From Tsuneonella rigui (lineage in GTDB: Bacteria; Pseudomonadota; Alphaproteobacteria; Sphingomonadales; Sphingomonadaceae): a stretch of DNA of 64,000 bases. The stretch spans positions 62,001 through 126,000 of the forward strand of contig NZ_RSEL01000029.1 in NCBI RefSeq assembly GCF_003958625.1, given 5' to 3'. The notes under the pieces are model-generated. The model searched no databases, had not been told where the DNA came from, and saw only the letters and a list, made by a program, of their open reading frames with translations. The translations under genes were made by a program, and so were the position numbers. Below are positions 1-64,000 of this stretch, in pieces; the first letter of the stretch is position 1; every line of letters starts with the position of its first letter.

Positions 1-77
1 CGCTCATCCTGTTCATCCTCGCCCGGGTGTTCCGCCACGGCGCCGCGATGCGCGAAGACCTCGAAGGGACCGTGTGA
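1..77 (+). CDS. DUF2975 family membrane protein, C-terminal end only
   Basis: Only the last 24 codons and the stop are in the window; the reading frame is open from the first base. The visible tail is a hydrophobic stretch followed by a charged end (ARVFRHGAAMREDLEGTV), which is how DUF2975 membrane proteins usually finish. Genes of this family are commonly followed directly by a small XRE regulator, and that is what comes next: the stop TGA overlaps the start ATG of the regulator. The assignment rests on this short tail and the gene pairing. The cellular role of the family is not known to me. Confidence 0.6.
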   Translation, partial: LILFILARVFRHGAAMREDLEGTV

Positions 78-304
78 TGCCCGCCGAAGAAGGAACCAAC
101 ATCGTGGTCACACTCGACGACCTGCTCCACGCGCGGCGCATGACCCTGACCGAACTGGCCGAGCGGGTGGGACTGACCCTCGCCAACCTGTCGATCCTCA
201 AGACCGGCAAGGCCAAGGCGATCCGCTTCTCCACCCTCGAAGCGATCTGCCGGGAGCTGGAGTGCCAGCCGGGCGACCTGCTCTCCTACCAGCCCGCCGC
301 CTGA
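77..304 (+). CDS. XRE-family helix-turn-helix regulator (YozG-like)
   Basis: A 75-residue protein that is essentially one Cro/C1-type helix-turn-helix domain. The core reads LTELAERVGLTLANLSILKTGKAKAI.. with the recognition helix in the middle, then LEAICRELECQPGDLL, the typical second half of YozG/YafQ-antitoxin-like XRE domains. The start overlaps the stop of the DUF2975 gene, so the pair is probably translated together. In such pairs the small protein is thought to be a DNA-binding regulator linked to the membrane partner, but the signal is unknown. A GTG three bases upstream of the ATG is in frame; I prefer the ATG because of the overlap. Confidence 0.85.
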   Translation: MPAEEGTNIVVTLDDLLHARRMTLTELAERVGLTLANLSILKTGKAKAIRFSTLEAICRELECQPGDLLSYQPAA

Positions 305-413
305 CCTGTCCCCCAGGCAGCAGGCACCATCCCGCCGGACCGCATGAAGCCGGTCCGGCGGGAACTTTGTCCAAATGTGGCGATTTAGTGGCAGACCCAA
401 TCAGGAGATCACC

Positions 414-749
414 ATGAAGAAGCTTGCTCTTTTCGCCGCCCTGCCGCTCGCGCTCGGCCTTGCCGCCTGCGGCGACAGCACCCCCGATGCGGCCGACGGT
501 ACCGCCACCGACGCCGCCGCGGCGACCTCTACCGACGATGCGATGGCGACCGACACCAGCGCGGTCGGCCCGACCGACACCACTCCGGCCGCCAATGCGA
601 CCGACACGATGAGCGCCAAGCAGCTCGACACCACCGCCGAGAACCTCGAGAAGCAGGCCGACAAGGTCGAGGACACCAGCGAGGCCGAGGCCGACCGCCT
701 CGAAGCCCAGGCCAAGGCGCTGCAGGAAAAGCGCGACGCCAAGGACTGA
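414..749 (+). CDS. Small acidic lipoprotein of unknown function
   Basis: A 111-residue protein. It starts with a lipoprotein signal peptide (MKKLALFAALPLALGLAAC) whose lipobox LAAC predicts a lipidated Cys at residue 19. The next 60 or so residues are low complexity, rich in Ala, Thr and Asp with repeated TDTT/TDA runs. The C-terminal third is a charged helix (KQLDTTAENLEKQADKVED and onward) likely to form a coiled coil. The start was chosen at the ATG preceded by AGGAGA; an in-frame ATG 13 codons earlier would bury the signal peptide. No enzymatic motif is seen. It probably sits on a periplasmic face of the envelope. A strong terminator follows, so it is a single-gene unit. Confidence 0.75.
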   Translation: MKKLALFAALPLALGLAACGDSTPDAADGTATDAAAATSTDDAMATDTSAVGPTDTTPAANATDTMSAKQLDTTAENLEKQADKVEDTSEAEADRLEAQAKALQEKRDAKD

Positions 750-801
750 CCCGCGCATCGTATACGGCGCGCGCGGCTTGACTCCGCGCCGCTTTCCTCT
801 A

Positions 802-830
802 GAGGCCCGCCCCGTCCGGCGGGCCTCTTT
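802..830 (+). terminator. Rho-independent terminator after the lipoprotein gene
   Basis: Perfect 10-bp stem (GAGGCCCGCC / GGCGGGCCTC) with a 6-base loop followed by TTT. It lies about 50 bases after the lipoprotein stop. Confidence 0.85.
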
Positions 831-1081
831 GCATTTGCAATCGGTCCATCGGCGTCCGTCCAAGACAGCTGGTGCCCCGGAATTTATCCGAGGCTTAATC
901 TCCAGCCTAGGCGGGGAAACGAGATTTACCGGCGGAGCGCTTCGGCCCTCCTGCCCTCAACGTGCTTCGGCGCGCTCCTTCCCCATCGATGGACTCGCCC
1001 ACCCGTGCATTCGCACGCGTGGCAACGTGAGCCGGTCGCGGCCGCCTTCGGGCATCCGCGATCATGAGTAAGGAGCAAGGC
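831..1081 (+). promoter_or_regulatory. Untranslated leader of the rplJ-rplL operon
   Basis: This 251-base stretch before rplJ holds no convincing gene. Because rplJ starts a new unit after a terminator, the stretch should contain its promoter and an autoregulatory L10 leader. Several small hairpins are visible, for example CGTGC/GCACG around 1002-1016. I could not align it to the L10-leader consensus by eye, so the leader call rests on position. Just before the start codon there is an AAGGAG Shine-Dalgarno sequence. Confidence 0.4.
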
Positions 1082-1597
1082 ATGGATCGTTCGCAGAAAG
1101 CCGAATCGGTCGCATCGCTCAACGCGGTCTTCAACGAGGTCGGCGTGGTGGTCGTCACCCGCAACCTCGGCATGTCGGTGGGTCAGTCCACCGGCCTGCG
1201 CACGAAGATGCGTGAAGCGGGCGCGACTTATAAGGTCGCGAAAAACAGTCTGGCCACCATCGCCCTGAACGACACCCCCTACAAGGGCCTCGAGACTTAT
1301 CTCGAGGGTCCGACGGGCCTCGCCTGGTCGACCGACCCGGTGGCGGCGGCGAAAGCCGTGGTGGACTTCGCCAAGACCAACGACAAACTCGAAATCGTCG
1401 GTGGTTCCATGGGCGGGCAATTGCTCGACGAAGCCGGCATCAAGGCACTCGCCTCGCTGCCCAGCCTCGACGAGCTGCGGGCAAAGCTCATCGGCCTGGT
1501 CAATGCACCCGCCACCAAGGTGGTGCAGCTGGTCAACGCCCCCGCGAGCAAGCTCGCCCGTGTATTTGGCGCCTATGCGGCCAAGGACGCGGCGTAA
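1082..1597 (+). CDS. rplJ: 50S ribosomal protein L10
   Basis: A 171-residue protein of normal length for bacterial L10. The N-terminal domain shows the family pattern MDRSQKAE..V..L and VVVVTRNLGMSVGQ..LR..MREAGATYKVAKN, which binds 23S rRNA at the base of the ribosomal stalk. The C-terminal helix (LIGLVNAPATKVVQLVNAP and onward) is where L7/L12 dimers attach. It also acts as a translational repressor of its own operon in well-studied bacteria. The start was placed at the ATG with AAGGAG eight bases upstream; another in-frame ATG 18 bases earlier lacks a ribosome site. rplL follows 68 bases later. Confidence 0.97.
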   Translation: MDRSQKAESVASLNAVFNEVGVVVVTRNLGMSVGQSTGLRTKMREAGATYKVAKNSLATIALNDTPYKGLETYLEGPTGLAWSTDPVAAAKAVVDFAKTNDKLEIVGGSMGGQLLDEAGIKALASLPSLDELRAKLIGLVNAPATKVVQLVNAPASKLARVFGAYAAKDAA

Positions 1598-1665
1598 GAC
1601 TTTTTTCGACTACGCAAACAATCATTGGGGCACTGCCCCGGACCTAAACACTGGAGTGAAACATC

Positions 1666-2046
1666 ATGGCCGATATCGCCAAGCTTGTTGAAGACCTTTC
1701 GAAGCTGACCGTCCTCGAAGCCGCCGACCTCGCGAAGGCGCTGGAAGAAGCCTGGGGCGTGAGCGCCGCTGCCGCCGTGGCCGTTGCCGCGCCGGCCGCC
1801 GGTGGTGACGCCGGTGGCGCCGCCGCCGAAGAGCAGACCGAGTTCGACGTCATCCTGACCGGTGACGGCGGCAAGAAGATCCAGGTGATCAAGGAAGTCC
1901 GCGCCATCACCAACCTCGGCCTGACCGAAGCCAAGGCGCTCGTCGAAGGCGCGCCCAAGGCGATCAAGGAAGGCGTCAACAAGGCGGAAGCCGAAGAGAT
2001 CAAGAAGAAGATCGAGGAAGCCGGCGGCACCGTCGAGCTCAAGTAA
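1666..2046 (+). CDS. rplL: 50S ribosomal protein L7/L12
   Basis: A 126-residue protein of standard length. It begins with the dimerising helices ([20 protein letters not shown]), continues with an Ala/Gly-rich hinge at about residues 40-55 and ends with the globular translation-factor-binding domain. That domain holds the signature [20 protein letters not shown] and [20 protein letters not shown]. It recruits elongation factors to the ribosomal stalk and binds L10, encoded just upstream. A strong terminator follows directly, so rpoB does not continue this operon here. Confidence 0.98.
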
Positions 2047-2072
2047 GCTTCTTCTCGTCTCTGACGAAATCG

Positions 2073-2105
2073 AAAGGGCGGTCCGGCAACGGGCCGCCCT
2101 TTTTC
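2073..2105 (+). terminator. Terminator of the rplJ-rplL operon
   Basis: An 11-bp stem (AAGGGCGGTCC / GGGCCGCCCTT, with one G-T-type irregularity at the loop) followed by TTTTT. Confidence 0.9.
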
Positions 2106-2111
2106 GTTGCT

Positions 2112-2702
2112 CTATCGGCTCGTGACCCGCTTCGCCAAGCTCCAGGCCGCGCCGACCACCGCGGCCGCGGCGACGCCGATCGCGGTGCCGGCAATCACAT
2201 CGCTCGGATAGTGCTTGCAGGCGGGAATTCGGGCGAGCGCCACCACCCCGGCGGCCCCCCGAGCGGCCAGCCCCTGCGCGGGATAGACCGCCGCGAACGC
2301 GCTGGTGGTTGCCGCGGCGCCCGCCGCGTGGCCCGAGGGGAAGCTCGACTTCTCCTTGCGGGTGTCGTGGCCCTTGTGAAGCTTGTGCGCCCCGTTCTTC
2401 GCCGGATTGCGCGGGCGGGTGCGGACGACGTGGTCCTTGACCCACACCTTGGCGCTGGTCGCGAGTTCGTGCGCCGCCAGCATGCGCACGCCCGCGCCGA
2501 ACATCTTTGCATCGCGCCGCACCGCGCCGGCGAGCATCACCCCGCCCGCGACCAGCCGCATCTGCGCCTGGTCACCGATCTTGCTGACCCAATCGATCGC
2601 CTTGACCGGCAGGCTGTCGCGGCGGGGCAGAACCGCCTTGCGCACCCGCTTGTCGAAGCGGAGCACGGCATCGGTGGCGGATTTCAGAACGGTCGCTGTC
2701 AT
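2112..2702 (-). CDS. PAP2-family membrane phosphatase
   Basis: A 196-residue PAP2 (type 2 phosphatidic acid phosphatase) family protein. The three catalytic motifs are present in order: KDHVVRTRPRNP (KxxxxxxRP), FPSGHAAG (PSGH) and ARIPACKHYPSDVIAG (a variant of SRxxxxxHxxxD, with Ala in place of the Ser). Hydrophobic segments lie between them and at the C-terminus (VIAGTAIGVAAAAVVGAAW), so it is an inner-membrane enzyme with a periplasmic-facing active site. The substrate is probably a lipid phosphate or pyrophosphate, but the sequence does not fix it. The start is the ATG giving MTATVLK; the longer open frame upstream only overlaps dcd. Confidence 0.85.
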   Translation of the reverse strand: MTATVLKSATDAVLRFDKRVRKAVLPRRDSLPVKAIDWVSKIGDQAQMRLVAGGVMLAGAVRRDAKMFGAGVRMLAAHELATSAKVWVKDHVVRTRPRNPAKNGAHKLHKGHDTRKEKSSFPSGHAAGAAATTSAFAAVYPAQGLAARGAAGVVALARIPACKHYPSDVIAGTAIGVAAAAVVGAAWSLAKRVTSR

Positions 2703-2740
2703 CGCAAGGACAACCGTACCGGGCGCGATTGGTGCCCGCG

Positions 2741-3295
2741 TTAGAGCCGGGGAAGCGTTACCCCGCGCTGGCCCATGTATTTGCCCGCGCGGTCGGCATA
2801 GGTCACCTCGGGTCGCTCGTTGCCAGCCAAGAACAGGAACTGGCAGGCGCCTTCGTTGGCGTAGATCTTCGCGGGCAGCGGAGTGGTATTGGAGAATTCC
2901 AGCGTCACGTGCCCTTCCCAGCCCGGCTCGAGCGGGGTGACGTTCACGATGATCCCGCACCGCGCATAGGTGCTCTTGCCGAGGCAGATCACCAGCACGT
3001 CTTCCGGAACGCGAAAGTATTCGACCGTGCGGGCGAGCGCGAAGCTATTGGGCGGGATCACGCAGACGTCGGTCTGGCGGTCGACGAAGCTGGTGTCGGC
3101 GAAGTTTTTCGGGTCGACGATCGCGTTGTCGATATTGGTGAAGATCTTGAACTCGTCCGCCACCCGCGCGTCGTAGCCGAACGAGGACAGGCCGTAGCTG
3201 ATCACCCCGTCGCGCCGCTGGCTCTCGACGAAGGGTTCGATCATGCCGCGCGTCGTCGCCGCCTCGCGGATCCACTTGTCGGAGAGAATCGCCAT
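2741..3295 (-). CDS. dcd: dCTP deaminase
   Basis: A 184-residue enzyme of the dCTP deaminase/dUTPase family, normal length for Dcd. It converts dCTP to dUTP, the main bacterial source of dUMP for thymidylate synthesis. Visible signatures are MAILSDKWI at the start, [16 protein letters not shown], the nucleotide-binding [19 protein letters not shown], and [11 protein letters not shown], which carries the catalytic Glu. The C-terminal tail ([19 protein letters not shown]) closes over the active site in this family. The start was set at MAILSD, as in homologues. The PAP2 gene follows 38 bases downstream on the same strand and may be co-transcribed. Confidence 0.95.
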
Positions 3296-3377
3296 GCGCC
3301 GACGATTCCCCACCCGCCGCAAAGGAGCAAGCGCGCGCCCGGGGTTATCCCGAGACGCGCGCGCCCCTCATGACCCG

Positions 3378-5729
3378 TTAGAAGCGTGCGCCGACCGTCA
3401 ACTGCCAAGTACGCGGATCGCCGAAATAAACCGTCTGGATGTTGGCGACCGAGCTGAACTCCTGACCATCAGTCTTGTAGAGTTCTCCGGTCACATTCTT
3501 GACCATGCCGCGGATGTAGAACCGGTCGAAGTCGACCTGGGCATAGATGTTGCCGAGGAAGTAACCGTCTTCGGTCAGCCCCGGCCGGTTATCGACCGAC
3601 AAGTACTGCTTGTCGACGAAGCGCGCGTCGCCGCCGAGGCTGAGCGCGGCGCTGCCGATCGGCACGGTGTAATCGACGCCCAGCCGCGCGGTGATCGGCG
3701 GCGCGAAGGCCGGCTGGCAAGTGATGCGCGTGCCGGTCGGATTGCAGCTGAACGCGGGCGCGCGGCGGCCGTCGTTGAATTCCTTATAGTCGGCATCGAG
3801 GTAGCCGACCGAGGCCATCAGCGTCAGCGGCTGCCACGGCTTGACGGTCGCCTCGAACTCGATGCCCTCGATGGTCATGCGGCCCGCGTTGATGACCGGG
3901 AAGCTGCCGCCGCTGATCCCGGTGTTGCCGCCGCCCACTCGGGCTTGGAAATCCTGGTAGTCGGAGTGGAAGGCGGCCAGCGCCATTGTCACCCGCCCGC
4001 CGAGCCAGCTGCCCTTGGCGCCGGCTTCGTAGGTCCACACCTTCTCCGGCGCGAAGTACGGCACGATCTGGGTGGCGCCGTTCACCTCCAAGGTGACGTC
4101 CGACAGGGCATTGACGCGGCCGTTGAAGCCGCCTGACTTGAAGCCGCGGCTGGCGGAGGCATAGAGAAGCGTGTTGGTGGTCGGTTTGAAGCTCGCCGAG
4201 ACCATCGGCGTCCATGCGTCGAAGCTGACCGTATCCACCGAGTTGAACGGGGCGGGCAGGTTGTTCGGGAACTCGAAGCTGCTCGGAACCTGCACGGCGG
4301 GGAACACCGGACTGGCGAGCAGCGCGGTGGTCAGGCGGTGGTACTGCTTGCGCTCGTGCGTGTAGCGAAGGCCCGCGGTGACCGAGAACTGGCTGGTCAG
4401 GTTGTAGGTCAGCTGGCCGAAGGCGGCGTAGCTGTCGAGTTCCTGCTGGTCGTCGATGTAGCGGGTGAAATTGAGCGGCGTGCCTACGTAGCGCAGATAG
4501 CTGTCGGCGTAGGCCTCCTGGTGCGAGGCAACCTTCTCGTTAAGATAGTAGAGACCGAGCACGCCCGCGAGCGGGCCGGTATCGAGCTTGAGTTGGAGCT
4601 CCTGGCTGAGCTGCTTCTGCCGCACGCCCACGAAGACATCGCCCGTTTCAGCGGTGGTCGCGTCGATGTCGATGAAGAAGTCGGGGCTGAGCTTGCGGTA
4701 GGCGGTGATCGAGGTCAGCGAGAGCGGCCCGCCGAGATCGACGTTGACCGTGCCCGACAGGCCCCAGTGGGTCAGCTTCTGCCCTTTGCCGGTGAGGCTC
4801 GTCGAGGTGCGATAATCGTAGTTCTCGCAGTCCGACGCCGGCGCGATGGTGAACGGGGTCAGCGCGGTGAAGGTCGCGTTGTAGTTGAAGCCGATCTGCG
4901 GCGCGGTGGCGCACCCCAGCGTCAGGCCGGTGCGCTGGCGGGTATAGTCGCCCGAGAGCAGAACTTCGACTGCATCGAATTGCCCGCGCAGGATGGCGCG
5001 GCCGGCCAGGTTGTTGCGGTCGTTGTAGTCCTTGCCCGTTAGCGGATCAATCACGTAGCCGTCGCGGTCGTCGTAGATGCCGGCGAGGCTCAGTGCGAGC
5101 GTGCCGGGGACGAGCGGCGCGGTGACATAGGCTTTGGCGGTGGTCTCGTCGAACCGGCCGTAGGTGAAGCTGGCCTCACCGCCGAGTTCGTTGAGGTCGG
5201 GCTTCTTGCTGATGACGTTGACCGCGCCGCCGATGGTGTTCTTGCCATACAGCGTGCCCTGCGGCCCGCGCAGGACTTCGACCCGCTGGACATCGAACAG
5301 GTTGAGCAGTGCACCCTGGATGCGGCTCAGGTACACTCCGTCGACATATACACCCACCGCGGGGTCGAAGGTCTGCAGCGCGTCGGGCTGGCCGATGCCG
5401 CGGATGAAGAAGTTCGCGCTCGCCGAGGAGCCGCGGCCCTGCACCAGATTGACGTTGGGCACCGCCCCCTGGACGCCCGACAGATCGTTGGCGCCCAGCT
5501 TCTCGAGCTGCTCGTCGCCCAGCGCCGTGACCGCGATCGGCACGTCGAGCAGGCGCTCTTCCCGCTTGCGGGCGATGACGACGATCGGCTGTTCCTCGGT
5601 CGCTTCTTCGGCGACCGAGCGGTCGCCATCGGTAGTGTCCTGCGCCATCGCGGGCGCGGCCAAGGCGCCGAGCGCAACGCTGGCGGCAAGCGCGATGCGG
5701 CGGACGTGGAGCGAGGTGCGGCGGTTCAT
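3378..5729 (-). CDS. TonB-dependent outer-membrane receptor
   Basis: A 783-residue receptor. It has a Sec signal peptide ending at AAPAMAQ (about residue 29), a TonB box region with IVVIARKREERLLDVPIAV (residues 49-67), then the plug with FFIRGIG, GVYVDGVYLSRIQGALLNL and VEVLRGPQGTLYGKNTIGGA. A 22-strand barrel follows, ending in the aromatic FGDPRTWQLTVGARF. This is the layout of the IroN/CirA-like receptors expanded in sphingomonads, which import siderophores, vitamins, carbohydrates or aromatic compounds. The ligand cannot be read from the sequence. The gene is divergent from a TetR regulator with a candidate operator between them, so uptake is probably induced by a small molecule. Confidence 0.93.
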   Translation of the reverse strand: MNRRTSLHVRRIALAASVALGALAAPAMAQDTTDGDRSVAEEATEEQPIVVIARKREERLLDVPIAVTALGDEQLEKLGANDLSGVQGAVPNVNLVQGRGSSASANFFIRGIGQPDALQTFDPAVGVYVDGVYLSRIQGALLNLFDVQRVEVLRGPQGTLYGKNTIGGAVNVISKKPDLNELGGEASFTYGRFDETTAKAYVTAPLVPGTLALSLAGIYDDRDGYVIDPLTGKDYNDRNNLAGRAILRGQFDAVEVLLSGDYTRQRTGLTLGCATAPQIGFNYNATFTALTPFTIAPASDCENYDYRTSTSLTGKGQKLTHWGLSGTVNVDLGGPLSLTSITAYRKLSPDFFIDIDATTAETGDVFVGVRQKQLSQELQLKLDTGPLAGVLGLYYLNEKVASHQEAYADSYLRYVGTPLNFTRYIDDQQELDSYAAFGQLTYNLTSQFSVTAGLRYTHERKQYHRLTTALLASPVFPAVQVPSSFEFPNNLPAPFNSVDTVSFDAWTPMVSASFKPTTNTLLYASASRGFKSGGFNGRVNALSDVTLEVNGATQIVPYFAPEKVWTYEAGAKGSWLGGRVTMALAAFHSDYQDFQARVGGGNTGISGGSFPVINAGRMTIEGIEFEATVKPWQPLTLMASVGYLDADYKEFNDGRRAPAFSCNPTGTRITCQPAFAPPITARLGVDYTVPIGSAALSLGGDARFVDKQYLSVDNRPGLTEDGYFLGNIYAQVDFDRFYIRGMVKNVTGELYKTDGQEFSSVANIQTVYFGDPRTWQLTVGARF

Positions 5730-5777
5730 TATGTGTCTCCCTGCGCGCGGCGTTCAGCGCGCTTGCCAGACCTGATA

Positions 5778-5800
5778 TTGAAACCTGAACCACCTTTCAA
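5778..5800. promoter_or_regulatory. Candidate TetR operator in the divergent promoter region
   Basis: Inverted repeat TTGAAA-N11-TTTCAA in the 115-base gap between the divergent TonB receptor and TetR genes. Its position suits joint control of both promoters. The 6-bp arms are short, so this is a suggestion only. Confidence 0.4.
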
Positions 5801-5844
5801 CTTTTTTCATTGCGAACATTTGTGAAGCGGCTACTCGTTGCGTG

Positions 5845-6465
5845 ATGGCAACAGATGCGGCCCTCAATGCAGCCAGTCCGGGCAAGGCGCCGCGCACCGC
5901 GCGGGGTCGCGAGACGTTGCGCAAGCTGCTCGATGCGGCGGCGAAGGAGTTCGCCGACCTGGGCTTCCACGCCGCCTCGATCAGCGGAATCACGCGGCGC
6001 GCGGGCACCGCTCTCGGGAGCTTCTACACTTACTTCGACAGCAAGGAGGCGATCTTCTCCGCGCTGGTGAAGGACATGAGCGAAAGCGTCGCGCGCGAGG
6101 CCGCCGCGGCGATGAGCCCCGACGCCACCGGGATTGCCCGCGAGCGCGAGGCACTGACCGCGTTCCTCGCCTTCGCTCGCGACAACAAGGAAATCTACCG
6201 CATCATCGATGAAGCCGAGTTCGCCGATCCGGCGAGCTACCGCGCGCACTACGATGGCACCGCGACCCGCATCGCGGCGCGGCTCGACGCAGCGGTAGCG
6301 CAAGGCCACCTCGCACCCGGGGACAACGAGGTGCGCGCCTGGGCGCTGATGGGAATGAACGTATTTCTCGGCCTGCGCTACGCCGTGTGGGACGATAGCC
6401 GCCCGGTGAGCGAGATAACCGCCGCGGTCGAAGCCTTGCTGCGCGAGGGAATCGCCGCGCGCTAG
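5845..6465 (+). CDS. TetR-family transcriptional regulator
   Basis: A 206-residue regulator of usual TetR length. The N-terminal helix-turn-helix is clear: TLRKLLDAAAKEFADLGFHA, then ISGITRRAGTALGSFYTYF and DSKEAIFSALV, the canonical GSFYxYFxSKE recognition helix. The remaining 140 residues form the all-helical ligand and dimer domain, with no ligand-specific motif that I recognise. It is divergent from a TonB receptor, which is its likely target. The ATG was preferred to a GTG one codon upstream. Its stop codon overlaps that of the convergent putA gene. Confidence 0.9.
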   Translation: MATDAALNAASPGKAPRTARGRETLRKLLDAAAKEFADLGFHAASISGITRRAGTALGSFYTYFDSKEAIFSALVKDMSESVAREAAAAMSPDATGIAREREALTAFLAFARDNKEIYRIIDEAEFADPASYRAHYDGTATRIAARLDAAVAQGHLAPGDNEVRAWALMGMNVFLGLRYAVWDDSRPVSEITAAVEALLREGIAAR

Positions 6466-9400
6466 CTCGCCAGCAGGCTCGCGTTACCGCCCGCAGCGGT
6501 CGTGTCGATGCACACCACCCGCTCGGTCGCGAAGCGCGCGACGTAGTGCGGGCCGCCCGCCTTGGGGCCGGTGCCCGACAGGCCCTCGCCGCCGAACGGC
6601 TGGCTCTCGACCACCGCGCCGATCTGGTTGCGGTTGACGTAGAGGTTGCCCACCCGCGCCAGACGCTCGACCGTGCGCCGGGTCTCGGCGATGCGGCTGT
6701 GGAGGCCGAGCGTGAGGCCGTAGCCGGTGGCGTTGATGTCCTCGATCACGCGTTCCAGTTCGTCGCCGGCGAAGCGTGCAACGTGGAGCACGGGGCCGAA
6801 GTTCTCGCGCGCGACGTCGCGGATCGAGGCAATTTCGATGATCGTCGGCGGGACGAACGATCCGGTGAGCCCGACAGGAAGCTCGCGCCGCCACACCGGG
6901 CGGCCCTTCGCCTGCATGTCGGCGACGTGACCTTCGAGCGAGCCTTGCGCCTCAGCATCGATCACCGGGCCGACATCGGTCGACGTGTCCTGCGGATCGC
7001 CGATCACCAGCGCCTCAAACGCGCCCTTGATCATCTCCAGCATCGCATCGGCGACATCGTCCTGCAGGTAGAGCACGCGCAGCGCGCTGCAGCGTTGGCC
7101 CGCGCTCTGGAACGCGCTGGCGACCACGTCGCGGGTCACCTGCTCGGGCAGTGCCGAGCTGTCGACGATCATCGCGTTCTGGCCGCCAGTTTCCGCCACC
7201 AACGTGGCGATCGGCCCGTCGCGACTGGCGAGGCTGCGGTTGATCGCGCGCGCGGTCTCGGTCGAGCCGGTGAACGCGACCCCGGCGATACGCGGGTCCG
7301 AAGTGATAAGTTGCCCGACCTCGGCCGCGCCCGGCAGCAGCTGCAGCACCTCGGGCGGAATGCCCGCCTCGTGGCACAGCTTGATCGCGAGCGCAGCGAT
7401 CAGCGGGGTCTGCTCGGCGGGCTTGGCGACCACCGTGTTGCCCGCGGCAAGCGCCGCGGCGGCGGGGCCGATGAAGATCGCCAGCGGGAAGTTCCACGGG
7501 CTTATGGTGGCGAACACGCCGCGCCCGACCAGGCTCAGGCGGTTCTCCTCGCCCGTCGGGCCGGGCAGCGGGATCGGCGCGGAGAACAGCCGCCGGGCCT
7601 CGCCCGCGTAGAAGCGCAGGAAGTCGACTGCCTCGCGCAGTTCGAGCACGCCGTCGACCAGCGTCTTGCCCGCTTCGCGCTGGCAAAGGGAGATGAACTC
7701 GGCCGTGTGCGCCTCGAACGCGTCGGCGGCGGCCTCCAGCAGCAGCGCCCGCTTCTCGCCGCCGAGCGCGTTCCAGCCGGGCTGGATCGCCTCGGCCCGC
7801 GCAATGGCGTCGACGACCTGGGCGGCGGTTGCATCGCGGCAGGTGCCGATTTCGCTGCCATCCGTCGGCGACACGACCGGCGTTTCCGGAGCGTCACCCG
7901 CGCCGAACGTCGCTTCGGCGTTCCAGCGGGTGTTCCGCAGGCTGTTCAGCGCTTGATCGAGCGCTTCATTGACCAGCGGATCGGCCAGATCGACCCCCGC
8001 GCTGTTGGCGCGGTTGCCGAAGATGTCGCGCGGCAGCGGGATCGCCGGATTGCGCTTGGGCTCGGTCGCCGCAAGCTCGGCCACCGGGTCGCCGGTCAAC
8101 TCCGTCACCGGCACATCGGCATCGGCCATGCGGTTGACGAAGCTCGAGTTCGCACCGTTCTCCAGCAGCCGTCGGACGAGGTAGGCGAGCAAATCCTTGT
8201 GCCCCCCGACCGGCGCGTAGATCCGCACCCGCGTGCGGGCATTGCCCTCGATCCGCGCCAATTCGCCGTAAACGTCCTCGCCCATGCCGTGGAGGCGCTG
8301 GAACTCGAACTCGCGGGCGCCCGCGAGCGCCTTGATCGCGCCGATGGTGTAGGCGTTGTGGGTCGCGAAGGCGGGAAAGATCGCGTCCTCGGCATCGAGC
8401 AGCTTGGCAGCACACGCGAGGTAGCTGACGTCGGTCGATAGCTTGCGGGTGAACACCGGGTAGTCGCAGTACCCGCCCACCTGCGAGAGCTTGATTTCGC
8501 TGTCCCAGTACGCGCCCTTGACCAGCCGCACGAACAATCGCCGCCCGTGCCGCCGGGCGAGCTTGGCGACCCAGTCGCACATGTGCGCCGCGCGCTTCTG
8601 GTAGGCCTGCAGTGCCAGTCCAAAGCCGGTCCAGTTGCCTTCAAAGAGCGTGTCGTCGGCAACCAGCGCCTCGATGATGTCCATCGACAGCTCGAGCCGC
8701 TCGGCCTCCTCGGCGTCGATGGTGAAATGCATGCCCCCGTCGCGCGCCTTCCCGGCGAGGTCGCGAATCATCGGCACCAGCGCCGCCTTGGCCGCCTCGG
8801 CGTGGAGAAAGTCGTAGCGCGGATAGAGCGCCGACAGCTTGACCGAGATGCCCGGCGAGTCCTGCCAGCCCGGCGCGGTCTCGCGCGAGAGACGCGCGAT
8901 CGCGCCCTCGTAGCTCGCGCGGTACCGCTCGGCGTCGGCGAAGGTCATCGCCGCCTCGCCCAGCATGTCGAAGCTGTGCTGCAGCCCCTTCGCCCGCTCG
9001 GGCGCGGCGCGCTTGAGCGCTTCTTCGATCGTCCGTCCGAACACGAACTGGCCGCCGAGGATTTTCATCGCCTGCAGCGTGGCGGTGCGGATCACCGGTT
9101 CGCCAAGCCGCCCCATCGCGCGGCGCAGCGTCGCGCCCATGCCGCGCTGGTGCGCTTCGGGCGGGTCGAGCACTTCGCCGGTCAGCATCAGCGAGAAGGT
9201 CGCCGCGTTGACGAAGGTCGAACTCGATTCGCCGAGGTGTTCGCTCCAGTCGATGTCGCCGATCTTGTCCTTGATCAGCGCGTCAGCGGTGCGCGTGTCG
9301 GGTACCCGCAGCAGCGCTTCGGCGAGGCACATCAGCGCGATGCCCTCCTCGGTCGCGAGACCGTAGGTCTGCAGGAACGCGTCGAGCCCGCTCGCCTTGC

Positions 9401-9563
9401 GCGCCCGCGCACCCTCGATCAGCGAGGCCGCGATCCGGGCCGCCTCGCCGTGCACGGCGCTCGCGGGAGCCGCCTGGCGGATGCGTTCGGCAACGCAGGC
9501 TTCCTCCTCCTGGCGATAGACGAGGCGGAGCGGCTGGCGGTCGATCGGGGAGGGTGCTGGCAT
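6462..9563 (-). CDS. putA: Bifunctional proline dehydrogenase / L-glutamate gamma-semialdehyde dehydrogenase PutA
   Basis: A 1033-residue PutA that oxidises proline to glutamate in two steps. The N-terminal half is the FAD-binding proline dehydrogenase barrel, with LFVRLVKGAYWDSEIKLSQ, YPVFTRKLSTDVSYL and ATHNAYTIGAIKAL. The C-terminal half is the NAD-dependent aldehyde dehydrogenase, with ATISPWNFPLAIF, GVAFTGSTETAR, LVAETGGQNAMIVD and the catalytic Cys in SAGQRCSALRVL. The length matches the short PutA type. I see no ribbon-helix-helix DNA-binding domain at the N-terminus, so it is probably not self-repressing. The start is the ATG giving MPAPSPID; an upstream ATG adds 11 residues. Confidence 0.96.
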   Translation of the reverse strand: MPAPSPIDRQPLRLVYRQEEEACVAERIRQAAPASAVHGEAARIAASLIEGARARKASGLDAFLQTYGLATEEGIALMCLAEALLRVPDTRTADALIKDKIGDIDWSEHLGESSSTFVNAATFSLMLTGEVLDPPEAHQRGMGATLRRAMGRLGEPVIRTATLQAMKILGGQFVFGRTIEEALKRAAPERAKGLQHSFDMLGEAAMTFADAERYRASYEGAIARLSRETAPGWQDSPGISVKLSALYPRYDFLHAEAAKAALVPMIRDLAGKARDGGMHFTIDAEEAERLELSMDIIEALVADDTLFEGNWTGFGLALQAYQKRAAHMCDWVAKLARRHGRRLFVRLVKGAYWDSEIKLSQVGGYCDYPVFTRKLSTDVSYLACAAKLLDAEDAIFPAFATHNAYTIGAIKALAGAREFEFQRLHGMGEDVYGELARIEGNARTRVRIYAPVGGHKDLLAYLVRRLLENGANSSFVNRMADADVPVTELTGDPVAELAATEPKRNPAIPLPRDIFGNRANSAGVDLADPLVNEALDQALNSLRNTRWNAEATFGAGDAPETPVVSPTDGSEIGTCRDATAAQVVDAIARAEAIQPGWNALGGEKRALLLEAAADAFEAHTAEFISLCQREAGKTLVDGVLELREAVDFLRFYAGEARRLFSAPIPLPGPTGEENRLSLVGRGVFATISPWNFPLAIFIGPAAAALAAGNTVVAKPAEQTPLIAALAIKLCHEAGIPPEVLQLLPGAAEVGQLITSDPRIAGVAFTGSTETARAINRSLASRDGPIATLVAETGGQNAMIVDSSALPEQVTRDVVASAFQSAGQRCSALRVLYLQDDVADAMLEMIKGAFEALVIGDPQDTSTDVGPVIDAEAQGSLEGHVADMQAKGRPVWRRELPVGLTGSFVPPTIIEIASIRDVARENFGPVLHVARFAGDELERVIEDINATGYGLTLGLHSRIAETRRTVERLARVGNLYVNRNQIGAVVESQPFGGEGLSGTGPKAGGPHYVARFATERVVCIDTTAAGGNASLLAS

Positions 9564-9615
9564 GGCCCGCGCCCCTGCACCCGGTTGCACTTGCAATCAA
9601 GCGGTGCGGGTAGCC

Positions 9616-9951
9616 CTAACCGACCAGGTCGAGCATCGACTGCCGGGTGTAGGGCTTGCGCAGGCATTCCTCGCCCTCGCCGCGCGGCGAGGGATCGTGC
9701 GCGCCGGTCGCGAAGATCGCCTTGATCCCCGGCACCAGCTCGCGCGCCAGGCGGGCGAGCTCCCAGCCGTCGATCTCGCCGGGCATGTGAATGTCGGTGA
9801 ACAACACGCCGAAGCTGGGATCGGCCTGGAGGATCGCGAGTGCTTCATCGCCGCTGCCGGCCGAGGCGACCTGGTGACCGGCATCGGCGAGATCCTCGCA
9901 CGCAAGCTCCCGGATCAGCATTTCGTCCTCGACGACCAGGACTTTGGCCAT
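9616..9951 (-). CDS. Stand-alone response-regulator receiver protein
   Basis: A 111-residue single receiver domain. The acidic pair is in VLVVEDEMLIREL, the phosphoacceptor Asp in VLFTDIHMPGEIDGWEL, the Thr switch in IFATGAH, and the conserved Lys in ECLRKPYTRQ. There is no output domain, so it must act by protein contact, as CheY-like or phosphorelay proteins do. The TDIHMPGxxDGWEL form is common in alphaproteobacterial receivers paired with hybrid or HWE kinases. No kinase is adjacent on this strand; the closest is the hybrid kinase at 12.6 kb. It lies 52 bases downstream of the putA start, on the same strand. Confidence 0.88.
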   Translation of the reverse strand: MAKVLVVEDEMLIRELACEDLADAGHQVASAGSGDEALAILQADPSFGVLFTDIHMPGEIDGWELARLARELVPGIKAIFATGAHDPSPRGEGEECLRKPYTRQSMLDLVG

Positions 9952-10176
9952 GAACCCCCCGAGATACCCGTCACCCGCTCAACCCAGCTTGCGCATGACC
10001 GCTTGAGGGTGCGTCAAGCAAAGTTCGGCGACTGGAACCAACTCGTATGACAGTCCGTTGGTTCCGGCAGGGCGCCAACGACCGAATTTCAAGTACAGGA
10101 GAGCGGGGGAATCATCACATCTGCCGGTAACAATCGTGGGCGGCGCCATGCGCGTGCGCTGGGGGCGACCGCGAGT

Positions 10177-12057
10177 TTGGCGTTGCCGCTCTCGCTCGTG
10201 TCCCTCCCTGCCCAGGCGCAGGAGTTGACCGACCTCCAATCGATGTCGATCGAGGACTTGGGCGAGGTCAACGTCACCTCGGTCAGCAAGTCCGACCAGG
10301 CGCTGAGCGATGCGCCCGCCTCGATCTACGTCATCAGCCATGAGGATATCGTCCGCTCGGGCGCGTTGACGATCCCCGAGATGCTGCGGCTCGCGCCCAA
10401 CCTGCAGGTCTATCAGACCAATCCCGGACAATGGGTGGTCACCGCGCGCGGCCTCAACGGCAGCCTGCAGGCGCAGAACTTTTCCAACAAGCTGCTTGTG
10501 CTGGTCGACGGGCGGACGGTGTACACGCCGCTGTTCTCCGGCGTGTACTGGGACCTGCCCGACGTGCTGCCCGACAGCGTCGAGCGGATCGAGGTGATCA
10601 GCGGCCCCGGCGCGACCCTGTGGGGATCGAACGCGGTCAACGCTGTGATCAACGTGATCACCCGCAGCTCGGCGCAAACGCCCGGCCTCTCCGCCGTCGC
10701 GCGCGTCGGACCGGACCGGCAGGCTGCCGGGATCCGCTTCGGCGGCAGCGCGGGCGAGAACCTGTCGTATTCGATCAACGCGCGATACTTGCGGGAGGAT
10801 GCGTTCTTTGCCCCCGGCGGCGCGGATGCAGACGACGCCTGGCGCCGCCTGGGCGGCGGCTTCCGGCTCGACTGGACGCCGAACGAGGCGGACACCGTCA
10901 CGCTGCAAGGCGACATCTTCGACGGCAATGCTGCCCAATCGGGCGGACTGCGCGAGCCGTTCTCCGGCCGCAGCCTGACCGCGCGCTGGAACCGTACCAC
11001 CGCCGACGGCGGGGAGACCCAGGCGCAACTGTTCTACGACCGCATCTTCCGCGATGAGCGGTCCGGTGGCGGCGCCCGGTTTCACACCGATACCTTCGAC
11101 GGCGAAATCCAGCGCAGCTTCTCGCTCGGCAAGCATCAGTTGGTCGCGGGGGCCGGCGCGCGGCTGGTCAAGTACGACATCATCGGTTCGACGTCGCTGT
11201 ACTTCGTCCCGGGCAAGGCGGACCTGTTCATCGCCAACGCCTTCGTCCAGGACCGCTTTGCGCTGGCGCCGAACCTGTCGGTGACGGCAGGGCTCAAGGT
11301 CGAGAACCTGCCCTATTCGGGCGCGTCACTGCTGCCCGAGTTCCGCCTCGCGTGGAAGCCGAGCGGATCGACGCTCATCTGGGGCGCGGTGTCGCGCGCG
11401 GTCCGCTCACCGACCCCATTCGACGAGGACGTCGAGGAGCGCGTCGGGCCGATTTCGATCAGCGGCAATCCCGAGTTCCTGACCGAGAAGCTGACCGCGA
11501 TCGAGGGCGGCCTGCGCATCCAGCCGGCCGAGGCGTTCTCGGCCTCGGTCACCGGCTTCTACCACCTCTACGACGATCTCCGGACGATCGAGCTCAACCC
11601 GGGCGGGCCCGCGCTGGTGCCGCTGACCTGGGGTAACAATCTAAAGGGCAAGACCTACGGCATCGAGGCGTGGGGCGATCTGCGGGTGGCGCCGTGGTGG
11701 ACGCTGGCGGGCGGCGCGACCGTGCTCAAGCGCAAGTTCGAGTTCGAGCCGGGCGCGTTCGGCATTCTCGGCACTGCGCAGCTCGGCAACGATCCGCCCT
11801 ATGTGCTCAAGCTGCATTCGGCGATGAACCCGGTGCGCGACCTGACGATCGACCTCGACTTCCGGGCGTACGGTGCGCTGCGGCAGTCGACCGTGCCGGC
11901 ATACGAGGAGCTCGGCGGGCGGATCGCGTGGCAGGCGACGCCCAACGTCACGCTGTCGGTCCAGGGCACCAACCTGCTCCCCGGTCGCCATCAGGAATAC
12001 CCGCAAGGGGACTTGATCCCCGGCCGCGTCCTCGGCGGCGTGGAACTGCGCTTCTAG
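10177..12057 (+). CDS. TonB-dependent receptor, first gene of the YfiR/CHASE8-kinase operon
   Basis: A TonB-dependent receptor of at least 626 residues. The plug starts with LQSMSIEDLGEVNVTSVSK and contains LLVLVDGRTVYTPLFSGVYW and VERIEVISGPGATLWGSNAVNAVINVI. The barrel ends in an aromatic residue (GRVLGGVELRF). The start is uncertain. The TTG used here sits inside the signal peptide (ALPLSLVSLPAQAQ), and no ATG or GTG exists in frame back to the stop at 10048. Codons at 10111 (ATC) or 10159 (CTG) would give a full N-region with Arg residues, and an AGGAGA lies at 10097-10102. YfiR follows after 7 bases. This receptor type is often found with DUF4154 proteins. Confidence 0.85.
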   Translation: MALPLSLVSLPAQAQELTDLQSMSIEDLGEVNVTSVSKSDQALSDAPASIYVISHEDIVRSGALTIPEMLRLAPNLQVYQTNPGQWVVTARGLNGSLQAQNFSNKLLVLVDGRTVYTPLFSGVYWDLPDVLPDSVERIEVISGPGATLWGSNAVNAVINVITRSSAQTPGLSAVARVGPDRQAAGIRFGGSAGENLSYSINARYLREDAFFAPGGADADDAWRRLGGGFRLDWTPNEADTVTLQGDIFDGNAAQSGGLREPFSGRSLTARWNRTTADGGETQAQLFYDRIFRDERSGGGARFHTDTFDGEIQRSFSLGKHQLVAGAGARLVKYDIIGSTSLYFVPGKADLFIANAFVQDRFALAPNLSVTAGLKVENLPYSGASLLPEFRLAWKPSGSTLIWGAVSRAVRSPTPFDEDVEERVGPISISGNPEFLTEKLTAIEGGLRIQPAEAFSASVTGFYHLYDDLRTIELNPGGPALVPLTWGNNLKGKTYGIEAWGDLRVAPWWTLAGGATVLKRKFEFEPGAFGILGTAQLGNDPPYVLKLHSAMNPVRDLTIDLDFRAYGALRQSTVPAYEELGGRIAWQATPNVTLSVQGTNLLPGRHQEYPQGDLIPGRVLGGVELRF

Positions 12058-12064
12058 GCCGCGC

Positions 12065-12601
12065 ATGGGTCGCCGCTTCCTCCGGACCTGCTGCGCGCTC
12101 GCAGCGCTCGGCGTTGCGCTGAGCGCGGGCGTTGCGAGCGCCGCGACGCCGGAAGCCGAGGTCAAGGCGGCCTATCTCTACAAGCTTGCCTCGTTCGTCC
12201 GCTGGCCGCCCACGCCGCAGCCGCCGGCGACCTTCCGCCTGTGCGTCGCCGGGCGCAGCGATATCGCCGCGGTCTTGCGCGGCCTGACCCGCGGGCAGCA
12301 GATCGACGGGCGGCCGCTGTCGGTCGAAGTGATCGGCGCCGCGCAGGCGAGCCGCGCGAGCGGGTGCCAGGTGCTCTATCTCGGCCGCGGCGCGGAAGCC
12401 GCGCGGACGCTGATCGGCGCGACCGAGGGGGTCCCCGTGCTCACCGTCGGCGACCGCGATGCCGGGACCCCCGGCGGGGTGATCGATTTCGTCCTCAAGA
12501 GCGAGAGAGTGCGTTTCGCCGCCAACGTCAAGCGCGCCAAGGCCCGCCGGCTCGATCTCAGCGCCAAGCTGCTCGACGTCGCGGTCGAGGTGACCCGATG
12601 A
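12065..12601 (+). CDS. YfiR-like periplasmic protein (DUF4154)
   Basis: A 178-residue exported protein. The signal peptide ends near SAGVASAA (about residue 27). The mature part begins with AEVKAAYLYKLASFVRWP, the hallmark of the YfiR/DUF4154 family, and continues with CVAGRSDIAAVLRGLTRGQQ, CQVLYLG and VPVLTVGDRD..PGGVIDFVL. In Pseudomonas YfiR binds in the periplasm to the CHASE8 sensor of YfiN and silences it. Here the next gene encodes a CHASE8 protein, but with a kinase rather than a cyclase output. The start ATG lies 7 bases after the receptor stop, and its own stop overlaps the kinase start (ATGA), which supports a joint function. Confidence 0.88.
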   Translation: MGRRFLRTCCALAALGVALSAGVASAATPEAEVKAAYLYKLASFVRWPPTPQPPATFRLCVAGRSDIAAVLRGLTRGQQIDGRPLSVEVIGAAQASRASGCQVLYLGRGAEAARTLIGATEGVPVLTVGDRDAGTPGGVIDFVLKSERVRFAANVKRAKARRLDLSAKLLDVAVEVTR

Positions 12602-14310
12602 GCGCGCCGCTCTACCAGCGCTTCGGCCGCGGAATGCTCGAGCGGCGCTGGGCGACCGGCGGCCTCGCCCTTCTCCTGCTGGCGGCGAGCCTGTTCCTCG
12701 GTTGGCAATCCGAACGGCGCGAGAGCGCAGAACGCTACCGCCAGGTCACGGTACAGGCGCGCATCCTCGGCACCAGCGTGGCGAGCGCACTGGCGTTCGA
12801 TGACGACAGCACCGCGCGCGATTACCTCGCCGGGCTGCGGCTCAACCCGTCGATCCTCGCGGCGGGGGTGTACGACGAATCCGGCCGGCTGGTCGCGGGC
12901 TATGCACGGCCGGGGCAGGCGATCGCGCAACTGGCTTCCGGGCTCGATCATCATCCCGGCGCGCGCCAGGTGTCCGCGTTCGAGCCGGTGAAGGAAGGTG
13001 GGCTGGAGCTCGGGCACGTCTATGTCCGTGCCTCGGTCGAGCCGCTCTCGGCACGGCTTTCACGCTATCTCGCGATCGGCATCCTGCTGGTGCTCGCGGC
13101 ACTGTCGATTGCCATCCTCGGCGCATCCAACGCGGCGAGCGCCGCGGCCAACCGCGCGCTCCAATCCGAGATCGCCGCGCGCGAAAAGGCGCAGGCCGCC
13201 CTGCGCCAGGCGCAGAAGATGGAAGTGCTCGGCCAGCTCACCGGCGGCGTGGCGCACGATTTCAACAACCTGCTGATGGCGGCGTCGAGCGGGCTCGAGC
13301 TGATGGAGCGTGCCAAGACCGAGGACCGCCGCAAGCAGCTGGTCACGGGGATCAGCGAGGCGCTCCAGCGCGGAGCGCGGATTACCGGCCAACTGCTCGC
13401 GTTCGCGCGCCGCAGCCCGATGCAGAACGAAGTGGTCCAGCTCGAGCAGCGGATCGACAAGCTCGCAGAGCTGCTCGACCACTCGCTGCGCGAGGACGTG
13501 TCGGTCAAGTTCGACATCGGCGAAGGCCTGTGGCCGGTCCAGATCGACGTCTCGCAGTTCGAAGTCGCGATCCTCAACCTGGCGGTCAACGCCAAGGATG
13601 CGATGCCGAACGGGGGCCTCATCTGCATCGCGGCGCAGAACAGTCCCGGTGGGCTGGAGGGCGCGGATGCGGTCGAGGTATCGGTTGCCGACGAAGGCCT
13701 GGGCATGTCGCCCGAAGCGATCGAGAAGGCGTTCGAGCCGTTCTTCACCACCAAGGAAATCGGCCGCGGAACTGGCTTGGGACTGAGTCAGGTCTATGGT
13801 TTCGTCCAGGCGCTGGGCGGGAGCGTCGAGATCGCCAGTCCGCCGGGGGACGGAACCACGGTCACGATGGTGCTCCCGCGGGCGCCGCATGACGAAGGTA
13901 CGGTTGCCGCCATGCCCGAGCGGCCTGCGCAAGCAACGTCTATCGCCGGCCTGCGCGTAATGCTGGTCGAGGACGACGAGGCGCTCAACGAGCTGGTCGG
14001 CGAAATGCTGGTGGATCTCGGCGTCGAGGTCGCTCGGGCCGGATCGGCCGCGGAAGGATTGAGCCTGTTCGCCGCCGGTGCGTTCGATCTGGTGGTGTCG
14101 GACATGGTCATGCCCGGCAAGCTCGATGGACTGGCCCTCGCGCGCCGGCTGCGGAGCGAGCGGGCGGGCCTGCCGGTGCTGCTGATGACCGGCTACAGCA
14201 ACGCCGCCGACGCCGCGCTGGCGGACGGTTTCCGGGTTCTGCGCAAGCCGTTCAGCAGCGCCGAGCTGGCCGCCGCATTAGGCGAAGTTGCGGTGCGGGG
14301 ACGACCCTGA
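12598..14310 (+). CDS. CHASE8-type hybrid histidine kinase with C-terminal receiver
   Basis: A 570-residue membrane sensor. A membrane helix (GLALLLLAASLFLGW, about residues 21-37) is followed by a periplasmic domain with the CHASE8 pattern LGTSVASALAFDD..TARDYLAGL and GVYDESGRLVAGY. A second helix (LAIGILLVLAALSIAILGA) lies at about 160-180. The kinase core has H220 in GGVAHDFNNLL, an N box in NLAVNAKDAM, and the G boxes. The C-terminal receiver carries Asp502 in VVSDMVMPGKLDG. The start ATG overlaps the yfiR-like stop. A longer open frame upstream only shadows yfiR. Together with YfiR and the TonB receptor it probably senses an envelope signal. Confidence 0.92.
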   Translation: MSAPLYQRFGRGMLERRWATGGLALLLLAASLFLGWQSERRESAERYRQVTVQARILGTSVASALAFDDDSTARDYLAGLRLNPSILAAGVYDESGRLVAGYARPGQAIAQLASGLDHHPGARQVSAFEPVKEGGLELGHVYVRASVEPLSARLSRYLAIGILLVLAALSIAILGASNAASAAANRALQSEIAAREKAQAALRQAQKMEVLGQLTGGVAHDFNNLLMAASSGLELMERAKTEDRRKQLVTGISEALQRGARITGQLLAFARRSPMQNEVVQLEQRIDKLAELLDHSLREDVSVKFDIGEGLWPVQIDVSQFEVAILNLAVNAKDAMPNGGLICIAAQNSPGGLEGADAVEVSVADEGLGMSPEAIEKAFEPFFTTKEIGRGTGLGLSQVYGFVQALGGSVEIASPPGDGTTVTMVLPRAPHDEGTVAAMPERPAQATSIAGLRVMLVEDDEALNELVGEMLVDLGVEVARAGSAAEGLSLFAAGAFDLVVSDMVMPGKLDGLALARRLRSERAGLPVLLMTGYSNAADAALADGFRVLRKPFSSAELAAALGEVAVRGRP

Positions 14311-14567
14311 TGGAGTTCGACGACCTGCTGCGGCGCTACTTCGGCACCGCCGACTTCGCCCAGGTCACCGCCGACGGACAGGCCGCGGGGATCGAGCGCG
14401 CGCTGGTCGATCTCGGGCTCGAGCGTGATCCCGGCAAGCGCTTCGCGCTGTGGGCGCTGCTGCACATGCTCGGCGCCGCGCCCGATCTCGACGCCGCGTT
14501 CCAGAGCGAGGCGGACCGCGAGGCGGCGCGCAACTTCATGGACCTGCTCGCCGCCAGCGAGGATTGA
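14310..14567 (+). CDS. Small protein of unknown function downstream of the hybrid kinase
   Basis: An 85-residue soluble, mostly helical and acidic protein (MEFDDLLRRYFGTADF at the start, ARNFMDLLAASED at the end). Its ATG overlaps the TGA of the kinase gene, so it belongs to that operon and is probably translated by coupling. No signal peptide, membrane segment or known motif is visible. A role as an accessory or phosphotransfer partner of the kinase is possible, but there is no conserved His motif to support it. The high-G+C codon use matches the neighbours, which favours a real gene. Confidence 0.7.
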   Translation: MEFDDLLRRYFGTADFAQVTADGQAAGIERALVDLGLERDPGKRFALWALLHMLGAAPDLDAAFQSEADREAARNFMDLLAASED

Positions 14568-14570
14568 GCG

Positions 14571-15119
14571 TCAAACCTCGACCGCGCGCCACTCGCCCGG
14601 CGCGATGCCGTCCACACTCCACTCGCCGATCGCCCAGCGCACCAGCCGCAAGGTGGGATGGCCGACCGCCGCGGTCATCCGGCGCACCTGCCTGTTGCGG
14701 CCTTCGCGCAAGGTGAGCTTGAGCCACGAATCGGGCACGCTCTTGCGCACCCGGATCGGCGGATCGCGCGGCCACAGTGGCGGCTCGGCAATGCGCTCGG
14801 CCCCGGCGGGACGGGTGAGCCCGTCCTTCAGCTTTACCCCCTTGCGCAAGGCCGCGAGCGCGTCCTCGCCCGGCTCGCCCTCCACCTGCACCAGATAGGT
14901 CTTGGCCAGCTTGAATCTCGGATCGGCGATCCGTGCCTTCAAGCGCCCGTCGCCGGTGAGCAGCAGCAAGCCCTCGCTGTCGAGATCGAGCCGGCCGGCG
15001 GGATAGACGCCCGGTACATCGACGTACTGCGCCAGCGTCGGCCGCGCGCCCTCGGCACTGCGGTCGGTGAACTGCGAGATCACCCCATAAGGCTTGTTGA
15101 AGAGGATGAGGCGCGCCAC
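14571..15119 (-). CDS. rRNA pseudouridine synthase, RsuA/RluE family
   Basis: A 182-residue enzyme that converts uridine to pseudouridine in ribosomal RNA. It begins at a GTG directly before [18 protein letters not shown]. It contains the catalytic motif [19 protein letters not shown] with the active Asp in GRLD, then [11 protein letters not shown] and the C-terminal [14 protein letters not shown]. There is no S4 domain, and the size matches RluE-type enzymes, which modify the 23S rRNA peptidyl-transferase region. The exact target uridine is inferred only from size. The upstream open frame to 15422 lacks homology-like sequence and overlaps the next promoter. Confidence 0.92.
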
Positions 15120-15235
15120 CCGGCGACTATTGTGGCTCCGGCCGCCGCTGCCAAGAGCGATGCGAAAATCCGCTGGACAACCGGCGGCCATGCGCGGACT
15201 TTCGCTGCCGTTCTTCGGCGCGGGGCGGCACCGGC

Positions 15236-16597
15236 ATGGCTTCGACAGACATCTCGCATCGCACGCGCGGACGCCGCCTGGTGTGGCTCGCGCTGCCGTT
15301 GGCGGCCGTGGTGATCGCGACCGGGATCGATTGGTCGCTGAGCAAAGGGCCGCAGGAACCGGCACTCTCCGCGGCGGAATGGGGGCCCGCCGGGTATGGA
15401 CCCGCCACATTCGCCGAAGCATCGCGGCAGATCGACCGGCAGCTCGAAGCCGCTACCTACATGGCTGGCCGCAATCCCGCCGATTGGCTGCGTCAGGAAG
15501 GCTTGGCGCGTGCGCTGATGTGGCGGTCGCGCGTCGCCACCGACTATGGCGATCTGGCGCGCGCCGACGCCATCCTCAGCAAGGCGGTCGGTGAAGCCCC
15601 CTCCCCGGCCGGCCCGCTGCTGAGCCAGGCGGTGCTCGGCACGATGATGCACCGCTTGGCGGTCACGACCAGCGCGCTCGACGCGATCGACCGCTGGGCC
15701 GTTCCGCCCGATCCCGACGAGCTGACCGAAGTGCACGGGCTGCGCGGCGACGTGGCGTTCTATCGCGGCGACATGGCCGGGGCGCAAGCGTGGTACGCGC
15801 GTGCCGCAGCGACAGGTCCTGGCGCGGGTCTCGCCTACCGGCAGGCCAACCTCGCAAAAGCGCGCGGAGATTTCGACGGTGCGATCCGCGCCTTCGCCGC
15901 GGGGTCGACGTCGCGTGAGCCGCCGTTCGCCAGGGCCTCGACCGCCATGCAGATCGGCGCGGTCGAGCAGGCGCGCGGCCGCTACCGCGAGGCCGCAGAG
16001 TGGTTCGCCGCCGCCGACCGGCAGTTCCCCGGCTTCTGGCTATTCGAGGCGCACAGGGCACAGTCACGCGCGATCGGCGGCGACCTCGCGGGCGGTATCG
16101 CCGACCTGCGCAAGATCGCGGAGCGCAGCCCCTCGGCGGAAGTGATGGACACGCTCGCGGTGCTGCTGCGCGCGCAAGGCCAGGCGGCCGAGAGCCGTGC
16201 ATGGGGCGCCCGCGCCAAAGCGGAGTGGGACCGCCGCCTCAAGCTCGCGCCCGAAGCGGCCTATGGCCACGCATTGGAGCACGAGCTGGTCTTCGGCACC
16301 CCCGAGCGCGCCGTGGAGCTCGCCCGCGCCAACCTCGCCGCGCGCCCGTTCGGCGAATCGCGGGTCCTGCTGGCGACCGCGCTGGTCAACGTCGGCCAGG
16401 ACCGCGCCGCGCTCGCCGAGTTGGCACGCGCCGAAGACTCGGGCTGGAGAAGCGCTCCGCTCTACGCGCTGCGCGCGCGGATTCTCGAGCTGGCCGGACG
16501 GACAGACCTAGCCGAGCAAGCGCGCGCCGCCGCGATCGCGCTCAATCCGCGCATCTTCGCTCCGGAAACCACACTAGTCTGGCTGTCGCACGGATGA
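15236..16597 (+). CDS. Membrane-anchored TPR-repeat protein
   Basis: A 453-residue protein. It has an N-terminal signal anchor ([20 protein letters not shown], about residues 15-34) and an all-helical remainder built of tetratricopeptide-like repeats, for example [40 protein letters not shown] and [19 protein letters not shown]. Its stop overlaps the start of the HupE/UreJ-like gene (ATGA), so the two are co-translated. It probably serves as a periplasm-facing scaffold for its membrane neighbour. I do not know a specific function. Pairs of a TPR protein and a HupE/UreJ_2 protein occur in other proteobacteria. Confidence 0.8.
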
Positions 16598-17826
16598 GCA
16601 TGCGCTGGGGCTTGTTGCTGGCGACGTTGCTCGGCTTGAGCGCGCCGGCGGCAGCGCACCTGACGCCCAATTCGGAGGTGCAACTCGACATCGGCGACGG
16701 ATCGGTTTCGACCGATATTATCGTCCCGCAAGGAGAATACGCCTACGCCACGGGCAACCCCGTCGATGGCGGCGCCCAGTCGCAAGCGCTCGCGCGCCGC
16801 TATCTGCACGAGCACATCACCGTGCGCAGTCCGGATGGGCGTCCATGGCAGGTGCGCGTCGGCAAAGTGGAGTTCGTCCAGATCGCCGGACCGCCGGACC
16901 TCCACGCCCTCGCCACATTCACCGCGCCGGCGGACGCACCCGCTCGCCGGTTCACGATTGAATGGCGCGTGCTGGTCAATGAGCTTCCCAGTCACTTCGC
17001 GCTGTTCGTCGCCCATCGGCCCGACGGCAGCCGCGACATCCTCGGCGCGGTCCGTCACGGGCGGGTCGAATTGACGGTCGACCGGGCCCAGAGCGGGGCG
17101 TCCGCCTTCGGCAGCGCGATAGGCCTCGGCGCGCGTCATATCCTCACCGGCTACGACCACCTGATGTTCCTGCTAGCGCTGCTGCTGCCCGCGCCGTTGC
17201 TCGCGGCAAACGGACGGTGGCGCGGACGCCGAACGGCGAAGGCGACGTTCGGCCAGCTCGCGAAGATCGTCACCGCCTTCACCATCGGCCACAGCCTGAC
17301 GCTGATCGGCGCGACTCTCGGCGGCTGGACGCTGCCGACCGCGCCGGTCGAGATCGCCATCGCGGTTTCGGTGCTGGTGTCGGCGATTCACGCGCTGCGG
17401 CCGCTGTTCCCCGGCCGCGAGCCGGTGGTCGCGGGCGCGTTCGGACTGGTCCACGGCCTTGCCTTCGCCACGCTGGTGCGCGAAGCGGACGCGGGCATGG
17501 CGAGCTCGGCCCTCAGCCTGTTCGGCTTCAACCTGGGAATCGAGCTGGTCCAGCTTGTGATCGTCTGCGCCGCGCTGCCAAGCCTTCTAATCCTCTCTCG
17601 CACAGAGACCTATCGCTACCTGCGAACCGGCGCTGCGGGATTCTGCGCCTTGGCTGCCGCAACCTGGATCGGCGCGCGCACCGGCGCCCTGCCCGATGCC
17701 GCCGCGCTGGCGGTGGAGGCGGTCATTCGCCAGCTCGGGTGGGTGGCGCTGGCGCTGAGCCTGATCGTAGTGGTGGGATGGCTGGTGGGCCGGCGGCGTA
17801 GCCCATCGCCGCTTGCCGTGTCATGA
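16594..17826 (+). CDS. HupE/UreJ_2-family membrane protein
   Basis: A 410-residue protein. The signal peptide ends at APAAAH (about residue 20) and is followed by a 150-residue extracytoplasmic domain. The C-terminal half is a six- to seven-helix membrane domain with the family signature GLGARHILTGYDHLMFLLAL and later TIGHSLTLI and GLVHGLAFA. The His and Asp residues in these motifs suggest metal (nickel or cobalt) handling, as proposed for HupE/UreJ, but this branch is not well characterised. The start overlaps the TPR gene stop; an in-frame ATG two codons later is also possible. It is the last gene before the island boundary. Confidence 0.82.
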   Translation: MSMRWGLLLATLLGLSAPAAAHLTPNSEVQLDIGDGSVSTDIIVPQGEYAYATGNPVDGGAQSQALARRYLHEHITVRSPDGRPWQVRVGKVEFVQIAGPPDLHALATFTAPADAPARRFTIEWRVLVNELPSHFALFVAHRPDGSRDILGAVRHGRVELTVDRAQSGASAFGSAIGLGARHILTGYDHLMFLLALLLPAPLLAANGRWRGRRTAKATFGQLAKIVTAFTIGHSLTLIGATLGGWTLPTAPVEIAIAVSVLVSAIHALRPLFPGREPVVAGAFGLVHGLAFATLVREADAGMASSALSLFGFNLGIELVQLVIVCAALPSLLILSRTETYRYLRTGAAGFCALAAATWIGARTGALPDAAALAVEAVIRQLGWVALALSLIVVVGWLVGRRRSPSPLAVS

Positions 17827-17871
17827 TCCTGGTGCGCGACGCAGTCCAGAGCGAACCGGTCTCGTCCCTTT

Positions 17872-18044
17872 TTCCCTGCTTTACAGGGAATTTACAGGGA
17901 AAAGACGATTTTTGAGACCATTATGACGGCGTTCGGGGCTTAGGAAACCGCAGGATTCCGCCGTTTCCTGAGGCAAATTCCCTGCGCCCGGAACAGGGAA
18001 GTCATTCACAGACATCAGGGATCGAGATTTCGCCGAACAGGGAA
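17872..18044. repeat. Cluster of CAGGGAA / TTCCCTG repeats at the left island boundary
   Basis: Within 173 bases the heptamer CAGGGAA occurs at 17884, 17895, 17994 and 18038, and its complement TTCCCTG at 17872 and 17978. Two pairs form hairpins (TTCCCTG-N5-CAGGGAA and TTCCCTG-N9-CAGGGAA). The rest of the 421-base gap between the HupE-like gene and the methyltransferase shows no convincing gene; one open frame on the minus strand is only the translated repeats. The cluster sits where core genes give way to island genes. Confidence 0.65.
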
Positions 18045-18247
18045 TGCGATCCGGAAAACAGCGACCCTGCGATCGTTGGGAGAGCATTGCCTGCAGCGGC
18101 CCGGCTTGACCAACTTCCAGCAGTGATCGGGCCACGTCGGGCTCACTGCCGATCCTCAATGTTCACCTTTTGTTTGACAATTGGCGCCAAGTGTGGTAAG
18201 GGGCGCGCTTCAACCATCGCCGTGACGGCAGACGGAGGAAGACGAGT

Positions 18248-19582
18248 ATGAAGTACCCTGCCCAGCAGGTGATCGAACTGTCGATCAACCTATTGAAGCC
18301 TTACCCGCGCAATGCGCGGACCCACTCCAGAAAACAGATCAAGCAGATCGCCGCGTCGATCGAGCGCTTCGGGTTCACCAACCCAGTGCTGATATCGGAC
18401 GATGGCGAGATCATCGCCGGCCATGGCCGGGTCGAGGCGGCCAAGCTGCTCAGGTGGAAGACGGTGCCGACGATCGCACTCTCGCATCTCTCAGAGACCG
18501 AGCGGCGCGCTTACGTGCTCGCCGACAACAAGCTCGCGCTCAATGCCGGATGGGACAAGGAAATCCTCGCGATCGAGCTCCAGGCACTGGTTGATCTCGA
18601 GTTCGATGTCGAGCTGACCGGTTTCAGCCTGGCCGAGGTTGATTTCGTGATCGACGAAGCCGGCGAGGCCGATCCGGATGGCAGGGACGCGACTGACGAT
18701 GCGGTGGTCATGGCCACCGGCCCTGCAGTCTCGCGTCGCGGTGACATGTGGATTCTCGGTCGGCATCGCCTTCTATGCGGAGATGCGCGCAGTGCGGTCG
18801 AGTTCGAGGCGCTGATGGGCGGGGAGAAGGCCGACCTTGTCTTTACCGATCCTCCCTACAACGTGAAAATAGACGGCAACGTCTGCGGTCTCGGTACGGT
18901 CAAGCACCGCGAGTTTGCCTTTGCCTCTGGCGAGATGAGCCGAGCACAGTTCACCGGGTTCCTGACTGACACCCTTGGTAACGTAGCTTCCGTCATGCGC
19001 GATGGGGCAATCGCCTACGTGTGCATGGACTGGCGCCACATGGGCGAGCTGCTCGCTGCCGGCGAAGAGGTGTTCACCGAACTCAAGAACCTCGTCGTGT
19101 GGAACAAGACCAACGGCGGCATGGGCGCTTTCTACCGCTCGAAGCACGAGCTCGTCTTCGTTTTCAAGCAGGGAACGGCCGAGCACACCAACAGCTTCGG
19201 GCTCGGCCAGACCGGACGCTACCGCACCAATGTCTGGGACTACGCCGGGATCAGCTCGATCGGCGCCAATCGGTCGGACGAGCTGGCGATGCACCCGACG
19301 GTCAAGCCGGTCGCGCTTATCGCAGACGCCATCCGCGACTGCTCCAAGCGCGGCGAGACCGTGCTCGATGCGTTCGGCGGCTCGGGTAGTACGCTGATCG
19401 CGGCCGAGAAGACCGGACGCTCGGCGCGCCTCATCGAGTACGATCCGCTCTATTGCGACACCATCGTCCGGCGCTGGGAAGCCTACACCGGCAAGCGCGC
19501 CACCTTGACCGTGACGGAAGAGACATTCGAAGCCGTGACCGAGGCCCGCCTTGGTCCTGATCTCGGCCGCGAGGCCGCCTGA
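18248..19582 (+). CDS. ParB-domain / DNA-methyltransferase fusion protein
   Basis: A 444-residue protein. The N-terminal 100 residues are a ParB/Sulfiredoxin-like domain (LLKPYPRNARTHSRKQIKQI, then GEIIAGHGRVEAAKLL and RAYVLADNKLA). The C-terminal part is a beta-class N4/N6 amino-methyltransferase with DPPY (D201 in VFTDPPYNV) ahead of the AdoMet site DAFGGSGST near residue 376 and HPTVKPVALI. It should methylate adenine or cytosine in DNA without a partner nuclease. Such fusions are common on alphaproteobacterial prophages and islands, where they may protect incoming DNA. The start ATG follows GGAGGAAG. The DUF5681 gene overlaps its stop. Confidence 0.93.
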   Translation: MKYPAQQVIELSINLLKPYPRNARTHSRKQIKQIAASIERFGFTNPVLISDDGEIIAGHGRVEAAKLLRWKTVPTIALSHLSETERRAYVLADNKLALNAGWDKEILAIELQALVDLEFDVELTGFSLAEVDFVIDEAGEADPDGRDATDDAVVMATGPAVSRRGDMWILGRHRLLCGDARSAVEFEALMGGEKADLVFTDPPYNVKIDGNVCGLGTVKHREFAFASGEMSRAQFTGFLTDTLGNVASVMRDGAIAYVCMDWRHMGELLAAGEEVFTELKNLVVWNKTNGGMGAFYRSKHELVFVFKQGTAEHTNSFGLGQTGRYRTNVWDYAGISSIGANRSDELAMHPTVKPVALIADAIRDCSKRGETVLDAFGGSGSTLIAAEKTGRSARLIEYDPLYCDTIVRRWEAYTGKRATLTVTEETFEAVTEARLGPDLGREAA

Positions 19583-20457
19583 TGGCGAGCAAGGCAATCG
19601 CCGCAGGGGAAGGCGACCAGCGAGACGGCAAGCCGGCGGGGAACAGCAACCTGCCGGTTGCGTACGATGTCGGGTACGGCAAGCCCCCTACCCAGCACCG
19701 CTTCCAGAAGGGCAGGTCAGGCAACCCCGGTGGTCGCCCGCGGGGAGCGAAGAACAGACCCAAGCCGTACGATCCGGCGACCAAACCCACGGACAGCCTC
19801 ATTCTCGAGGAAGCCTATCGCCCAGTGACGATCAGGGAAGGAGACAGGGTCATCGAGTTGCCGGCTATCCAAGCGGCAATGCGTTCGCTCGCGATCTCGG
19901 CCATGAAGGGAAGCCGCCTGTCGCAGCGGGCGCTCGCGGAACTGGTGCGCGAGGTCGAGGAGCGGCGTACGAAAGAGCACTACAGCGCACTCGAGAACGC
20001 CTTCGATTACAAACAGCGCTGGACCGATGAACTCGAGCGTCGCGCAAGGCTCGGCATCGACGAGCCCGATCCCATTCCGCACCCCGAGGATGTCATCATC
20101 GACATGCGGACCGGCCACGTACGTACTGAAGGCCCGCTGGACGAGCGTGAAAAACGGTCGTGGGACGAGCGCCTTGCCCGGCGTGACGAGGCCCAGGCAG
20201 AGGTGAACTCGTTCGCCGAGAGGTATCGGCGATCGCGCTCAGACGAACACAAGGCGCGCTGGCTCGAGGAATGGCATTTTGAGCAGCGCATTTTCGACAT
20301 CATCAACGACAGCTTCCCTCCCCGCTACAAGGCGAAGCTCGAAAACCGCTCCTACCGTGAGGGCGCCTCGCGCGAGGGCAAAACTCTCGAGGCTTTCGTT
20401 CAGGACCGGAAGCGGCCCAAAGCCAAGAGGAAGTGGGGAGATTATGTGGAGGATTGA
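19582..20457 (+). CDS. DUF5681 domain-containing protein
   Basis: A 291-residue soluble, charged protein. Residues 27-60 carry the DUF5681 signature: DVGYGKPPTQHRFQKGRSGN followed by PGGRPRGAKN. The rest is rich in Arg, Glu and Lys (for example DEREKRSWDERLARRDEAQA) and probably helical. The family is found almost only next to the ParB-type methyltransferase on mobile DNA in Alphaproteobacteria; its job is unknown. The ATG overlaps the methyltransferase TGA, so the two are a translational unit. The signature resembles the N-terminus of small terminase-like proteins, which would fit a phage origin, but that is inference. Confidence 0.85.
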   Translation: MASKAIAAGEGDQRDGKPAGNSNLPVAYDVGYGKPPTQHRFQKGRSGNPGGRPRGAKNRPKPYDPATKPTDSLILEEAYRPVTIREGDRVIELPAIQAAMRSLAISAMKGSRLSQRALAELVREVEERRTKEHYSALENAFDYKQRWTDELERRARLGIDEPDPIPHPEDVIIDMRTGHVRTEGPLDEREKRSWDERLARRDEAQAEVNSFAERYRRSRSDEHKARWLEEWHFEQRIFDIINDSFPPRYKAKLENRSYREGASREGKTLEAFVQDRKRPKAKRKWGDYVED

Positions 20458-20724
20458 GTTCGCTTAAGTACGCTTTGCGCCCAAGTCCGGTCATTCAACG
20501 CCTGCGGACAGCTTTCCGAAAGCTGACGATCTTCGAAAAGCATTGTTCTCGCGATTGGCGTGCGGCGGCCTCGTCCAGCTGGCAAGCTCATCTGGCCGAG
20601 GTGAACGCCGACGCTTCCCGATAGCCTGTATGTCTCTTTCGGCACGAGCAGCCCCATTGGCCTCGAGCACCCAATTTGCGAAAGCTACAGCGTGGCGAGC
20701 AGTGCTAGGGCCAGGCCATCCCGC
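20458..20724. other. Gap without a recognisable gene
   Basis: I see no convincing gene here. The short open frames overlap each other on both strands and have no ribosome sites. The sequence around 20470-20530 resembles the stretch at 35105-35165 in its GCTTTGCGCC..AAGTC..GTC core, so both may be remnants of the same element. Confidence 0.4.
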
Positions 20725-20730
20725 GAAATA

Positions 20731-20762
20731 AAAAGCGGCCCCATGCACAAGGCATGGGGCCG
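20731..20762 (-). terminator. Terminator of the 1146-aa TonB receptor gene
   Basis: Perfect 11-bp stem (CGGCCCCATGC / GCATGGGGCCG, 20736-20762) with a 5-base loop. Read on the minus strand it is followed by GCTTTT, about 25 bases after the receptor stop. Confidence 0.9.
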
Positions 20763-20786
20763 TGATCAGGTAACCAGCGTTGGATG

Positions 20787-23700
20787 CTAGAATTTAATAC
20801 GCGCCGAGGCGAAGAATTCGCGGCCATCGAAATCATAGCCGTTGCCGATCGGATTGTTGTTCCGGGCGAAAACCTCGCTGCCGTCAACCTTCGGGGGTGC
20901 CCGATCGAAGATGTTGGAAACGCCGATGCGAGCTTCCCACCGATCCGTCGTGTAGCGGATAGAGGCGGTGTGGGTGAAGTACTTGCCCGCATAGCCGATA
21001 TCGCGGCAGTAGATACCATCGCCCGGGACGATACCGTCCGGCACGCCCGCCGCGTTGCGCGAACCGCCGCCGAGGCAGGTGTCGCCCGCAAAGCCTGGTG
21101 TCTTCTGGCCATCGGGTCCGTATCCGAACGCGTCGGACAGCGGTTCGATATCTGCATCCTCCTCTTCGACCGGTCCGATGTACCGCGTCTGCCAGGTGAA
21201 TGTCAGGTTATCCATCGCAGCGGTGAACGTTGCCCGGCCGGTCCACTTCGGAAAGCCGAATTGCCCCTTGTCCTCATCAAGACTTTGCACTCCATCATCA
21301 TCGATGAAGACCGTGCTTCGCTCGAGCAGCCTGTTTGCACGAACATTGAGCCCAAGCACCAATGAACGGTCACCCAGCTGAAGGTCGTAGCCCGCGCTCG
21401 CGTTGAAATCGAGCCCGCGGACCTTGTCCTTGTTCAGGTTGATAAAGCCCGCCTCGACATCCGAGATAAGGAAGCGGTCGTTGATGCTGGTGCTGGAGGT
21501 AATGCGGTCGCAGAATTGACTGCGAATGCCGTCCACCCGTGCGAAGCAGTCGTTGATGATAAACTGCTCCGAAGGCTCGATAATCGAGTCGGTAACCTGA
21601 ATATTATAGTAATTGACATTCAGATTGAGGCTGAGCGGACCCCACCGGTCGCCAAACGCGACGCCCGTCGTAAACGACGTTGACGTCTCCGGGTCGAGGT
21701 CGAGACTGCCGCCGGTGGTCGATTCAATACCGAACACCTGCAGGGTGTTCAGTTTCTGGGCGTCGATGCCGACCTTGGTCGGATCGCGCCCTTCCCGGAT
21801 GCAGTTCGAGATGATGGCCGGGTCGCGGGTATCCAGTCCGGGCTGATAGATGTTGTCCGTGCTCCCCGGCAACGGCTTGAACGCATCGGTGGGAACAGCG
21901 CAGGGGTCGGTGATGGTCGGGAACCCGCTTTGACCGGCCAGGAAATTCTCGCGCAAGTTGGGCGCGCGGAACGACGTGCCGTAGCTCATCTTGAACAGTA
22001 GCTGTTCGATCGGGCGCCAGCCCAGCTTCATCGAATAGGTTTCCGCCGTCCCATAGTACTGGTCGTCAGTGAGGCGTCCGGAGAGATTGACGCGCAGCTC
22101 CTGGGCTGCCCGCTGGTTGAGCAGAAGCGGGATATCGAGCTCCGCGAAGGCTTCCTTGACGTGCTTCTTGCCACTGGCGCCGCGGTCCTGCGAGAACGCG
22201 AACTGCAGACCGTTGGAGGCAACGAAGTCCGGCCTCGAATCGACCTTGTCCTCTCGGTACTCCCCGCCGATCACCAATGCCACATCGCCGCCAGGCGCTA
22301 TGTGGAACAGATTGCCGGTCGCGTACGCATTGATGAGGAACTGATCGTAGGTGGTGTCGAAACGCCGCTCGCTGAAAAGGTAGGCGCGCTCCGCCTCGGT
22401 AAGGTTCCCGATCGGCTTTCCAAGCAGTTCCGGGGTGAACAGGTTGACCGGAACACAGCCCTTCAGAAGGTCGGGGGCGGCCAAGTTCGGATTGGCGAGC
22501 GTGCCGGTGCATGGGGTGATCACCGGACCACCGAAAACACCGCCGATCGGAAGGCTCGAATCGTAGTCGTCCGCGATGCCGTCGCCGTCATTGTCGGCAA
22601 TACCGTCGTCGTTGAAGTCGGCCGTCGGGTCGACACCGAGGGACAGCGCAAGCTTGTCCTCTCGAATGCCGCGGCGGACCGAGACACCCTTGGAGTGCGA
22701 GTACACGCCAGCCACTTCGAACGACCAGCTCGGGGCGATGAACGGCAGGTCGCCCTTGACGCCAAGGACGCCGCGGTACTGATCCTGCACGACGTCGGTG
22801 TTGTTGCGGTCGCCCACGACCGCAACGATCGGAGCGACCGGCAGGATAAAGCCGGTGGAAAGTCCACCCGGCAAGCCGAGCGCCGCGCGACGCTTGTTCT
22901 CTGCCGCCCGGCAATCGACACCGCTGGGATTGGTGAGAAAATTGCACGGATTAAAGGCGTTCTCTGCGGGCACTTCGGGGAACAGCTGAGCGGCTCCGTT
23001 ATTTTCATTGAAAACTTCGACGCGCGAGAAGTTCGCCTCGAAGAATGGTGTGATGTTGGCAGCCCCCCCGAGCGAGTACTCACCGTACGCCATCACGTTG
23101 TAGACTTTTTGCTGGTTGATCAGCACCTGGCTCGGATCGAATTCAGCATTCTGCTTCTGGAAGTCGACGTCGCGGATTCCGTCCCCGTTCGCATCGATAT
23201 TCCGACCAAGCAAGGCGGAGTCGCTGAAGCCCGGGATGAAGGTGTTACCGGCTCCGCCGGTATAATAGATGGAGCCGTAATTGGTTTGCTCCACGAAGAT
23301 GCGGCCGGTGAGATTGGTAAGCTTGCAGGCTCCCTCCGAGGTGCTGATATTCGGGTTTACCTGACGCACCAAAGCGTTGGTGCGAAGGTCGATCGTGCGG
23401 ACGTTGCCGTTTTGATCGACTTCGTAGTTCTGGTCGCAATTCGACAGAAACGGACGGTCGCCGAAGCGAACCGCGTCGCGATAGGCGTATTCGGCGCCGA
23501 ACCCGAAGAACCCGCGATCGAACGTTTTGCCCCATGCCGCGCTGACCGTGTAGTCATCGCCCCCGCCGTGCGGGTTGAGATTTCCCTCCGCGTAGAGTTC
23601 GAGGCCGGTGAAATCCTTGCGTAGGATGATATTCCCGACGCCCGCGACCGCATCGGAACCGTACACCGATGAAGCGCCGTCGAGCAGGAGGTCGTAGCGG

Positions 23701-24227
23701 GCGATCAGCGAACCCGGGAGCATGTTGATCGACGGATTGCTCGGTGAGCCTTCGACACCGGACGGCGCCAGGCGGCGACCGTTGAGCAGAAGCAACGTAC
23801 GATCCGCGCCGAGTCCACGCAAATCAAGGGTTTGCGAACCGGGCCCATTGGGCAAGACATAGCCCGAGAACGACGCGTCGATCTGCTGGCCCGCCGCTGA
23901 CTCGGAGCGCTGCAGGACCTGTGCCGGATCAAACTCGCCGACATCCCGCGAGGACTGTCCGGTGATGACCTGGATGGGCGAAATGCTCGTGTACGTGCTG
24001 GGCTGCTTGATCCGCGAGCCCGTTACCAGGATCTGCCCTTGGTTGGGGTCGCCCTCGGCATCGGTCGTGGCGATGGTGGCCGCCTCGTCTTCATCCGTCG
24101 GCACGTTGGTGGTTACGCTCGTTGCCTGCCCGTCCCCGGCGTCCTGCGCCAACGCAGGGTTCGAGACGGCCATCGCGACAGACGACACGGAGACTGCGAG
24201 TCCCATCGCAATCCTGTACTTATTCAT
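20787..24227 (-). CDS. Large TonB-dependent outer-membrane receptor with Asp-rich loops
   Basis: A 1146-residue receptor with a signal peptide ending at NPALAQ (about residue 28). The plug shows ILVTGSRIKQPSTYTSI, TLDLRGLGADRTLLLLNGRR and LLLDGASSVYGSDAVAGVGNII, the pattern of the large sphingomonad/xanthomonad receptors. The barrel ends in FFASARIKF. Two loops hold Asp-rich repeats like calcium-binding type-3 repeats: DGIADNDGDGIADDYD and ANGDGIRDVDF. Such receptors usually import glycans, peptides or siderophores; the ligand here is unknown. The ATG giving MNKYRIAMG was chosen because the 24 residues before it would precede the signal peptide. It is a single-gene unit with its own terminator. 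Confidence 0.92.
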   Translation of the reverse strand: MNKYRIAMGLAVSVSSVAMAVSNPALAQDAGDGQATSVTTNVPTDEDEAATIATTDAEGDPNQGQILVTGSRIKQPSTYTSISPIQVITGQSSRDVGEFDPAQVLQRSESAAGQQIDASFSGYVLPNGPGSQTLDLRGLGADRTLLLLNGRRLAPSGVEGSPSNPSINMLPGSLIARYDLLLDGASSVYGSDAVAGVGNIILRKDFTGLELYAEGNLNPHGGGDDYTVSAAWGKTFDRGFFGFGAEYAYRDAVRFGDRPFLSNCDQNYEVDQNGNVRTIDLRTNALVRQVNPNISTSEGACKLTNLTGRIFVEQTNYGSIYYTGGAGNTFIPGFSDSALLGRNIDANGDGIRDVDFQKQNAEFDPSQVLINQQKVYNVMAYGEYSLGGAANITPFFEANFSRVEVFNENNGAAQLFPEVPAENAFNPCNFLTNPSGVDCRAAENKRRAALGLPGGLSTGFILPVAPIVAVVGDRNNTDVVQDQYRGVLGVKGDLPFIAPSWSFEVAGVYSHSKGVSVRRGIREDKLALSLGVDPTADFNDDGIADNDGDGIADDYDSSLPIGGVFGGPVITPCTGTLANPNLAAPDLLKGCVPVNLFTPELLGKPIGNLTEAERAYLFSERRFDTTYDQFLINAYATGNLFHIAPGGDVALVIGGEYREDKVDSRPDFVASNGLQFAFSQDRGASGKKHVKEAFAELDIPLLLNQRAAQELRVNLSGRLTDDQYYGTAETYSMKLGWRPIEQLLFKMSYGTSFRAPNLRENFLAGQSGFPTITDPCAVPTDAFKPLPGSTDNIYQPGLDTRDPAIISNCIREGRDPTKVGIDAQKLNTLQVFGIESTTGGSLDLDPETSTSFTTGVAFGDRWGPLSLNLNVNYYNIQVTDSIIEPSEQFIINDCFARVDGIRSQFCDRITSSTSINDRFLISDVEAGFINLNKDKVRGLDFNASAGYDLQLGDRSLVLGLNVRANRLLERSTVFIDDDGVQSLDEDKGQFGFPKWTGRATFTAAMDNLTFTWQTRYIGPVEEEDADIEPLSDAFGYGPDGQKTPGFAGDTCLGGGSRNAAGVPDGIVPGDGIYCRDIGYAGKYFTHTASIRYTTDRWEARIGVSNIFDRAPPKVDGSEVFARNNNPIGNGYDFDGREFFASARIKF

Positions 24228-24447
24228 GTGTGTACTCCCCAAGGTATCAATCAGTTTACAACATTTCTCATGGCGACTGCGGGTCAGCGCACATGACACT
24301 TTTCTAGTTGGACATAATTCCTGAAGTAATGACCGTCGCCAGTTGCGTATTGGCGGGTCGCCCCATTTTTAACGTTATCTCTCAACTTTCCCTGAACTCA
24401 CCCCACGGGGATGACTTGCACAAGTAAACACCGCGGCACCGCGATTC

Positions 24448-25416
24448 TTACGAATTGTAATAGCTTATGACGGCCGACCGGCGGGCGCTCTGGGAGGCAA
24501 GCGCGCCGTCAAACGACGCCGGCCTCCGAGCCGCCTTAACTCTCACCGTCTTGGAGTAATCGGTCCAATCCCCGCTTCCGCGCAGGTGCGACATCCGCCA
24601 GAAGGTCTTTGACCCCCTGGACACGTAATGACCGCGAACGACGTGCATTCGCGGCATTGCGCGCCCGCTGTCGGAATTGCCCGCCGGCCTGTCGGAGGAC
24701 GGTGCATACTCCCCAAGACGCAAACTGACTTCGACGTGACCCAGAGGCGGTCGGCGCGCGCCCGCCCGATGGTCCTGCGGCGCCGACACAGAGTGCTTCT
24801 CTCGCAGTACGTTGGGGCTCGACAGCAGAACGGAAAACGTCAGCAGATAGGGGATGAAGAACCAGGTTCCCTCGGCCTCCAGGGTCATCTTGTTCCTGAG
24901 CGTCGCCTCTCCCGCCTTGGCCACTGTGCTTATCCACCCCGGGTCCATGGTCATCGCGACCCGCGTCAGGACATGGTCCAGATGCGGGAAAAGGCGGTGA
25001 GCGAATTGCCGGCTTCCACGAACATTCGGCCGGGCCTCGCCGTCGAGGTCGAACTCGATGACGCCCGGCAACCGCTGGGGACGACCCGCAGTGGTGGTAT
25101 AATAGGGTAGCACCGTGCCGCTCCGTCCGTCCTCGGACGCCTGGACGAGACAGCCAAGCTTCTGGCCGCCCTCCAGCGGCTCGGCAAACCACTCGAGCCA
25201 GAATACGGCCGCCGGAAGCCTCAACACTTCGCGTTCGAGCGAAGGGAGCTCCGGGCACTCGCGAAGGAGGTCCGAGCATTGCTTGGAGGCATCGGCGTCA
25301 AGGACATATCGCAAGGGACAGCACCGGAGCTGCATCGCGTCGCGCCGCGATACCCTCACGTCTCCGCGCGGCAGCACGAGACGACTGGCGACGATCTGAT
25401 CCATCAGCATGACCAT
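24448..25416 (-). CDS. Protein of unknown function divergent from a PadR regulator
   Basis: A 322-residue protein that I do not recognise. It has no signal peptide or membrane helix. The N-terminal part has a Cys-rich stretch (LRCCPLRYVLDADASKQC), the middle reads like an alpha/beta domain (VIEFDLDGEARPNV..), and the C-terminal part holds VVRGHYVSRGSKTFWRMSH, a motif style seen in proteins from mobile DNA. The start ATG lies just 10 bases from a palindrome that recurs beyond the PadR gene, so PadR probably represses it. The antisense frames are clearly poorer. The 220-base gap between it and the TonB receptor start shows nothing recognisable. Confidence 0.65.
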   Translation of the reverse strand: MVMLMDQIVASRLVLPRGDVRVSRRDAMQLRCCPLRYVLDADASKQCSDLLRECPELPSLEREVLRLPAAVFWLEWFAEPLEGGQKLGCLVQASEDGRSGTVLPYYTTTAGRPQRLPGVIEFDLDGEARPNVRGSRQFAHRLFPHLDHVLTRVAMTMDPGWISTVAKAGEATLRNKMTLEAEGTWFFIPYLLTFSVLLSSPNVLREKHSVSAPQDHRAGARRPPLGHVEVSLRLGEYAPSSDRPAGNSDSGRAMPRMHVVRGHYVSRGSKTFWRMSHLRGSGDWTDYSKTVRVKAARRPASFDGALASQSARRSAVISYYNS

Positions 25417-25425
25417 GCGGCATCG

Positions 25426-25444
25426 ATAATACGTGTCGTACTAT
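25426..25444. promoter_or_regulatory. Candidate PadR operator 1
   Basis: Imperfect palindrome ATAATACG-TGT-CGTACTAT (one mismatch between arms) in the gap between the unknown minus-strand gene and padR. The same arm ATAATACG-N3-CGTA recurs at 26195-26213 on the other side of padR. Confidence 0.6.
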
Positions 25445-25591
25445 GTGGCAATATGAGGGTTTGTTTGTGGAGGCGATTGTGCGCGCGGCGGCTCAGCTGA
25501 TGCCAGAAAGCCACAAAAGACTTTTGCCCCGAGGTGATGCATGCCGTGCGGAAGGGGCGTGAGTTCCGCCGGAAAATGAAAGCACGAGACG

Positions 25592-26125
25592 ATGGCCGAG
25601 CCGCTGACCCACCATGAAAGCCACGTGCTTGCCGTCATCCGAAAATGGGAACCGGTCACGGCATATTTTGTCCGGAAGGCTCTCCGCCAGAGCCTGGCGT
25701 CCAGCTTTTCCGACAGCCCAGGCAGCGTCTATCCGATCATCGAACGCCTGAAGCGTCGCGGCTACGTGACCGCGCAAGCGGCGCTCGACTCCGGGCGCAA
25801 GGCCGAGTTGCTGGCCTGCACTCCCCGCGGGGAGAGCGCGATTGTCGAATGGTTGGTGCGAGTGGACGAAAGCGACCTGTTGCCCGAAGATCCATGGCGC
25901 ACCCGGGTTCTGTTCAGCGACCTGCTGGATCCCCCTGCGCAGGTCGAGTGGCTTCAAAAACTGAGGTCGGCAGCCGAGGCGGAGCTCGACGCGATCAAGG
26001 GGCGCCTGCAAATGTCCACCGTTCCGAAAGAAGCCGACGCGGCCGAGGGCGCGCGACTGCAAACGGAAGCGCGGCTGATCTGGCTCGATCGATTGATGGC
26101 GCGATCGATCTCCCGGGAAGGATAA
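25592..26125 (+). CDS. PadR-family transcriptional regulator
   Basis: A 177-residue PadR-type repressor. The winged helix occupies about residues 5-80: LTHHESHVLAVIRKWEPVTA, SFSDSPGSVYPIIERLKRRG with the PadR-specific SxGSxYPxxxRLxxxG recognition region, then the wing. The C-terminal half (AQVEWLQKLRSAAEAELDAI, then ARLIWLDRLMARS) is the helical dimerisation and ligand part. PadR proteins usually repress transport or detoxification genes and release on binding small hydrophobic compounds. Two matching palindromes flank the gene, so self-repression and control of the divergent unknown gene are likely. Confidence 0.88.
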   Translation: MAEPLTHHESHVLAVIRKWEPVTAYFVRKALRQSLASSFSDSPGSVYPIIERLKRRGYVTAQAALDSGRKAELLACTPRGESAIVEWLVRVDESDLLPEDPWRTRVLFSDLLDPPAQVEWLQKLRSAAEAELDAIKGRLQMSTVPKEADAAEGARLQTEARLIWLDRLMARSISREG

Positions 26126-26194
26126 AAGCGCGCCTCAGGCCTTCGCATGCACACACCCTGTCCGGGCTGATAAAATTGTCACAGAAGAGGCATT

Positions 26195-26213
26195 ATAATA
26201 CGTATCGTATTCT
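26195..26213. promoter_or_regulatory. Candidate PadR operator 2
   Basis: Palindrome ATAATACG-TAT-CGTATTCT; the inner 15 bases AATACG-TAT-CGTATT (26197-26211) are perfect. It shares its arms with the site at 25426. It lies 70 bases after the padR stop. No clear gene starts directly to its right on the plus strand, so its target is unknown. Confidence 0.6.
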
Positions 26214-26342
26214 TTCAGCGTGCTGACCAGCAGTGGCTCAATGCTCGGGGCAGGCCGCTACAGCTTCACTTTGCGTACGGGACCCAAGGTTTTTTCGAAG
26301 ATCAGCGCAGGGACTAGGCCACCTGCGCTCTACTTCCCATTT

Positions 26343-26765
26343 TCACCGGTCCGCGGATGGGCCGTCGCTGCCGGCGATCAGGAGAGCCAGCGCCTGACGG
26401 ACCAGCCGAGACGCGGATTCGCGGTCCCTGCGAGCGCACCAGATAGCGATTTGCCGCGCGAGGTGACCTCTTTCCCCAGGCAATAGCGGCGCCGCGAATC
26501 CCCCACCACGCAGGGCGCCGATTAACCAACCGAGTTCTGTCTCGATGTCCCCCATTGACCCGCCGGCGGAGCGACACACGTGCATGATCCGTTGGGTAGA
26601 TTGGTCGAGGCATTTTCTTGCCTCGGTCCAGGTCCGACCGCTGACAACGCGCCCGGTTTCCATCCAATGTGTCGAACGATCGCGCGCGCCGAGGCTCGAC
26701 GCGGCCGCGGCATCGCTGGGCGCGTAGTTCGTTGCAAAGGCTTTCTTGGCGCGGGGCATCGCCAT
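26343..26765 (-). CDS. Unknown small protein, paralog A of a LuxR-flanking pair
   Basis: A 140-residue soluble protein without known domain. Its last 95 residues (from TWTEARKCLDQSTQRIMHVC to about LLIAGSDGPSA) align without gaps to the protein encoded at 27807-28199, with about half of the residues identical by eye. Shared positions include ARQIAIWC/AWQIAIWC, CRS and LxRQxLAxLI. The first 45 residues are not shared. It is predicted to be all helical. The start is the second ATG option near MAMPRAKK; a perfect lux-box-like palindrome sits 28 bases upstream, so the LuxR protein may control it. Confidence 0.7.
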   Translation of the reverse strand: MAMPRAKKAFATNYAPSDAAAASSLGARDRSTHWMETGRVVSGRTWTEARKCLDQSTQRIMHVCRSAGGSMGDIETELGWLIGALRGGGFAAPLLPGERGHLARQIAIWCARRDRESASRLVRQALALLIAGSDGPSADR

Positions 26766-26793
26766 CGGTGTGCGGCCTCGATCCCCTGCGCGC

Positions 26794-26813
26794 TATACCG
26801 TAAATGCGGTATA
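26794..26813. promoter_or_regulatory. lux-box-like palindrome
   Basis: Perfect 20-bp inverted repeat TATACCG-TAAATG-CGGTATA between paralog A (28 bases from its start) and the divergent luxR gene (120 bases from its start). Length and symmetry match lux-type boxes bound by LuxR/AHL dimers, though the base sequence differs from the classical box. Confidence 0.6.
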
Positions 26814-26933
26814 TGCGGCCGGTCGCACCTAGGCTGTTGCACCCGTTCGCCGATGACATGACATTCGTCCGGTCGCCAGGCAGGTTCGTCGATTGAAATG
26901 AAATCGGACTGACACGTTTGATAGGCTCCGGGG

Positions 26934-27650
26934 GTGAACAGGCTTCACCTTCAAGCGCTTGATGCAATCCACGAATTCGGTGAGATCGACGATGCGCAGG
27001 TGCTGCTGGAGCGATCCTCGCAGGTTCTCAAAGCTTTCGGATATTCCGCCTTTGTATTGAGCCGTCTTCCGCGGCCTGGCGCCGCCGGCCAGCCAGAGAT
27101 CCTGTTGAACGGCTGGCCCGAGGGCTGGAGCCACCGCTACGACGAGGCCGGGCATTATAACAATGATCCGGTCGCCTCTTATTGCGCGGTGTCCAGGCAA
27201 CCGTTCTCGTGGACCGAGATCCCCGCTCCCCACATGCACGGGCGACGGGGGCTTCAAATCGTCAATGAAGCTTCGGAATTCGGCCTGACCCACGGCCTGT
27301 GCGTTCCAGTCCACACGCCGCTCGGTACCGGCGGCATGTCACTGGCCGGCCAAGGCCTGGACGAAGAGCCCGGCGTGCGTGATCTTGCGTCCCTCCTGGC
27401 GTTCAAGATCTGCATGGCATTCGAGCAGGTCGGGCCCGACATTTCCCCCCGGGCCCGCCTTACACCCAGAGAGCGCGATGTCCTGAGCTGGATCGCGATG
27501 GGCAAGACCGTCGAAGAGGTCGGCATGATACTGTCGATCTCGGGACATACGGTTGGTGAGCATCTCAAGCGGATTCGCGCGAAGCTGCACACGAGCAACA
27601 ACGCCCATTCGGTCATCAAGGCGCTGCAAACCGGACAGCTTCAGCTTTAG
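26934..27650 (+). CDS. LuxR-family quorum-sensing regulator without a cognate synthase (LuxR solo)
   Basis: A 238-residue regulator. The N-terminal autoinducer-binding domain spans about residues 15-160. The C-terminal GerE-type helix-turn-helix spans 170-235 (LTPRERDVLSWIAMGKTVEE, SISGHTVGEHLKRIRAKL). All six conserved residues of AHL-binding receptors are present with the spacing of TraR: W65, Y69, D78, P79, W93 and G121. So it should bind an acyl-homoserine lactone or a close mimic. No luxI-type synthase is in the window. It starts at a GTG. A 20-bp lux-box-like palindrome lies upstream, and small paralogous genes sit on both sides. Confidence 0.9.
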   Translation: MNRLHLQALDAIHEFGEIDDAQVLLERSSQVLKAFGYSAFVLSRLPRPGAAGQPEILLNGWPEGWSHRYDEAGHYNNDPVASYCAVSRQPFSWTEIPAPHMHGRRGLQIVNEASEFGLTHGLCVPVHTPLGTGGMSLAGQGLDEEPGVRDLASLLAFKICMAFEQVGPDISPRARLTPRERDVLSWIAMGKTVEEVGMILSISGHTVGEHLKRIRAKLHTSNNAHSVIKALQTGQLQL

Positions 27651-27806
27651 CCGCGTAAGACCGGCCCATCTTCGCTCGTAGGCAGCTTGGCGCACTTGCT
27701 TCGCGCTGATAGTGCTCGCGTCCAAGCGTCACGCATGGCCGCCTGGAGGCTGTCGGTGCGCTCGCAAGGACCGATTGTTGGCTGAAATTCTCCGGACCGG
27801 GGAAAG

Positions 27807-28199
27807 CTAGCCGCGCTGAGGCCGCGACTTGACGCCTGCTGTGGATGGATTGTCTCGGCGCGTGATCAGCATGGCCAGCAACTGACGGATCAGCTGATAC
27901 GCGGACCCGCGATCCCCATGAATGCACCAGATCGCAATTTGCCACGCAAGCTGGGCCCTTTCCTCAGGCGGCATGGATGCCGAGAACCCCTGGCAACGCA
28001 AGGAATCGATCCAGGCCTGAAGCTCTGCTTCGATGGCTCCGATCGCCGTTGCGCCAGAACGGCAAAGGTCGGTCAGCCGCCGTGCCGAGTGGTCGAGGTG
28101 ATTGCGCGCATCGCTCCAGGCCCGATCGCGGGCATGGTCGGCGGGGACGTGCACGGTCACTGCCCCGACACGCGAGATTGGCTCAGCATTTGTCAGCAA
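27807..28199 (-). CDS. Unknown small protein, paralog B of a LuxR-flanking pair
   Basis: A protein of up to 130 residues, homologous over about 95 residues to the one encoded at 26343-26765 (shared core AWQIAIWC, DRGSAYQLIRQLLAMLI). It has no signal peptide, membrane helix or known domain. It begins 3 bases after the stop of the ABC-permease/M1-peptidase gene on the same strand, so it is probably the last gene of that operon. The start given is a TTG; GTG codons further in are alternatives. That one copy is operonic with a transporter-peptidase and the other faces luxR suggests an accessory role in a signalled process. Confidence 0.68.
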   Translation of the reverse strand: MLTNAEPISRVGAVTVHVPADHARDRAWSDARNHLDHSARRLTDLCRSGATAIGAIEAELQAWIDSLRCQGFSASMPPEERAQLAWQIAIWCIHGDRGSAYQLIRQLLAMLITRRDNPSTAGVKSRPQRG

Positions 28200-28202
28200 G
28201 GC

Positions 28203-31200
28203 TCATCTTGCCGAGCACGCGACGTCGGCCAGATCGTCCTCGCGGTTGCGGTCGATATACAGGCCATGAGGGTCAATGCTGACGCGGGTAGGCTCCTGTT
28301 TCGTGATAAATCGCAGCAGCTGCCGACCACTGCGAACGTCTCGCCGGCTGTCGAAGAGTGCTTCACCGGGGGCCTCGCCCTCCCCGCGCGTCACCAGGAC
28401 ATCCACCGAGATCGAGAGGGGCGCTTCGACTTCCCGGCCCGTTCCATCGGCATAGAATTTGCGCGCGTCGACCGGGACGGTCACATCCCAACGCCCGTCC
28501 GGTCTGCGCATGCAGGAAGCGCTGCCAAGCTGCAGATCGTACAGCGTGACACGTTCGAAGAGGTCCTCGATAAGCTGCCGCTGCTGCGGGGATCGCGCTT
28601 CCCCCTGCAGGACGGTCACAAGATCGACCGAGCGCGGATAGGGCGGCGCGGAGAAGCGGTATCGCGCCACCAAACGGCGGAGCGCGCGGTTCACGGCCTC
28701 CTCCCCCATCTGATCCTGCAGCAGATAGAGGACGAGGGCGCCCTTGCCGTAGGCTATGTGCTGGTCGCTCGACCCGGTCCTGATCAGCGGCTCCTCACCC
28801 CCGACGCCGGCGCGGCGGCCCTTGAGATACCGGTCGAGCTGAAACGCCAGGAGGTCGTCGATCCCCTTGCCGTGACGCTGCTGCTTGAGAACCATCAGCG
28901 CCGAGTACTGCGCCAGGGTCTCGATCAGCACCGGGGCGCCTTCCATTCGCGTGCCGCGGACCTGGTGCCCCCACCACTGGTGCGACAGCTCGTGCGCTGC
29001 GAACATGGTGGCCATGTCGATGGTGCCGGGGTCCCGGAGGTCCATCGCCATGGGCGCAATCTCTCCCATAGCGATTACTCCGGGATAGGCGTGTGCGCCA
29101 TCGCGGTAGGCCGCCTCGACTGCACGCACATGATCGAATTGGTACGGTCCGAAGGCGCGCGAGAAGGTCTCGATGGAAGCCTCCATCGCCGTCATCAACC
29201 GGTTCACATTCCAGCGGTGGCCCGGATCGTAGTAGATGGCGTAGTCGATGCCGTTGCGGGCACGTCGGGCGACCGCAAAGCGGCCGGACTGGATGGAAAA
29301 GTTGTTCTGGATCGGACCGCGCGACACGAAGCGGGTTATCCGGCGACCACCGCGGAGCCGGTCTTCCACGATCTTGCCCGGCGCAATGGCGAGTTGGTCG
29401 GCGCTGGTCGAGACGGTGATATCGGCGGATATCCATGCGTTGTCCGACAGCATCCGGGCATTCGCCTGCGCATCTTCCAGACGGGGCAACGCGCGCTGGC
29501 GCGGAAGGCCCATCCTTCGCCGCGCTTCCGGATCCTCGAGCAGCCCGCTGTCGTGCATGCCGATCCGAGGCGTCAGCGCAAAGGCATCGAGCTCAGTGCC
29601 GTTGGGGAGAACTCCCGCGTTACCGCCCGACAGGCCAAAGCCGCGCCGGTCGCGTGTGGTCCGAAATGCAATCGTTCGCGTTTCGGAGGGGCGCATGGGC
29701 TTGGTGAGACGATAGATGCGATAGCGAAAGGCGCGATCGTCCAGGGCGAGACGGGAGTCCGGAACCTCAAGACCCACCAGGTCCAGCGCGGGATCGGCTA
29801 GGCGGATGTGGATCGTGTCGATCGGAACCGGCGTCCTGTTCACCAGGCGATAGCTCCCGCTGACCTGCGCGGTGCCCTTCTCGGGATACAGCGCCACCGC
29901 CAATTTTATGTCGTCGACGACAGGCTGCGGAATGCTCCCGTAGCGCAGATACCGCTTCTCGTACTCGGCGAGGTACCGCTCGGTGCTACGCGCGGTCTCG
30001 ACATGGTTGAAGAGGTTTGTGTTTACGAGAACCCAGGTGCCGCACAGCAACATTGCGAGGATGAGAACGAGCACAGCCCCGCGCGCGGTGTCCGGCATCG
30101 TGCAAAGCGCGCGACGGAACCTGGTGCTGGCCGGAGCTGCCGCACCGCGCGGCCACAGCATGTGCGCAGCTTTCAGCAGGAGGGCCGCCGTCATGGCCCA
30201 GAAGGCGCGCACCCACCACGCCGCCTCAGCCGAAAAGCCCGTTCCCGCGAGATCCGACAAGGGCGTCTCCGGGACCGAACCATAGAGCAGTAGCGGATGC
30301 GCTAACCCCAGTGCCGGCCCCAGGATGAGCAGGACGAAGTACACCGTCAGGATGCCCCAGGCTGCATACTTGCTTGGACTTGCCGCGTGGATGAACACCG
30401 CGAGAGCGGCGACCGCAAGCGTGTCCAGGCCGCGCGGGACCAGATACCAGCGCAAGTAGTCAGCGGGCACGATGGCAACGGAACCGTCGATCGCCTGCAG
30501 CGTCATGGCGACTGCTGCTGAAACGACGAGCGTCGCCAGAAGCACGAACGCGAGACCCAGCATCTTGGGCAGCATCAGGGCCCAGGCGGGCAGCGGCGTA
30601 GCGTCGATGATCGCATCGACCCGCCGCTCGCGCTCGCGCCACACGAGCTCACCCCCGAAGTACGCCGCGACGACGACCAGCAAGGTTCGGAAACTGTCGT
30701 CGAGAATTGGCACCAGCACCGATGTCAGCGGGTGGACCGGAGTGCCCGCGACGGTCGACGCGGTGAGGAGACCGGGCAGCGCGAACGCCAGCGCTATGAG
30801 CAGGAGGATCCAGAAGACTGCGCTCTGCAGGATGAAGCGCGCCTCCATCCTTGCCCGGCCGATGAACTGCGCGGTCGCGGTGTGGCGATCGAAGCGCGGC
30901 GACGGAAGACGCCCGATGGACGAATCGAACCTTCCGAGCCGGCTATCGCTGGTCCGTAAAGTCTGTTCCCGCGCGAGCTTGCGTTGCTGCCTCCGGGACA
31001 GGGGACGACCGGTGAAGCGAAATCGCCAGACCGTGAGTGCCAGCAGGCCAAGTGCGAGCGTCATCCACACAAGCCTGCTGAGGACCATCAGCCCGCTCAC
31101 CGGGACCGCGCCGGCATTGATTTCCGCGGCAGTCAGATAGCGCGAGGCGGCCATGTAGGCCGACATGCCTAGGGGATCGAGGAGAACGCGGGCGGTCTGG

Positions 31201-31817
31201 ATGCCGGTCTGCCCTTCCATCAGGCGCTGGCCGACCAGATAGAACAGCAGCACACCGACCACGCCGACGAACGTGCCGGCGGTCGACCGGGTCGCGCTCG
31301 TCAGCGCGAACAGGATCGCGAACACGATCAGGGTGTTGGGCAGCGCGAACAGGCCCAATCCGTAGGCATAGCCGGCAGCCTGATTTGCGCCCAGCATAGC
31401 CTGATTGGCGAACGGCATCAGCGTACCGCTCCACGTACCCAAGGTTGCTGAGCACATGGTCAGCGCGCCGATCGCAAGAGCGCCGGCAAACCGCCCCAGC
31501 AGGTACGCGCGTTTGCCGACCGGCGTTGCCTGGACGAGAGGCCCGAACCCGGTCAGCTCATCGCGCAGCATGGCGTTGGCGACGAAAGCCGCGCCGACGA
31601 ACGGGAACAGCAGTGCCGCAACCAGGTGCAGCTTGATGATCGCGTGCGGCGCGTTGAACAGCACCGTCCCGCCCGGCTCGCTCACCAACCTGAAGACCGC
31701 CATGTTGAAGAAGGCAAGGGCGAAGAACAACGCCGAGGCAGCGGCAAACAGCGGGCTGCGGATCTGATAGCGAAACTCGAAGGCCGCCACTCTCGTCAGC
31801 ATGGCAAATCCGCTCAT
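28203..31817 (-). CDS. ABC-2 type permease fused to an M1-family metallopeptidase
   Basis: A 1204-residue membrane protein. The first 600 residues hold two sets of six or so transmembrane helices of the ABC-2 permease type (FEFRYQIRSPLFAAASALFF at the start; a second set from about residue 330). The C-terminal half is an M1 aminopeptidase domain with the zinc motif HELSH at 942-946 followed 18 residues later by the third ligand Glu (LIETLAQY) and a GAMEN-like AMGEI loop. It is likely anchored in the inner membrane with the peptidase in the periplasm. The start overlaps the ATPase gene stop (ATGA). Export or degradation of peptides is the natural guess; the substrate is unknown. Confidence 0.9.
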   Translation of the reverse strand: MSGFAMLTRVAAFEFRYQIRSPLFAAASALFFALAFFNMAVFRLVSEPGGTVLFNAPHAIIKLHLVAALLFPFVGAAFVANAMLRDELTGFGPLVQATPVGKRAYLLGRFAGALAIGALTMCSATLGTWSGTLMPFANQAMLGANQAAGYAYGLGLFALPNTLIVFAILFALTSATRSTAGTFVGVVGVLLFYLVGQRLMEGQTGIQTARVLLDPLGMSAYMAASRYLTAAEINAGAVPVSGLMVLSRLVWMTLALGLLALTVWRFRFTGRPLSRRQQRKLAREQTLRTSDSRLGRFDSSIGRLPSPRFDRHTATAQFIGRARMEARFILQSAVFWILLLIALAFALPGLLTASTVAGTPVHPLTSVLVPILDDSFRTLLVVVAAYFGGELVWRERERRVDAIIDATPLPAWALMLPKMLGLAFVLLATLVVSAAVAMTLQAIDGSVAIVPADYLRWYLVPRGLDTLAVAALAVFIHAASPSKYAAWGILTVYFVLLILGPALGLAHPLLLYGSVPETPLSDLAGTGFSAEAAWWVRAFWAMTAALLLKAAHMLWPRGAAAPASTRFRRALCTMPDTARGAVLVLILAMLLCGTWVLVNTNLFNHVETARSTERYLAEYEKRYLRYGSIPQPVVDDIKLAVALYPEKGTAQVSGSYRLVNRTPVPIDTIHIRLADPALDLVGLEVPDSRLALDDRAFRYRIYRLTKPMRPSETRTIAFRTTRDRRGFGLSGGNAGVLPNGTELDAFALTPRIGMHDSGLLEDPEARRRMGLPRQRALPRLEDAQANARMLSDNAWISADITVSTSADQLAIAPGKIVEDRLRGGRRITRFVSRGPIQNNFSIQSGRFAVARRARNGIDYAIYYDPGHRWNVNRLMTAMEASIETFSRAFGPYQFDHVRAVEAAYRDGAHAYPGVIAMGEIAPMAMDLRDPGTIDMATMFAAHELSHQWWGHQVRGTRMEGAPVLIETLAQYSALMVLKQQRHGKGIDDLLAFQLDRYLKGRRAGVGGEEPLIRTGSSDQHIAYGKGALVLYLLQDQMGEEAVNRALRRLVARYRFSAPPYPRSVDLVTVLQGEARSPQQRQLIEDLFERVTLYDLQLGSASCMRRPDGRWDVTVPVDARKFYADGTGREVEAPLSISVDVLVTRGEGEAPGEALFDSRRDVRSGRQLLRFITKQEPTRVSIDPHGLYIDRNREDDLADVACSAR

Positions 31818-32719
31818 GCCGCGCGCCGCGACCGCGCCAGCGCGGCGAAGTATACGTCCTCAAGATCCCCGCGCGCGGCAGCGAAGCCCTCGCCCGGATC
31901 GCTGTCCGAGAGCACGTGGATGATCGTTCGGCCGCCGAAAAGGCGGGTCGAGATGACGTCGTGCCTGGCGCGAATCCGCTCGAGCTCGGCGCGCTCGACG
32001 GATTTGGTCCAAATCCGGCCGTCGCTTTGGGCGATCAGGTCCGACGGCGCGCCTTGAAGGCCAATGCGGCCCGCCGCCAAGATGGCCATGCGAGGACACA
32101 GATCGCTCACGTCCTCGACGATATGGGTCGAAAGGATCACCACCGTATCCTCCCCGATCTCGGCGAGGAGGTTCAAGAAGCGGTTGCGCTCTTCGGGATC
32201 GAGCCCTGCGGTCGGCTCGTCAACGATGATGAGACGCGGATTGCCGATCAGCGCCTGCGCGATGCCGAACCGCTGGCGCATGCCGCCGGAAAAGCCCGCC
32301 AGCGCCTTGCTCCGCACGTCCCACAGATTGACCTGCTGCAACAACCGCTCGACCATGTCCTTGCGCTCGGCGGGCCGCGAAAACCCCTTCAGCACCGCCA
32401 TATGGTCGAGCATGTCGAGCGCCGAGATGCGCGGGTAGACTCCAAAGTCCTGCGGCAGATAGCCGAGCGTGCGCCGCAACCGTTGGGGCCCGGCGATCAC
32501 GTCGATGTCGGCGAAGCGGATCGTGCCCGCGCTCGGCGTCTGCAGCGTCGCGATGCACCGCATGAGGGTGGATTTTCCTGCCCCGTTCGGTCCGAGAAGA
32601 CCGAACATGCCATGTGGTATCGACACACTGATTTCGTCTAGCGCGCGCGTCCCATTGGCGTAGGTGTGGCTCACCCCGTCGAGCTGGAGCACCGCTCCAA
32701 TGATCTGATTTGACAACAT
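31814..32719 (-). CDS. ABC transporter ATP-binding protein
   Basis: A 301-residue ATPase. Walker A is FGLLGPNGAGKST (residues 39-51), the signature is FSGGMRQRFGIAQAL, Walker B is LIIVDEPTAGLDPE, and the switch His is in ILSTHIVED. The C-terminal 80 residues (MAILAAGRIGLQGAPSDLI, then ISTRLFGGRTIIHVLSD) are the accessory domain common to drug- and peptide-type ABC-2 ATPases. It should energise the permease-peptidase whose start codon overlaps its stop. Transcription starts in the gap shared with the divergent two-component genes, so it may be under their control. Confidence 0.94.
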   Translation of the reverse strand: MLSNQIIGAVLQLDGVSHTYANGTRALDEISVSIPHGMFGLLGPNGAGKSTLMRCIATLQTPSAGTIRFADIDVIAGPQRLRRTLGYLPQDFGVYPRISALDMLDHMAVLKGFSRPAERKDMVERLLQQVNLWDVRSKALAGFSGGMRQRFGIAQALIGNPRLIIVDEPTAGLDPEERNRFLNLLAEIGEDTVVILSTHIVEDVSDLCPRMAILAAGRIGLQGAPSDLIAQSDGRIWTKSVERAELERIRARHDVISTRLFGGRTIIHVLSDSDPGEGFAAARGDLEDVYFAALARSRRAA

Positions 32720-32742
32720 GCCCGCGATGGTAGGGCCCGATC

Positions 32743-32791
32743 CTGTCGAGCATCTGTCGGACGGTCGTTTTTTTCGACAGGTTGCTGTCAG
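32743..32791. promoter_or_regulatory. Repeated CTGTCG half-sites between the ABC and two-component operons
   Basis: The 83-base divergent gap holds CTGTCGA (32743), CTGTCGG (32754), TCGACAG (32774) and CTGTCAG (32785). Neighbouring half-sites are 11 bases apart, one helical turn, the usual spacing of OmpR-type boxes. They are good candidates for binding of the adjacent response regulator. Confidence 0.5.
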
Positions 32792-32802
32792 CTTTTGGCG
32801 AT

Positions 32803-33501
32803 ATGGCTGTTGCGGTGACGGACAACTCGCGCATCCTGCTGGTCGAGGACGACCCTGCCCTCTCGCGTGAAATCCTGCGCGCGCTGGCGGGCGACGGGCG
32901 CGAGGCCGATCATGTCGCGCGCCTCGCCGACGCGTTCGAAGCGATCGTCCTTCATCCCTATCGATTGGTGCTGCTCGACAGACGCCTGCCCGATGGCGAG
33001 GGGCTGCATCTCATCCCCGCAGCACGGTCACGCGTGTCACCTCCGGTCATCATCGTCCTCACCGCGCGTGACGAAGTGGCGGACCGGATCGAGGGCCTCG
33101 ATGCGGGGGCGGACGACTATCTCGTCAAGCCGTTCGCGCTGGCGGAACTGACCGCGCGGGTGCGCGCGGCCTTTCGGCGACCGGCGGCGACCGTTTCCTC
33201 CGAGCCGGTAGAGATCGGCCGCCTGAGCTTCGACCTGGCTACGCAGGAGACCAGCGTGGCCGGGCGAACGCTCACCCTTCGCCGACGCGAACTTGCGCTG
33301 CTCGCCCTGCTTTTAAGCCGCGCTGGCCGGGTGGTGCAGCGCGACCATCTTGACCGCGAGCTCTATGGATTTGATGCGCCGGTCACCCCGAACGCGCTTG
33401 AGATCCAGGTCTCCCGTTTGCGGCGGATATTGAGGGACGCCGGCGCGGGGGTCGAGATCACGGCTGTCCGGGGCGTCGGCTACATGCTACAGCCATGCTG
33501 A
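32803..33501 (+). CDS. OmpR-family response regulator
   Basis: A 232-residue two-domain regulator. The receiver has ILLVEDDPALSREIL, the phosphoacceptor Asp59 in VLLDRRLPDGEG, IIVLTARDEVADRIEGLDAG and the Lys in DYLVKPFALAEL. The C-terminal winged helix has LTLRRRELALLALLLSRAGR and ALEIQVSRLRRIL..AGVEI..VRGVGYML. The start is set at the ATG giving MAVAVTDNSRI; an in-frame TTG 7 codons upstream is possible. Its stop overlaps the kinase start. It is divergent from the ABC/M1 operon, its probable target along with its own promoter. Confidence 0.93.
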   Translation: MAVAVTDNSRILLVEDDPALSREILRALAGDGREADHVARLADAFEAIVLHPYRLVLLDRRLPDGEGLHLIPAARSRVSPPVIIVLTARDEVADRIEGLDAGADDYLVKPFALAELTARVRAAFRRPAATVSSEPVEIGRLSFDLATQETSVAGRTLTLRRRELALLALLLSRAGRVVQRDHLDRELYGFDAPVTPNALEIQVSRLRRILRDAGAGVEITAVRGVGYMLQPC

Positions 33502-34874
33502 GCGCCCGGCGCTCGCTGGCGCTCCGCGCAAGCGTGGTCTTCGCCTCGGTCTACGCGGCGATCTTCCTCGCTGCGATCTCGATCAGCGCTGCGTTCACCT
33601 GGGCTGATCGCAGCGACGGCAACCAGCTGGGCCCGGTGCTGGCGCGCGACTATGCGATTGCCGACCTTCGCGATCAGGAGGAGGGACCGCCAACTCTGGT
33701 TGCGGGCCAGTTCTTCGACATGGCGGCACGCAACCCGGATCTCTGGCTCGTCGTCCTCAAGCGCGGCCGGATCTTCACCTGGGGCAAGGTAACCCCCGAG
33801 ATTTCTCGCACCGTCATCGGCCTCCGGACGGTGACCGATTCTGCGCTTTTCCGCGTGCCCGCCGCCGCGATGCCGCTTGCCGGCTCGGCCATTCGGCAAA
33901 TCGAATTTCCAGATGGCCCGGCATTGGTTGCTGCAGGAGGAGTCGATCCGGCAACCCTGTCGACCTGGGAGTCGGTCCAGCTGCTGCGGGACCCGACGGT
34001 GGCGGCGATGCTCGTCGCGGTTGCTGTGCTCAGCCTGATCGGCATGGGCGTCGCCGCGCGGGCGTTCAGGCGCGCTCTGGAACCCATCATCGTCGAAGCG
34101 ACCTCGATCGGCGCGGACGATCCCACCCGCCGCTTGGCCGAGGCCAAGGCACCGCGCGAGCTTGGCCCACTCGTTGACGCTTTCAATGCGGCACTCGACC
34201 GGCTCGAGCGCGAACTTGGCCGGCGGAGGCGATTCATAACCGATGTCGCGCACGAGCTGCGCACCCCGCTCGCGGTGGTGACCCTGCAAGCGGACGCGCT
34301 GCCGGCGGTCGAGGGAAAGGCGGATCTGCAACGCGGGCTCGTGCGGGTGACGCGCTTGCTCGGCCAGATGCTCGATCTTGAGCGGCTTACCCTCGCCGTC
34401 AACCTGCAGGAGGGTGTCGACCTTATCCCCATCGTCCGCGATGCCGCGGCAGACCTCGCGCCGATGGCGGTCGACCGCGGATACCGGCTGTCGCTCGATA
34501 CACCCGATGATCCGGTGCGGGTCACCGCCGATCCCCACGCGATACACCGCGCCGCGATGAACCTCATCAGCAACGCCATCGCCCATGGCGGCGGCAGCGG
34601 AGCGATCGGTATCCGTGTCGGGACAGACGCTACGATCACGGTGCTCGACGAAGGGCCCGGCGTTGACCCAGACCTGGCGCCGCGCCTGTTCGAGCCCTTC
34701 GTCAGAGGTCACTCGGAAGAAGAAGGTTCGGGCCTCGGCCTTCACCTCGTCCGTGAGATTATGCGTTCGCATGACGGGGACGTGGAGCACCGGCCCAGCA
34801 CTGCCGGATCGATGTTCAGGCTGGTTTTCTCGAGAACGGCAGGAAGCCCGAAAGCACGCAATCGAAAAGGGTGA
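33495..34874 (+). CDS. Sensor histidine kinase partnered with the OmpR-type regulator
   Basis: A 459-residue membrane kinase. The first helix (VVFASVYAAIFLAAISISAAF) and second helix (AAMLVAVAVLSLIGMGVAA, about 174-192) enclose a periplasmic sensor of some 135 residues without a recognised fold. A HAMP-like linker leads to the dimerisation helix with His253 in DVAHELRTPLAVV. The ATPase part has NLISNAIAHGG, VLDEGPGVD and GSGLGLHLVREI. It overlaps the regulator gene by 7 bases. Given the divergent ABC/M1 operon, the signal may be a peptide or envelope stress, as in Bce-like systems; that is inference. Confidence 0.93.
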   Translation: MLSARRSLALRASVVFASVYAAIFLAAISISAAFTWADRSDGNQLGPVLARDYAIADLRDQEEGPPTLVAGQFFDMAARNPDLWLVVLKRGRIFTWGKVTPEISRTVIGLRTVTDSALFRVPAAAMPLAGSAIRQIEFPDGPALVAAGGVDPATLSTWESVQLLRDPTVAAMLVAVAVLSLIGMGVAARAFRRALEPIIVEATSIGADDPTRRLAEAKAPRELGPLVDAFNAALDRLERELGRRRRFITDVAHELRTPLAVVTLQADALPAVEGKADLQRGLVRVTRLLGQMLDLERLTLAVNLQEGVDLIPIVRDAAADLAPMAVDRGYRLSLDTPDDPVRVTADPHAIHRAAMNLISNAIAHGGGSGAIGIRVGTDATITVLDEGPGVDPDLAPRLFEPFVRGHSEEEGSGLGLHLVREIMRSHDGDVEHRPSTAGSMFRLVFSRTAGSPKARNRKG

Positions 34875-35266
34875 TCATGGCGCTCTCGGTGGAGGCAATA
34901 TTGGGGACGTGCGGAGGGAACGGGTCGTCCGGCCGCAGCGGCCCGATCGGTGGCCCCGCCCGATCCGCAATTCGACAACATCTGTAAGCACCAGAACGTC
35001 CGCAATGGGGTCGCATGCGGAATGGCAGCTTTCATGACTCTACCACCCGAAAGCGGGCTGGCAGCAAACGACCCCAAAGCAGACATCGAGCAAATCTTCG
35101 ACGTGCGTCTGCTTTGCGCCTTCAAGTCGGTCGTTCGCGCCGCTTCGTTGAACTTCCGAAAGCAGACGCGCATACAGCGCATGTCGCAGCAGGAGGGATT
35201 GATCGAACTGCGGTCCCCCGCACTTGCTCCGAACAAGGCCCCCTTGCCCCTAGATGCCGACTGCGC
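34875..35266. other. Gap before the copper ATPase, no convincing gene
   Basis: About 390 bases with overlapping short frames on both strands but no ribosome sites or recognisable proteins. The part at 35105-35165 resembles 20470-20530 (GCTTTGCGCC, then AAGTC and GTC), suggesting a repeated non-coding remnant. The right end carries the promoter of the copper ATPase. Confidence 0.4.
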
Positions 35267-35297
35267 TTGACCCTGACATGATGTCAAACATCATAAG
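35267..35297 (+). promoter_or_regulatory. MerR/CueR-type promoter of the copper ATPase operon
   Basis: -35 TTGACC (35267-35272) and -10 CATAAG (35292-35297) separated by 19 bases, the long spacer typical of MerR-activated promoters. The spacer is centred on the palindrome TGACAT-G-ATGTCA, the kind of dyad CueR-like activators bind. The start codon of the ATPase is 35 bases further. Confidence 0.7.
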
Positions 35298-35332
35298 GTT
35301 GCGCATACCGATTCGTTTCGAAGGAGCCGGAC

Positions 35333-37705
35333 ATGCACGAGAACCATGATCACCACGACTGCACGCATGGTTCGGGCGCGGCCCCGCAGGGCGGACACGA
35401 GCACGGAATGACGACTGACCCCGTCTGCGGCATGAAGGTGGACAGCCGAACTAGCCCTCATCGGTTCGAGCACGACGGAAAACCCTACTGGTTCTGCAGC
35501 GCAAGTTGTCTGGCAAAGTTCAGCGCCGATCCGGAACCGTACCTTTCCGGATCGGATTCGGGAGCGACGAAGGCCGATCTGTCGGACGTGCCCGCCGGCA
35601 CGATCTGGACTTGCCCCATGCATCCGCAAATCCGCCAGGACGATCCCGGCACCTGCCCCATCTGCGGCATGGCGTTGGAGCCCCTTGAGCCGACGCTGGA
35701 GGAAGGCCCGAACCCCGAACTCATAGACATGACGCGGCGCTTTTGGGTGAGCGCCGCATTCAGCGTCCCGCTTGTCCTTCTGGTTGTTATTATGGAGCTA
35801 CTCGGCTGGGATGTGATGCCGATGCGCACGTCCCAATGGGTGCAGTTTGTGCTCGCGGCGCCGGTCGTCCTGTGGGGCGGCTGGCCGTTCTTCGAGCGAT
35901 TCTTGCAGTCGCTGCGAACCCACAACCTCAATATGTTCACGCTGATCGGGCTCGGGGTTGGGGTCGCCTTTGGCTACAGCGTGATCGCGACCCTCGTGCC
36001 CCAGATATTTCCCGCAGCGCTCCGAACGATGGGCGGCATGGTGCCGGTCTATTTCGAGGCTGCAGCCGTTATCACCACGCTCGTGCTGCTCGGTCAGGTT
36101 CTCGAGCTTCGCGCTCGCTCCGCCACCGGAAAGGCTATCCGCGCATTGCTCGGTCTGGCTCCCAAGACCGCGCGCAAGGTCAACACCGACCATACCGAGG
36201 AGGACGTCGCGCTGGACCTCGTCGAAGTCGGCGACCTCCTGCGCATCCGGCCTGGCGAGAAGGTGCCGGTCGACGGCATCGTCATCGAGGGCCGGAGCGC
36301 AATAGATGAATCCATGATCAGCGGCGAGCCCGTCCCAGTTGAAAAAAACGAAGGCGACCGGGTCACCGGCGCCACGGTGAACGGTACTGGCGGGTTGGTC
36401 ATGCGCGCGGATCGCGTCGGTCGCGACACCATGCTTTCGCAGATCGTCCGGATGGTCGCCGATGCACAGCGTTCGCGCGCACCGATCCAGGCCCTTGCGG
36501 ACAAGGTTTCAGGCTGGTTCGTCCCCGGTGTCGTGCTGATCGCCATCGCCACCTTCATCGTGTGGAATTTCGTGGGGCCCGAACCGCGGGCCGCGCACGC
36601 ACTGGTCAATGCGGTAGCGGTACTCATCATCGCATGTCCCTGTGCGCTCGGTCTCGCGACGCCGATGTCGATCATGGTGGGAACCGGTCGCGGGGCGACA
36701 TCAGGAGTGCTGGTCAAAAACGCCGAAGCTCTCGAGCTGACGGAAAAAATTGACACTCTGGTTGTCGACAAGACTGGTACCCTGACTGTCGGCAAGCCGA
36801 AGCTGGTGAAAGTCCAGCCGACAGCTGGTTTCGACGAGAACGAGGTTCTCCGCCTGTCCGCGGCGCTGGAGCGCGGGAGCGAGCATCCGCTGGCGGCGGC
36901 AATCGAGGAAGGTGCGAACGACCGGGGAATCATGCTGCCGGAAAGTTCCGATTTCGCCTCGGTAACCGGCAAGGGCGTAACCGGGCAGGTGGATGGACGT
37001 CAGGTCGCGTTGGGCAACGCTGCCCTCCTCGAAACGATCGGCGCGAACACCGGCCCGCTTGAAAGCCAGGCCGACCGGCATCGTTCAGAGGGCGAAGGCG
37101 TCATGTTCGTCGCCGTCGATGGCAAGCTCGCCGGTATCGTGGTGGTTGCGGACCCGATCAAGGATAGCGCTGCTGAGGCCGTCGCGGAACTTCGCGAGAG
37201 CGGCATCCACGTCGTGATGATGACCGGCGACAACCGCCGGACAGCCGAAGCAGTGGCTCGCCGCGTCGGCATCGAGGACGTGATGGCGGATGTCCTCCCC
37301 CAGCAGAAGCAGGCAAAGGTAGAAGAGCTTCGTCGCGCGGGGCGGCGCGTGGCGATGGCCGGGGACGGCATCAACGACGCGCCGGCTCTAGCGGCTGCCG
37401 ACGTCGGTATTGCCATGGGCACGGGCACGGACGTAGCGATGGAAAGCGCCGCGATCACCCTGGTCAGGGGCGATCTGCGGGGGATCGTCCGCGCGCGGAA
37501 ACTCAGCCGCGCGACCATGGCGAACATCCGGCAGAACCTGTTCTTCTCGTTCGTGTTCAACGCCGCCGGGGTGCCGATTGCGGCCGGGGTTCTGTACCCG
37601 TGGTTCGGTCTCCTGCTGAGCCCGATAATCGCAGGTGCGGCGATGGCGTTCAGTTCGGTAGCGGTCATCGGCAACTCGCTGCGCTTGCGGAGCACCCGCC
37701 TGTGA
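35333..37705 (+). CDS. Copper-translocating P1B-type ATPase with YHS and heavy-metal-binding N-domains
   Basis: A 790-residue copper/silver exporting ATPase. The His-rich start is followed by a YHS domain ([19 protein letters not shown]; residues 29-71) and a heavy-metal-binding domain ([20 protein letters not shown], residues 92-111). The classical CxxC ferredoxin-like domain is absent. The core has TGES-like [10 protein letters not shown], the membrane metal site CPC at 435-437, the phosphorylated Asp479 in DKTGTLT, HP in [13 protein letters not shown] and [10 protein letters not shown]. This N-domain layout is that of SilP/CopA-like efflux pumps. It exports Cu(I) from cytoplasm to periplasm. 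The cueR gene overlaps its stop (GTGA). Confidence 0.95.
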
Positions 37706-38094
37706 AGATCGGCGAAGCCTCGAGCGCGTCTGGCGTGAGCCAGCGAATGATCCGGCATTACGAGAAGGTGGGCCTGATCCCCGCTGCTGCGCGCCGGGAT
37801 TCCGGATACCGGGACTACGATCGCACAGACGTTCACACGCTCTTATTCATCGGACGGGCCCGCGACCTCGGCTTCGGGATCGAGGAGATACGGCAGTTGC
37901 TGGGGTTGTGGCAGGACCGGAGCCGCGCCAGTGCCGAAGTCAAGGCACTTGCTCTCGCCCGTGCGGCCGAATTGAAGACCAAATCCAGGCAGCTGGATTC
38001 GATGCGCCGATCGCTCGAGCATCTGGCTGCCGAATGTCACGGCGATCAGATGCCCGATTGCCCCATCCTCGACGACCTCGAGGCCGCCGGCTGA
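37702..38094 (+). CDS. cueR: CueR-like MerR-family copper-responsive regulator
   Basis: A 130-residue MerR-family activator. The winged helix is [20 protein letters not shown] followed by [19 protein letters not shown], then the long dimerisation helix. The C-terminal metal loop has two Cys eight residues apart ([13 protein letters not shown]), the CueR signature for Cu(I)/Ag(I). It starts at a GTG that overlaps the ATPase stop, so sensor and pump are translationally coupled. It should activate the 19-bp-spacer promoter in front of the ATPase when cytoplasmic copper rises. Confidence 0.92.
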
Positions 38095-38191
38095 TGTCGA
38101 CGGTCGAGACAAGCGTGCGGAATCGTCGCGAGCGTGCGACTTGCACGAGAAAATTGACCCGTGTTCCGCCCGAGCCTAGGACATCGTCCTG

Positions 38192-38521
38192 ATGCTTCGC
38201 CAACTCCATCTCATCCTGGCCGCGCTTTCTATGCTGGTCGCACCGCTGGCGATGCAGTCGGGCATGGCCATGGCAGCGATGCCGATGGATCATGGCGAGA
38301 TGACGCAAAGCGGCCACTGCGGTGACGAGGACACCGGCGGCGAAGACGAGCCCGACGCGATGACCCAGTGCTGTGTGGCGATGTGTTCCGCCGTGGACCC
38401 GCTCGGGGCGACTGCGATCGAACCGGTCCCCTATCATGCACCCATCCTCGCCAGCTTCCGCTCGACCGAGCATCGTGCGTTCCTGGCAAAGCTTCCCACT
38501 CCCCCTCCAAGGCTCGCGTGA
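38192..38521 (+). CDS. Small exported Met/His/Cys-containing protein of the copper cluster
   Basis: A 109-residue protein. The hydrophobic N-terminus (ILAALSMLVAPLAMQSGMAM) is a signal peptide or anchor. It is followed by MPMDHGEMTQSGHCGD, an acidic stretch and MTQCCVAMCSAVDP. The Met, His and Cys residues suggest metal binding in the periplasm. The C-terminal PxxPPPRLA tail is typical of small proteins sometimes annotated as CopL-like or DUF2946-like in copper operons; I cannot place it firmly in either family. It lies between cueR and the copA/copB genes and is probably co-regulated. Confidence 0.65.
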   Translation: MLRQLHLILAALSMLVAPLAMQSGMAMAAMPMDHGEMTQSGHCGDEDTGGEDEPDAMTQCCVAMCSAVDPLGATAIEPVPYHAPILASFRSTEHRAFLAKLPTPPPRLA

Positions 38522-38556
38522 AATCGCCCTTTTTCGATTTCACGGAGTTTAGGAAC

Positions 38557-38796
38557 ATGAACAAGTTGATGACTGCGGTCGCACTGGCGATCGCTCTTCC
38601 GGGTGTTGCGCACGCCCAGGCTGCTCCTGCGGAGAAGCCGAAGATGGAATGCTGCGAGAAGATGAAGGACAAGTGCGCATGCTGCGACAAGATGGCGGCC
38701 AAGCCCGCCAGCGGCCCAGACGCGCCTTCGTCGGACCCGCACGCAGGCCATGACATGACGCCCGCGGCTCCGGCCGACGGGCACGCGCACCACTAG
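38557..38796 (+). CDS. Small periplasmic Cys/Met/His-rich copper-binding candidate
   Basis: A 79-residue protein. The signal peptide (MTAVALAIALPGVAHAQA) is cleaved near residue 22. The mature peptide of under 60 residues has five clustered Cys (MECCEKMKDKCACCDKMA) and a C-terminal His tail (PHAGHDMTPA, then HAHH). This composition is that of soft-metal-binding peptides. It lies directly upstream of the multicopper oxidase. The start was chosen at the ATG with GGAG upstream; the longer open frame has no signal peptide. A copper chaperone or sponge role is inferred, not shown. Confidence 0.72.
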   Translation: MNKLMTAVALAIALPGVAHAQAAPAEKPKMECCEKMKDKCACCDKMAAKPASGPDAPSSDPHAGHDMTPAAPADGHAHH

Positions 38797-38874
38797 GCAC
38801 GATTCACTGTCGGCGGGGGCCTTGTTCCCGCCGGCAGGCGATCTTCTTCACGCCAGTGAGCCAAGGAATTCTCG

Positions 38875-40872
38875 ATGAATGAACTCGTCCTCGGACGGCG
38901 TGCGCTGCTGCGCGCCGCCGCTATATCCGGCGCAGGCTTCGGCTTGGCGCAGGCTCTGCCCGCCTGGGCCCAGCCGCTCTCGAAAGGCCTCGTGCGCCCG
39001 CTGCCGACAGTCAGTGGCAACGACATTGCTCTCACGATCGGCCAGGTCAGCGTCGAGGTCGATGGCCAGGTCAGCCGCGCGATCGGCATCAACGGCACCG
39101 TCCCGGGCCCGCTGATCCGCCTCAAGGAAGGCCAGCGGGTACGCCTGCGCGTCCAGAACACGCTAGATGAGGACAGCTCGATCCACTGGCACGGCCTTCT
39201 CGTGCCGTTCGAGATGGATGGCGTTCCCGGCGTCAGCTTCCCCGGCATCATGCCGCGCTCGACCTTCGACTACGAGTTCGATCTCAGCCATGCCGGAACC
39301 TACTGGTATCACAGCCACAGCGCCTACCAGGAGGAGGATGGCGTCTACGGCCCGATCGTGATCGATCCGGCCGGGCCCGATCCGGTTGCCTACGACCGCG
39401 AGCATGTGCTGGTGCTGTCCGACCACAGCCCGCTTGCCGGTGCGACCATCTACCGTAAGCTCAAGCAGATGGGTGGGCCCTATTTCAACCGCCAGCGGAT
39501 GACGCTGTCGGGTTTGCTCGCGGGGCGCGACCTGACGGCGCAGGACCGCTGGGAGTGGGCGCAGATGCGGATGGACGCGGCCGACATCGCCGACGTCACC
39601 GGATCGACCTACGCCTTCACCATCAACGGGTTCGGCCCCTTCGACAACTGGACCGGCCTGTTCACACCTGGCGAACGCGTCCGGCTCCGCGTCATCAACG
39701 CCTCGGCGCAGACGACCTTCAACATCCGCATCCCCGGCCTCCCGATGACGGTCGTGCAAGCCGACGGTCTCAATGTGCGGCCAGTGACCGTGGACGAGTT
39801 CCAGATCGGCACCGCAGAGACCTACGACGTCGTCGTCACTCCCGAAGATCGGGCCTACAGCTTCGTCAGCGAGGCGAGCGACCGGTCAGGCCTGGGCCGG
39901 GCCACGCTTGCCCCGCGCGAGGGTATGAGTGCGCCGGTTCCGCCGCTGCGCCCGCGCCCACTGCTGACCATGAAGGACATGGGCATGGGCGACATGAACC
40001 ATTCCGGCATGGGGCATGGCGGTATGGATCATGGCGCGATGGGCATTGGATCAACTGCCCCTGCGAAGACGCGCCGCGTCGATCCGACTGCCCAACAGAA
40101 CGCCTCCGGCGAGTTGTGGAAGCTGACCGGCTGGAAAGAGACAGGCGCCGTAGTTGCAACGGCAGCGGCGGCTGGCATGGCGGGGATGGATCACGCGGCG
40201 ATGGGGCATGGCTCCGTTGCGGCATCTCCGGCGGCAGCACCCATGGACCACGCCGCGATGGGACACACGGCCCCGGCGGCCGCCGGCCAGGCAGCGGCGC
40301 CAATGGACCACGGCTCGATGGGCATGCGCGACTTCGCAAACGCGCCGGAGGTCGACAAGAACCCGGGCGTGCAGACGATCTCGCCGATGCCGGTCGACCG
40401 CATGGGCGATCCAGGAACGGGTCTGGAAGACGTCGGCCACCGCGTGCTGAATTACCGCGATCTCATGGCGCTCGAGCGCAATCCCGACGTGCGCGCGCCA
40501 TCTCGTCAGCTCGACATCCACCTGACCGGCAACATGGAACGCTACATGTGGTCGTTCGACGGGGTGAAGATGAGCGAACCGGCCGAGCCGATCCCATTCC
40601 GTCACAACGAGCGCGTGCGCGTGCGGCTCGTCAACGACACGATGATGCAGCACCCGATCCATCTGCACGGCCACTTCTTTGAGCTGGTGACCGGGCATGG
40701 CGCCTGGTCGCCGCGCAAGCACACGGTGAACGTGCAGCCGGGCGGGACGGCGACCTTCGACGTCACCCTCGATGCGCAGGGCGACTGGGCGTTCCACTGT
40801 CACAACCTCTACCATATGACCGCCGGGATGATGCGTGTCGTCACCGTGCGTCCCGACAAGGGAGACGCGTAA
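38875..40872 (+). CDS. copA: Copper-resistance multicopper oxidase CopA
   Basis: A 665-residue periplasmic multicopper oxidase. It has a Tat signal with twin Arg at 8-9 (LGRRALLRAAA). Three cupredoxin domains carry the copper ligands HWHG (104-107), WYHSHSAYQ, HPIHLHGH (593-600) and HCHNLYHMTAGMM starting at H641 (Cys642 is the type 1 ligand). Between domains 2 and 3 is a Met/His-rich insert (about residues 366-480) with repeated MDHAAMGHG-like units, typical of PcoA/CopA. It oxidises Cu(I) and binds copper in the periplasm. copB starts one base after its stop. Confidence 0.95.
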   Translation: MNELVLGRRALLRAAAISGAGFGLAQALPAWAQPLSKGLVRPLPTVSGNDIALTIGQVSVEVDGQVSRAIGINGTVPGPLIRLKEGQRVRLRVQNTLDEDSSIHWHGLLVPFEMDGVPGVSFPGIMPRSTFDYEFDLSHAGTYWYHSHSAYQEEDGVYGPIVIDPAGPDPVAYDREHVLVLSDHSPLAGATIYRKLKQMGGPYFNRQRMTLSGLLAGRDLTAQDRWEWAQMRMDAADIADVTGSTYAFTINGFGPFDNWTGLFTPGERVRLRVINASAQTTFNIRIPGLPMTVVQADGLNVRPVTVDEFQIGTAETYDVVVTPEDRAYSFVSEASDRSGLGRATLAPREGMSAPVPPLRPRPLLTMKDMGMGDMNHSGMGHGGMDHGAMGIGSTAPAKTRRVDPTAQQNASGELWKLTGWKETGAVVATAAAAGMAGMDHAAMGHGSVAASPAAAPMDHAAMGHTAPAAAGQAAAPMDHGSMGMRDFANAPEVDKNPGVQTISPMPVDRMGDPGTGLEDVGHRVLNYRDLMALERNPDVRAPSRQLDIHLTGNMERYMWSFDGVKMSEPAEPIPFRHNERVRVRLVNDTMMQHPIHLHGHFFELVTGHGAWSPRKHTVNVQPGGTATFDVTLDAQGDWAFHCHNLYHMTAGMMRVVTVRPDKGDA

Positions 40873-40873
40873 G

Positions 40874-42160
40874 ATGATCTGGCTTCACAGACTTCCCCTG
40901 CTTGCCGTGGCGGCTTTCGCCAGCGTGCCAGCAGTCGCGCAAGAACAGGCTTCGCCGGACCAGACATCGGTCCCTACCGCAGCCACGAGTTGCACTCCCG
41001 AGCATGCTGCCATCGGGCATTGCACGCTGCCGGCAAATCGATCGGCGGTTGCTCAGCCGCAGTCCGCGCCCAAAGCGCCGCCAACCTGCCTGCCCGAGCA
41101 CGCCGCGATGGGACATTGCACACTATCGGAAAACCAACCGGCTGCCGCTCAGCCACTTCCGGTACCTCAAGCGCCGAGCACTTGCCTGCCCAAAAATGCT
41201 GCAATGGGCCATTGCACGCGTCCCGCTGCCTCTCCCACAGCGACACCACAGACCGCGTCCCCGGCCCAAACCACTTGCTCGCCGGAGCATGCGTCAATGG
41301 GGCATTGCACACTCCCCGCAGCGCAACCTGCGGCTCAGGTGACGTGCGCGCCGGAACACGCGGCGATGGGACATTGCAGCCCGGCCGAAACGATCGCGGC
41401 AGAGGGGACGAACCTCCCTGCCGGCTCGGGCACGGCTCCGCCCGTGCCCACGGACTACGCCGCGGACGCGATCTATGGCCCGTCCGCTATGGCCATGGGG
41501 CGTCACCATCTGTCGCTGCATCACGGCGGCCAGAACTTTTCGATGGTTATGCTCAACATCGCCGAGGTGAAGATCAAGAGCGGACGCGACTCCTACGAAT
41601 GGGGCGGCGAGGCCTGGTATGGCGGGGACATCAATCGGCTGGTCGTCAAAACCGAAGGTGAAGGCGAGTTCGGCGCCGGGGTGGAATCCGCCGAGGTCCA
41701 GGCGCTCTATAGCCGCGCCATTGGCCCCTACTTCGATCTTCAGGCCGGTGTCCGGTACGATTTCGAGCCAGACCCATCGCGCGTCTACGCCACGGTCGGA
41801 TTCGAGGGGCTGGCGCCGGGTTTCTTCGATGTCGAGGGCGCGCTGTTCCTGTCGGATCGGGGCGAGATGTTGGGCCGGCTCGAAGGCTACTACGACCAGC
41901 GCATCACCCAGAAGCTGATCCTGCAGCCGCGTGCCGAGCTGAATTTCGCGGCTCAGAGCAGCGAGGACATCGGTGTCGGCGCGGGTTTGACCGATGCAGA
42001 GATCGGCGTCCGGCTGCGCTACGACATCGTCCGCGAATTCGCCCCCTACATCGGCGTCCAATACGAGCGCGCTTTCGGCAGGACCCGCGATTTCCTTCGC
42101 GACGAAGGCGAAGCGACCGGCGGCTGGAGCTTCCTGGCCGGCGTCCGCTTCTGGTTCTGA
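40874..42160 (+). CDS. copB: Copper-resistance outer-membrane protein CopB with five Cys-x9-Cys repeats
   Basis: A 428-residue protein. The signal peptide ends at SVPAVAQ (about residue 22). Residues 40-168 hold five repeats of the form C-x-P-E-H-A-A-M-G-H-C. The C-terminal 230 residues are the CopB beta-barrel (MGRHHLSLHHGGQNFSMVML at its start; barrel end WSFLAGVRFWF). CopB proteins usually have a Met/His-rich N-terminus (MxHxxM units); the paired-Cys repeats here are unusual and may bind Cu(I) with thiols. The ATG was chosen directly after copA; an earlier in-frame start would overlap copA. It works with CopA in periplasmic copper handling. Confidence 0.9.
   Translation: MIWLHRLPLLAVAAFASVPAVAQEQASPDQTSVPTAATSCTPEHAAIGHCTLPANRSAVAQPQSAPKAPPTCLPEHAAMGHCTLSENQPAAAQPLPVPQAPSTCLPKNAAMGHCTRPAASPTATPQTASPAQTTCSPEHASMGHCTLPAAQPAAQVTCAPEHAAMGHCSPAETIAAEGTNLPAGSGTAPPVPTDYAADAIYGPSAMAMGRHHLSLHHGGQNFSMVMLNIAEVKIKSGRDSYEWGGEAWYGGDINRLVVKTEGEGEFGAGVESAEVQALYSRAIGPYFDLQAGVRYDFEPDPSRVYATVGFEGLAPGFFDVEGALFLSDRGEMLGRLEGYYDQRITQKLILQPRAELNFAAQSSEDIGVGAGLTDAEIGVRLRYDIVREFAPYIGVQYERAFGRTRDFLRDEGEATGGWSFLAGVRFWF
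40991..41377 (+). repeat. Five in-frame Cys-x9-Cys repeats in CopB
   Basis: Repeats at residues 40-50, 72-82, 104-114, 135-145 and 158-168 of CopB, each C-[TLSA]-P-[EK]-[HN]-A-[AS]-[MI]-G-H-C. Pro/Ala/Gln-rich linkers separate them. The third copy has KN in place of EH. The same unit (CAPEHRAAGHC) ends the DUF305 lipoprotein encoded at 43884-44684. Confidence 0.9.
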
Positions 42161-42173
42161 GGGGAGAAGAAGA

Positions 42174-42668
42174 ATGTTGATGACCACCATGATCGCCGCT
42201 GCACTGGCGGCTCAAGCGGCACCGGATACGCATGCCTCGGCCGCCGCCCCGGTAGCTGCGCAGCCCGCTTCGGCGAGCGAGGATGAGAGCGCCGTTCGCG
42301 CCGTGCTGGCGCGCTACAAGTCCTCGATCGAGCGGTTGGACGCGAGCGGCACCGAAGCACTCTTCACCGAGGATTCCGCGGTGTTCGAAACCGGCGGTGT
42401 CGAAGGCACCTACAAGGAGTATCTCGCGCACCATCTGGGGCCCGAGCTCGCGGCTTTCCGCTCGTTCGCATTCTCCGACTACGCGGTCGCGGCGCGCATC
42501 GAAGGCGATCTCGCGCTCGCGACCGAGACCTATAACTACCGGATCGAGACGAAGAGCGGGGAAATCGCGATGCGCAGGGGCGTCGCCACGAGCGTGCTCA
42601 CGAGAACGGCGGATGGCTGGAAGATCCTGGTCATGCACAATTCGGCGCGCAAGCCGAAGGGGACCTGA
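42174..42668 (+). CDS. SnoaL/DUF4440-like protein with signal peptide
   Basis: A 164-residue protein of the NTF2-like fold. A short hydrophobic N-terminus (MLMTTMIAAALAAQAA) suggests export. The domain begins with DESAVRAVLARYKSSIERLD, has TEALFTEDSAVFETG and ends with VLTRTADGWKILVMHNSAR, the common DUF4440/SnoaL pattern. Proteins of this kind with a conserved surface pocket often accompany copper operons, but their role there is unknown. It begins 13 bases after copB with GGGGAGAAG upstream, and the next gene starts one base after its stop. Confidence 0.8.
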   Translation: MLMTTMIAAALAAQAAPDTHASAAAPVAAQPASASEDESAVRAVLARYKSSIERLDASGTEALFTEDSAVFETGGVEGTYKEYLAHHLGPELAAFRSFAFSDYAVAARIEGDLALATETYNYRIETKSGEIAMRRGVATSVLTRTADGWKILVMHNSARKPKGT

Positions 42669-42669
42669 G

Positions 42670-43359
42670 ATGAGCATGTTCATCCGACGATCGCATCGCT
42701 TGCTGGCGCGGTCGGTGCTGGCGATGTTTGCAGCCATCGCTGTCCTGTCGATGCCAGCGGCACCTGTATCGGCGCACAAGGATCACAAAGCGAAGCAGGA
42801 GGCAGCGCAACTCGAGGCACAACGCGCGGCGGCTGGCGGATCGCGGGACGCGGTTCCCATGGCCCACGATCCTGCGATGCCGGGTCATGCCGCGGTCATG
42901 GCTGCGATGGACGCAGCAGACGATCCGCCGCAGAACTTCGCGGCCAGACTGCTCGACTGGCTCGGCCGCTTCCATCCCATGCTGGTGCATTTTCCGATCG
43001 CCTTCATCCCGGCGGCGCTCTTCACCGCCATCGTCGGGCGCAAGCGGCCCGGTTTCGCGAAGCCCGTCCAGTTCCTGGTGGTGACCGCAGGAGTGACCGC
43101 TCCGTTCGCCATGCTGTCGGGCTGGCTGAGCGGCGGGTTCGAACTCGGCCTCGACGACTGGATGATGCAGAGCCACCGCTGGCTCGGGACCGGCATCGGG
43201 ATCGGGGCGTTCGCCTTGGGTGTGTTCGCGCTCAGGCGCCCCGAGCAAGACCGCGGCTCCGGCATGATCGTCGGTCTGTCGATCCTGACAGCGGCGATCC
43301 TCGTGCAGGGGTGGTTCGGCGGTGCGCTCGTGCACGGCGTCGATCACCTGAACTGGTAA
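42670..43359 (+). CDS. DUF2231 membrane protein with His/Met-rich N-terminus
   Basis: A 229-residue membrane protein. After a signal-like helix ending at APVSAH comes a His-, Lys- and Met-rich stretch (HKDHKAKQEAAQLEAQ, then MAHDPAMPGHAAVMAAMD). Residues 90-229 form the four-helix DUF2231 domain, with LGRFHPMLVHFPIAFIPAAL as its signature and SHRWLGTGIGIGAFALG later. The conserved His in HPMLVHFP could bind a metal or heme. DUF2231 proteins recur in copper islands of sphingomonads. The extracytoplasmic His/Met stretch supports a copper-related role. Confidence 0.82.
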   Translation: MSMFIRRSHRLLARSVLAMFAAIAVLSMPAAPVSAHKDHKAKQEAAQLEAQRAAAGGSRDAVPMAHDPAMPGHAAVMAAMDAADDPPQNFAARLLDWLGRFHPMLVHFPIAFIPAALFTAIVGRKRPGFAKPVQFLVVTAGVTAPFAMLSGWLSGGFELGLDDWMMQSHRWLGTGIGIGAFALGVFALRRPEQDRGSGMIVGLSILTAAILVQGWFGGALVHGVDHLNW

Positions 43360-43371
43360 GGAGAACGACCG

Positions 43372-43851
43372 ATGGAAGACCACGCGAAGCCCGCGCATCA
43401 CGAGGTGGGCTCAAAGCCCTACATGATGCTGGCCGTCAATCTCGGCCTGAGCCTGCTGGTGATGTATGTCGCCATGTTCGCCATGATCTGGAGCTGGGGC
43501 GAGTTCATCCAAAACGTGAACTTCTTTTACATGGCGCTGGTCATGTGGGCGCCAATGGGCGCGATCATGCTTGCGACAATGGGAGGTATGTATCGCAACC
43601 GGAAGCTCAACGCCGCGCTCTATGTAGCCTTTGCGGCGATCTTCGTCCTGTCGCTTGTCGGCATCCGGCAACAGAGCCTCGTCGGCGATGACCAGTTCCT
43701 GCGCTCGATGATTCCACACCACTCAGGTGCTATCCTGATGTGCGAGGAAGCCAAGCTCACCGACCCCGAGATACGCCAGCTCTGCGGCGAAATCATCCAG
43801 GCCCAGAAAGATGAGATTTCCCAGATGAAGCGCATCATGGACCGCCTCTGA
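43372..43851 (+). CDS. Membrane-anchored DUF305 protein
   Basis: A 159-residue protein. Three membrane helices span about residues 20-110 (AVNLGLSLLVMYVAMFAMIW, FYMALVMWAPMGAIMLATMG, AALYVAFAAIFVLSLVGI), followed by a short DUF305 domain with FLRSMIPHHSGAILMCEEA and QAQKDEISQMKRIMDRL. The HH and Met/Cys residues are the probable metal site of this ferritin-like four-helix family. It is the first of two consecutive DUF305 genes in the copper block; a third lies in the czc block. Confidence 0.85.
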   Translation: MEDHAKPAHHEVGSKPYMMLAVNLGLSLLVMYVAMFAMIWSWGEFIQNVNFFYMALVMWAPMGAIMLATMGGMYRNRKLNAALYVAFAAIFVLSLVGIRQQSLVGDDQFLRSMIPHHSGAILMCEEAKLTDPEIRQLCGEIIQAQKDEISQMKRIMDRL

Positions 43852-43883
43852 CCCAACACGATCTGCAACCATGGAGATATTCA

Positions 43884-44684
43884 GTGATCCGAATGACCGG
43901 AATTGGCGCGCTAGCGCTCCTTGCTTCGCTCGGCGCCTGCGGAAGCCCTGAACAGCCTGCCGACGACACCGCGCCCGCCAACGAAATGACCATGGACGGC
44001 CCCTATGCCAAATCCGAGATGGCGATGGACAAGGCGATGAAGGCCGCGGTCGGCGTCGATGCCGCCGACACCTGGGTCAAGAAGATGATCGCGCATCACG
44101 ACGGCGCAATCGCCATGTCGCGGATTGTGCTCGGCCTCCAACCCACCGCCGATGTCGCGAAGATGGCGCAGATGACGATCGACAACCAGGGCGCCGAGAT
44201 CGAAGCGCTCAAGGCGCTCGCCCGCAACGGCACCGCCGATCCTGAAAGCGCCAGGCTCTATGAAGCGGCGATGACCGAGATGCACAGCGAAATGATGGCG
44301 GCATCGGGGGCTACCCCTTCGGAGACCTACCTCGCCAAGATGCTTGCCCACCACCGCGGTGCCATCGCCATGTCGGACATCGCGCTCGCGAACGGCGCGA
44401 CCGGGGCCGTGCGCAAGCAGATCGAGGAGACGCGGGCCGAGCAGCTCAAGGAAATCGCCATGGTCGAAGCCATGCTGCGCGGCGAGCCGATGACTATGCA
44501 GGCCCAGGCTAGTAGCGATACCGTCGCGCCGGCACCGGCCCCGAAACCTGCTGCTCCGAAGCCTGCCGCTGCGAAGCGGGCCCCCGCCAAGCCGGCCACG
44601 GCCAAGCCCACCCCGGAGCCTGCAGCAGAGCCCGAAGCGTCGGCTACTTGCGCTCCTGAACATCGGGCGGCGGGACACTGCTGA
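43884..44684 (+). CDS. Duplicated DUF305 lipoprotein with Ala/Pro/Lys tail and C-terminal Cys-x9-Cys motif
   Basis: A 266-residue lipoprotein starting at GTG; lipobox LGAC near residue 19. The DUF305 unit occurs as two halves, each with a double-His motif: VKKMIAHHDGAIAMSRI and LAKMLAHHRGAIAMSDI. A low-complexity Pro/Ala/Lys tail (APKPAAPKPAAAKRAPAKPA and so on, about residues 212-255) leads to the last 11 residues CAPEHRAAGHC. That end is the same unit as the five repeats in CopB, which suggests both deliver or share a metal site. A terminator follows. Confidence 0.85.
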   Translation: MIRMTGIGALALLASLGACGSPEQPADDTAPANEMTMDGPYAKSEMAMDKAMKAAVGVDAADTWVKKMIAHHDGAIAMSRIVLGLQPTADVAKMAQMTIDNQGAEIEALKALARNGTADPESARLYEAAMTEMHSEMMAASGATPSETYLAKMLAHHRGAIAMSDIALANGATGAVRKQIEETRAEQLKEIAMVEAMLRGEPMTMQAQASSDTVAPAPAPKPAAPKPAAAKRAPAKPATAKPTPEPAAEPEASATCAPEHRAAGHC

Positions 44685-44696
44685 TCGATGCGTAAC

Positions 44697-44726
44697 GGCC
44701 CCGGCGGGCACCTCGCCGGGGCCATT
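44697..44726 (+). terminator. Terminator after the copper-block DUF305 lipoprotein gene
   Basis: Perfect 10-bp stem GGCCCCGGCG / CGCCGGGGCC with 7-base loop, followed by ATTCT. It lies 13 bases after the stop and may act as an attenuator before the PepSY genes. Confidence 0.7.
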
Positions 44727-44757
44727 CTCATCCAAGATCTGGAGTTTTCGCCCGCAG

Positions 44758-45462
44758 ATGCGAACCCACGTAATCGCCCGCAAGACGCACAAATGGCTCG
44801 GGCTGTTCATCGGCCTGCAGGTGGTGGTCTGGTCGCTGAGCGGCGTCTACATGACCGTCGTTCACATCGACACGATCCACGGCGACCATCTCGTTCGTGA
44901 GGCGTCCAGTCACGGCATCGACGCGGGCGACTTGCAGGATCCGCTCGCGCTTGCTGCCCGGGAAGAGGCGACCGGCATCAGGCTGGCCTGGGTCGATGAG
45001 CGTCCGATCTACGTGACCGAAGGACCGTCGGGAGAGCGCGCCTTCGCGGCAACCTCGGCTGCACTGCTAGAACCTCCAAACGAGCAGGCAATCAGAGCCC
45101 TGGCTTCGTCCTACTACACGGGCTCCGAGCCCATCGCATCTGCCGAACTCATCACCAAGGTGCCCGGGGAAATCCGCGGACGAGCGCCGCCGTTGTGGCG
45201 CGTCGAATTCGATCACTGGAACCGGCCGACCTTCTATCTCTCACCGGCGACCGGCGAACTCTTGTCGCGGCGCCACGAACTCTGGCGCGTGTTCGATTTC
45301 GTGTGGATGCTCCACATCATGGATTACGACGAGCGCGAGAACGTCAACAATCTGCTGCTGCGCGCCTTTACCTGGGGTGCGGTGTTGATGGCGCTCTCGG
45401 GCGTCTGGCTGCTCATCTACGCATTTCCCAAGCGCAAGAAAAAGACAGGGCGGGCTCGATGA
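44758..45462 (+). CDS. PepSY-domain membrane protein 1
   Basis: A 234-residue protein with a membrane helix at each end: RKTHKWLGLFIGLQVVVWSL at residues 8-27, and LLLRAFTWGAVLMALSGVWLL near 202-222. Between them is an extracytoplasmic PepSY region (WRVEFDHWNRPTFYLSPATG, then FDFVWMLHIMDYDERENVNN). This is the PepSY-associated membrane family; several members act as membrane reductases or with iron and copper uptake. His residues in HKW and LHIMDY are conserved across both copies here. Its stop overlaps the start of the second PepSY gene. Confidence 0.85.
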   Translation: MRTHVIARKTHKWLGLFIGLQVVVWSLSGVYMTVVHIDTIHGDHLVREASSHGIDAGDLQDPLALAAREEATGIRLAWVDERPIYVTEGPSGERAFAATSAALLEPPNEQAIRALASSYYTGSEPIASAELITKVPGEIRGRAPPLWRVEFDHWNRPTFYLSPATGELLSRRHELWRVFDFVWMLHIMDYDERENVNNLLLRAFTWGAVLMALSGVWLLIYAFPKRKKKTGRAR

Positions 45463-46184
45463 CGATCAAGTCGATCTGGCTACGGAAAATCCACAAGTGG
45501 GTCGGGCTGGCGATAGCCCTGCAGTTCGTGCTGTGGGCGATTAGCGGCGCAGCCATGGCACTGCTCGACATGGAGGCGGTCGCCGGGGGCCCGCGGCCTC
45601 AAGCGATCCAATCGGCGCTCGCTGGCGAGGCGACCGGTTGGCCAGAGATCGTAGGGCAGCTGGATGACGGGAAGATCGAAGGACTGCGGCTGAGGACGCT
45701 CCTTGATCGGCCCGTCGTCGAAGTGCGAAACACCCGATCGACCCGGATGTTCGATGCCCGCACGGGCGAAGCGATCAGGATCACCGCAACTGCCGCCCGC
45801 GCGGTCTCGCAGGCCGTCCATCCGGCCGACGCGCGCCCGGTCTCTGCTTCATTGCTCACCGAAACCTCATTGCCGGTAAGGGAGCACCAGCCGCCGATCT
45901 GGCAGGTCGAATTCGCCGACGAAAAATCCAGCACCTATTACGTGTCGGCCACAACGGGCGCGCTGCTGGAGCGCCGGAACGAGACGTGGCGCTGGTGGGA
46001 TTTCTTCTGGATGCTCCACAACATGGACTATGCCGACAGGACCAGCTTCAATCATCCGCTGATAATCACCGCTGGCGTCGCGATGGCCTGGCTTGCAGTG
46101 ACAGGCCTCTGGCTACTGTTCCGGACAATGTGGCGGCATGATTTCGCGTGGATTCGAAAACTATACATTTCCCGTCGCCATTAA
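45459..46184 (+). CDS. PepSY-domain membrane protein 2
   Basis: A 241-residue paralog of the preceding protein: RKIHKWVGLAIALQFVLWAI at the N-terminal helix, WQVEFADEKSSTYYVSATTG and FFWMLHNMDYADRTSFNHPL in the PepSY part, and AGVAMAWLAVTGLWLLFRTM as the C-terminal helix. It overlaps the first copy by 4 bases (ATGA), so the two are probably made in equal amount and may form a heterodimer. It ends the copper block. Function in metal reduction or transport is inferred from the neighbours only. Confidence 0.85.
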   Translation: MTIKSIWLRKIHKWVGLAIALQFVLWAISGAAMALLDMEAVAGGPRPQAIQSALAGEATGWPEIVGQLDDGKIEGLRLRTLLDRPVVEVRNTRSTRMFDARTGEAIRITATAARAVSQAVHPADARPVSASLLTETSLPVREHQPPIWQVEFADEKSSTYYVSATTGALLERRNETWRWWDFFWMLHNMDYADRTSFNHPLIITAGVAMAWLAVTGLWLLFRTMWRHDFAWIRKLYISRRH

Positions 46185-46279
46185 GTCGCCCTCAAATGGC
46201 CGTTTTGCTTGATTCGCGTGATCAAAGCGGAACTTCGGCTTCCGGCCCAGCAATCGTCGCTTGGGGGTGGACCCCTCCG

Positions 46280-46297
46280 ATGTCCGCTTCCCACCCC
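46280..46297. repeat. Dispersed TGTCCGC repeat, copy 1
   Basis: ATGTCCGCTTCCCACCCC in the 254-base gap after the PepSY genes. It differs at one base from copy 2 at 46949-46966. Otherwise the gap shows nothing recognisable. Confidence 0.6.
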
Positions 46298-46438
46298 ATT
46301 CCAGACTTTGAACTTCAACCGCGCCGCACCTCAAAGCCGACTGGCAGCTTCAGCCCCTGATCTGAAAAAACAAGTCGGTCGGCTACCGACCCCATTCCTG
46401 CCGTTGGCATATCCAGCAGAGCGTGGCAGTCGAAGCCG

Positions 46439-46939
46439 ATGGTGGACACCTATGCTTTGTTCCAAATAGGGGATGCCGCTGAGGGAGCGGGCGACTTTGC
46501 TCGTGCGCATTCGGCCTTCGAGCGAGGGGCCGCTCTGGGCGACGTGGCCTGCCTTTCACGGCTTGCCTATCTCTTTGACACCGGCAAAGGCGTGGACGTC
46601 GATAAAGCTGTCGCGATGCGGCTTTACCAGCGCGCATGGCGCAAGGAGCATGACAGCGTCGCCGGATCGAACATCGCGGTCCTATATCGCGAGCGCAAAC
46701 AATGGGGGCAGATGTTCCGGTGGTGGCAGCGTGTAGCGGCAACCGGTGACGGAAGCGCACAGCTTGAAATGGCCAAGTGCTATTTGCGAGGCAGGGGAGT
46801 CACGCGCAACACACAATCCGCGCTTCGTTGTCTCGCATCTGCCGAAGGCTCTGCTTACATCAGCGAATACGAGCGACATTTAGCGCGACGGCTTCGACGC
46901 AAACTACGCCCCAAGGCTGTCTCGACGGAGCAAACTTGA
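46439..46939 (+). CDS. Sel1/TPR-repeat protein
   Basis: A 166-residue soluble protein made of Sel1-like helical repeats: ERGAALGDVACLSRLAYLFD with GKGVDVDKAVAMRLYQRAWR, then MAKCYLRGRGVTRNTQSALR. Sel1 repeats mediate protein contacts; no enzymatic part is present. There is no signal peptide. Codon use is less G+C-biased than in the copper block. It lies alone between two copies of a short dispersed repeat, with no operon partner, so its relation to the metal genes is unclear. Confidence 0.75.
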   Translation: MVDTYALFQIGDAAEGAGDFARAHSAFERGAALGDVACLSRLAYLFDTGKGVDVDKAVAMRLYQRAWRKEHDSVAGSNIAVLYRERKQWGQMFRWWQRVAATGDGSAQLEMAKCYLRGRGVTRNTQSALRCLASAEGSAYISEYERHLARRLRRKLRPKAVSTEQT

Positions 46940-46948
46940 TCGAGGCTG

Positions 46949-46966
46949 ATGTCCGCTTTCCACCCC
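46949..46966. repeat. Dispersed TGTCCGC repeat, copy 2, in a gene-free gap
   Basis: ATGTCCGCTTTCCACCCC directly after the Sel1-repeat gene. The gap to the merR stop (317 bases, 46940-47256) otherwise shows no supportable gene. Related sequence recurs at 56728. Confidence 0.6.
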
Positions 46967-47256
46967 AGATCGGTCGTTCCCCCTTCGTCACATCGGCCCT
47001 AAGGCCTGCCCCTTGATCCGCGAGACCGCGACCGGCAGCAAGTGGGCCGATTTCTGCCTGTCTGCTTATAAAGGGAGAATGGGACAAGCTGACTCTATCA
47101 CGCTCGGTCGGGAACGTTTCCCTCTGCCTCGGCTGGTCGCGCAAGGAATGACGAACATCTGGCCACGGCTCGACGAAGGCCAGCACATTGTCGTCCAGGA
47201 CGCACGCAGACCCAAATTCAGGCTAAGTTACTGGCGAACCTGGCCTGCAATTAGGT

Positions 47257-47667
47257 TCACAACGGACTCTGCGAGGCAGGTGCCAGAGCTTCGATGATTC
47301 GGCAGTCGGTCACAGAACCACCCGAACAGGATGAAATCACCGCAGCCAACTCCCGACGCAGTGCGGTCAAGTCAGCGAGTTTACGGTCCACCTCCTCCAA
47401 GTGCCTTGCAGCGATGCCATCCACGCTTGAACAGTCAGGCCCCCTAGCGTCAGCCAGCTCCAATAACTGCCTGACTTGATCCAAGTTGAAACCAAGCTTC
47501 CGCGCTCTGCATATGAACGATAGCCGTGCAAGCTCGGCGCTGCCGTAGGACCGGTAGTTGCCTCCGGTTCGGCTTGGCGACCCCATCAGCCCGTTCTTCT
47601 CATAGAACCGTATCGTCACAGGCTTCACGCCCGTGGCCTTGCTCATCTGACCGATCGTGAGGCCCAT
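47257..47667 (-). CDS. MerR-family metal-responsive regulator (Cd/Zn/Pb type)
   Basis: A 136-residue MerR-family activator: MGLTIGQMSKATGVKPVTIR then FYEKNGLMGSPSRTGGNYRSY form the winged helix, followed by the dimer helix. Metal-binding Cys are C77-like in RARKLGF.. (family position), CSSVDG and the C-terminal SCSGGSVTDCRIIEAL. This arrangement is that of the CadR/PbrR/ZntR group rather than CueR, so divalent Zn, Cd or Pb is expected. It is divergent from a CDF transporter, with a 19-bp-spacer operator-promoter between them. Confidence 0.88.
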   Translation of the reverse strand: MGLTIGQMSKATGVKPVTIRFYEKNGLMGSPSRTGGNYRSYGSAELARLSFICRARKLGFNLDQVRQLLELADARGPDCSSVDGIAARHLEEVDRKLADLTALRRELAAVISSCSGGSVTDCRIIEALAPASQSPL

Positions 47668-47670
47668 CGC

Positions 47671-47701
47671 TTGACCCTATAGCTGGTATAAGGTGCATAT
47701 G
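47671..47701 (+). promoter_or_regulatory. MerR-type operator-promoter of the CDF/DUF3703 genes
   Basis: -35 TTGACC (47671-47676) and -10 CATATG (47696-47701) with a 19-base spacer. The spacer holds the dyad ACCCTATA-GCTGG-TATAAGGT (47674-47694, one mismatch), closely like CadR/PbrR operators. It lies between the divergent merR and CDF genes. Confidence 0.85.
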
Positions 47702-47737
47702 AGCTGCCGACTCGGATTTTGTCGAGAAGGATCAGGT

Positions 47738-48373
47738 ATGAGCGCTAGTTGCTGCAGCCATAACTCCATGGATCAATCAATGAATGATCCAAGATGGCGC
47801 AGAGCGCTATGGATCGCGCTCATACTCAATGCGGGTATGTTCGGACTGGAGATCGTCGCAGGTCTGACCGCAGACTCACGCGCCCTCATGGCCGACGCGA
47901 TCGACTTTTTGGGCGACAGTGGAAATTACGCACTGAGCCTCGCGGTGGCTTCCATGGCGTTGGCGTGGCGAGCGCGCGCCGCTGTGGTGAAGGCCGCAAC
48001 GATGCTGGTGTTCGGACTTAGCGTTGTTGGAGTCACTGCATGGAGCGCGCTTTTCGGCACATCTCCGCAAGCCGAGACAATGGGACTGGTCGGTTTGCTG
48101 GCGCTCGGCGTCAATGTGTTTGTGGCGGCAATCTTGTATCGCTTTCGCGCGGGCGACTCAAACATGCGGTCGGTATGGATCTGCTCGCGAAACGATGCGA
48201 TCGGTAACCTGGCCGTGATGCTCGCGGCGCTCGGCGTGTTCGGCACCGGCCAGGCTTGGCCAGATTTGCTAGTTGCCTCGATCATGGCGGTCCTCGCAGT
48301 CTGGGGAAGCATCAGCATCTTTCGCCAGGCGCGGGATGAGCTTCGTGCCTCGCCGCAGGTGAGCCATGCCTAA
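47738..48373 (+). CDS. Cation diffusion facilitator-like transporter (short type)
   Basis: A 211-residue membrane protein with about six helices. The N-terminus has MSASCCSHNS, a possible metal-catching Cys/His tag. The second helix carries the metal-site motif ALMADAIDFLGDSGNY (Asp pair) and the fifth WICSRNDAIGNLAVM. There is no C-terminal cytoplasmic domain, in contrast to the second CDF gene at 55.7 kb. It should export a divalent cation using the proton gradient. The ATG with AGGATCAGGT upstream was chosen over one 15 codons earlier, which lies inside the promoter region. DUF3703 overlaps its end. Confidence 0.85.
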   Translation: MSASCCSHNSMDQSMNDPRWRRALWIALILNAGMFGLEIVAGLTADSRALMADAIDFLGDSGNYALSLAVASMALAWRARAAVVKAATMLVFGLSVVGVTAWSALFGTSPQAETMGLVGLLALGVNVFVAAILYRFRAGDSNMRSVWICSRNDAIGNLAVMLAALGVFGTGQAWPDLLVASIMAVLAVWGSISIFRQARDELRASPQVSHA

Positions 48374-48713
48374 ACACAACCGTTCGCGTCTCGTGGATCG
48401 TGAGTTGTCGCAGTTTGCCTCGGCTCGTTACGAGGGCGATGTCGCTGGGGCGTGGCGCGCGTTGGAACGCGCCCACATCCTGGGACAGACGGTTATACTG
48501 CTGCACTTCGTCGTGCACATGCGTATGCTATCATTTGCCTTGCAAACTCGAGATTTTCGCGAAACTGGGGGACAGCTTTTCAGATTGGCCTTGATACCGA
48601 TCGGGCACGCTCTCAGGCGGCTGCCTTCAGGAAATACCGGAAGATCTGACGTGTCGGCTTTCGCAATTATGCCGGTCCCCAAAGATGTCGCGGTCGAACT
48701 TGCGCAAGACTGA
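48366..48713 (+). CDS. DUF3703 protein
   Basis: A 115-residue soluble protein of the DUF3703 family. The pattern is ASARYEGDVAGAWRALERAH, then ILGQTVILLHFVVHMRMLSF with two conserved His, and later LIPIGHALRRLPSGNTGRSD. The family almost always sits next to a CDF-type transporter under MerR control, as here, where it overlaps the transporter gene by 8 bases. The His residues could bind a metal, and a delivery role for the transporter is a reasonable guess; no function has been established to my knowledge. Confidence 0.88.
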   Translation: MPKHNRSRLVDRELSQFASARYEGDVAGAWRALERAHILGQTVILLHFVVHMRMLSFALQTRDFRETGGQLFRLALIPIGHALRRLPSGNTGRSDVSAFAIMPVPKDVAVELAQD

Positions 48714-48740
48714 GGCCAACCATCTCAATGGTTAGGGCCT
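48713..48740 (+). terminator. Possible terminator after DUF3703
   Basis: Stem of AACCAT/ATGGTT extended by AGGCC/GGCCT across a 2-base bulge, followed by TTTCC. It starts at the DUF3703 stop. Confidence 0.45.
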
Positions 48741-48774
48741 TTCCGTTTGAAGTCGTTGCTGCTAGCGCCGCCGC

Positions 48775-49110
48775 GTGATCCATCGCGCGCTTCTCTTGCT
48801 GGCGACAATCGCATTCGCGGTTGGCGCGGTCGTATGCCAACCGGCCACGGCAGCGAGCGATGCCGGTTGTATCCCGGAGATCAGCGAAGCCACCGGGCAC
48901 TATGACGGCGATAGCGATCAGTCTTCGCATAGCGGGGGCAAGGAAGCAGCGCATCATCATGCGCCATGCTCCGGCCACTACGCAGCATCGTCGCGGCTTG
49001 AGTCGGTCGGGTTTGCTCGCTCCTTGTTGCTCGGCTTTGGGTCGCCATTATCTGATGATTGGCGTCCGCTCGCGCACGGCTTCGAGCAGTTGAGGCCACC
49101 GATCGCCTGA
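48775..49110 (+). CDS. Small exported His-rich protein upstream of czcC
   Basis: A 111-residue protein starting at GTG. The signal peptide ends near QPATAAS (about residue 27). The mature part has GHYDGDSDQSSHSGGKEAAH followed by HHAPCSGHYAAS, so it is rich in His, with two Cys in all. The C-terminal part reads GFGSPLSDDWRPLAHGFEQL and ends in RPPIA, like small CzcI/CopL-type proteins placed before heavy-metal RND operons. A regulatory or metal-binding periplasmic role, as suggested for CzcI, is inferred from position and composition. Confidence 0.7.
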   Translation: MIHRALLLLATIAFAVGAVVCQPATAASDAGCIPEISEATGHYDGDSDQSSHSGGKEAAHHHAPCSGHYAASSRLESVGFARSLLLGFGSPLSDDWRPLAHGFEQLRPPIA

Positions 49111-49165
49111 CGAACTCCGCGCGCCGCACCCAGCGGCGCTGAGAGTGTTCGTCAGGAGCTAATCA

Positions 49166-50488
49166 ATGAAATCGATGTTCGCTGCGGCATGTGCCGTGGC
49201 TGCGGTCGGGGCACATTGCTCCGCGGCCGCGCAAGTCCCGAACGTGGCGACCCCACGGATGGGCACCGAAGCTGCCGGTCCCCCGGCACCCGAAACGGCA
49301 TATGAACCACTTGCGTCCGTGCGCACCGGTCCGCTGCCCCCATCCTTGTCCCTGGCAGATGCCCTGTCCGAAGGACTAGCACGTTCGCAGGCCATCATTG
49401 CCGCCGAGGCTGACGTGCGAGCAGCCCGTGGGCGTCTGCGTCAGGCTGGTTATCGAGCCAATCCCGAATTGAGCCTGGAAGTCGAGAATGTTCTCGGCAC
49501 CGGCGAACTGGCGGGACTTCGGGCGATGGAGACGACGCTCTCCGTCAATCAGAGGCTCGATCTCGCCGGGCGACGGGGTGCGCGAGTGCGGTTCGCACAA
49601 GCCGAGCTGATCGTTCAGCAACTGCGCCTGGCGATAGTTCAGGCCGATCTGCAGTTTACCGTCCGAGAACAATTTGCTCGCGCGGTCGCGGCCCGAGAAA
49701 AGCTCGCGCAGGCCAGCGATACAGTGGCCCGAGCTCGTGAGCTATCTCGTGTAGCCGGTGTCTTGGTAGAAGTGGGTCGCGATCCTCCGCTTCGGGCGAT
49801 CCGCGCTCGATCGGCGTTGGCCCAAGCCGTTGCCGATGAAGAAGCAGCTCGTGCCGAAGACTTGGCTGCACGTTCGTTGCTTGCAGCAGCTTTGGGATCC
49901 AGTCGCGCCATAGCGTTCGTCGAGGGCGACATGAGCCTCCCGCCACCAAGCGTCGTGGGCAGTCCACTCGAATTGCGATTGGCCGATGCTGAAAGAGCAT
50001 CCGCGGAGGCTTCGCTGGCAATTGAGCTGACCGCTAACCGCCTTGATCCTGCAGTTGGGCTGGGAGTGCGGCACATTCGCGAGACCGGGGACATTGGCCT
50101 GGTCGGCGGTGTATCAATTCCGTTGCCCGTATTTGACCGCAATCGTGGCGGTATCTCCGCTGCGCGTGCCGCGCTCGAAGGTGCCGAAGCTCGGCGGGCA
50201 GGAGCGGAAATCGCGGCGGATGCTCGTGCCCGGAACGCGCGCGGCGCGGTGGACGCGAACTTGCGCAGGGTCGAAGCATTAGAGCAGTCGGCCATCCCCG
50301 AGGCTGCTGAAGCCTTACGCTTGGCCGAACTCTCGTATCGCGAAGGACGAGCGACCCTCCTCGAACTTCTCGACACCCAAGAATCCTACACAGCCGCGCG
50401 TGCCGCACTGACGGATGCACGCCTCGCGCTGGCGCTCGCGCAAGCAGAACTCGCCCGAGCCGTTGCTACCGGAGACACCGAATCATGA
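49166..50488 (+). CDS. czcC: Outer-membrane efflux protein CzcC (TolC family)
   Basis: A 440-residue TolC-family channel. A signal peptide (MKSMFAAACAVAAVGAHCSA) precedes two repeated OEP units: LSLADALSEGLARSQAIIAA and NPELSLEVENVLGTGELAGL in the first, SIPLPVFDRNRGGISAARAA and LAELSYREGRATLLELLDTQ in the second. It forms the outer-membrane duct of the CzcCBA pump. Its stop overlaps the czcB start (ATGA). The TLLELLDTQ.. motif near the end is typical of heavy-metal CzcC proteins. Confidence 0.92.
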   Translation: MKSMFAAACAVAAVGAHCSAAAQVPNVATPRMGTEAAGPPAPETAYEPLASVRTGPLPPSLSLADALSEGLARSQAIIAAEADVRAARGRLRQAGYRANPELSLEVENVLGTGELAGLRAMETTLSVNQRLDLAGRRGARVRFAQAELIVQQLRLAIVQADLQFTVREQFARAVAAREKLAQASDTVARARELSRVAGVLVEVGRDPPLRAIRARSALAQAVADEEAARAEDLAARSLLAAALGSSRAIAFVEGDMSLPPPSVVGSPLELRLADAERASAEASLAIELTANRLDPAVGLGVRHIRETGDIGLVGGVSIPLPVFDRNRGGISAARAALEGAEARRAGAEIAADARARNARGAVDANLRRVEALEQSAIPEAAEALRLAELSYREGRATLLELLDTQESYTAARAALTDARLALALAQAELARAVATGDTES

Positions 50489-51678
50489 ACACAATCGTCG
50501 AACGCGTCCGCATACTGCGCGACGAGCCAAAGGCCCGCCTATGGGCGGGGGTCGCGGCCGTGGCCTTGGTCGCCGGGATTGGGGGACTCCTCATCGGACG
50601 ATCGTCCGCTCCTCAGCCGGAAGTGCCGACCGCACCTGCAGAAGAAGATCACGCCGAAGGCCCAGAAGGCTTTATCGCCATCGCTCGCGAGCAGCTTGCA
50701 CCGAACGGAATCGTGGTGGAACGGGTCACGGCTGGCTCCCTCACGGATGAGATTATTGCGCAGGCCACCGTCGGTGCGCCGCCTGAAGGGGCCGGGGTGC
50801 TGACGGCACGGGCGGACGGCGCAGTGGTGCGCATGTTCAAGCAGCTCGGCGATCCCGTCGGGACAGGTGAGACCATAGCCCTCCTCGAAAGCAGGGAAGC
50901 GGCAAGCTTTGTCGCCGAGCGGAACACGGCCGCAGCACAGGCCCAGGCTGCAAGGGCTGCCGCCGCACGAGAACAACGCCTGTTCGACGCTAAGATCACC
51001 GCTCGGCAGGACTTGGAAGCGGCGATTGCCGCGCGCCGCATAGCCGAAGCGGAACTTCAGCGCGCAGACGCCGCTGTCAGCGCGGCAGGGGTTGCGGGGG
51101 GCGGGCGATACCTTGCTGTCCGCAGTCCGATTGGCGGTCGCATCACCGAGGTCAACACTCGGCTCGGCGCGTTCGTCACCGCAGGGGCGGAACTGTTCAA
51201 CGTCGCGGACCCGACCCGCATCCAGGTCGAAGCTGCCGTCCCCGTGGCTGACGCCCGGCGGCTTGCACCTGGCGACAGGGCCTTTGTTGAGTTGTCGAAC
51301 GGTGAGCGGACCGAAGCCGTCGTTCGTTCTTCAACCCCAGCGCTCGATCCGGAAAGCCGCGCAGCCACCGTGGTGCTTCGTGTGATCGGCCCAGCAGGCG
51401 GCCTGACACAAGGTCAGGCCGTGCGCGTGCGCATCGTGCCCAGCGGCAGCGTGGCTGGCGGAATTGTCCTGCCTGAAGAGGCGATCCAGCAGATAGAAGG
51501 CAAGGACAGTGTGTTCGTGGCGGTCAAGGGCGGATTTCGCGCTGTGCCTGTCGCAACGGGACAGCGTAGCGGCGGCCGGGTCGAGATCGTTTCGGGACTG
51601 AAGGAAGGCCAAACGGTCGTCACCCGCGGCGCGTTCGCGCTGAAGTCACAGCTCGGGGCCAGCGAGGCTGAGCATTAG
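50485..51678 (+). CDS. czcB: RND periplasmic adaptor CzcB
   Basis: A 397-residue membrane-fusion protein. It has an N-terminal anchor (LWAGVAAVALVAGIGGLLIG), then an His-containing stretch EEDHAEGPEGF. The barrel-lipoyl core shows VLTARADGAVVRMFKQLGDP and YLAVRSPIGGRITEVNTRLG on either side of an Ala-rich helical hairpin. The C-terminal domain has VFVAVKGGFRAVPVATGQRS and VVTRGAFALKSQLG. It links CzcA to CzcC. The CzcB-type His-rich N-terminal domain of Cupriavidus is much reduced here. Confidence 0.92.
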   Translation: MNTIVERVRILRDEPKARLWAGVAAVALVAGIGGLLIGRSSAPQPEVPTAPAEEDHAEGPEGFIAIAREQLAPNGIVVERVTAGSLTDEIIAQATVGAPPEGAGVLTARADGAVVRMFKQLGDPVGTGETIALLESREAASFVAERNTAAAQAQAARAAAAREQRLFDAKITARQDLEAAIAARRIAEAELQRADAAVSAAGVAGGGRYLAVRSPIGGRITEVNTRLGAFVTAGAELFNVADPTRIQVEAAVPVADARRLAPGDRAFVELSNGERTEAVVRSSTPALDPESRAATVVLRVIGPAGGLTQGQAVRVRIVPSGSVAGGIVLPEEAIQQIEGKDSVFVAVKGGFRAVPVATGQRSGGRVEIVSGLKEGQTVVTRGAFALKSQLGASEAEH

Positions 51679-52086
51679 GTGCGTGCTCTGTTCGTCGCGA
51701 CAGCCGTGATGACATTGGCTACGGGTTGCGCAGCGACCAAGGCGTTGCAGAACCCTGCGCGGGTCGAAGTCCTGCCCAACGACGACTTCGAGCTTTCCGG
51801 CGTGCGTGTCGGCATTCGGGGTAGCTCACTGGAAGTCATCGGGGCCGTCCGACGACGGCACCCGCTAGCTCGCGCGATCGGCGCCCACCTTGTCGTGGAG
51901 GCCTTTCGCGGGAATGAGCGTCTGGCTGGCAAACGGGCCTGGTGGTCTGTGATGTCCATGCACCGGCTACCCGGGGGCCGCTTCCAGTCGCTGCTGGCCG
52001 GTGACGCGCTTCGCGCCGACCGCGTGCGCATCGCAATTCATCCTTTTCACCGGCGTGAAGCCGAACAGGACAACCTAAATGATTGA
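51679..52086 (+). CDS. Small lipoprotein of unknown function between czcB and czcA
   Basis: A 135-residue protein that starts with a GTG directly after the czcB stop and overlaps czcA by 8 bases. The N-terminus MRALFVATAVMTLATGC has a lipobox ending at Cys17. The mature part (VEVLPNDDFELSGVRVGIRG, HRLPGGRFQSLLAGDALRAD) looks like a small beta-rich domain. It resembles no family I can name. Its tight packing inside czcCBA means it is made with the pump, perhaps as a periplasmic accessory subunit. Confidence 0.75.
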   Translation: MRALFVATAVMTLATGCAATKALQNPARVEVLPNDDFELSGVRVGIRGSSLEVIGAVRRRHPLARAIGAHLVVEAFRGNERLAGKRAWWSVMSMHRLPGGRFQSLLAGDALRADRVRIAIHPFHRREAEQDNLND

Positions 52087-55000
52087 CCGTCTCTTGGACG
52101 CTTCCGTCCGATTTCGCTGGGTAGTGCTCGCCGTAACCGCCCTCGTTGCTCTCTACGGAGCGTTTCAACTCGCCCGACTTCCGATCGATGCGGTGCCAGA
52201 CATCACCAACAAGCAGGTCCAAGTGAACATTTCGGCCGGGCAGTTCAGTCCGGTCGATATGGAACGCCTAGTGACATTTCCGGTCGAGAACTCCCTCGCC
52301 GGGATTCCTGGCCTTGATTACACTCGCTCCATATCTCGGAACGGCTTCGCGCAAGTCACCGCTGTGTTCGACGAGAGCGCAGACCTCTACTTTGCCCGAC
52401 AACAGGTGGCCGAGCGGTTGGCACAAGCGGCGGAAAGCCTGCCTGACGGTGTGCAGCCTCAGATGGGCCCCGTTTCGACTGGCCTCGGCGAGGTGTTGAT
52501 GTGGTCGGTCGATTACGAATCAAGTGCCTCGCGTCAGTCACCCAAGATTTCAGGGCGTCCTGGCTTCCAGCCTGACGGCAGCTACCTCACCGTGGATGGT
52601 GAACTGCTAACAGATGAAACAGCGCGACTGGCATATCTGCGCACGGTGCAGGACTGGGTCATTCGCCCACAACTGCGTGCAGTCGATGGCGTAGCTGGGA
52701 TCGATAGCATCGGCGGTTTCGAGAAGCAGTTCGTCGTCCAGCCCGACCCAAGTAAATTGGCGGGCTACGGTGTGTCTTTTAGCGAACTGGCTGATGCGCT
52801 CGAACGGGCCAACTTGTCGGTGGGGGCGAATTTCATCCAGCGTGGCGGCGAGGCCTTTCTCGTGCGCGCGGATGCTCGCATCCGGCATATCGACGAGATC
52901 GGCAGGACGGTAATCGCCAACCGAGGTGGGTTGCCCATCACGGTCGCGGACGTCGCCGCAGTCCGACTCGGCGGGGAATTACGCACTGGTGCCGCCTCCT
53001 ACAACGGCAAGGAAGTGGTGATTGGAACCGCCCTCATGTTGGCGGGCGAGAACAGCCGCATCGTCGCTCAAGCGGTGTCGGAAAGACTGGGCGAGATCAC
53101 AAAATCTCTGCCGCCGGGCGTTCGCCTCACTCCACTTTACAATCGCTCGGCGCTCGTGGACGCCACGATTGCCACGGTCGAGAAGAACCTGGTCGAAGGC
53201 GCGCTTCTAGTCATTGTCGCGCTATTCTGGCTGCTCGGCAATATCCGCGCGGCGGTCATCGCCGCGCTGGTCATACCGCTCTCGTTTCTCATGATGGCGA
53301 TCGGGATGAACCGCTACGGCGTCTCCGGTAACCTCATGAGCCTTGGCGCGCTCGACTTCGGTCTGATCGTCGATGGTTCAATCATCATCATCGAAAACTG
53401 CCTACGTCGGCTCGCCGAAAGGCAGCATCACGAAGGTAGACTACTCGACCTAAGCGAGAGGCTCCATGAGGTGTTCGAGGCCGCCAAGGAAATGGTCCGT
53501 CCGACGTTGTTCGGACAAGCCATCATCCTGCTCGTTTTCGCTCCGCTGCTGACCTTCAATGGGGTCGAGGGCAAGATGTTCACGCCGATGGCTATCACGG
53601 TCATCTTGGCGTTGGTCGCAGCGTTCATCCTCTCGCTGACTTTCGTGCCCGCAATGGTGGCCGTGTTGATCCGAAACCGCGTGTCCGAAGAGGACGTGTC
53701 GGCAATCCGCTGGATCAAGGATCGATATCGTCCCCGGCTCAACCATGTGCTGGCCGCGCCGAAGAAGTTCGCCTTGGCCGGTGTAGGAGCATTCGCGCTC
53801 GCGGGCGTGCTGTTCATGACGCTTGGACAGGAGTTCATCCCACAGCTCGACGAGGGCGACCTTGCGATGCAGGCCATCCGCATTCCCTCCACCTCGCTCG
53901 ACCAGTCGCTCACCATGCAGCGGCGGGTCGAAGGAGCCATCGCGTCGTTGCCTGAAGTCTCGTTTATCTACTCGAAGACGGGCACCGCCGAGGTGGCCAC
54001 CGATCCGATGCCGCAGAACGCATCAGACGCGTTTGTCATCCTCAAACCGAAGGAAAAGTGGCCTGACGGCGTGAACTCGAAGGAAGACGTCGTCGAACGC
54101 ATCGAGGCAAAGATGAAGACGCTCACCGGCAATGGCTTTGAAGTAAGCCAGCCGATCGAGATGCGGTTCAACGAATTGATTGCCGGTGTTCGGGGAGACG
54201 TAGCGATCAAGCTTTTCGGCGATGATCTTGAACAGCTCGAACAGCTTGCCGGACAGGTAGCGCGAGCGATCGGGGACGTGGAAGGAACCGCAGATTTGCG
54301 CGTCGAGCAAACCGGTGGATTTCCCACGCTCGACGTGCAGTTCGATCGCGATGCAATTTCGCGCTACGGGCTGTCTGCCGAGGACGTTGCCGACACCGTC
54401 GCTGCTGCCTTGGGTGGGCGGGAAGCGGGTCTCGTGTTTGAAGGTGACCGCCGGTTCGATATCGTGGTCAGGCTGGACAACGCTACGCGCGACAGTCTTG
54501 ACGCTATCGGCGCGTTACCCGTCATGCTCGAAGGCGGTTCCGGACCCCGTGCATCAGTTCCGCTGCGCGAAGTTGCCCGATTCACTTACAGCGAAGGCGT
54601 GAACCAGGTTAGCCGCGAAAACGGTCAGCGGCGCATCGTGGTTCAGGCCAACGTCCGTGGACGAGACCTCGGCTCCTATGTCGAGGCGGCACGCACTGCC
54701 GTGAACGAGAAGGTGAAAGTGCCACCTGGCGTCTTCATCACTTGGGGCGGGCAATACGAGAATCTTCAAGCGGCTTCGCAGCGCCTAATGATCGTTATTC
54801 CTCTCGTTTTCGCGTTGATCTTCGGAATTCTCTTCCTCGCACTGCGGAGCCTCAGTTCCGCGCTAACGGTATATTCCGCAGTTCCGCTCGGACTCGCCGG
54901 GGGCGTTTACGGGCTCTTCCTGGCAGGTTTGCCTTTCTCGATTTCCGCGGCAGTCGGCTTCATCGTGTTGTCCGGTGTTACCGTGCTCAACGGGTTGGTC

Positions 55001-55366
55001 GTGATGAGCGGCATTACCCAACGACTAGACCGGGGCGTTCCGATCGACGCAGCAATCTCAGAAGGGATGATGGAGCGGGTCCGCGCGGTGATCATCACCG
55101 GCGTTGTTCCAGCGATAGGCTTCGTGCCGATGGCGATCGCCACCGGACGTGGAGCAGAGGTCCAAAAGCCATTGGCGATCGTTGTGATTGCCGGGCTGGT
55201 CGTGGCCACGCTGCTGACACTGTTCGTCTTGCCCGCCATCGGCAAGCTCCTGCTCCATCGCAAGCGGGAGGATCACGTCCAAGGCAATTACGCCCACGAG
55301 GATCGGTTCGGGCGCGAACCGGAGGCCGCGGCCGCAAATCAAGGAGCACTTCCCAATGCGACCTAA
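52079..55366 (+). CDS. czcA: Heavy-metal RND efflux pump CzcA
   Basis: A 1095-residue HME-type RND pump. It starts with LLDASVRFRWVVLAVTALVA and RLPIDAVPDITNKQVQVN, typical of CzcA/CusA. The fourth membrane helix has the acidic triad D426, D432 and E439 in DFGLIVDGSIIIIEN, as in CzcA (Co/Zn/Cd); CusA-type Cu pumps lack the first Asp. Other marks are GQEFIPQLDEGDLAMQAIRI and SGVTVLNGLVVMSG near the end. It takes up divalent metal from periplasm or cytoplasm and drives it through CzcB/CzcC by proton flow. The C-terminal 40 residues after the last helix contain a short His-containing tail. Confidence 0.95.
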   Translation: MIDRLLDASVRFRWVVLAVTALVALYGAFQLARLPIDAVPDITNKQVQVNISAGQFSPVDMERLVTFPVENSLAGIPGLDYTRSISRNGFAQVTAVFDESADLYFARQQVAERLAQAAESLPDGVQPQMGPVSTGLGEVLMWSVDYESSASRQSPKISGRPGFQPDGSYLTVDGELLTDETARLAYLRTVQDWVIRPQLRAVDGVAGIDSIGGFEKQFVVQPDPSKLAGYGVSFSELADALERANLSVGANFIQRGGEAFLVRADARIRHIDEIGRTVIANRGGLPITVADVAAVRLGGELRTGAASYNGKEVVIGTALMLAGENSRIVAQAVSERLGEITKSLPPGVRLTPLYNRSALVDATIATVEKNLVEGALLVIVALFWLLGNIRAAVIAALVIPLSFLMMAIGMNRYGVSGNLMSLGALDFGLIVDGSIIIIENCLRRLAERQHHEGRLLDLSERLHEVFEAAKEMVRPTLFGQAIILLVFAPLLTFNGVEGKMFTPMAITVILALVAAFILSLTFVPAMVAVLIRNRVSEEDVSAIRWIKDRYRPRLNHVLAAPKKFALAGVGAFALAGVLFMTLGQEFIPQLDEGDLAMQAIRIPSTSLDQSLTMQRRVEGAIASLPEVSFIYSKTGTAEVATDPMPQNASDAFVILKPKEKWPDGVNSKEDVVERIEAKMKTLTGNGFEVSQPIEMRFNELIAGVRGDVAIKLFGDDLEQLEQLAGQVARAIGDVEGTADLRVEQTGGFPTLDVQFDRDAISRYGLSAEDVADTVAAALGGREAGLVFEGDRRFDIVVRLDNATRDSLDAIGALPVMLEGGSGPRASVPLREVARFTYSEGVNQVSRENGQRRIVVQANVRGRDLGSYVEAARTAVNEKVKVPPGVFITWGGQYENLQAASQRLMIVIPLVFALIFGILFLALRSLSSALTVYSAVPLGLAGGVYGLFLAGLPFSISAAVGFIVLSGVTVLNGLVVMSGITQRLDRGVPIDAAISEGMMERVRAVIITGVVPAIGFVPMAIATGRGAEVQKPLAIVVIAGLVVATLLTLFVLPAIGKLLLHRKREDHVQGNYAHEDRFGREPEAAAANQGALPNAT

Positions 55367-55709
55367 TTTCAAACGTCTCGGAGGCGCTCTCGCTTTGACG
55401 ATGGTTGCGACCATCTCCGCATGTGGCCCCAAGACCACCACCCCGAGCTCAGATGGCCATTTAGCATCGCCCCACTCTTCCGACATGGCGATGAACACCA
55501 CTGGCGACCCTGACACGGATTTCCTGAAGGCAATGATCCCTCATCACGAGGGCGCGATTGACATGGCGCGTCAGGAACTTGCGGCGGGTACCGACCCTCA
55601 AGTCCGGCAACTCGCCAAGGACATCATCGCGGCGCAAGAATCCGAAATACGACTGATGAAGGCTTGGATCACCGAGCGTGAAGGCCGCGCAAAGAAGGGA
55701 ACCAACTGA
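55356..55709 (+). CDS. Small DUF305 lipoprotein of the czc cluster
   Basis: A 117-residue lipoprotein with lipobox ISAC near residue 23 and a Met/His/Ser stretch (HLASPHSSDMAMN). The single DUF305 domain has DTDFLKAMIPHHEGAIDMAR and AKDIIAAQESEIRLMKAWI. The double His, Met and acidic residues form the presumed metal site. It overlaps the end of czcA by 11 bases and the CDF gene by one base, so it is made together with both transporters. It is the third DUF305 protein of the island. Confidence 0.88.
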   Translation: MRPNFKRLGGALALTMVATISACGPKTTTPSSDGHLASPHSSDMAMNTTGDPDTDFLKAMIPHHEGAIDMARQELAAGTDPQVRQLAKDIIAAQESEIRLMKAWITEREGRAKKGTN

Positions 55710-56623
55710 TGGGGCAGGAACACGCGGGTCACTCGCACGATCACACCGCTGGCGCGAATGCCAAAATGCTAGGCTGGGCTCTGGCGCTTACGTTCACCTA
55801 CCTGGTCGCCGAAGTCGTCGGCGGCCTCGTCTTCAACAGCCTCGCGTTACTTTCGGACGCGGCGCACATGCTCACGGACGTTGCCGCTCTAGTGATCGCG
55901 CTAATGGCGATAAAGCTTGGTCAGAAGGCGCCAGACGAGAAGCGCACTTACGGGTATCGGCGTTTCGAGATTCTGGCGGCCGCGTTCAACTCGGTGCTAC
56001 TCTTCGTCATTGCAATCTACGTGTTCGTGGAGGCCATCAAGCGCTTTGCGAACCCCGAACCGATACAGTCTTGGGGTATGTTGGCCGTCGCAAGTGTCGG
56101 CCTGGTCGTAAACCTAATCTCCATGCGCTTGCTCTCAGCGGGCAAGGACAAGAGCTTCAACGTCAAGGGCGCTTATCTCGAGGTATGGGCCGACATGATC
56201 GGCTCTGTCGGCGTGATCATCGGCGCGCTAATCATCCGCTACACCGGCTGGACATGGGTGGACGCGGTGGTGGCGGTGGGTATCGGCTTGTGGGTGCTTC
56301 CGCGCACTTGGGTGCTACTGCGCGATACCACCAATGTGCTATTGCAGGGCGTCCCGGCGGGGCTCGCCCTTAGCGAGCTTCGATCCTCGGTGGTCGCTGT
56401 GCCCGGCGTCGAAGGAGTGCATGATCTGCACGTCTGGTCGATCAGCAACGACGACGTGAGTTGCACGATGCATATTAGCCTGAGGGCACAGGAAAGCGCT
56501 AGCGAAGTTCGCCGTAACGTCGAACGATTGCTCCGAGAAAAGTTCGCAATCGTCCATGCGACGATCCAGACCGAGCAAGCAGGCGAACCTTGCGAGCTGA
56601 CTGGGTCTGGCGCTCATGTCTAA
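55709..56623 (+). CDS. czcD: Cation diffusion facilitator CzcD-like
   Basis: A 304-residue CDF transporter. It begins with a His-rich tag (EHAGHSHDHTAG). Six helices carry the metal-site motifs ALLSDAAHMLTDVAALVIAL (His/Asp pairs in helix 2) and GAYLEVWADMIGSVGVIIGA (helix 5, with Glu where many family members have His). The cytoplasmic C-terminal domain has VHDLHVWSISNDDVSCTMHI. It should move Zn, Cd or Co from cytoplasm to periplasm, where CzcCBA takes over. The ATG overlaps the DUF305 stop. It ends the czc block. Confidence 0.92.
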   Translation: MGQEHAGHSHDHTAGANAKMLGWALALTFTYLVAEVVGGLVFNSLALLSDAAHMLTDVAALVIALMAIKLGQKAPDEKRTYGYRRFEILAAAFNSVLLFVIAIYVFVEAIKRFANPEPIQSWGMLAVASVGLVVNLISMRLLSAGKDKSFNVKGAYLEVWADMIGSVGVIIGALIIRYTGWTWVDAVVAVGIGLWVLPRTWVLLRDTTNVLLQGVPAGLALSELRSSVVAVPGVEGVHDLHVWSISNDDVSCTMHISLRAQESASEVRRNVERLLREKFAIVHATIQTEQAGEPCELTGSGAHV

Positions 56624-56941
56624 AGCGCTTCGAAGAGCCGCCGTTGAGTATAAGTCTCAGCCGCACTTCTCGCCAAAGATGAGACGCGTGTTTGTCCGCC
56701 GTCTCGTTTAAACGTGATGCTTTTAGCGTGTCCGCTTTTCACGCTCCATTCTACGTTGCTCAATGACTGAAGTTGGGCGCATTGCGGACATCGAGAATGA
56801 ACTCGACTTCGTCCGATAACCGAGCATTGCTGCTCCGACGAATTGTGGCCGACGGGACCGGCCGCTGCCCTGACCGGCGCGACCGGCAGGGCCTTGGGTG
56901 GTGGGGCGGCGATGGTGCTGCTCCGACTAGGAGAACCACCC
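56624..56941. other. Gap with TGTCCGC inverted repeat before the recombinase module
   Basis: About 318 bases without a convincing gene. GTGTCCGCTTTTCACGCTCC at 56728 resembles the dispersed repeats at 46280 and 46949, and GCGGACAT at 56784-56791 is the inverse of their core. An open frame from 56843 runs into DUF3489 but lacks a ribosome site. It marks the join between the czc block and the island's integration module. Confidence 0.5.
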
Positions 56942-57277
56942 GTGAAGAGCACAGCCACCACGAAGCGCCAGCGCCGCATGGCGCGACAACCGAGCAGCAA
57001 TGCCAATGGAACGCTTGACGCGGGAGGCTCGGATAGCGCTTCGCCCGCCATTCGAGAGCCCTCGGAAACGAAGAAGCCCAACAAGACTGACTTCGCCCTC
57101 GCGCTACTGAAGCGCGAGGGAGGCGCGACACTCGACGAACTGGTTGAGGCAACCGGGTGGCTGCTCCACTCCGCCCGCGCGGCACTGACGGCCCTCAGGA
57201 AGAAAGGCCACGCGATAGAGCGGACAAAGCTCGACGGCCTCAGCCGCTACGCGATAGTCGGATCGGTGTCGCAGTGA
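56942..57277 (+). CDS. DUF3489 protein of the recombinase module
   Basis: A 111-residue protein starting at a GTG that has AGGAGAA eight bases upstream. A Lys/Arg/Ser-rich N-terminal half is followed by the DUF3489 domain: ALLKREGGATLDELVEATGW, LLHSARAALTALRKKGHAIE, LDGLSRYAIVG. This is a small winged-helix-like fold, probably DNA binding. The gene is found in a fixed order with DUF2924 and a large serine recombinase in Alphaproteobacteria. Its stop overlaps the DUF2924 start (GTGA). An accessory role in excision or control of the recombinase is likely but unproven. Confidence 0.85.
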   Translation: MKSTATTKRQRRMARQPSSNANGTLDAGGSDSASPAIREPSETKKPNKTDFALALLKREGGATLDELVEATGWLLHSARAALTALRKKGHAIERTKLDGLSRYAIVGSVSQ

Positions 57278-57696
57278 GCCGACTCGAAGCCGAACTCGCG
57301 GCTCTGGCGGACCTCTCGCCAGCGCAGCTAAAAGAGAAGTGGATCGGTATGGAGGGGGCATCCCCTCCCTCGGTTCCCACGGCCCTGTTGCGCCGCCTGC
57401 TCGCACAGCGCCTGCAGGAGCGCCGCCACGCTGCGCTGCCAGCGCTTGTCGCGCGCGAGCTTGTGCGGGTTACCTCGCAAGGCGGAGCAGCCCCGCCTCC
57501 TCCCCCGAAGGTCCAGCTCACACCGGGCACCCGGCTCGTGCGCGAGTGGAACGGGCAGACCGTAACTGTAGAAGTGCTGGAGACAGGCTTTGCCTACGCC
57601 GACCGTACCTGGCGCTCCTTGAGCGAGATCGCTCGCCACGTCACCGGTGCCCACTGGTCGGGCCCGCGCTTCTTCGGACTGACCGGCAATGGCTGA
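57274..57696 (+). CDS. DUF2924 protein of the recombinase module
   Basis: A 140-residue protein from the GTG that overlaps the DUF3489 stop. It shows [40 protein letters not shown] and the C-terminal TPGTRLVREWNGQTVTVEVL, then WRSLSEIARHVTGAHWSGPR FFGL in the family's order. The last region resembles a DNA-binding fold. It always stands before large serine recombinases in this module, and here its end overlaps the recombinase start by 8 bases. I infer a helper role in integration or excision. Confidence 0.9.
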   Translation: MSRLEAELAALADLSPAQLKEKWIGMEGASPPSVPTALLRRLLAQRLQERRHAALPALVARELVRVTSQGGAAPPPPPKVQLTPGTRLVREWNGQTVTVEVLETGFAYADRTWRSLSEIARHVTGAHWSGPRFFGLTGNG

Positions 57697-59371
57697 GAAG
57701 GTCCTGCGCTGCGCGGTCTACACCCGCAAATCGACCGAGGACGGACTCGAGCAGGAATTCAACAGCCTTGATGCGCAGTACGAGGCGTGCGCTGCCTACG
57801 CTCTGAGTCAGCGCCACGAGGGCTGGGTGCTGGTGGACGATCGCTACGACGACGGCGGGTTTTCGGGCGGCCACATGGAGCGGCCTGGCCTCAAGCGCTT
57901 GCTTGCAGACATCGATGCGGGAAAGGTCGATATCATTCTTCTCTACAAGATCGACCGGCTGACCCGCAGCCTCACCGACTTCTCGAAGATCGTCGAGGTG
58001 CTCGACCGGGCTGAAGCGAGCTTCGTCAGCATCACCCAGAGCTTCAACACCACGACCAGCATGGGACGCCTCACGCTCAACATGCTGCTCTCGTTCGCCC
58101 AGTTCGAGCGCGAGGTCACCGGCGAGCGCATCCGCGACAAGATCGCGGCCTCGAAGAAGAAGGGCCTGTGGATGGGTGGACCGGTCCCGCTCGGATACGA
58201 GGTCAGGGATCGCAAGCTAGTCGTGAAGGAAGTTGAGGCCGGGCAGGTCCGGCATATCATGCGCCGGTACCTCGCGTTGAACTCGGTCCCAGCCTTGGCC
58301 GAGGAGCTGAACCGCGAGGGCTATCGGACCAAGGTCCAGCACCGGAGCAGCGGGCCGCACCGCGGGGACTGCATCTATCGCCGAGGGACGCTTTATCACC
58401 TGCTCACGAACCGTATCTACCGCGGGTTCATCGTGCATAAGGGCACAGCCCATCCCGGCGAACACGAGCCGATCGTCGACGAGCAGCTCTGGGATGAGGT
58501 CCAGGCACTGCTCGCTGTCAATGCGTCCGGCTCCGCGCGCCGGCTGCGGCACCGGCATCCCAGCCTTCTCGCTGGTAAGCTGATCGATGGCGAGGGACGG
58601 GCCATGACACCCAGCCATGCCATTAAATCCCGACGGCGTTACCGATACTACGTTACCCGCCCCGACCAGCTCGACGGCACTCGCGCTTGGCGTGTGTCGG
58701 CCCATGACCTCGAGCAGCTTGTGGGCTCGGGCATCGCATCGAAGCTGACCGACGGCCAGTTCATCATCGAACTCGCCGGGGCGTCCAGTCCAGTCGCCGA
58801 ACAGCTCCAGGCAGCATCCAACGAAGCAGATCTCCTCGCAGCAACCTTGCGGAGCGGTCACGGTCACGCGAAAGCCGAATTACTGGCTGTGCTCGTCCGG
58901 GAGGTTAGGCTGCACGAGGACAAGGTCGAGATCGAGCTCAATTCGGACACGATCTGCGAGCGCCTTGGGTTGCAGACCAGACCGAACGATCCCCAGCCCG
59001 CTCTCATTACAATACAGGCTGTTCGGGTGCGCAGGGGTCATCAGCTACGCCTCATAGTCCCCGGCCCCGCTGATACAGCCACGAAGACGCGACGTCGTGA
59101 TGATAAGCTCGTTGCGCTCATTGCCGAAGCGCATCAGGCAAGGGAACTAGTGCTAGCCAACAGTGAGAAGCCGATCGCGGCGATAGCGCGCGAACAGGGA
59201 CGCTGCCGGACACGGCTCGGCAAGCTGATCGCGCTCTCCTGCCTCGCACCCGAAATCGTCATCGCGATCGTCGAGGGTAGTCAGCCCGGCCATCTTACTT
59301 CCGCGCGACTGATGAACACGCCTTTGCCGCTGGCTTGGGCTGATCAGCGCCACGAGCTTGGGTTCTCCTGA
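57689..59371 (+). CDS. Large serine recombinase
   Basis: A 560-residue site-specific recombinase. The resolvase-type catalytic domain (residues 1-150) has Ser15 in VYTRKSTEDG, DGGFSGGHMERPGLKRLLAD and LYKIDRLTRSLTDFSKIVEV. It is followed by the recombinase domain with GGPVPLGYEVRDRKLVV and YHLLTNRIYRGFIVHKG. The zinc-ribbon region (SLLAGKLIDGEGRAMTPSHA) has no Cys pairs, which seems typical for this branch. It should insert and excise the island. No tyrosine integrase is seen. tRNA-Leu lies 189 bases further, so the gene sits at the island edge. Confidence 0.93.
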   Translation: MAEKVLRCAVYTRKSTEDGLEQEFNSLDAQYEACAAYALSQRHEGWVLVDDRYDDGGFSGGHMERPGLKRLLADIDAGKVDIILLYKIDRLTRSLTDFSKIVEVLDRAEASFVSITQSFNTTTSMGRLTLNMLLSFAQFEREVTGERIRDKIAASKKKGLWMGGPVPLGYEVRDRKLVVKEVEAGQVRHIMRRYLALNSVPALAEELNREGYRTKVQHRSSGPHRGDCIYRRGTLYHLLTNRIYRGFIVHKGTAHPGEHEPIVDEQLWDEVQALLAVNASGSARRLRHRHPSLLAGKLIDGEGRAMTPSHAIKSRRRYRYYVTRPDQLDGTRAWRVSAHDLEQLVGSGIASKLTDGQFIIELAGASSPVAEQLQAASNEADLLAATLRSGHGHAKAELLAVLVREVRLHEDKVEIELNSDTICERLGLQTRPNDPQPALITIQAVRVRRGHQLRLIVPGPADTATKTRRRDDKLVALIAEAHQARELVLANSEKPIAAIAREQGRCRTRLGKLIALSCLAPEIVIAIVEGSQPGHLTSARLMNTPLPLAWADQRHELGFS

Positions 59372-59484
59372 CCTTTTCCATCTGCAGTCAGAATTTTTCG
59401 GCCTGAGACGGCAGGCCAGATGCGGCCTGACATTGCCGCTCTTGATTCAGTCTCTGACTGCGCTTGCGCTGACGGATGAGCAGA

Positions 59485-59529
59485 AAGGCCGCGGAACTGC
59501 GCCATTCCTGGCGACAGTACCGCGGCCTT
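59485..59529. repeat. 45-base interrupted hairpin between the recombinase and tRNA-Leu
   Basis: AAGGCCGCGG at 59485-59494 pairs with CCGCGGCCTT at 59520-59529, and inside ACTG/CAGT and GCCA/TGGC pair around a TTCC loop. No T-run follows, so it is not an obvious terminator. It may be part of the island's right attachment region. The rest of the 188-base gap shows no gene. Confidence 0.55.
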
Positions 59530-59559
59530 CCAAATCCTTGCGGATCACTCAGGACTGCT

Positions 59560-59646
59560 TGGTGCGGTCGAGAAGACTCGAACTTCCACGGGCTTTCGCC
59601 CACAACGACCTCAACGTTGCGCGTCTACCAATTCCGCCACGACCGC
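59560..59646 (-). tRNA. tRNA-Leu (anticodon GAG)
   Basis: An 87-base tRNA with CCA encoded. The acceptor stem is GCGGTCG/CGACCGC, and the anticodon arm is CAACG-TTGAGGT-CGTTG with anticodon GAG at 59612-59610. A variable arm of leucine type follows (GGGCGAAAGCCC region), then a T arm with GTTCGAGTC. It reads CUC codons. Its 3' end faces the recombinase, the usual orientation for island insertion next to tRNA genes. Confidence 0.95.
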
Positions 59647-59662
59647 ACATCGGGATGAGAGA

Positions 59663-59682
59663 AGGGCCGGCGGACCGGCCCT
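59663..59682 (-). terminator. Hairpin downstream of the thioesterase operon
   Basis: Perfect 8-bp stem AGGGCCGG / CCGGCCCT with a 4-base loop, 50 bases after the thioesterase stop and just before tRNA-Leu on the same strand. It has no strong T-run. Confidence 0.5.
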
Positions 59683-59731
59683 CGGTAGGCGGGCGCCTCT
59701 AGCAACGGGTCCGGCGCTCCGCAAGCGCGAT

Positions 59732-60124
59732 TCAGGGCATGAACGGCGCGGCGACCTCGGCAGGCACGCGGACCAGCCGGCCGCTCGCCTTGTCGAGCAT
59801 CGCCCAGGTGCTCTTGACCGCGACGAGGCGCTTGCCGGCGGCGTCGCGGAACTCGACGCAGCGATCAAATTGTGCGCCCTTGGGCGGGTTGGGAATCCAG
59901 GTCTCGGCGGCCACCGTCTCGCCCAGCCCGACATTGCCGCGGTAGTCGATCTCGTGCCGGGTCACGACCCACACGAAGCGCTCGACGTGTTCGGGCGCGG
60001 CGCCTGCCGACCAGTGCGCGGTGGCGATGTCCTGCACCCACTGCAGCCACACCGCGTTGTTGACGTGGCCGAGCTCGTCGATGTGCTCGGGGAGCGCGGT
60101 GAAGGTCTTGGCGAACCTGTTCAC
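59732..60124 (-). CDS. Acyl-CoA thioesterase, hot-dog fold
   Basis: A 130-residue 4HBT-type thioesterase. The pattern is FTALPEHIDELGHVNNAVWL with the conserved Asp/His region, WVQDIATAHW, RHEIDYRGNVGLGETVAAET and RCVEFRDAAGKRLVAVKSTW. It hydrolyses acyl-CoA esters; the exact acyl group is not visible. It starts at a GTG that overlaps the stop of the HAD gene (GTGA), and is the last gene of a three-gene operon with S9 peptidase and HAD phosphatase. A much longer open frame in this phase only shadows the HAD gene. Confidence 0.88.
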   Translation of the reverse strand: MNRFAKTFTALPEHIDELGHVNNAVWLQWVQDIATAHWSAGAAPEHVERFVWVVTRHEIDYRGNVGLGETVAAETWIPNPPKGAQFDRCVEFRDAAGKRLVAVKSTWAMLDKASGRLVRVPAEVAAPFMP

Positions 60125-60735
60125 AGAGGGACGCCCAACGAGACTAGATCCCGCTCGGCCTGCGCGGCGTCGGTGAACACGAACGCATGCATCCCGGCGG
60201 CTTGGGCGCCCGCGACGTTGCCGGGCATGTCGTCGAAGAACACCGTCTCCTCCGGCACCAGCCCGTTGGTGTCGAGCAGGTGCGCGTAGATGCGCGGGTC
60301 GGGCTTGAGCACGCCGACCTCGGCCGAGTTGGTGACGTGCTCGAAGTGCGCCCACCAGTCGTGCGTGCCTTCGAGATGCGCGACGATCTCGCGGACGTTG
60401 TCGGTCAGCGCGAAGATACGATAGCCGGCCGCCTTCAGCCGCTCCATCAGCGGCGGCGTGTCCTCGAGCAGGTGCAGGCTGTCGTAGAGCGAGGCGAACA
60501 TCGCCTCGGCCTCGTCGGCGGTCAGCAGGCCCGCCGCGACGTAGGCCGCCTTGGCGCCCGCCTCGGTATGTTCGCCGCGGTTCAATGCGCGCCAGATGTC
60601 GGTCTCGCCGAACAGCGCGTGGCGACGCGCCTTGGCCTCCTCGCCCGACAGGCCGAATGCCGCCTCGACGATGCCGAGCGAGTCCCACCGCACCAGCACG
60701 TTGCCGATGTCGAAGACGATATTCCGGATGGTCAC
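60121..60735 (-). CDS. HAD-superfamily phosphatase (YihX-like)
   Basis: A 204-residue hydrolase. Motif I is NIVFDIGNVLVRWD with the nucleophile Asp and, unusually for HAD but normal in the YihX group, Gly in place of the second Asp. Motif II is FALTDN, motif III VGVLKPDPRIYAHLL and motif IV VFFDDMPGNVAGAQAAGMHA. A helical cap lies at about residues 18-85. It probably dephosphorylates a sugar phosphate. Both ends overlap neighbours: GTGA with the S9 peptidase stop and GTGA with the thioesterase start. Confidence 0.9.
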   Translation of the reverse strand: MTIRNIVFDIGNVLVRWDSLGIVEAAFGLSGEEAKARRHALFGETDIWRALNRGEHTEAGAKAAYVAAGLLTADEAEAMFASLYDSLHLLEDTPPLMERLKAAGYRIFALTDNVREIVAHLEGTHDWWAHFEHVTNSAEVGVLKPDPRIYAHLLDTNGLVPEETVFFDDMPGNVAGAQAAGMHAFVFTDAAQAERDLVSLGVPL

Positions 60736-62789
60736 AGCCCGAACTGCCACAGGATGAAGGCGAACTCCTCCGCCGTCTCGCGCAAGCTCTCGAACCGCCC
60801 CGACTTGCCGCCGTGGCCCGCGCCCATGTTGGTCTTGAGCAGCAGCACATTGTCGTCGGTCTTCAGCTCGCGCAGGCGGGCGACCCACTTGGCGGGCTCC
60901 CAGTAGGTCACGCGCGGGTCGTTGAGCCCGGCGGTGACCAGCAGCGGCGGGTAGGCCTGGCGCTTCACCTGATCGTAGGGGGAATAGCTCTGTATGAGTT
61001 CGAACGCCGCGCGGTCCTCGATCGGGTTGCCCCATTCGGGCCATTCGCCGGGCGTCAGCGGCAGCGAGGCGTCGAGCATCGTCGCCAGCACGTCGACGAA
61101 CGGCACGTGCGCCACCACCGCGCCCCACAGCGTGGGATCGGAGTTGATCACCGCCCCCATCAGCTCGCCGCCCGCCGAGCCGCCCGAGATCGAGATGCGC
61201 CCCTCCTCGGTATAGCCCTTGGCGATTAGCCCCTTCGCGACATCGACGAAATCGTTGAACGCATTGGTGCGGGCTTCGAGCTTGCCCGCCTTGTACCACG
61301 CGCGCCCCAGGTCATCGCCGCCGCGGATATGCGCGATGGCGTAGGCGAAGCCGCGGTCGACCAGCGAAAGCCGGGTGGTCGAGAACCCCGGCGGGATAGC
61401 GATGCCGTAAGCGCCGTAGCCGTAGAGGTGCAGCGGCCCGGGCGACTTGCGGTCCTTGCGGTACATGATCGACACCGGGATATCGGTCCCGTCGCGCGCG
61501 GCGATATGCAGCCGCTCGGTGGTGTAGAGCGAGGAGTCGTAGCCCGAGGGAACTTCCTGCACCTTGAGCAGCTCGAGCCGGCGCTCGGCCACGTGGTAGT
61601 CGAACACGCTCGACGGGCTGACCATCGATTCGTAGCCGACGCGCAGCTTGTCCATCGCCCACTCGGGATTGTCGCCGAGGCCGGCCGAGTAGCTGTCCTC
61701 GGGAAACGCGATCGGCTCGACCCGTGTGGGATCGTCGAAATAGCGCACCTCGATGGTATCGAGCCCCGCCTGCCGCCCCTCGACGACGTAGAAATCGCGG
61801 AACAGGTCGAACCCGGTGAGGTAGAACGCGTCCGATCCCTCGATCAGCGTGGTCCACTCGCCGGGCGCGCTGAGCGGCGCAGTGGCGAGGCGGAAGTTCT
61901 CGTGGGTGTCGTTGGCCAGGACGTAGAGCGTGCCGTCGCGCTCATCGACTTCGTACTCGACGCCTTTCTGGCGCGGCTTGACCAGGATCGGCTCGGCGAG
62001 CGGATCTGCGGCGGGAATCAGCCGCACCTCGCTGGTTTCGTGGTCGCTGGTGGAAAGCACCAGCCACTTTTCGTTTGCCGATAAGCCGGCTCCCACCCGG
62101 AAGCCTTCGTCGTCCTCGTGGTAGAATTCCACGTCGTCCGACAGCGGCCGGCCCAGCCAGTGCAGCCGCGCGTTGTCGGTTCGCCACTGCTCGTTGGCGA
62201 GGCTGTAGACGAGGCCGGTGTCCCCGGCGACCCAGATGAGCGACGATAGCGTGCCTGGGATTTCGTCGGCCAGCAACGCGCCTGAGGCGAGGTCCTTCAC
62301 CCGCGCGGTGAAGCGTTCGGATCCGTTGTCGTCGATCGAGTAGGCGAGCTTCGTCCCGTCGTTCGACACCGCGATCGCGCCCAGCCGGAAGTAGTCCTTG
62401 CCTTCCGCCAGCGCGACCTCGTCGAGCAGCAGCTCGTCCGGGCCGCCGGCCACCGGCTTGCGCCACCATTTCTTGTACTCGGCGCCTTCCTCGAACTCGA
62501 TCCAGTAGAGCCAGTCGCCGTCCTTCTGCGGGACCGACCTGTCGGCCTCCTTGATCCGCGCGCGCATTTCGGTGAACAGCGCGTCAATGCGGTCCTTCTG
62601 GCCCGCCATCGCGGCTTCGAACCAGGCGTTCTCGGCTGCGAGGTGGGCAAGGATCTCAGGGTCGTCGACCGTGGGATAGCTCTGGTCGCGCAGCCAGGCG
62701 TAATCGTCGCTCACGGTGATCCCGTGATGGGTTGCGCTCGACGGGCGCTTGGCGGCGACGGGAGGGGCGGCGGTGCTGGAACTCGTCAT
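60732..62789 (-). CDS. S9-family prolyl oligopeptidase (oligopeptidase B-like)
   Basis: A 685-residue serine peptidase. The N-terminal beta-propeller (from HGITVSDDYAWLRD, through DGDWLYWIEFEEGAEYKKWW, to about residue 400) restricts access to small peptides. The C-terminal alpha/beta hydrolase has the Ser in ISISGGSAGGELMGAVINSD, the Asp in LNDPRVTYWEPAKWVA and the His in NMGAGHGGKSGR. The length and motifs match oligopeptidase B/protease II, which cuts after basic residues. There is no signal peptide, so it is cytoplasmic. It heads a three-gene operon divergent from an aminopeptidase P gene. Confidence 0.93.
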   Translation of the reverse strand: MTSSSTAAPPVAAKRPSSATHHGITVSDDYAWLRDQSYPTVDDPEILAHLAAENAWFEAAMAGQKDRIDALFTEMRARIKEADRSVPQKDGDWLYWIEFEEGAEYKKWWRKPVAGGPDELLLDEVALAEGKDYFRLGAIAVSNDGTKLAYSIDDNGSERFTARVKDLASGALLADEIPGTLSSLIWVAGDTGLVYSLANEQWRTDNARLHWLGRPLSDDVEFYHEDDEGFRVGAGLSANEKWLVLSTSDHETSEVRLIPAADPLAEPILVKPRQKGVEYEVDERDGTLYVLANDTHENFRLATAPLSAPGEWTTLIEGSDAFYLTGFDLFRDFYVVEGRQAGLDTIEVRYFDDPTRVEPIAFPEDSYSAGLGDNPEWAMDKLRVGYESMVSPSSVFDYHVAERRLELLKVQEVPSGYDSSLYTTERLHIAARDGTDIPVSIMYRKDRKSPGPLHLYGYGAYGIAIPPGFSTTRLSLVDRGFAYAIAHIRGGDDLGRAWYKAGKLEARTNAFNDFVDVAKGLIAKGYTEEGRISISGGSAGGELMGAVINSDPTLWGAVVAHVPFVDVLATMLDASLPLTPGEWPEWGNPIEDRAAFELIQSYSPYDQVKRQAYPPLLVTAGLNDPRVTYWEPAKWVARLRELKTDDNVLLLKTNMGAGHGGKSGRFESLRETAEEFAFILWQFGL

Positions 62790-62827
62790 GCCGGGGCTCT
62801 ATGTGGGGCGGGAAAGGACCGCAACCC

Positions 62828-64000
62828 ATGCTCATGCAGACCCACGAAGCCCGCCTCTCCGCCTTGCGCGAGGAGCTCAAGAAGCGCGGGCTCGATGGCT
62901 TCGTCGTTCCCATCTCGGACGAGCACATGAGCGAATACATCGGCGGTTATGCCCAGCGTCTCGCATGGCTGACGGGCTTCGGTGGTTCGGCCGGGACGGC
63001 GGTGGTCCTCGCCGACAAGGCGGCGATCTTCACCGACGGCCGCTACACCGTGCAGGTGCGCGAGCAGGTGGACGGCAAGCTGTTCGACTATGAAAGCGTA
63101 CCCGCGACCAGCCCCGCCAAATGGCTCGGCGAGAATGCTCCCGAAGGCGCGAAGATTGGCTACGATGCGTGGCTGCATTCAAAGGGCTGGGCCGAACAGG
63201 TGGCCAAGGCGCTCGAGAAGAAGCACGCCAGCCTCGTCCCGGTCGACGGTAACCCGATCGACGCGGTGTGGGCCGACCGGCCCGAGCCGTCGAACGCCCC
63301 CGCGCTGGTGCACAGCGATGCTCACACTGGCCGCAACAGCGCCGACAAGCGCGCCGAAGTCGCCGACTGGCTCAAGCGCGAAGGCTACGACGCGGCGGTC
63401 GTCAGCGCGCTCGATTCGGTTGCCTGGCTGCTCAATATTCGAGGGGCGGATGTTGAGCGCACGCCGGTCGCGCTGTCCTATGTGGTCGCGCACGCCGACG
63501 GCACCGCCGAGCTGTTCATCGGCGCGGACAAGGTCACGCCCGAACTGACCCAGCACCTCGGCAACGCAATCACCATCCGCCCGCGCGCGGCGTTTGAGGG
63601 CGCGCTCGCCGAACTGAAGGGCCAGACCGTCGCAGTCGACCCCAACTACGGCGTCGCCGCGATCTTTCACGCGCTCGAAGGCGCGGGCGCCAAGCCGGTC
63701 GCGGTGCGCGATCCCACGATCCTGCCGCGCGCGGTCAAGAACCCGATCGAGCAGCAGGGCCAGCGCGACGCCCAGGCGCGCGACGGGGCGGCGATCGCCC
63801 GCTATCTCCACTGGCTCAGCGTCGAAGGCCCCAAGGGCGGCCTCGACGAACTGAGCGCCGCGGCCAAGCTGCGCGAGTTCCGCGACGCCAGCGATATTCT
63901 GCGCGATCTCTCGTTCGACACCATCAGCGCCGCCGGCCCGCACGCCGCGCTGCCGCACTACCGGGTGGACGAAGACAGCAACATCCCGATCCAGCCCTCG
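62828..64000 (+). CDS. Xaa-Pro aminopeptidase (M24 family), N-terminal two thirds
   Basis: 391 codons are visible and the frame is open at the window end, so the gene is cut. The N-terminal creatinase-like domain starts MLMQTHEARLSALREELKKR and has VPISDEHMSEYIGGYAQRLA, LTGFGGSAGTAVVL and FTDGRYTVQVREQVDG. A second such domain follows (VVSALDSVAWLLNIRGADVE). The start of the M24 domain (AIARYLHWLSVEG, DILRDLSFDTISAAGPHAAL) is reached; the dinuclear metal ligands would lie beyond the window. It removes N-terminal residues before Pro. Start chosen at the first ATG, with AAGGACC upstream. Confidence 0.93.
   Translation, partial: MLMQTHEARLSALREELKKRGLDGFVVPISDEHMSEYIGGYAQRLAWLTGFGGSAGTAVVLADKAAIFTDGRYTVQVREQVDGKLFDYESVPATSPAKWLGENAPEGAKIGYDAWLHSKGWAEQVAKALEKKHASLVPVDGNPIDAVWADRPEPSNAPALVHSDAHTGRNSADKRAEVADWLKREGYDAAVVSALDSVAWLLNIRGADVERTPVALSYVVAHADGTAELFIGADKVTPELTQHLGNAITIRPRAAFEGALAELKGQTVAVDPNYGVAAIFHALEGAGAKPVAVRDPTILPRAVKNPIEQQGQRDAQARDGAAIARYLHWLSVEGPKGGLDELSAAAKLREFRDASDILRDLSFDTISAAGPHAALPHYRVDEDSNIPIQPS

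Follow-up and report, generated by a model that had tools for sequence, protein, structure and literature searches.

In a 64,000-nucleotide stretch of the Tsuneonella rigui genome (hereafter the window), we identified a 238-aa LuxR that is probably an acyl-homoserine lactone (AHL)-responsive solo, transferred into this strain and carried on an integrated island. As a transferred AHL-type solo, it is a further case of a known class of regulators. The gene and its immediate neighbors are as follows.

26343..26765, minus strand: small gene 1, encoding 140 aa and transcribed away from luxR, without a Pfam or NCBIfam match
26794-26813: inverted repeat TATACCG-TAAATG-CGGTATA, a candidate operator
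26934..27650, plus strand: luxR (the LuxR solo), GTG start, 238 aa, autoinducer-binding domain plus GerE HTH
27807..28199, minus strand: small gene 2 (130 aa), a paralogue of small gene 1, convergent with luxR
28203..31817, minus strand: ABC-2 permease fused to an M1-type peptidase domain (PF12679, PF01433), directly upstream of small gene 2

The luxR open reading frame (ORF) encodes a genuine member of the AHL-type receptor family, beyond chance. Both domains that mark QS-domain LuxRs (AHL receptors) scored above their curated Pfam cut-offs: Autoind_bind (PF03472) at 85.6 bits against a cut-off of 23 (3.2e-24, aa 29-155) and the GerE HTH at 51.9 bits against 23.5 (5.8e-14, aa 175-229). The other mark of the family, the invariant residues in TraR numbering, is present at nine of nine positions. 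A previous reading of the sequence alone (here, the sequence-only reading) had matched W65, Y69, D78, P79, W93, and G121 to the AHL-contact residues of TraR, and all six are found at those positions with TraR spacing, at a constant offset of +8 from the W57, Y61, D70, P71, W85, and G113 listed in TraR numbering (PMC4338825). The three HTH residues E180, L184, and G190 correspond to TraR E178, L182, and G188 at an offset of +2. An intact pocket is common among relatives of this protein, with six residues complete in 40/66 and all nine in 24/66, and does not prove AHL binding. The relatives by sequence that have solved structures are LasR, QscR, RhlR, CviR, TraR, and SdiA, and the window LuxR has its domain family and key residues in common with TraR, LasR, and QscR. 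TraR and LasR have partner synthases.

Narrower identities were tried and set aside. The protein scored 91.5 bits as a PA1136-type regulator (TIGR03541), below the cut-off of 215.6, and 48.7 bits as TraR itself (NF010444), below the cut-off of 250. A PAB (plant-signal) solo needs a substitution at W57 or Y61, of which Y61W is the one named (PMC4288048), whereas this LuxR keeps W65 and Y69.

As far as PF00765 goes, this LuxR is a solo. The reported lack of a LuxI homologue in the 64 kb extends to the entire genome, as PF00765 (LuxI) gave no match anywhere in the 2.86 Mb (30 contigs, rated 100% complete, window included). A PF00765-type luxI is thus neither adjacent nor elsewhere, and one just outside the window, named earlier as a finding that would tell against a solo, is excluded for this family; the search was for PF00765 only. 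The LuxR is also the one PF03472 protein of its genome. Since a PF00765 search of 14 control genomes returned 0 matches, positive controls were run in family and genus genomes, where 61 of 199 and 3 of 11 (own genome counted), respectively, had matches.

Such solos are common, with 4860 counted among 6030 proteins in one survey (PMC4338825), and it is on this basis that we place LuxR in a known class. The same survey describes solos as outnumbering paired LuxRs, known targets as few, and some solos as neighbors of transposases, with examples in Erythrobacter and Novosphingobium (PMC4338825). The surveyed solos likewise have an autoinducer-binding domain and an HTH domain without a cognate luxI; unlike them, the window LuxR lies between two small-gene copies in a tRNA-Leu island, and no ortholog of it was found in the collections searched. 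Within the Sphingomonadaceae, luxR solos have been reported, along with four LuxRs that are sister to TraR/RaiR and for which plasmid transfer was proposed (PMC4288048). These come from the same bacterial family, whereas the window genome is without luxI and offers an integrated island as the mobile context.

Relatives of the window LuxR are distant in every collection in which they were found. The best match was 34% identical in family genomes (n=199) and 32% in class genomes (n=385), where others reached 36% over ~200 aa. In the plasmid collection, identity was at most 38% among the 25 matches listed of 1023, and all 1023 fell below 60%; phage records gave 16 matches, and the 10 listed were 24-29% identical. 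No LuxR relatives were found in GTDB contigs or viral contigs, and the DNA of the luxR segment had no match in the plasmid collection. A PF03472 protein occurs in 6/11 genus genomes (own counted); 9/10 of the matches in the other genus genomes were aligned and showed 27-33% identity, so no LuxR ortholog was seen in the genus. Because the family, class, and plasmid sets hold no close ortholog, we regard luxR as an accessory gene.

Phylogenetic analysis covered 67 rows, namely, the query LuxR and 66 relatives taken from fetched loci at >60 bits, a subset of all matches. The query grouped with two plasmid-borne LuxRs, one from Bosea vestrisii and the other from pMLb of Mesorhizobium japonicum, with support of 98/93, and it fell outside a 25-row clade (100/100) that contains 24 of the 33 same-family rows. 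Its highest identity within the tree was 36%, to a Methylobacterium protein (L058), and its own branch was 1.01 changes per column, a length that leaves the exact place in the tree and the donor unsure. From these placements we infer that LuxR came by transfer from outside the family, which agrees with the plasmid-transfer idea put forward for the four sphingomonad LuxRs (PMC4288048).

Many of these relatives are accompanied by a synthase gene. A LuxI profile that combined the annotated pMLb synthase with four ORFs in sense orientation revealed a luxI ORF in the loci of 42/66 relatives and in the same locus for 7 of the 10 nearest. The two tree-nearest proteins keep all nine residues at only 32-36% identity to the window LuxR. 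The pMLb protein (MAFF_RS00175) adjoins an annotated acyl-homoserine-lactone synthase, unlike the window LuxR; for the Bosea plasmid protein (QO058_RS30555), luxI was neither annotated within 6 kb nor found among the ORFs. Both luxR genes adjoin a small HTH gene, whereas none was seen in the window. Some near relatives reside on plasmids typed as conjugative.

The sequence-only reading had also placed luxR on an island, and this proved correct. Three features mark the right end of the island and its integration neighborhood.

57157-57696: DUF2924 gene, beside the serine recombinase
57689..59371, plus strand: large serine recombinase (PF00239/PF07508), at the right end of the island
59560..59646, minus strand: tRNA-Leu (GAG), predicted by ARAGORN, in the integration neighborhood

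Many congener matches start at tRNA-Leu. The distance from tRNA-Leu to putA is ~50 kb in the window versus ~1.8 kb in the congener G126, so that a recombinase at a tRNA gene goes together with a relative's site that is without the block. The window ORFs of the set that lie between these two points had no counterpart in the 40 kb read from G126 (E<=1e-10), and G126 has no PF03472 protein. GC content is 0.58-0.66 over 18-60 kb compared with 0.655-0.71 over 1-18 kb, and the GC3 of luxR (0.73) sits within that of adjoining island genes (0.71-0.82). A second congener, G200, carries a 99% identical recombinase protein at the same tRNA-Leu place, and the 40 kb read there contained neither LuxR nor other island ORFs of the set; the exceptions were the DUF2924 gene and two ORF matches that were either short or weak. 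The recombinase and DUF2924 proteins are 99% identical between the two strains (G200 contig C1; L104, 4683-6894), whereas the flanking putA and 60732-62789 proteins are 86-90% identical, which indicates that the element, whose cargo in G200 is different, moved recently. G200 also has luxI.

The family membership, key residues, PF00765 absence, island context, and tree position described above are direct observations; the last three strengthen the receptor reading, which stands.

We next consider how such a receptor might act. Exogenous AHLs, for example from AHL-producing congeners, would enter the cell and occupy the canonical LuxR pocket, and the AHL-bound dimer would then bind DNA differently at one or a few promoters. 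The likeliest of these would be the luxR/small-gene-1 intergenic region, where the palindrome, were it an operator, would allow repression of small gene 1 to be relieved or imposed by AHL. AHL binding is quite likely; control of small gene 1 falls somewhat short of an even chance, and we doubt that the palindrome is the site of LuxR.

The palindrome had been described as perfect, 20 bp long, and lux-box-like. Its sequence and place hold, including the 28 bases that separate it from the start codon of small gene 1 (ATG, 26765), but its reading as a lux box is not supported: it occurs at chance level and is without the CT-N12-AG core, although its length and symmetry do fit, and the searches yielded no ortholog for a comparison of conservation. 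The 20 bp consist of 14 paired bases around a 6-bp centre that is not palindromic. Two non-palindromic CT-N12-AG strings are located at 26909 and 26926. The palindrome has 2/20 bases in common with the Vibrio fischeri lux box, and the lux and tra box sequences gave no match in the palindrome region. Perfect 7-6-7 palindromes number 13 in the window versus 8.85 +/- 2.7 in 20 dinucleotide shuffles, and in 2000 shuffles of the 168-bp intergenic region, 13.7% contained a perfect palindrome with 7-bp arms at spacers of 0-12 and 5.9% at spacers of 4-8; the frequency is therefore not above chance. A scan for further copies of the 20-mer, suggested earlier, found none in the genome at <=2 mismatches. 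A 3-mismatch site at 54854-54873 lies inside an ORF, with a chance mean of 0.51 per shuffled window. Palindromes near luxR in 14/66 relatives included none like TATACCG-N6-CGGTATA.

The centre of the palindrome lies 38.5 bp upstream of the small gene 1 ATG and 130 bp upstream of luxR. Taking the ATG at 26765 as the true start, its distance from this ATG suggests that the palindrome, if used, would better suit a repressing operator over a promoter than an activator box of the classical kind. The minus strand of this region yielded no sigma-70-like promoter. For comparison, the tra boxes of M. loti R7A have their centres 69 bp upstream of traI1 and 67 bp upstream of traI2-msi172-msi171 (PMC5882170), and palindromes without CT(N12)AG, unverified as sites, are noted in alphaproteobacterial solo promoters (PMC4338825).

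The two small genes between which luxR sits are paralogous (50% identity over 94 aa), and the TTG start of small gene 2 is 3 bases past the stop of the ABC/M1 gene. Relatives occur in only 2 of 198 other family genomes, those of Actirhodobacter atriluteus and Parapontixanthobacter aurantiacus; none were found in viral contigs, and small gene 1 had no match in the plasmid collection. Small protein 2 is modelled as a four-helix fold (mean pLDDT 70, pTM 0.55), and a fold search with this model returned no match at E<=0.001.

On the other side of small gene 1 lies a set of genes with a regulator of its own.

20787..24299, minus strand: TonB-dependent receptor (PF00593 and PF07715)
24448..25416, minus strand: 322-aa protein, divergent from padR, without a Pfam or NCBIfam match
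25427..25443: PadR-like site TAATACGTGTCGTACTA in the 322-aa/padR divergent promoter, 0 mismatches to TARTACGNNNCGTAYTA
25592..26125, plus strand: PadR-family regulator (PF03551, 2e-8)
26196..26212: second PadR-like site, just past padR, 1 mismatch to TARTACGNNNCGTAYTA

The small-gene, 322-aa, PadR, and TonB genes are also clustered in two other genera (loci L100 and L101), where the small gene is flanked on one side by genes for DoxX and LytTR and on the opposite side by those for the 322-aa protein, PadR, and the TonB receptor. The order differs in the window, in which the TonB gene lies beyond the 322-aa gene and luxR occupies what is the TonB side of padR in L100 and L101; nothing significant emerged from a search for a TonB gene remnant in the luxR segment. 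No AHL-type LuxR was seen among the ORFs read in L100 and L101 (~20 kb each, with a Pfam scan of some). Near the small gene, L100 encodes a GerE-domain response regulator, and a LuxR search of the two small-gene genomes gave weak matches (E 1.7e-5). The earlier proposal that the island cargo is tied to cell density thus finds no sequence evidence, as the neighbor genes also form a cluster in other genera, where the stretch read showed no AHL-type LuxR.

The window PadR is 56% identical to those of L100 and L101, and the TonB receptors are ~23-35% alike, so their orthology is unsure. Relatives of the 322-aa protein in G086 and G062 are 58% identical; the family, with the consensus RLHxVRGHxVxRxxKTFWRxxHxRG, occurs in 5/198 other family genomes, one of them by a weak 42-residue match, and had no match in the plasmid collection. 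In G094 (contig C1, 4129956-4142164; L055, L056), the distance between a 322-aa relative and a luxR-luxI pair is ~10 kb; the LuxR there has a degenerate pocket and belongs to the 25-row same-family clade.

All three loci carry the 17-bp inverted repeat TARTACGNNNCGTAYTA without mismatch in the promoter between the 322-aa gene and padR (L100 11365, L101 11359) and again past padR with 1 mismatch each (L100 12115, L101 12109), the second copy standing before the TonB-receptor gene in L100 and L101. It is a post hoc pattern, derived from these same three loci, two of which are mutually close. We consider it a likely PadR operator, with two copies per locus in three genera, and these conserved sites around padR make PadR rather than LuxR the likely older regulator of the neighborhood. 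In the window, the second site could drive a plus-strand transcript antisense to small gene 1; alternatively, it may be a vestige of a TonB gene that has been lost.

Several other explanations, not mutually exclusive, bear on what this LuxR does. A functional LuxR that answers to a ligand other than AHL, or acts ligand-free, is unlikely: non-AHL ligands have been described for LuxR solos (PMC4288048) and the genome is without a PF00765 synthase, but the non-AHL examples given there have conserved-site substitutions (Y61W and others), whereas all six pocket residues are intact here and luxI adjoins 7/10 of the nearest relatives. Somewhat less unlikely, though still a minority view, is that LuxR is a passenger whose targets do not survive in this host, the palindrome being a chance inverted repeat. 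A palindrome count within the shuffle range, the lack of a second site at <=2 mismatches, the clustering of the neighbor genes elsewhere with no AHL-type LuxR seen, and conserved sites that look PadR-type all point this way; against it, the luxR frame is intact, its GC3 of 0.73 is island-like, and the nine key residues are retained. The solo could also be recently acquired and inert. LuxR might be wired into the PadR-controlled uptake module, a gene set found clustered in other genera with no such LuxR; placed between the two small-gene copies, it would repress at the TATACCG palindrome until AHL lifts the repression, or only once AHL is bound, and so make the module hear the signals of AHL-producing congeners. 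We hold this arrangement to be improbable.

Other roles would tie LuxR to known mobile elements. That it governs island excision or transfer, as TraR does on symbiosis ICEs, is very improbable; some near relatives are on plasmids typed as conjugative and the island has a serine recombinase, but ~30 kb separate luxR from the recombinase, no further copy of the motif occurs at <=2 mismatches (the 3-mismatch site at 54854 being within an ORF), and transfer genes are absent from the 26 window proteins scanned. Fainter still is the prospect that both small proteins are LuxR antiactivators, comparable to TraM, the antiactivator of TraR, or to QseM in Mesorhizobium ICEs. The two genes flank luxR, small protein 2 is modelled as helical, and a traR gene adjoining the antiactivation gene qseM has been described (PMC5882170). 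However, relatives of the small genes have DoxX, 322-aa, PadR, and TonB genes as neighbors, and no AHL-type LuxR was seen among the ORFs read there; the small proteins had no Pfam match above cut-off, and the fold search with small protein 2 found nothing at E<=0.001.

An AHL-responsive, transferred solo thus remains the reading that we favor, and it offers a defined target: a receptor beside genes that cluster elsewhere without one, in a genus with LuxI in 3/11 genomes. If the link is true, a mobile element lets its host hear the signals of neighbors; if it is false, this is another passenger solo.

The remainder of the island carries further cargo. The ABC-2/M1 gene is accompanied by an ABC ATPase gene (31814-32719) and by a divergent gene pair for a response regulator and a histidine kinase (32782-34874). 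Metal-related genes in 35333-56623 encode a P-type ATPase with a heavy-metal domain, a multicopper oxidase, and a cation-efflux protein, and the ORFs at 49166-55366 resemble, by size only, an RND efflux set.
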